From positions 1-21,270 of IMG/VR virus record IMGVR_UViG_3300015360_000225: a stretch of 21,270 nucleotides of DNA. One strand, given 5' to 3'. The notes under the pieces were generated by a model, which saw only the letters and a program-made list of their open reading frames with translations, was not told where the DNA came from and did no database searches. The position numbers and the translations under genes were made by a program. This document shows, piece after piece, positions 1 to 21,270 of the stretch; the first letter of the stretch is position 1; each line of letters opens with the position of its first letter. Origin of the DNA: a virus.

Positions 1-607
1 CCAACTCTGGAACGTTGAAGTCAATTTCCAACTCGTAAGAACCAAACTCTTCAATATGATAGACACTATCAAAGAGCTCTATCACGCGCTTCGAGTCAAA
101 ATTGCTCTCAAAAACGGAGTCTGAAATTTCATCTGGAGTAAGCCAGATTTTATGTGTGTCGCCATCAACCTTAACGTTATTAACATTGTATATAGCGACG
201 CCGAAGACGACGAACATTTTGGGAACTTGAGTGATCGCAACACCACTCATAATCCCCTGACCGCACCACTCACCGAAGATTCCGTAGTGGGTAGATGGAG
301 AGTCAAAAGTTTTGGTGATCAACCCAACTCTGTTGAACATATGTTTGAACAATGGAAGCTTAGACTGAACAAACTTCGCAAAACCAGCATTGTCTTGCTC
401 TGGTGTAATAACGTTTGAACGCGACTGTGCCCAAATCTCTTCGGTTCTGGTGTCCATGATCACCCCAGCGTTTGTACCATGGAGTTTGACAGTACCGTGA
501 AACTCGAGGATCGGTAAAGCTATCCCGTGATACGTTGCACGATCACGTACATTCTTTACAGTGCTGCGAAGTTGCTCGATTGATGAAAATTTGAGATGAA
601 TGGCCAT
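1..607 (-). CDS. RNA ligase, nucleotidyltransferase superfamily (3' end outside window)
   Basis: ATP-dependent RNA ligase that probably seals RNA breaks, for example those made by host anti-phage nucleases. The first 202 codons are visible, reading from ATG at 607 toward position 1. Residues 36-48 read F-H-G-T-V-K-L-H-G-T-N-A-G, matching motif I (KxHGTN) of the Rnl2/PF09414-type ligases, with K41 the predicted adenylated lysine. An S-R pair lies at 62-63. FGEWCGQGI at 111-119 fits motif III (E113), and KMFVVFGV at 130-137 fits motif IIIa. Motifs IV and V would lie past the left edge. A TAGGAT ribosome-binding site sits about 6 bases before the ATG and overlaps the stop of the preceding gene. 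The start is 7 bases after that gene, so the two are probably co-transcribed. The family call is solid; the exact subfamily and substrate are not established. Confidence 0.85.
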   Translation of the reverse strand, partial: MAIHLKFSSIEQLRSTVKNVRDRATYHGIALPILEFHGTVKLHGTNAGVIMDTRTEEIWAQSRSNVITPEQDNAGFAKFVQSKLPLFKHMFNRVGLITKTFDSPSTHYGIFGEWCGQGIMSGVAITQVPKMFVVFGVAIYNVNNVKVDGDTHKIWLTPDEISDSVFESNFDSKRVIELFDSVYHIEEFGSYELEIDFNVPEL

Positions 608-614
608 GAAAATC

Positions 615-992
615 CTAAGAGAAATTCCTGAGGTCAACGATTTCGAGCTCTGCACCGTGAATTGCGATTACAGCGTCGTATCCTGCATCGAGAAGATCTT
701 GAGACATTTTTCTCGAGGCGCTTACGCGATCTTTCGCGTGAAGGGTATCATACTTCTCTGCTAAGTCGTAGGCCTCGGTAACTGTTACCGCGAGAGGATT
801 CTTGAAAATTAACACCTCACGCCGTACTGATCCGTATTGTCGAGCTCTCGCTTTCCTCGTTGACCAGTAAGTTCCAGCTCCAAAGTCTCCAGGATCAGCT
901 GGCGGCACTCCAGGTCGCTCACCGCGATAAACCCTTAGGCCAATCGTTTTAGCTTTTTCAACAAGTTGAATAAATTGAAAGCTTGTAGACAT
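615..992 (-). CDS. Small protein resembling ADP-ribosyltransferases
   Basis: 125 aa with no signal peptide or membrane segment. Several features recall the ADP-ribosyltransferase (ART) fold: V-Y-R-G at 21-24 (a possible NAD-binding Arg 23), G-T-Y-W-S-T at 40-45 followed by A-R-A-R-Q-Y (compare the GxYF...A..Y block of PARP-like and polyvalent-protein ARTs, or the STS motif of R-S-E ARTs), and near the C-terminus G-Y-D-A-V-I at 104-109 followed by E115-L-E117, which could be the catalytic ExE. If correct it would transfer ADP-ribose from NAD to a protein, as T4 Alt, ModA and ModB do. The mix of class features leaves the subclass open, and a non-catalytic relative is possible. It lies between the SprT-like gene and the RNA ligase, 34 and 7 bases from each. 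No Shine-Dalgarno sequence precedes the ATG; see the extended -10 box at 998-1006. Confidence 0.5.
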   Translation of the reverse strand: MSTSFQFIQLVEKAKTIGLRVYRGERPGVPPADPGDFGAGTYWSTRKARARQYGSVRREVLIFKNPLAVTVTEAYDLAEKYDTLHAKDRVSASRKMSQDLLDAGYDAVIAIHGAELEIVDLRNFS

Positions 993-997
993 GTAAA

Positions 998-1006
998 ATT
1001 ATATCA
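998..1006 (-). promoter_or_regulatory. Possible extended -10 promoter (TGATATAAT) for the ART-like gene
   Basis: On the minus strand the sequence is TGATATAAT, an exact TGnTATAAT match, with only TTTAC between it and the ATG at 992. A transcript from it would begin at about the A of the ATG, so the mRNA would be leaderless, consistent with the missing ribosome-binding site. No convincing -35 element was seen; extended -10 promoters do not need one. The box differs from the TAAATA type near the virion genes, suggesting early or middle expression of the ART-like and RNA ligase genes. It could also be chance in AT-rich DNA. Confidence 0.35.
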
Positions 1007-1026
1007 CATACTCAAAATCTTGTAAA

Positions 1027-1572
1027 CTAGTGAAGAGAAATCGCTTCAATCATTTTCTTGAGATTGGTAGGTTTTGGCTCAGCTCTCAAGAGAGCTCTCT
1101 TTTTAGACTTGAGATAAAGGTCGAGACCCCTCTCTTTGAGTGTGGGTAACGTGTCTGGATCCTTGCCTAACTGGCTCATCACCGTGCGCCATCCCACTCC
1201 GTGCCCCCTCGCTTTGCGACCGGTATAAGTTTCAAAGGTAATAATGTGAGCGATCTCGTGTGGGATCACGTGGTCAAGGTAGGTTTGAAGATTGTCAAGA
1301 AGTAACGGAAGATTCAAGCGAATCAAGTAAGGGTCACTTTCGGCCAACCCTGCAGCATGACTCCACTTAATATGATCTTGAAGATCGAAGGTAATGGTAA
1401 ATGGGGCTGGCAGTTTACAACTGAGTTTTTTATTAGCCACCCGTACATAAGCGTTTATTACTCGCTGGCAAGTTTTTTTGGTTTCTTCGACGTCACAAAC
1501 GAAATAACTAGAAGGTATTTGAACAGATAGATCAAAACCTTTAGCAATTTTTCCCCACTCAGCGGAATTCAT
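1027..1572 (-). CDS. SprT-like zinc metalloprotease
   Basis: 181 aa with the SprT/Spartan core. H105-E-I-A-H109 is the HExxH zinc site with catalytic Glu 106, and H124 in R-G-H-G-V-G-W (122-128) is the expected third zinc ligand. A beta strand at 83-89 (L-I-R-L-N-L-P) precedes the catalytic helix, as in the family. Length is close to E. coli SprT (about 165 aa), but the C-terminal tail is Lys-rich and lacks the Cys-x-x-Cys zinc ribbon many SprT proteins carry. Eukaryotic Spartan degrades DNA-protein crosslinks; a similar DNA-associated role in the phage is only inferred. The ATG is preceded by AGGA at 1583-1586, spaced 10 bases. It is the first gene of the SprT-ART-ligase group, 53 bases downstream of endonuclease 1. 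Confidence 0.85.
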   Translation of the reverse strand: MNSAEWGKIAKGFDLSVQIPSSYFVCDVEETKKTCQRVINAYVRVANKKLSCKLPAPFTITFDLQDHIKWSHAAGLAESDPYLIRLNLPLLLDNLQTYLDHVIPHEIAHIITFETYTGRKARGHGVGWRTVMSQLGKDPDTLPTLKERGLDLYLKSKKRALLRAEPKPTNLKKMIEAISLH

Positions 1573-1619
1573 ATAATTTTCATCCTATTTGATAATAACA
1601 TAATTTTAGAAAGAAGTAC

Positions 1620-1650
1620 AAAAAGCTAACGATACTTAAATTTTATCGTT
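1620..1650 (-). terminator. Weak hairpin and T-run at the end of homing endonuclease 1
   Basis: A 7-bp perfect inverted repeat (AACGATA at 1628-1634, TATCGTT at 1644-1650, 9-base loop) overlaps the stop codon of the endonuclease. On the minus strand it is followed by AGC and five Ts (1624-1620). The stem is AT-rich and the T-run is not directly adjacent, so termination would be inefficient. Confidence 0.3.
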
Positions 1651-3206
1651 CCACAGTCCCAGATGATGCGATAGCCGTGGGCTAACATGTTTTCCATCTC
1701 TGTCTTTGACGAGTCAAAATTAGAAAGCACCGCTTTTAGTTTATGCTTTTGAAACCTCATTCTCCCGTATCGCTTTGCTAGATCAGTGTAAAAATAACTC
1801 GGAGAAGTAGTAGTTATTTTTGTAAATCCAGCGGCGAGATACCCTCTTCCCACTGAATACCGTCGATCAGCATAAGTTATGAGATCCTTTTCATTTAGCG
1901 CTTTAAGAAGACGGCTTAATCCACCCACCAAGGTCATACCCTTTATCGTGCAAAATCGTAACAACTCTGTCTCATTTTGCTTAAATCTAGACCGCCCCGT
2001 TGAAGCTAGAGCGATCAATTTTCCCTCAAACCTCAACCCAGCTCGTCGATCTGATCTAACACTTCCCTGAAGGTGATGTTCATCTAGAAAACTTTTTTCC
2101 TCTAAAGGAGAGATCTCAAGATCAAGCTGACATTTGCGGGCATAAATGCGCTTTGTAACTCCAAGTTTTGAGCTGATGACGCTCTTCACAATGTCCTTTT
2201 TGGTAAGCCACTCGTCTTCAAATATTTGAATGAGAGTCCATCCCTTAGCTTCGACCATCTCTGTTTTCATGAGATGCTGACGTTTTTCACCCTTATCGGC
2301 CGACGAATGCCAGTACAATCCGTGATATTCGACGCCGATCTTCTTTTCTGGGATAGTGATATCGATCTCGTACGGGGTGATCAGCGATCGATCATTTTCT
2401 TTAACATTAAATCCCAAGCTTTGGATCCAATCGGCAAGTTCGTGTTGAGAAGCAGATCCAACCAGGTGAGGTCTCAAGCATGTTGTACAAGGCGTTAAAA
2501 ACCTCTTCGCTCTCCACTTGAAAGTTTCGCTTGGTAATTCTGCTTCACCGTGAATTGAGCATGAAAATTTTACGACCTTACAGGGATCATCGAACAGCTC
2601 TTGCTTTTGAGAGCTGGGTTTTTGAATCTCATGGACGATAACCCTGTCGGTGAACTCTTGAAAAAAGAGCAAAGCTTTCTCTTGTCGGTGCTTGATTGAT
2701 TCGGTGATTTGAGCTGGATGACTGACTTGGTATCTTTTTTCTAGAGTTTGCTGACACTTTTTAAGATGATCTGCTAATTGCCCTGGATTAGCAACACCGT
2801 ATCGCTTCATCAGGGTTTCTCTCCCCTTGCGGTTTAATTCTCCAGCTCGTGCTCTAGCCTTTTCTCTAGCTAAAGGGGAAGACCCTGCACCGTATTTTGC
2901 GATCATCGTCTTAGTGATCTGTGGAGAAGCTGATCTCATTGAACAACTTCTAGACCTGCAGTGTTCTAGGTAGTGATCACGAAGAAAGAAAGCAGGTTTG
3001 CCGCAGTGTTTGCAATTCGGTCGGGATATCTTGTTCGCGGTTAGAAATACAAGCTCTGGGAAGTTCGACCCTCCCAACGTAGTTCCTATCTTTAAGATTT
3101 CCTGGTAGAGCGCCGTTTCCTTGAACCAAGGTTGACGAATGATCGCGGAGTTTAGCTTGTGATCCTTGCGATAGAGCTGTTCTATAGTATGAATGTCTTG
3201 TCTCAT
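1626..3206 (-). CDS. Free-standing homing endonuclease 1, Vsr-like nuclease with YG repeats
   Basis: 526 aa, a selfish DNA endonuclease. Domains in order: N-terminal zinc finger (C65, C68, C83, C88); about three copies of a repeat centred on K/R-Y-G/Q (Tyr 105, 136, 159), typically T-x-x-x-R-Y-G-V-x-N-P-x-Q; a second zinc module of the DUF723-like type (C216, H219, C240, C243); a Vsr-like nuclease core with E280-I-D282 and E293-Y-H-G-L-Y-W-H300, then H311; and a C-terminal domain containing Y-A-D-R-R (445-449) and G-Y-L-A-A-G-F (455-461). The nuclease core resembles the EDxHD/Vsr-like homing endonucleases. It is a paralogue of the gene at 5158-7080, sharing ARKC after the nuclease and the whole C-terminal domain. 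It lies downstream of the sheath on the same strand, behind a terminator and its own TATAAATA box. No Shine-Dalgarno sequence is visible. DNA target unknown. Confidence 0.85.
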   Translation of the reverse strand: MRQDIHTIEQLYRKDHKLNSAIIRQPWFKETALYQEILKIGTTLGGSNFPELVFLTANKISRPNCKHCGKPAFFLRDHYLEHCRSRSCSMRSASPQITKTMIAKYGAGSSPLAREKARARAGELNRKGRETLMKRYGVANPGQLADHLKKCQQTLEKRYQVSHPAQITESIKHRQEKALLFFQEFTDRVIVHEIQKPSSQKQELFDDPCKVVKFSCSIHGEAELPSETFKWRAKRFLTPCTTCLRPHLVGSASQHELADWIQSLGFNVKENDRSLITPYEIDITIPEKKIGVEYHGLYWHSSADKGEKRQHLMKTEMVEAKGWTLIQIFEDEWLTKKDIVKSVISSKLGVTKRIYARKCQLDLEISPLEEKSFLDEHHLQGSVRSDRRAGLRFEGKLIALASTGRSRFKQNETELLRFCTIKGMTLVGGLSRLLKALNEKDLITYADRRYSVGRGYLAAGFTKITTTSPSYFYTDLAKRYGRMRFQKHKLKAVLSNFDSSKTEMENMLAHGYRIIWDCGTIKFKYR

Positions 3207-3212
3207 GTAAGT

Positions 3213-3220
3213 TATTTATA
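3213..3220 (-). promoter_or_regulatory. T4-type late promoter box TATAAATA before homing endonuclease 1
   Basis: The minus strand reads TATAAATA, identical to the T4 late promoter consensus, then ACTTAC and the ATG at 3206. Transcription would start close to the ATG itself, giving a leaderless or nearly leaderless mRNA. The box follows directly on the sheath terminator's T-run, so it would re-initiate transcription for the endonuclease alone. Confidence 0.6.
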
Positions 3221-3258
3221 GAAACAAAAACTTAGGCCTCATTTTGAGGCCTAAGTTT
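3221..3258 (-). terminator. Rho-independent terminator of the tail sheath gene
   Basis: A perfect 14-bp inverted repeat (3228-3241 with 3245-3258, 3-base loop) whose core is CTTAGGCCTCA. On the minus strand it begins 3 bases after the sheath stop codon (TAA at 3264-3262), and the stem runs straight into TTTTTGTTTC. Strong stem plus T-run is a textbook intrinsic terminator. It separates the sheath from endonuclease 1. Confidence 0.85.
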
Positions 3259-3261
3259 AGC

Positions 3262-5067
3262 TTAGAGCGCGGCGCCGGTAGAAACTACTTTTATAGGAAT
3301 ATAAATGAAGTTAATTGACTTGGGTGGCTTAACTGCAATATCTACCCAAAGTTCGTTACGATCAATCCTAACCGGCGTGTTATTCGACTCGTCGCACAGC
3401 ACGAGATAGTCATATAATCCCCTGCGCTGCATGATGTCGTGCAAATAGCCGTCGATCATCGCTTTGATCGACTCACGCGTGATTCTGTCATTCAGTTCGA
3501 ACAGGTAAGCGAAAGCTGCTTTACGAACATCACGCTTGATCTTCTTCAAGAGGCGCGAAACGTTGATACGATCTAGCGCGCTTGCGACAGCTTGTGATGT
3601 TTTGTCACCCAACACCATGATACCACGACCAGGAATGAACGGGATCGGGTTAATGTTCGCCGAGTAATTATACAACACGTCGCGTTGCCCCTGTGTGAGC
3701 GGGGCTGACACGAAGGTGGTAGCGGTTCCTAAAGTACCGGTGACATAACCGATGTCAGAAACCCCTGTAACGATACCACGACGAGGTCCGGCCGGCGGGA
3801 ACCAAACGTTAGCACGATCATCACTGAAACAGATTGTCCGTAAAGCAATACCCGACGAATCAATGAAGCAATCAACACCGTCAAGGTTAGATGCCAAACC
3901 GTGCGCGTAGTAATAACCGATGTCATCACCAGTGCGGCGAGCGATAGAAACTCCCCACGTGGCTGTCTCTTCTGGTGTTTTGTTAAATGGAACGCTGCTG
4001 ATAATATAAGCTTCGTTCTGAATTGCGACGTTTAAATTTTGCAATTCATCAGCGACTTCGTGATAACCAGGACATATGATGATGTTGTACTCAAAAACAT
4101 CAGAGCGAACGTCGGTATTCGAGTTGATTTGGGAAGCTAATGCAGCAACAATTGTTGCTCGTTTGGCTGCATCACCAACACCCAATGGATTAGAGGTAAC
4201 GTTAGCGCTAACTGTAAAGGTGAAATAGTCACCGGCAGCAAACGGAGTACCACCAGCGGTAATCGTGAAAGCGACGATACCACTGTTATACGGTGTACCG
4301 ACGATCGCTTGCGCTTGGTTACCAGATGTTGCTCCAACAACCTTAAAAGCGTCCGAGAGGGTTACGGTTTGAGTACCAGATTGTGAACCGGTGGTATTGA
4401 TTACTATACCACCAGCAGTGGCCGCGATATTGAATGTGTTTGTCAACGGAGTTTTGACGTAGTAAATCGTACCAGCAACGATGCCAGTAGGTAGCGCGCC
4501 GGTGGTGGAAAACTTAATTGGAGTGCCGTCTTGTAAACCGTGAGCTGTCCAAGTGATCACACCTGGGGTGCCAATTGAAATATCCACAGTAGCCGTGGCC
4601 ATCGTCATCGTCCAAAGCTCAGCGACAGCTGTTGCTTGGTTAACGGTTAGAGAGCCGAGTGTACCGTTACCTGTACCGGTGAGAACAGGCGAGGTTGCGA
4701 CATAGGTCGTGACATCTGCATCTGCTAAGTCAACGTTAGCACGAACAACGTATGCATAGCTGATGATACCGAGAGCTTGATTAAGTGCAAACAGGCCGTA
4801 CTCGTTGCGACAGTCACCGTGATTCGCTAAAGCGCCAGTGGTGCGAAAGAATGGAACGCCGTAAGTATCAACAGACGACTTGAGACCAGTGATGGTACGC
4901 ACAACACCGTTTTCGAGGGCACCGGGCGCGGCTGTAACACCGTCAGCCTTAGTCTTGTCAGCACGTGTCGCGATGAAGAATAGCGGAACCGTGGTTGCAG
5001 ACGCCGGGATGTAAAATGATTCATCTGTAATTGTAACTGAAACGCCGGGAGAAACTAGTGTCGCCAC
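3262..5067 (-). CDS. Tail sheath protein, T4 gp18-like, with inserted beta domains
   Basis: 601-aa contractile tail sheath subunit, which would polymerise round the tail tube and contract on infection. The N-terminus M-A-T-L-V-S-P-G-V-S and the C-terminal third (P-F-I-P-G-R-G-I-M-V-L-G-D at 476-488, a helical stretch at 500-550, Y-I-P-I-K at 589-593) are typical of phage sheaths. The start is the GTG at 5067, with AGGAG 8 bases before it; an in-frame ATG at 5157 would add 30 residues unlike any sheath and has no ribosome-binding site. Two beta-rich insertions sit in the middle. Residues 162-237 carry the H-G-L...G-T-P...T-T-G-x-L-P-T-G...Y-Y-V pattern common in phage tail proteins. Residues 239-288 (F-K-V-V-G-x-x-S-G...F-x-x-G-D-x-F-T) recur in the gp6-like and giant proteins. 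These probably decorate the outer surface. The gene is on the opposite strand to the baseplate genes and is bracketed by two homing endonucleases. Confidence 0.92.
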   Translation of the reverse strand: MATLVSPGVSVTITDESFYIPASATTVPLFFIATRADKTKADGVTAAPGALENGVVRTITGLKSSVDTYGVPFFRTTGALANHGDCRNEYGLFALNQALGIISYAYVVRANVDLADADVTTYVATSPVLTGTGNGTLGSLTVNQATAVAELWTMTMATATVDISIGTPGVITWTAHGLQDGTPIKFSTTGALPTGIVAGTIYYVKTPLTNTFNIAATAGGIVINTTGSQSGTQTVTLSDAFKVVGATSGNQAQAIVGTPYNSGIVAFTITAGGTPFAAGDYFTFTVSANVTSNPLGVGDAAKRATIVAALASQINSNTDVRSDVFEYNIIICPGYHEVADELQNLNVAIQNEAYIISSVPFNKTPEETATWGVSIARRTGDDIGYYYAHGLASNLDGVDCFIDSSGIALRTICFSDDRANVWFPPAGPRRGIVTGVSDIGYVTGTLGTATTFVSAPLTQGQRDVLYNYSANINPIPFIPGRGIMVLGDKTSQAVASALDRINVSRLLKKIKRDVRKAAFAYLFELNDRITRESIKAMIDGYLHDIMQRRGLYDYLVLCDESNNTPVRIDRNELWVDIAVKPPKSINFIYIPIKVVSTGAAL

Positions 5068-5075
5068 GATAAATA

Positions 5076-5080
5076 CTCCT
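5076..5080 (-). promoter_or_regulatory. Shine-Dalgarno AGGAG fixing the sheath GTG start
   Basis: The minus strand reads AAAGGAG, then an 8-base spacer, then GTG at 5067. This is the strongest ribosome-binding site in the window and places the sheath start at the GTG rather than at the upstream in-frame ATG at 5157. Confidence 0.8.
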
Positions 5081-5113
5081 TTGTATTGCGATGTGTTAAA
5101 ATCCGCATTGGAA

Positions 5114-5121
5114 TTATTTAC
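5114..5121 (-). promoter_or_regulatory. Late-type promoter box (GTAAATAA) for the tail sheath
   Basis: The minus strand has AGTAAATAA, with the TAAATA core at 5120-5115. It would start transcription near 5108, leaving a leader of about 40 bases containing the AGGAG site. It matches the TAAATA core seen at the other virion genes but is less perfect than TATAAATA. Confidence 0.45.
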
Positions 5122-5144
5122 TTCAAGAAGGACCAAACTACTTA

Positions 5145-5159
5145 AAATGAGCCTCATTT
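5145..5159. repeat. 15-base palindrome at the sheath / endonuclease 2 junction
   Basis: AAATGAG-C-CTCATTT is a perfect 7-bp dyad round one central base. It overlaps the TTG start of endonuclease 2 and lies upstream of the sheath promoter box. It could be an operator-like site or an insertion footprint; the short arms also allow chance. Confidence 0.4.
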
Positions 5160-7080
5160 GGACAGAATAGTCGAACTTAAAGTCTCTTATCTTGATTCAA
5201 AGGGTAGGCTTAACCCATCAAAACGGAACACCGGCGAACGAAGAGATTTCATTCTCTCCCTCTTTCCCGAACACGAATCCCTTAAAGAGATCATTTTTTG
5301 CGTTCTCAACGACGTCGTAGCACGTCCTATTTGCTCGGTATGCTGTGGACGAGTCAATTTCAACACAGGGGGATATCGAAAAACCTGCAGCCTTAAGTGT
5401 GGGGCGAGAGATCCCGACCGCAAAAGTAAAACTCACAAAACGATTCTAGAGCGTTATGACGGAGTTCACTACGCCACTAGACCTGAACACAAGGAGTTAC
5501 TGATCAACCGTTACGGGAAGATTCCCGGAGCGTACGGCACAGCGGAGCATAAAGCCTCAGTTCAGAAGAAGTTTGGGGTTGACAACGTCTTTCAGAGTGA
5601 GGAGATCAAAACAAAGATAAAAGAAACAATGGTCGAACGCCACGGGGCTAAAAATCCACAACAAGTTCCAGTGATCAAGGCTAAAACCGAAAAAACAAAC
5701 CTCGAGCGCTACGGACATAAAACTCCGTTTGAATCTCCTCAGGTCAGGGAGAAGACTACAGCGACTCACCTTGAGCGTTACGGGGTTGAAAATCCCCAAC
5801 AAAATCTTGAGATAAGAAAGCGAACCGAGAAGACAACACAAAATCGCTATAATGGGATCGGATGGGGATCGAAAGTTTTGCTAGAAAAATCTCTTAAAAC
5901 TAATTTAGAGAAACATGGTGGAACTGGATTAGGCTCAAAAATTCTTGACTCGAGGATCAAAGCTACGATGCTATCTAAGTACGGAGCGACTCATCCGGAG
6001 CATGTTCCAGCGATTAAGAAAAGAAGGATTGAGAGCTTTAGACGTCAGTTCATTGAAAATAATCTGCGCTTTAAATTAGAACTGATTAGAATTAACCAAG
6101 ATTTGTATCCATTATGGAGACCTGAGAGCTATTCAGGTTCTCAAGGAAATTACGAGTGGAGACATATTTGCGGTTACATTTTCATCTCTGGCTTTATCAA
6201 CGGTAATATTCCAATGTGTCCGCGGTGCTTCACTGCGTCAAAACCTCACCAGCTCTTGATCGACAAGCTTAAGGAACGTAACCCTGATCTCAAGATGATC
6301 GTGAACTGTCGCTCGATCATCACTCCGCTTGAGCTAGACATCTACCTACCGGATTATAAAGTCGCAGTCGAGATCAACGGGTGTTGGTGGCATCAGGATG
6401 TCAATGACGGTAAGAATAAGTTATTGACGAAGACAGAAAAGTGTGCTACTCTCGGAATTAGATTGCTTCACCTTTGGGACTTTGAGGTCGAGAACAAGTT
6501 GTCTCTAGTATGTTCGATGATCGAGTCAAAGCTTGGTTTAACCAAGCGTCGAATCTTTGCAAGAAAGTGTGAGGTTAAAGAGCTCAGCTGGGGTGAGGCT
6601 AAAGTTTTTTTAGTTAATAATCACCTTGATGGTGCAGGACAGACAGGAAAAGCGATCGGACTATTTTTCGGAACCGAATTGGTTAGTGTAATCACATTCG
6701 GAAGAGAGCGTTATAAACACACAAACAACCTTGAACTTTATCGAGCTTGTTCGGCGATAGACACAACTGTGATTGGTGGGTTAAGCAAGCTGTTAGCACA
6801 GATCGAACGTTCTATAGTAACGTTCGCCGATCGCCGAATCTCAACAGGAGAGGGATATCTAAGCATAGGGTTTAAGGTTCTCTATCTGACTACACCAGGC
6901 TACTTTTACTATCACCTAAAAACTAAAAGTAGGGTATCAAGAATTCAAGCTCAAAAGCATAAGCTTTCAGCTTGGTTGCCTATCTTTGACGGGTCCCTGA
7001 CAGAAACTGAAAATATGATTCTTAACGGATACGTTAAACTTAGAGACTGCGGTCATGTGAAGCTAGGTAAACAGATGTAA
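5158..7080 (+). CDS. Free-standing homing endonuclease 2, Vsr-like nuclease with long 23-residue repeat array
   Basis: 640-aa paralogue of the endonuclease at 1626-3206. Domains in order: zinc finger (C59, C62, C77, C81); an array of about nine R-Y-G-x-x-N-P-Q-Q units (aromatic or His centres near residues 100, 119, 139, 162, 186, 209, 231, 253, 275), at a 22-23 residue period for the last seven; a short Cys pair (C354, C357); a Vsr-like nuclease core with E392-L-D394 and E405-I-N-G-C-W-W-H412; and a C-terminal domain with F-A-D-R-R (556-560) and G-Y-L-S-I-G-F. The extra repeats account for most of the length difference from its paralogue. The start is uncertain: TTG at 5158 is the first in-frame candidate after a stop at 5143 and has no good ribosome-binding site. 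The next downstream gene begins 72 bases after its stop. It sits between the divergent sheath and 502-aa structural genes. Confidence 0.85.
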   Translation: MDRIVELKVSYLDSKGRLNPSKRNTGERRDFILSLFPEHESLKEIIFCVLNDVVARPICSVCCGRVNFNTGGYRKTCSLKCGARDPDRKSKTHKTILERYDGVHYATRPEHKELLINRYGKIPGAYGTAEHKASVQKKFGVDNVFQSEEIKTKIKETMVERHGAKNPQQVPVIKAKTEKTNLERYGHKTPFESPQVREKTTATHLERYGVENPQQNLEIRKRTEKTTQNRYNGIGWGSKVLLEKSLKTNLEKHGGTGLGSKILDSRIKATMLSKYGATHPEHVPAIKKRRIESFRRQFIENNLRFKLELIRINQDLYPLWRPESYSGSQGNYEWRHICGYIFISGFINGNIPMCPRCFTASKPHQLLIDKLKERNPDLKMIVNCRSIITPLELDIYLPDYKVAVEINGCWWHQDVNDGKNKLLTKTEKCATLGIRLLHLWDFEVENKLSLVCSMIESKLGLTKRRIFARKCEVKELSWGEAKVFLVNNHLDGAGQTGKAIGLFFGTELVSVITFGRERYKHTNNLELYRACSAIDTTVIGGLSKLLAQIERSIVTFADRRISTGEGYLSIGFKVLYLTTPGYFYYHLKTKSRVSRIQAQKHKLSAWLPIFDGSLTETENMILNGYVKLRDCGHVKLGKQM

Positions 7081-7114
7081 CTCATGAAAAAGGGTAGTAG
7101 AGTTCTCTAGCAAT

Positions 7115-7150
7115 TTCTAGTCTCATAAATAATTGTTTCGGAGACTAGGA
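7115..7150 (+). promoter_or_regulatory. Hairpin enclosing a late promoter and sequestering a ribosome-binding site
   Basis: CTAGTCTC (7117-7124) pairs with GAGACTAG (7141-7148); a G-U and a U-A pair extend the stem to 10 pairs over 7115-7124 and 7141-7150. The 16-base loop carries ATAAATA (7125-7131), a T4-type late box. The right arm holds both possible Shine-Dalgarno elements of the ATG at 7153: GGAG (7140-7143, spacing 9) and AGGA. RNA started from the late box begins near 7138 and lacks the left arm, so its ribosome site is open. RNA read through from endonuclease 2 would fold and hide it. T4 uses this arrangement at genes e and soc and at I-TevI. Confidence 0.6.
7125..7131 (+). promoter_or_regulatory. 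Late-type promoter box ATAAATA for the 502-aa structural gene
   Basis: ATAAATA lies 21 bases before the ATG at 7153, enough for a short leader with GGAG. It has the best spacing of all the TAAATA boxes in the window for a conventional late promoter plus ribosome-binding site. Confidence 0.6.
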
Positions 7151-7152
7151 TC

Positions 7153-8661
7153 ATGCCAAGAGGAGTAGTTGACTCAAGAAATTTACTGTGGGCTGAAGGC
7201 GAGCAGGTAGTTCTTGATTTTAATAGAACAACGGCTACGTCGACAACGGCAGGGATCACCTGGACGATTCCCGTTGGATCCGTATATGATGGAATCCTGA
7301 TCACAGCGTCTATCAAGGAGATTAATCCCTCTAATCTTCCTACAGACGGAATTATTTACAACGCATCAACTGATCTCACCGCCCCTGTTAGCATGATTAA
7401 CAATGCGCAGGTCATAGTGGCTCTTTACGGAAATCAAACGACCACCTCCGCAGCTCTAACTGGTCTTGATCCGGCCCAAGTTTATTTTTTATCTGCGCAC
7501 ATCATCTCAAACGTGCGCACGTATTACACGTTAGGTGTTAGGTCTTATCCAGAGTCGATAGCTTCTAGTGTTTTCGCCGGTGAAATTCCTAGATCATTCT
7601 CTCCACCAATTAGTCCAGTCATAGGTCAAGTTTACTTTGACGAGACACAGAATCTTCTTTTCTCGTGGGATGGTACAACTTGGCTTACGACTTCAACTAA
7701 TAACGTCCTTACCGGTAGTATTGATCCTGTGTCTCCCTTTACCGGATACCCAACCGGTTACCCAACGGCCGGAAGTTACTTCTACAATACTCGGCTCAAG
7801 ATGCTCAAATCTTGGAATGGAGCTGGGTGGATTTCTGCTGAAACAGAGTTTGGAATCCCCTCGTATCAAAAAGCAGGAGTAGGCACCGATCTTACATATT
7901 CTCCTCGAGCTAACCTAATTGACATTCTTAAGAAGCAACTAGGTTATCCTCAAGTTTGCGTTGAATTGACCGAAGACCAGTTTAACATCGCGATCGAAAA
8001 CGCGCTTCAAGAGATCCGTCGTCGTACCGATGTGGCATACTTTAAGCAATATTTTTTCATGCAGATTCATGCCAACCAAGATCTTTACTATCTCAATGAT
8101 CCTTTACTCCGAACGGATGGAATCGTTGGCATCCAAAAGATTCATCGCTTAAATACATTCGGATTAATGAACTTCGCACCTGACAACATTTACACCCAGC
8201 AATTTCTCAATAGCTTTTATGCCCCGGGAGTGGGTTATGATCTTGTTTCGATCTTCGAAGTTCAACAGCTCACGAAAGTTTACTCCCAGATTTTCGCTAG
8301 CGAAATCGCTTTTAACTGGCGTGAGGCAACTCGCGAGCTAAAGATCTACAAGCGCTTCGGTGCTCCTGAGAAAGTGCTTGTTGAAACTACTTGCGAAAAA
8401 CCAGAGCAAGAATTACTTCAAGATCGCTGGACACAACAATGGATCCAGGCATGGGCCGAATCTGAGCTACTGTTCATTCTAGCCCATATTCGTGGTAAGT
8501 TTGCGTCACTACCTGGACCAGGTGGTGGCTTGCAACTTAATGCAGATTCCCTCATTTCGCAAGCCACCGTGATTCAAGAGAATTGTCTCCGGGAGATAAG
8601 AGATATGGAAGTCGGGCAACAGGGATCGGACAATTTTCACATGCCCTTCACGTTCGGCTAA
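7153..8661 (+). CDS. Virion structural protein with Fn3-like N-terminus and W-N-G repeats
   Basis: 502 aa, three visible regions. Residues 20-133 are beta-rich and resemble a fibronectin-III-like fold (G-L-D-P-A-Q-V-Y-F-L-S-A-H near 104-116). Residues 158-177 and 207-226 are two copies of the G-x-x-Y-F-x-x-x-x-x-x-L-x-S-W-D/N-G-x-x-W motif found in phage fibre and tail proteins, separated by a G-Y-P-T-G-Y-P-T stretch. Residues 253-502 form a mixed alpha/beta domain with V-E-L-T-E-D-Q-F (270-277), a Trp-rich helix (426-436) and L-P-G-P-G-G-G-L-Q-L-N-A-D (453-465). That last domain recalls uncharacterised structural proteins of T4-like marine and jumbo myoviruses, but a specific role (neck, connector or baseplate) cannot be fixed. 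It is the first virion gene of the rightward block, controlled by the hairpin and late box just upstream. Confidence 0.7.
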   Translation: MPRGVVDSRNLLWAEGEQVVLDFNRTTATSTTAGITWTIPVGSVYDGILITASIKEINPSNLPTDGIIYNASTDLTAPVSMINNAQVIVALYGNQTTTSAALTGLDPAQVYFLSAHIISNVRTYYTLGVRSYPESIASSVFAGEIPRSFSPPISPVIGQVYFDETQNLLFSWDGTTWLTTSTNNVLTGSIDPVSPFTGYPTGYPTAGSYFYNTRLKMLKSWNGAGWISAETEFGIPSYQKAGVGTDLTYSPRANLIDILKKQLGYPQVCVELTEDQFNIAIENALQEIRRRTDVAYFKQYFFMQIHANQDLYYLNDPLLRTDGIVGIQKIHRLNTFGLMNFAPDNIYTQQFLNSFYAPGVGYDLVSIFEVQQLTKVYSQIFASEIAFNWREATRELKIYKRFGAPEKVLVETTCEKPEQELLQDRWTQQWIQAWAESELLFILAHIRGKFASLPGPGGGLQLNADSLISQATVIQENCLREIRDMEVGQQGSDNFHMPFTFG

Positions 8662-8678
8662 GAAAAACTATCAATGTC

Positions 8679-9104
8679 ATGAAAATAGTCGAAATCATTA
8701 CTAGGCCAGAGTTTGATGTCCGCTACGTCACCAACCCTAAGCCGGGACAAAAATTTATCTCTAATGACCGCCCAGATGCTGTCAAGGAGATCCAAAGCGT
8801 GCTCAAACGTGAGTACACGTTCCCCGCCGGAAAACCGGGTCGTCTTCTTGCTCTGGGTGGTGAGGACATTCTGGGTGGGCTTAACTATGACATTGATAAT
8901 GACACGATGGTGATTCATCATCTTGGAAGCCTTAAGCCAGGCATCGGCACGAAATTGATTAAGCAGGTCGAAGAAATCGCCAGAAAAGCAAGGTTGACCA
9001 AAATCATGTTCTTTTCTTACGGCGGCCCTGAGAACGAGCTTTATAAGAAGCTAGGATATGTTGAAACTGGGTTGAATGATAACCAATTTGAGAAAACCCT
9101 ATGA
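8679..9104 (+). CDS. GNAT-family N-acetyltransferase
   Basis: 141 aa from ATG at 8679. The GNAT acetyl-CoA-binding segment is S-L-K-P-G-I-G-T-K-L-I at 84-94 (the usual Arg or Gln three residues before the first Gly is Leu 85), followed by a helix, a beta strand (K-I-M-F-F-S) and the typical L-Y-K-K-L-G-Y-V-E-T-G at 121-131. It would acetylate an amine on a small molecule or protein; the substrate is unknown. The ATG is preferred to upstream in-frame codons inside the structural gene because the opening M-K-I-V-E-I matches the openings of the next two genes (M-K-L-T-E-I, M-K-L-S-Q-L). No Shine-Dalgarno sequence is seen in the 17-base gap after the structural gene. Its stop overlaps the next start as ATGA (9101-9104), implying translational coupling. 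Confidence 0.75.
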   Translation: MKIVEIITRPEFDVRYVTNPKPGQKFISNDRPDAVKEIQSVLKREYTFPAGKPGRLLALGGEDILGGLNYDIDNDTMVIHHLGSLKPGIGTKLIKQVEEIARKARLTKIMFFSYGGPENELYKKLGYVETGLNDNQFEKTL

Positions 9105-9649
9105 AGCTTACCGAGATTAGAATCGAAAGTAGTCATCAAGATAAAAGTTTTTCCGATATGCAAAAGTTTGTTTTATCACCTGAGTATCTTAACGATGGCA
9201 AACCCTATCCAATGGATCTTACTCTTGACAACCTCCATCTTACATCTTTAAAAGGATTTCCAAGAGTTGTTTTGGGTTCTATAGATTTAGGTCATAATAG
9301 TCTCGAAGATTGGGAGGGTGGTCCTAAGGAAGTTCACGGAAATCTTTATCTTCATAACAATGATTTCTTAACGTTTGAGGGAATTTTTGATCATCTTAAG
9401 CTTGTTAATGGTTTAATGTATCTTTGGTCATCCTCACAGCATCCTCTATCAAATCCACTGAAGAGGAATGTTTTAGGACTTTTGAGGATTGAAAAGTTGA
9501 AAGGTCTTACTACCTCTAAATATCCTTTTCCAAAATGGGCTCAAATCGTTAATAAGCACTTACAGAGCACAATGAACACTCGAGAGAGAATGTACGCGTG
9601 TCAAGATGAGTTAGAAACCGAGGGACTTAGTGAGTACGCACAACTATGA
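9101..9649 (+). CDS. Leucine-rich-repeat-like phage protein, copy A
   Basis: 182 aa. Residues 40-108 contain short repeats of the pattern L-x-S-L-x-G-x-P-x-x-V-x-G and L-x-x-N-x-L-x-x-x-x-x-G-P-x-x-V-x-G, resembling irregular leucine-rich repeats, with L-Y-L-H-N-N at 82-87. The C-terminus has V-L-G-L-L-R-I-E-K-L-K-G-L (124-136) and ends Y-A-C-Q-D-E-L...G-L-S-E-Y-A-Q-L (165-182), a signature I associate with a widespread uncharacterised family in large phages and prophages. Function unknown; the repeats suggest protein-protein binding. It is a tandem paralogue of the next gene, with recognisable similarity even at the DNA level. It overlaps the GNAT gene before it and copy B after it, each by four bases (ATGA), so the three genes form one tightly coupled unit. 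Confidence 0.75.
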   Translation: MKLTEIRIESSHQDKSFSDMQKFVLSPEYLNDGKPYPMDLTLDNLHLTSLKGFPRVVLGSIDLGHNSLEDWEGGPKEVHGNLYLHNNDFLTFEGIFDHLKLVNGLMYLWSSSQHPLSNPLKRNVLGLLRIEKLKGLTTSKYPFPKWAQIVNKHLQSTMNTRERMYACQDELETEGLSEYAQL

Positions 9650-10167
9650 AGTTAAGTCAACTTCGAGAGCAAGACGAGCTGTGCGTAGCTGACCTTGGTC
9701 TAGCAGAATTCAGCAACGTTAGACGCTGGCACGGGGACGTTAATCTTTCTGGAGAAAAATTAACTTCACTGCGTGGATCTCCTAGCATAATCATTGGAGA
9801 TTTTAATGTTAAGAACAATTTTTTGACAGATTGGTCTTACGGTCCCAGTGAAGTTCACGGTGATGTCTATTTTGACAATAATTCTTTCACCAACTTCCAC
9901 AACATTCATGAGCACTTAAAGGTTGTAAAGGGAGTGATTTGGTTTAGTTCTCCTAATAAAATTAAGAGTCATGTGCTTGGTTTTCTCATGATTGAAGGGT
10001 TGCTTAATCTTAATGTAAGTAATACTACTATCTCTTCTAGCTGGGTTCATGTCATTGAAAAACACCTAACCATAATTGTACATACTCCTAAAGATCGAAG
10101 AAGTCGTCTTTATGATTGTCAACAGGCCTTGATTGATGCTGAATTAGACGAGTTTGCTCAACTGTGA
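9646..10167 (+). CDS. Leucine-rich-repeat-like phage protein, copy B
   Basis: 173 aa, paralogue of the preceding gene. Shared blocks are L-T-S-L-R-G-S-P (39-46), the G-P-S-E-V-H-G-D-V-Y-F-D-N-N segment (66-79), H-V-L-G-F-L-M-I-E-G-L (109-119), and the C-terminal Y-D-C-Q-Q-A-L-I-D-A-E-L-D-E-F-A-Q-L (156-173). No enzymatic motif is visible; function unknown. It starts inside the stop of copy A (ATGA at 9646-9649) and ends 18 bases before the gp25-like gene. The GNAT and repeat genes together look like an accessory insertion between structural genes. Confidence 0.75.
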   Translation: MKLSQLREQDELCVADLGLAEFSNVRRWHGDVNLSGEKLTSLRGSPSIIIGDFNVKNNFLTDWSYGPSEVHGDVYFDNNSFTNFHNIHEHLKVVKGVIWFSSPNKIKSHVLGFLMIEGLLNLNVSNTTISSSWVHVIEKHLTIIVHTPKDRRSRLYDCQQALIDAELDEFAQL

Positions 10168-10175
10168 GGGTGGTG

Positions 10176-10181
10176 TAAATA
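10176..10181 (+). promoter_or_regulatory. TAAATA box 4 bases before the gp25-like start
   Basis: GTAAATA followed by TCTT and the ATG at 10186. It is either a late promoter giving a leaderless message or an initiation-associated motif. No Shine-Dalgarno sequence lies at normal distance, although GAGGGTGG sits about 20 bases upstream. Confidence 0.4.
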
Positions 10182-10185
10182 TCTT

Positions 10186-10557
10186 ATGACAAAATATTAC
10201 AAGGGATTCAGTACCCGCAATTATGAGGAAACAGGTCGACCCTTCGAGATTTATAACGTAGATCTTGTCGAGGAGGATTTACTCAACGAGATTTTTACAA
10301 TCGTTGGTGATAGACTAGATCTTCCCAATTTTGGCACCAGGGTCCGGTTGCTTGAATTTGAGCTTAACGATCTCTATACACAGGACATCCTTCGTGAGGA
10401 TATGCTCAAGGTTTTTGCCAATGACCCTCGTGTGCAAGTTCTCAACTTCCAGATCATCCCTTATGTTGATCGCTACATGTTAGTTGCAATCGCAAAGCTT
10501 CTCTACGTAGAATTTCAAGTGACCAAAGATTTAAAAATCGAGGTTACTAACCGATGA
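10186..10557 (+). CDS. 25: Baseplate wedge subunit, gp25-like
   Basis: 123 aa, close to T4 gp25 (132 aa) and the GPW/gp25 family (PF04965). Residues 41-60 hold the family hallmark, G-D-R-L-D-L-P-N-F-G-T-R-V-R-L-L-E-F-E-L (compare GER..P.FGT.L...LFE), followed by a helix, D-P-R-V-Q-V-L-N-F (80-88), and a final beta region. In contractile tails this small protein sits in the baseplate wedge at the first sheath ring and helps start sheath assembly. It lies directly before the gp6-like gene, as in T4 and its relatives, with an 18-base gap. A TAAATA box is 4 bases before its ATG. Confidence 0.88.
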   Translation: MTKYYKGFSTRNYEETGRPFEIYNVDLVEEDLLNEIFTIVGDRLDLPNFGTRVRLLEFELNDLYTQDILREDMLKVFANDPRVQVLNFQIIPYVDRYMLVAIAKLLYVEFQVTKDLKIEVTNR

Positions 10558-10565
10558 GCAATAAC

Positions 10566-10571
10566 TAAATA
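10566..10571 (+). promoter_or_regulatory. TAAATA box 4 bases before the gp6-like start
   Basis: CTAAATA followed by GATC and the ATG at 10576, in the 18-base gap after the gp25-like gene. Geometry is the same as at the gp25-like gene, and again no Shine-Dalgarno sequence is present. Confidence 0.4.
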
Positions 10572-10575
10572 GATC

Positions 10576-13500
10576 ATGGCTATCAATCCTCTTCTTCAAT
10601 CTGCCGAGAGCTGGGAAAAAGTATACCAGGCTTTTGATAAGATAAATTTCGTCGCGTATGATTTTAATGCGGTTAAGCAATCGCTGATCGACTATCTCAA
10701 GTTTTACTACCCTGAGAACTTCAACGACTACATCGAATCTAGCTCGATGATTGCGATCATTTCTGCGTTCGCTTATACTGTTGAACTGTTGGCTTATCGA
10801 GTAGATCTCTCGGTCCACGAAACAACAATCGCAACGGCTGATCGTAAGCAAAGCATCTTGCGGCAGGCTAAGCTAGTTTCTTACACAGCCACCAGAAATC
10901 TTCCTCTTCGGGGACTAGCTAAGATAACCTCTGTAACGATTTCAGAGGACGTTCGTGATTCTCAGGGAACAACTCTTGCTAATAGGGTCATCAAATGGAA
11001 TGACCCGAGCAACTCACTATGGAAAGAGCAATTTTTTATTACTCTCAATAAGGTTCTAACCTACCCGTTTGGCAATCCTCTCAAATCTTTTCAATTAGAT
11101 GACACTGTTTTCCAGCAATATGAGCTCAAAAATCTTCTTGAAACTGAGAGTTCAAAAAGTACCTTTAAGAACGGAGTGCTCAAAAATAAGGTAAAGATCA
11201 ACGGACAAAGTGTTGACTTTGAGATGGTTCCAGCTGACATCGATGTAGATGGAATCTTTGAACGTGATCCTAACTTTGACGCTTACTTTAACGTGTTATA
11301 CGCCGATGATGGTTTCGGTGACGGTTCTGATACGACAGGCTTTATGTTTTTTATGAAGCAAGGATCGCTCTCAAGACTTAATTATGTTTTTGACACTCCA
11401 CAACCAAACAAGATTCTCGAGATCGCACTCAACAACATCAATGACGTTGATGTTTGGGTGCAGAAGATCGACGAGAGTGGCAAAATCACCGAGTCTTGGG
11501 ACAAGGTAGCTAACATTCAAGCCGAAAATTTAATCTTTAACTCAATCAAGTCAACTAAAAAGTATGAGGTAGAAACTCTCGAAAATGATCAGATTCGTTT
11601 GATTTTTGGTGATGGGGATTTCGGTGGAGAGATTCCCACAGGAATCTTTAACATCTGGGCAAGACAATCTACTAGTGGAGAGTTGTCTGTTTCTAAAAGC
11701 GCTGTAATCAATGAAACAGTGACGTTCATTTACATCTCTAAACAAGGAAGTCAGGAGAGTTGCACTTTGACGTACTCGTTGACGTCAGCACTTCAAAACT
11801 CTGCTCCTACAGAGGACATCGAACATATTCGGGCCTCAGCTCCCTCAGTTTACTTTTCACAAAATCGTATGGTTAATGGAGAGGACTACAACAGTTTTCC
11901 ACTGAAAGATCCGTCGATTCTTAGACTTAAGTCAATCAACAGAACTTTCGCTGGTCAACCCAAGCACCTCGCTTGGAATGATGCTTCTGGAGTTTATCAA
12001 AACATTAAATTGTTCGGTAATGATTTGAGAATGTATCGTGACACGACTTCTAAAGGTGAGATCAACACCACATCCCCGCGTAATTTGATCGATGAAATCA
12101 TCGAACCAATGCTCTCCCATCCCGGTATGTATAATTTGATTACCTACGTTTTCAACCAGGCCGGCAGCCCGTTGAATCTTGCGTTTATCAGACCAAGAAC
12201 TAAATTTCTAGAAAACGTCGATCAAGTGATTGGCTTGATTACCGTTCAGGAAAAAACAGAGATTCAAGGAGTTCTTGATAGACATTGGTACGGTGAGCCT
12301 GATGAGATAGTTTTGCTTGATAGTAGTTTAACAACAGCTGGTACACCAAAAACAGTTTATGCAGTAGTCAACAAAGATACTGATGAACGCATCTATGACG
12401 CAAATATGAAGATGGTGACCAAGGATACAACGACTGGTGTTTACACCGTTGTCAATACCCCTGGCAACATCTCAGGAATTCAAGAAGCTTCGGCACGCCA
12501 AACAAAGTTTGGGATCAAACTTGTGCCTGATCGTCCATTCTCCTCGGCCCTTCGCATCAACTCAGTTGGAACTACTCCCATTCCTAACTCTGACTTTTTA
12601 AGTAGTCTTGATATAGATCAACCTACCGCTAAGGCCGAAACTTACACCGTTGAGATCACGGGGACTGATGGGACGTTTGCTGTGCATGGGTCGTTATCTG
12701 GTGAGCAAGCAGGTGGTGTGATCAATGAAGACTATGATAATGGGATAATCAGTTTCAAAATTGGGTTCCCTCCCGCAGTTAGCACGGCAATTGTTATCGG
12801 AGATGCTTTTATTATCAACGTTGTATTTTCAGCCGGCACATATACCCCAGTTCTTTATAAGAAAAATTTAACAGGCCGCTTTGAGATCATCGAAGAAGCT
12901 TTGATATCGGGGGCTGAATCTCTTCCTTTCAATTCTACTGATAGTATTGCGTCGTGGTTCATTATTATCGAGAGGGTAGATAACTCAAACGGACAGTTCG
13001 ATTATTGGAAAATCACTCGCCGAGATTTCTCTGTGATCATTGAAAGCCCAACTACTAATTTCTGGGTGAACAATGAGGTACTCTTAATTGATCCTGATAC
13101 GCGCAAACAAGTTCGTGATGTTGTGCGTTTGCTTCAGTCAAACCTTAATGCAGCTAGAACACAAGCGATCGGTGCAGATGCTGTTTATGACGTTATCACA
13201 GATGTAAAATACTCAGATGGAACAACTAATCCACACGCATTAGCTGTTACCCCAAAAGATCTCACTCTTGAATTTCTATCATTCATCACGAATAGTGATT
13301 ACATTTATTTTTACAAGAATCCAGCTTCTGGGCGACTTGCCCCTCTTCCAGCAACCGCTTATCTACAAGCACTAACCTATATCGATAACGTATCAGGGAA
13401 TTATGTTCGTAAACAAGGACGCTCGGATCTTTATTTCATGTGGCAGCATTTTACACCCCGCGAAAACTTAATTGATCCATCAACTAGCAATATTCATGAC

Positions 13501-14040
13501 ATGTACATCTTAACACGCGGGTACTACAGTGCTGTGATTAGGTATTTGAGAGGGATTGACATAAACGCCCCAACACCCCCTAGCTCATTAGAGTTACGGA
13601 GCACTTATCGTAAGACGCTTGAGAAAAAGATGCTTTCTGACACGGTAGTAATGCATAGTGGCCAGATCAAGCTTCTCTTCGGGTCTCTAGCGATTCCAGA
13701 ACTTCGCGCTTCGATCAAAATCGTCGGTGATCCTGCCGCTAAGCTTTCGGCTGATCAAATCAGAGTACGAGTGCTTCAACTGATCGATAACTATTTTCAG
13801 ATTGCTAACTGGGACTTCGGCAAAGAATTTTTTGCCACCCAGATGATCACAGTGATCCAGCAAAAACTGGCCGGTGAGGTTTCATCAGTAGTTTTAGTAC
13901 CGAGGTTTCCGCTAAACTATTTTGGAGATCTTTTTCACCTGCGTAGCAATCCTGATGAAATCTTTTTGTCATGTGCTACTCTTGATGATATCGAGGTCGT
14001 TAGCAATCTCGACCGCTTGACGCTCAAGCAAAAACTCTAA
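10576..14040 (+). CDS. 6: Baseplate wedge subunit, gp6-like (J-type family), enlarged
   Basis: 1154 aa; T4 gp6 is 660 aa. The N-terminus (residues about 20-100) is the family's helical domain, with F-N-D-Y-I-E-S-S-S-M-I-A-I-I-S-A-F-A-Y near 48-66. A central block at 431-470 contains M-V-N-G-E-D-Y-N-S-F-P-L and N-R-T-F-A-G-Q, like gp6 of cyanophages and other T4 relatives. The C-terminal wedge domain (about 1065-1140) has L-I-D-N-Y-F and S-S-V-V-L-V-P. Between the central and C-terminal parts lie several hundred extra residues that include a beta-rich module (699-749: F-A-V-H-G-S-L-S-G...G-D-A-F) also found in the sheath and giant proteins. In T4, gp6 dimers form the continuous inner ring of the baseplate. 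Starts at ATG 10576, 18 bases after the gp25-like stop. Confidence 0.88.
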   Translation: MAINPLLQSAESWEKVYQAFDKINFVAYDFNAVKQSLIDYLKFYYPENFNDYIESSSMIAIISAFAYTVELLAYRVDLSVHETTIATADRKQSILRQAKLVSYTATRNLPLRGLAKITSVTISEDVRDSQGTTLANRVIKWNDPSNSLWKEQFFITLNKVLTYPFGNPLKSFQLDDTVFQQYELKNLLETESSKSTFKNGVLKNKVKINGQSVDFEMVPADIDVDGIFERDPNFDAYFNVLYADDGFGDGSDTTGFMFFMKQGSLSRLNYVFDTPQPNKILEIALNNINDVDVWVQKIDESGKITESWDKVANIQAENLIFNSIKSTKKYEVETLENDQIRLIFGDGDFGGEIPTGIFNIWARQSTSGELSVSKSAVINETVTFIYISKQGSQESCTLTYSLTSALQNSAPTEDIEHIRASAPSVYFSQNRMVNGEDYNSFPLKDPSILRLKSINRTFAGQPKHLAWNDASGVYQNIKLFGNDLRMYRDTTSKGEINTTSPRNLIDEIIEPMLSHPGMYNLITYVFNQAGSPLNLAFIRPRTKFLENVDQVIGLITVQEKTEIQGVLDRHWYGEPDEIVLLDSSLTTAGTPKTVYAVVNKDTDERIYDANMKMVTKDTTTGVYTVVNTPGNISGIQEASARQTKFGIKLVPDRPFSSALRINSVGTTPIPNSDFLSSLDIDQPTAKAETYTVEITGTDGTFAVHGSLSGEQAGGVINEDYDNGIISFKIGFPPAVSTAIVIGDAFIINVVFSAGTYTPVLYKKNLTGRFEIIEEALISGAESLPFNSTDSIASWFIIIERVDNSNGQFDYWKITRRDFSVIIESPTTNFWVNNEVLLIDPDTRKQVRDVVRLLQSNLNAARTQAIGADAVYDVITDVKYSDGTTNPHALAVTPKDLTLEFLSFITNSDYIYFYKNPASGRLAPLPATAYLQALTYIDNVSGNYVRKQGRSDLYFMWQHFTPRENLIDPSTSNIHDMYILTRGYYSAVIRYLRGIDINAPTPPSSLELRSTYRKTLEKKMLSDTVVMHSGQIKLLFGSLAIPELRASIKIVGDPAAKLSADQIRVRVLQLIDNYFQIANWDFGKEFFATQMITVIQQKLAGEVSSVVLVPRFPLNYFGDLFHLRSNPDEIFLSCATLDDIEVVSNLDRLTLKQKL

Positions 14041-14042
14041 AC

Positions 14043-14061
14043 GGCCCAAACTTTTTGGGTC
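14043..14061 (+). terminator. Small hairpin after the gp6-like gene
   Basis: CCCAAA (14045-14050) pairs with TTTGGG (14054-14059) across a 3-base loop, extendable by a G-U and a G-C pair. It lies 2 bases after the stop codon. The following bases are only moderately T-rich, so it may be a weak terminator or an mRNA-stabilising hairpin. Confidence 0.4.
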
Positions 14062-14074
14062 TGACTTGTTTGTT

Positions 14075-14097
14075 GAAAGAGGCTTAAAACCTCTTTC
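14075..14097 (+). terminator. Second hairpin in the gp6-giant gene gap
   Basis: A perfect 8-bp inverted repeat, GAAAGAGG (14075-14082) and CCTCTTTC (14090-14097), with a 7-base loop. No T-run follows it on the plus strand, so it is not a classic terminator. With the preceding hairpin and the ATAAATA box at 14115 it fills the 86-base gap, suggesting a processing or partial-termination point before a separately started transcript. Confidence 0.35.
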
Positions 14098-14113
14098 TGG
14101 TGAAGTGTAGAAA

Positions 14114-14121
14114 CATAAATA
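14114..14121 (+). promoter_or_regulatory. Late-type promoter box CATAAATA before the giant gene
   Basis: CATAAATA ends 5 bases before the ATG at 14127, differing from the T4 consensus TATAAATA only in the first base. As at the gp25-like, gp6-like and endonuclease 1 genes, the start would fall at or next to the ATG, and no Shine-Dalgarno sequence is present. Confidence 0.5.
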
Positions 14122-14126
14122 CACCT

Positions 14127-17100
14127 ATGGCTTCTTCACTAGATCTCAACAAACTTCTCCCTGATCGCTATCGCGATAAGACCCAAGAAACTCTCTTTAA
14201 AAATCTCTTCAATAGATTCTTGACGAAAGACGACTCGGTTCCACTTTTCGGCTTTGTCGGTCCTCGCAGTGAACTATCACCGGGGGATGTTAAGATCACC
14301 GAGCCTAACATCGAGCGCCAGCTAAATCAGCTCACACCAATGTTTTACACCGAGCACGCCTCTGAGAAGCGAACTTACTCGTGGCCAGATCTGGTACAAA
14401 AGCTTCTCCTTCTAGGAGTAAGCTTTACTTCGATCAACGAATGGTTCCAATCGAAGTCGTTTAACTTCGTGCCACCAATTGACCTTGACAAATTCTGTAA
14501 CTTTAATGAGTATTTTTGGATCGGTCCATGGTTGAAATCAGCTCCTACTCTTCCCTATTCAACATTGGGAATTCCTGACATTCTCTTTGTTAATGATGAG
14601 TTGAACAAATCAAATCCAACCAGCATTCCAGAATACTATGTGATCAAGCGAAGCGGGCTCAGTGGAACAACCCCTACTCCTCCGAACCCTTTGATTGATA
14701 TAAGTTGGTCCTCATGGGCTCTAGTTAACCTTTGGGTTCACCGTGAAGACTTAATCAACTTTTTGATTGCTCACCCCGGCACAGTTTCATTTGATGAATT
14801 AACACAGGCTACTCGCCCAATCATCGAGTATTTTGATACTTTACGATTGAGCACATATAAGTCGTTCCCTCCAATCCCAGGTAGCGACGGAGTTCCAGCT
14901 GAGGCTGGTATTCTTGATCGTGTTATCAAAATCAGACCCAATCAACCTCCGCTTTTTGATCTCTACCGACGTGACAATAAACACGCTGGAATGACTAGCG
15001 CAATCTTTTATTACGTCGAGGGAAGTCAATATCCTATTGACTCGATAATCGGTCGTCGTGTTGCTACTGACGTTAATGCTGACTTCATTTTCGAACACGC
15101 CCTCGGTGGCGACACCGATGAAATTCTTTTCTATCGGTTATGGAATGGGTCTTCATGGAATCCTTACACAATTTGGAGATCAGGCCCTCTCGCCGGTCCT
15201 ACTTACAAGAAATTTGATACTGCAGGTACTCTGATCAATCAAGACAAATTCAACAATTACAAAAATTATTATTGGACAGGGGGAACGCTTCCCTCAACCT
15301 CTCTCCCATCGTTTAATTCGATTGGTTTGCCTGAATACACAGTCATTGAGCCTGGGGGTATATCAAGCTGGTCTATTCACAACTATTGGAAGTCAATTTC
15401 TGAGCTTAGGCGCAGCGATCTTCGCCTTTATATCCAAGCAGAAAGACCAATCATTGAGTTTAACAAGTTTCTTGAGGTTGAGCTTATCATTCCTGTCAAG
15501 ACTACATTGGGGCAACTGCCAACTTTCAAGATGTATCGTTGTCTCCCCCACTCAAACACCTACGTTCAACTCATTGATGGAGCTGCACCTGACCTTAATG
15601 ACGCTTATCTCGGAGGAGCTTTATTTGCTCGAATAGAAGATTTAGTTGCTAGTCCCGCTATCTATAGCAATGCTGATCTGCTCTCTCAAACAATCACTCT
15701 AGATGAAAATAATTACCTTCAGAATCTCTTCACAGGGCAATATATCCCAACTAAAGATGGAGTTACCTACGGGTATCTAGCTAAATTTAGTTCGTTCGCT
15801 GGCACGGGCGATGGAACGGTGGCCAATATCACTGTAGCCAACATCGCTACTCCGCAGGTTATCACATTAACGTGGGCCGCCGGAGTTTTTAAGGTGGTCG
15901 GAACGGTGACAGGAAATGCTCCTGATCTGATTAGTTTCAACACCCTGTACACTCTAAATGGAGTCTCCTTCAGTGTAACGTTAGGCTCTATTCCCTTCGT
16001 TGATGGTGACAAATTCACCATTGAAAACAAGAGCTACATCTTTCAAGCGGCAAACTTGTATGTTAAAATTGATGGAGCTTACCGAACTTTAACAGCTCCT
16101 TCACAGATTATAAGTGAGACAGTCTCCACAATCGTTGTTAATGGCGATCCGACTCTGCAAGATGGAACTTGGACTGTTCCCCCACAACTTGAGTGGAACG
16201 TTCTAAATGAAACCAGATCACAAATTAAGCAAGGTGATCTTTACTTCCATCTCTTGACGATCATCGAGGCACAACCTGATTTGATCGGTTTTTCCACTGG
16301 GCAAAATAATTGGAGATCACTTACTCCCAACTTTGGCCTTGGAGGTTTGATCAAACAACATGACGGACTTCCTGCTCTGTGGGTGTCGTTGATGCTCCAG
16401 GAGGGAGTAACGATGATGTCGTTGCTTGACTTCGCTAGAGAGAGTTACGAGCGCCTCTTTAGCAGCATCAAAACTTTTATCGAGGAACGTGTACCAGAAA
16501 TGCTCGCTACCGATCTTGTTATGTTGTCGACTGGTGACAGCATCGATCCTATCATAGTGTCCGAATTTAAAAAGTATTTGTCTAATGTGTCAATGGTCAA
16601 TACCGCAACCGAGTCAACTGTTGATGACAATCTTGCTCGAATTTTTTATGATACAACGTCATCACTTGATAACTTAGTTGTGACTCTGCCCTACTTGGGT
16701 CTTGTTCCAAAGGTCTTGCCGAAAAAGACGTGGGATCTCGAGTTAGATTATCCAGTTTTGGTACATCACGACGGTCACCGCACAGCTCTCGCCGACGTGT
16801 CACCTGATTTTTCTAAAGTGATCGTTAATAAGTTTTTCTCACGCTCTCACGGTCAAGAGACACAAGGGTCTATCACCGGAGGCAATTATCCTCTTCGTCC
16901 GTTTAGGGGACAGTACTGGTTCAAAACTTCCACCGGCGAGCTTTTCTATTATAAGGTCGCTTCAGACACCGCTGAACGCCCGAATAATGCTATAGCCGGA
17001 GATTATTCTTATGACAGGTTAAACAATACTATCTGGAGATTCACCTCGGTGTGGGTTAATCTAGGCAATGATGAAGTTGCACTAGCTGCCCCCTGGATAA

Positions 17101-20100
17101 AGGTCGATTTTGGTTTGATAGAGCAAAATTTGACGCTAGCAATAGAAACTGAGCTTTATGAGCATTGTCCGACATTGTTAAACACCCTTGATACTCTTGA
17201 TAACAGTCGGAGCACATTAGAAGCTAATTCGAACTTTACTGTTTACATGCGAAAGGAGCTAGAGCGGTTTGGGGTGAAGTATAATGTTGAAAACGTGTAC
17301 ACGTCTCTATATGACTCAAGCAACCCCTTCACCTGGAACTACGGGAGCGTGATCCCCCCTGGGGCTACGGTAGCTCATGAAACCTGGCAAGAGATCTATC
17401 GTGAAGTTTACGATACTCCACGGCCAGATCTCGAGCCATGGTTTGTCGCCGGTTATGCCGACGAGGCGACCTTCATCTTTGACGCGATAGATGATGGATC
17501 ATTACCGGTTGGTACCACTAACTTTGACCCTGCATCAATGTGGGCGATGGTTTCGGCGTTTGTCCATGCTAAATTAATCTTTCTCGGACGTCCTAATAAG
17601 CTTTCGGTATTAGTCGCTTCGGGAACTCTTCTTCCACCCTATGCTCTTGATGGTGGGGGAGGTGAAAGTTTGATTACTTCACTTCCAACTGGGCTCAATA
17701 ACGTTTTCACCTACGGACAGCTTGGTCCGACTGAACTTTATTGGACAAGAACAATCGATCATCTTTACTCGATTCAAAAGGTTTATTTCAAGGTTAATCC
17801 GTTGCACTACGTTCAACAGACATGGGGTGAAAAACTCATGTCTCTCAATGGTTACGGCATGAACTCTTACCTTGGCCGTAAGCAGCGTCCGAAAGACTTT
17901 GCGCTTCATGGTTCCGTGTTGGCTGATCTCTCACAGTCATCGTGGATGACATCGACGATGCTTCAAATTTCTGATCACAATCTTGATTATACGATCACCT
18001 GCGTCAGTCGAGCTTTGAGCACAAATCCGATTTTTAAAGTAACTGAAGCGACGACAGAGGGAGTAGTAGGATTCATCACTAATAATACATTTTCTGACGC
18101 TTTCATCTCTGTGTCTTTTATCTCTGGACTATTAAGAGGGTTTTTCTGGGGTGATACCTTTAAGTTGCATCTTGATGCTGATACGGCTCAGATGACGGTA
18201 ACTTTTACCCCTAACCCTTACTTTAACGCTGAAGGTTTTAACCAGCTTTATATTCAGTATGGTCGCTTTTACGGCCAAGACACAGAAATCTCTCTGAATC
18301 GTAGTCTATTTCTAGATTGGGTTCCCAAGCTAGGATACCGCTTCTCTGGGATGGTTAACACTGACACCTTAAAGATAGTCGCTGCGGATTCTAGCACAAT
18401 CGATCAAAGCACGTACGATATCTTGATCAAGGAAAATAAATTTTACAAAAGCTCTTGGTTGAACGCTCTTCGAATTCAGTTGGTGCAAATCGGAACTACC
18501 CTCTTTGATGGTGGGATTAACGTACCAGCTCTTGGTACTAGTGGCACACCTGGAGAAAATTGGATTTTTAGAGTTGATAATTATAATCCTACACGTCCAA
18601 CACTTACCTGGTATGACACTGACTTATCAGGAACTCCTCAAACTTTTACAGCGCTCAATTCAGCTAGAAGCAATTTTGAGTGGAAACGTTATCCATCGCT
18701 GACTGAAAAGCGCTCGTTCGCCGCGCCGTTCCTAATTACCGGGCTGCAAAATGTTGTTAATTTTCTTTTCGGTTACTCTGATTATCTCTATGATCAAGGT
18801 TGGAGATTCAACGACCAAGACAATCCTGTTTTAGATCCTACTACCGGCAGGATGCTAAGCTATCAGTTTTTGATCGAGCGCTTTCTAAACCAACAATTTA
18901 GCGGAGTTAAGGCAGGAACCTCTTTTATTGTCAATCCGTTTGCTAGAAAAGTTTGGTACGTAACTCCAAGAGGCGCGGTCGCCAATCTGTTTGACAAGAT
19001 CGGCGCCGAGCAAGAAACGGTTTGCACTGTGCTAACGGCTGACAAGCGTCCACTTCAACGTGGTGAGTTACGAGTTTTCAGGGATGATAATATCACTGAA
19101 TTGGTGTTTGATCGACCTGTCCACACTCTTCATCTTCTGACTAGTGAATATGAGCACGTAGCTCTCTTTGACGATTACTCTATCTCAACGCTCATTTATG
19201 ACCCATTTCTTGGTCAAAAAATCACCGAGATTTTCTTAAAAGGAGACAAACAACCAGTCTTTACTGGACGTTTAGACTTCGGAGGCCATTTCTTACTAGG
19301 TGGTGAGATGAAAGCTAACATCGAAAGCTCAATCTCGCGAATCGCTACGCTTTATGACACAACGTCCAGAAGGGTTAATTCCCCAGAAACGGAACGAGCA
19401 AGAGCTCTGTTGGGTTTTCAAAAGAAAAATTATTTCGCTCTACGTGGCTCCTCTGATAATACCGAGTTTAGATTCTGGCAAGGGTTGATCGCTAATAAAG
19501 GAACTAACTTTTCGATTAACGCTTTCACAAATTCAGCCAAATTCAAAACGGCTAAGTTCGACGAGTACTGGGCCTATAAGCTAGTCGAATACGGGGATGC
19601 TCGGGCGGTTTCGCGCCCGGAAATGAGGGTTGAGCCAGGAGAAATTTACGAGCGGACCAATTATCTCTTCGTCGAGGATGATGAACGTAATTTTATTGCT
19701 GCTGAAACTGATTACGGTTATGAGTTACCTGGGGTTGAAAACTTTAATCCACAAGGAGCTGTCGTTGTGGCCCCTGGAGACGAAAGTCGATGGTTTTCGT
19801 ACGGTGATCTTAACAGCCTTAAGTATCTTGAGGCTGACCTGATTGCTGAACGCACGATCGTGGCTACTAGTCTCGAGGACTATCAATTGATTCTCGACTC
19901 GGCAGGGAATCCTGTCAAAGCTGATCGCTTTGAAGTAGTCGATGTCAATCTTACCGTTAATGACTCGACGATTCTCGACACTAGTACCGAAAAGGTTCAC
20001 CGTGAGTACGGTGATTACACAACTGGTAGTAATCCTGCGACGTTCGCAGCCTCTAAATTTGTCAGAATCAATTGTTCAGGGATTCAAATTACTCACGCTT

Positions 20101-21270
20101 CCTTGCTTAATAAAACTCTCAAGGTGAGAGCTTACGGCCCTGCTATTTCAAAATTTAGTCCATCTGAGCTTCATGATTATATGCACCGTACGATTGTTAA
20201 GCGAGACATCGTTTGGTGGGATCCTGCACGAGGCTCATTTCACCCAGAGGCCCGTGCACTAATTACTACCAAGAGCGACCAAGACCCTGCTCTCTATAAT
20301 AACTCTCTCCTCGAGTATAAAAACACTAACTTGGCTAAAGCACAAGCGTGGGGTGACGAGCAGTTAGGACAAGTTTGGTGGGACACAACCGATCTTGCTT
20401 GGCAATCTTACCACGATTCGACAAAGTACACAATAGGTGAACGTCTTACTCGTTGGGGTGCTCTAGCCGATTATTCAAAGATGAACGTTTACGAATGGGT
20501 TAAAACTACAGTTGCGCCAACTGATTATCACACCCTACCCGACGTCGATGGAGAGGTAGCGATTTCGCGTATGCTCTCAAGTATTCGAACCTGGGATCAA
20601 CGTGTCGTGGCTTGGAAGTACTCTAACAATCCCGAGTTGATTTCGCGTGCTTTCAAGGCTTATCAACCAGCTAAACTTAAGCTCACGTTGACCAATGGAG
20701 TAGGAACTGCTGTCTTGAAAAGCGGTAATCTTTCGACCTATGTTAAAAAAGGAGACAAAATTGCTGGTGCAATTTACTCAAGTAATACTAAAACAGACGC
20801 TAATCTTTTAAGGATTTTTGGGTCAGCCACGATCAAGGGTGATCCCACAGTAGTAATCGGTTCTACTAACGGATTCGACGATGGAGCCTCGTTCATATCT
20901 AGCACGTACTTTACTTTTTCGCTGGTAGTAGATACTAATACCCTTTCATTTAGAACCGATCCGCTCGGTGCTTACACTCTCAACAACGAAACTGATGCAG
21001 GGATAAAGTATCTTACATTGACACATGTTTCGTCTGGTACTATTCAGCGGCTCATCATCGTTGATACTCCTGTTACCGCTGGATCACAGGCCTCTTATAA
21101 CTTTGATAAGTTAGGTATCAAGTTAGTTTACGTAGCGATCTACGGACAAGCTGATAGTTGGCCAACATTAGGAGTGACGACATCGTCACAGCGTATTTCA
21201 ACCGAGGCCACTGATTTAGGTAATACCGGCCATCAGATCGTTCTTCGGAGCTCTGTACCAATCTTTTCAC
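14127..21270 (+). CDS. Giant baseplate-region virion structural protein (3' end outside window)
   Basis: One reading frame stays open from ATG 14127 to the right edge: 2381 codons without a stop. I followed the translation throughout. Recognisable stretches are N-F-V-P-P-I-D-L-D-K-F (113-123) followed by a Trp/Tyr-rich segment, N-F-G-L-G-G-L-I-K-Q-H-D-G (735-747) followed by helices, and F-R-F-W-Q-G-L-I-A-N-K-G-T (1781-1793). These recall very large uncharacterised structural proteins of T4-like marine and jumbo myoviruses. Residues 587-633 carry the beta module shared with the sheath and gp6-like proteins. In T4 the gene after 6 is 7, a 1032-aa peripheral wedge protein; by position this gene may fill that place, but I see no sequence proof and it is more than twice the size. 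No signal peptide or membrane segment was seen. It starts 86 bases after the gp6-like stop, behind a CATAAATA box. Confidence 0.75.
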   Translation, partial: MASSLDLNKLLPDRYRDKTQETLFKNLFNRFLTKDDSVPLFGFVGPRSELSPGDVKITEPNIERQLNQLTPMFYTEHASEKRTYSWPDLVQKLLLLGVSFTSINEWFQSKSFNFVPPIDLDKFCNFNEYFWIGPWLKSAPTLPYSTLGIPDILFVNDELNKSNPTSIPEYYVIKRSGLSGTTPTPPNPLIDISWSSWALVNLWVHREDLINFLIAHPGTVSFDELTQATRPIIEYFDTLRLSTYKSFPPIPGSDGVPAEAGILDRVIKIRPNQPPLFDLYRRDNKHAGMTSAIFYYVEGSQYPIDSIIGRRVATDVNADFIFEHALGGDTDEILFYRLWNGSSWNPYTIWRSGPLAGPTYKKFDTAGTLINQDKFNNYKNYYWTGGTLPSTSLPSFNSIGLPEYTVIEPGGISSWSIHNYWKSISELRRSDLRLYIQAERPIIEFNKFLEVELIIPVKTTLGQLPTFKMYRCLPHSNTYVQLIDGAAPDLNDAYLGGALFARIEDLVASPAIYSNADLLSQTITLDENNYLQNLFTGQYIPTKDGVTYGYLAKFSSFAGTGDGTVANITVANIATPQVITLTWAAGVFKVVGTVTGNAPDLISFNTLYTLNGVSFSVTLGSIPFVDGDKFTIENKSYIFQAANLYVKIDGAYRTLTAPSQIISETVSTIVVNGDPTLQDGTWTVPPQLEWNVLNETRSQIKQGDLYFHLLTIIEAQPDLIGFSTGQNNWRSLTPNFGLGGLIKQHDGLPALWVSLMLQEGVTMMSLLDFARESYERLFSSIKTFIEERVPEMLATDLVMLSTGDSIDPIIVSEFKKYLSNVSMVNTATESTVDDNLARIFYDTTSSLDNLVVTLPYLGLVPKVLPKKTWDLELDYPVLVHHDGHRTALADVSPDFSKVIVNKFFSRSHGQETQGSITGGNYPLRPFRGQYWFKTSTGELFYYKVASDTAERPNNAIAGDYSYDRLNNTIWRFTSVWVNLGNDEVALAAPWIKVDFGLIEQNLTLAIETELYEHCPTLLNTLDTLDNSRSTLEANSNFTVYMRKELERFGVKYNVENVYTSLYDSSNPFTWNYGSVIPPGATVAHETWQEIYREVYDTPRPDLEPWFVAGYADEATFIFDAIDDGSLPVGTTNFDPASMWAMVSAFVHAKLIFLGRPNKLSVLVASGTLLPPYALDGGGGESLITSLPTGLNNVFTYGQLGPTELYWTRTIDHLYSIQKVYFKVNPLHYVQQTWGEKLMSLNGYGMNSYLGRKQRPKDFALHGSVLADLSQSSWMTSTMLQISDHNLDYTITCVSRALSTNPIFKVTEATTEGVVGFITNNTFSDAFISVSFISGLLRGFFWGDTFKLHLDADTAQMTVTFTPNPYFNAEGFNQLYIQYGRFYGQDTEISLNRSLFLDWVPKLGYRFSGMVNTDTLKIVAADSSTIDQSTYDILIKENKFYKSSWLNALRIQLVQIGTTLFDGGINVPALGTSGTPGENWIFRVDNYNPTRPTLTWYDTDLSGTPQTFTALNSARSNFEWKRYPSLTEKRSFAAPFLITGLQNVVNFLFGYSDYLYDQGWRFNDQDNPVLDPTTGRMLSYQFLIERFLNQQFSGVKAGTSFIVNPFARKVWYVTPRGAVANLFDKIGAEQETVCTVLTADKRPLQRGELRVFRDDNITELVFDRPVHTLHLLTSEYEHVALFDDYSISTLIYDPFLGQKITEIFLKGDKQPVFTGRLDFGGHFLLGGEMKANIESSISRIATLYDTTSRRVNSPETERARALLGFQKKNYFALRGSSDNTEFRFWQGLIANKGTNFSINAFTNSAKFKTAKFDEYWAYKLVEYGDARAVSRPEMRVEPGEIYERTNYLFVEDDERNFIAAETDYGYELPGVENFNPQGAVVVAPGDESRWFSYGDLNSLKYLEADLIAERTIVATSLEDYQLILDSAGNPVKADRFEVVDVNLTVNDSTILDTSTEKVHREYGDYTTGSNPATFAASKFVRINCSGIQITHASLLNKTLKVRAYGPAISKFSPSELHDYMHRTIVKRDIVWWDPARGSFHPEARALITTKSDQDPALYNNSLLEYKNTNLAKAQAWGDEQLGQVWWDTTDLAWQSYHDSTKYTIGERLTRWGALADYSKMNVYEWVKTTVAPTDYHTLPDVDGEVAISRMLSSIRTWDQRVVAWKYSNNPELISRAFKAYQPAKLKLTLTNGVGTAVLKSGNLSTYVKKGDKIAGAIYSSNTKTDANLLRIFGSATIKGDPTVVIGSTNGFDDGASFISSTYFTFSLVVDTNTLSFRTDPLGAYTLNNETDAGIKYLTLTHVSSGTIQRLIIVDTPVTAGSQASYNFDKLGIKLVYVAIYGQADSWPTLGVTTSSQRISTEATDLGNTGHQIVLRSSVPIFS

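Follow-up and report, generated by a model that had tools for sequence, protein, structure and literature searches.

The window, that is, the whole 21,270-base stretch of DNA analysed here, is a viral contig of a jumbo myophage whose kin, judged by the sheath and gp6-like proteins, include XacN1, RaK2, 121Q and PA5oct. It encodes a tail sheath protein of 601 aa (3262..5067, minus strand; PF17482, E = 6e-13; phrog_10581 tail sheath, E = 3e-153), a gp6-like baseplate wedge protein of 1154 aa (10576..14040, plus strand; phrog_10646, E = 1e-242) and a giant protein whose open reading frame runs past the contig end (14100..21269, plus strand; phrog_10938, E = 2.7e-89) and whose PHROGs label, virion structural protein, is no more specific than that. 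The sheath gene starts with GTG at 5067, with which the residue numbering of the original prediction agrees. Homing endonuclease genes lie on either side of it (1626-3206, minus strand; 5158-7080, plus strand); both belong to phrog_3339, are homologous to each other (41% identity over 290 residues) and could promote recombination around the sheath gene. An Ad2-like neck protein (7153-8661, plus strand) has a weak fn3-like stretch close to its N-terminus and short repeated segments common to several virion families. Two adjacent small proteins of similar appearance (9101-9649 and 9646-10167, plus strand) are encoded between the neck and baseplate genes, and neither was matched in Pfam and PHROG searches. 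On the minus strand, a SprT-like protein (1027-1572) exceeds the Pfam cut-off, and a small protein (615-992) resembles, below the match threshold, ADP-ribosyltransferases of polyvalent proteins (E = 0.006).

According to the original prediction, one β-rich pattern (F-x-V-x-G-x-x-(S/T)-G, then Y-x-x-G/N-G-(I/V)-x-F, then G-D-x-F) recurs at sheath residues 239-288 (4204-4353), gp6-like residues 699-749 (12670-12822) and giant-protein residues 587-633 (15885-16025), and we confirmed that the translations carry it at these sites. Only the C-terminal two thirds of the unit had been noticed, and its length of about 50 residues was an underestimate: the module comprises about 78 residues and starts 20-30 residues earlier, at G-T-G-N-G-T-L or an equivalent, which is followed by E-x-W-T-x-T, F-x-V-x-G-S-x-S-G, Y-x-N-G-x-x-x-F-x-I and G-D-x-F, in this order. 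An HMM made from proteins of six unrelated phages, with the window sequences excluded (mod0), recognized the sheath copy (54.3 bits; i-E 1.5e-17), the gp6 copy at residues ~675-751 (12598..12828, plus strand; 37.7 bits; i-E 2.3e-11) and the giant-protein copy (15795..16034, plus strand; 42.0 bits; i-E 2.4e-12), which places all three in the GD-F module family. The top score was about 10 bits with 2000 shuffles per segment and 7.2 bits for unrelated ORFs (4845 ORFs from 95 sequences), and mod0 recognized none of the XacN1 orthologues.

Profile-profile comparison of the three segments, each represented by an alignment of sheath, gp6 or giant copies only, bore out the proposed relationship, with probabilities of 98.6% for gp6-sheath, 98.7% for giant-sheath and 92.1% for gp6-giant. 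When separate profiles were built for sheath, gp6, giant, siphophage and tube copies, the mutual probabilities were 92-99.9%, against a median of 0.2% and a maximum of 31% for 111 control profile pairs; the maximum itself came from a probable extra degenerate module copy of the giant protein. Short, low-complexity β sequences might resemble one another by chance, and the gp6 segment gave no match to the giant segment in a direct BLASTP comparison, so that the link between these two rests on profiles. The shuffles, background ORFs and profile controls nevertheless rule out chance resemblance, to which we assign a practically negligible probability. These computations show that all three segments belong to a single ~78-residue β-domain family. 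We found no Pfam, NCBIfam or PHROG model covering the module by itself, a PHROG scan with the short module segments alone gave no matches, and a PDB sequence search with the module returned nothing significant.

The sheath copy is interrupted. Its N-terminal part (TGTGNGTLGSLTVNQATAVAELWTMTMAT; 4594..4680, minus strand; mod0/modA1 HMM positions 1-33) is separated from its C-terminal part (4204..4356, minus strand; mod0 i-E 1.5e-17) by a nested second domain of about 79 aa (4357..4593, minus strand), and because of this foreign insert only the C-terminal part had been noticed at first. The limits of these parts, like those of the nested parts in the other split sheaths described below, were set from HMM alignments and inspection by eye. 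The insert is similar to stretches of proteins from tail-fibre and connector families (phrog_7765, 1.4e-12; phrog_9370 tail fiber, 2e-10; phrog_967, 7e-6); it had no match in Pfam, the carbohydrate-binding family CBM5/12 included. Two related sheaths (L001 and L002) lack the nested domain, and the N-terminal part of the module is intact there and in others.

Comparison of sheaths revealed a slot of variable content between the anchors YVVRA and LG-x-NDAAKR. In L001, L002 and nine other distinct sheaths, it spans 103 residues and holds one intact module, while nine distinct sheaths have a tandem pair, and a single module split after profile position ~33 is found in the window, L095, L096 and L172 sheaths. 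The L095 insert is a CBM5/12 domain (CBM_5_12, PF02839; 28.9 bits in the whole protein and 36.1 bits for the insert alone, with a Pfam cut-off of 26.2) and is thus predicted to bind sugar. The inserts of L096 and L172 match a third module (E = 1.8e-11 and 4.4e-6 with a profile from other sheaths), which is itself split by a fourth (5e-7 and 8e-5). Unrelated domains occupy the slot in other sheaths of the set. One loop of the sheath module has repeatedly received other domains.

The gp6 and giant copies examined showed no obvious nested binding domain. The gp6 copy is found at the same site in L015-L020, and the giant copy in L015, L017 and L018; the gp6 proteins of L021 and XacN1 and the remaining gp6 relatives had no module at the search sensitivity used, and a scan of viral contigs with the giant protein found no relative. 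A probable further copy, degenerate, lies downstream in the giant protein (17988..18170, plus strand). It scored -0.1 bits with the single-sequence HMM and 84.5% in hhalign against the family profile, with 60 columns in register, when a four-phage alignment was used from which clear inserts had been removed by hand.

The module is widely distributed. A tblastn search of phage records with the sheath segment matched 11 records at up to 59% identity (E = 2e-7), mostly siphophages of Stenotrophomonas, Xanthomonas and Pseudomonas; among the annotated ones, QH16, Suso, DLP_3 and Bhz54 have the gene for the matched protein immediately after that for the tape measure. A single pattern retrieved 48 viral loci, among them a Phage_tube_2 tail-tube protein in which the module occurs three times (L138) and one for tail assembly (L149). 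Eight jumbo-phage records, picked as known or likely carriers, contain 3-11 module matches each (a split copy being scored as two) in sheath, gp6, giant and further virion proteins, and the outgroup XacN1 contains none. Taken together, the hosts comprise sheath, gp6, giant, tail-tube, tail-tip, tail assembly and cement-like proteins, and the occurrence of the module is thus promiscuous. Each of the large proteins seen in L125 and L137 has four to seven copies, whether complete or partial.

In a 38-row tree, the gp6 copies formed one clade (support 88/97), as did the giant copies (95/82), so that each of the two kept its place in the host protein and diverged by vertical descent. Sheath and siphophage copies were intermixed, and many forks stayed open in this tree of a short alignment. 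The original prediction that the module had been copied or recruited into otherwise unrelated tail proteins holds as far as homology is concerned, but recent copying among the three genes is disfavoured, since the gp6 and the giant copies cluster by host protein. That the copies arose recently by duplication from one gene of this phage to another would fit the presence of at least three copies within one genome; the grouping of the gp6 and giant copies by host protein rather than by phage, and the lack of pairwise BLASTP similarity between the gp6 and giant copies, make it very improbable. The tree favours old, separate recruitments instead.

An AlphaFold2 model of the sheath had a mean pLDDT of 65.6, with the nested insert below 50, and matched the solved T4-like sheath 9ev2 with Z 27.8, so that the conserved sheath core was recovered in the structure as well as by PF17482. 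The gp6 model matched T4 gp6 (5iv5, E = 7.6e-10), and its module copy, modelled within the whole protein, consists of β-strands with a pLDDT of ~83. Strands fall at matching motif positions in the sheath and gp6 models, within the limits of the sheath model, whose confidence is low. The nearest structures to the gp6 copy were the hook-junction proteins FlgL (5zj0, Z 6.7 over 79 residues) and FlgK (4ut1, Z 5.6), together with the β domain of Wzc (9r62, Z 6.2); Wzc and FlgL were also listed, weakly, for the sheath model. No sequence relation to these proteins was found, and matches at Z below 8 may reflect a common arrangement only.

MAFFT alignment placed the VVRA anchor of the sheath slot at residues 79-83 of T4 gp18 and the post-slot anchor at ~328, so that the slot extends from residue 83 to ~330, the second boundary being approximate. 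It spans domain II (88-97, 189-345) and the domain I nested within it (98-188), both of which are solvent-exposed in T4 gp18, domain I protruding without inter-subunit contacts (PMC3004832). By analogy, the sheath module, which replaces domains I-II by position, is probably displayed outward on every subunit. T4 gp18 domain I had also seemed, by eye, a candidate member of the GYxxG module of some sheaths; this was not supported, with 0.4% in hhalign and an HMM score of 3.3 bits against shuffles of up to 7.7 bits.

How the module came to these sites and what it does there can be brought together in one reading, towards which we lean mildly: old separate recruitments, outward display on the sheath, and a role as spacer or decoration with weak glycan contacts. 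In the jumbo-phage clade, the module would have entered an insertion-tolerant site of the sheath, gp6-like wedge and giant proteins in separate, ancient events, and the copies would have been inherited at those sites since. The loop after its second strand tolerates insertion, and other small virion domains, CBM5/12 among them, have entered it in one phage or another. The module would then act as a stable outward spacer or decoration that makes, alone or via a nested domain, many weak contacts with host glycans. It has the look of an interchangeable decoration on the outside of the phage tail, and a part in host binding, which the original prediction had raised together with capsule interaction and inter-protein contacts, is a plausible hypothesis; the best hint is the carbohydrate-binding domain nested in the sheath of one relative (L095), outside the window. 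A stronger version, in which the loop has been selected as an insertion socket for swappable ligand-binding domains (CBM5/12, tail-fibre-type and others), we consider rather unlikely; if true, the contractile sheath itself would carry a changeable and highly multivalent adhesive coat.

A rival reading is a structural cement, in which the module would stabilize the sheath, wedge and giant protein through subunit contacts and the nested domains would be incidental. The additional domain of the phage 812 sheath has been proposed to stabilize the sheath disk, and extra sheath domains in general have been proposed as possible cement (PMC9230969); copies in several of a virion's large tail proteins would also fit. 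However, T4 domain I has no inter-subunit contacts in the corresponding place (PMC3004832), and the slot content varies freely among related phages (single, double, split or unrelated), which is hard to square with a conserved interface, and we rate this role, too, as rather unlikely. It is more doubtful still that the module is a neutral, promiscuous filler, spread by recombination and persisting since it folds well and does no harm. Its very wide spread over unrelated hosts, its tandem duplication and nesting, and the homing endonuclease genes on both sides of the window sheath gene agree with such a history, but the orthologous gp6 and giant sites have been kept in all close relatives examined despite strong divergence.

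Extra β domains in sheaths and promiscuous Ig-like virion domains are already known (PMC9230969, PMC10684548, PMC8718954). Phage Ig-like domains are likewise small β domains on or in unrelated head and tail proteins and, in the account of Fraser et al. 2006 as cited in PMC9230969 and PMC10684548, are thought to be horizontally exchanged and to bind surface sugars weakly. Unlike them, the module additionally hosts nested insertions, and its region gave no match to an Ig, Big or fn3 family of Pfam, either in the proteins of the window or in its other hosts. The additional sheath domains of types 2 and 3, for which adhesion or stability has been proposed (PMC9230969), and domains I-II of T4 gp18 occupy the same place in the chain and are β-rich, and nested topology was already known in T4 gp18 (PMC3004832). 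The module differs from these in being a sequence family common to gp6, giant and unrelated siphophage proteins and in having nested content that differs between related phages, as with the CBM5/12 domain (PF02839) of the L095 sheath and the different domain in the window. Our literature search, limited and incomplete in coverage, found no description of the module or of nested-domain exchange in it. The module apparently belongs, as a family missing from the catalogues, to the known class of promiscuous domains that decorate virions; its loop, prone to insertion, is unusual. As a widespread domain defined by sequence, it connects proteins of the sheath, wedge, tail tube and tail tip in siphophages and jumbo myophages. 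The proposed adhesive role of extra sheath domains lends itself to a direct test on the natural series of sheaths, in which the module has no insert, is in tandem or carries one of three kinds of nested domain. Among the relatives, L104 and L107 encode a large tail protein with many copies of another short repeat, G-T-T-D-F-T-x-I-G-A, in addition to a weak module copy.
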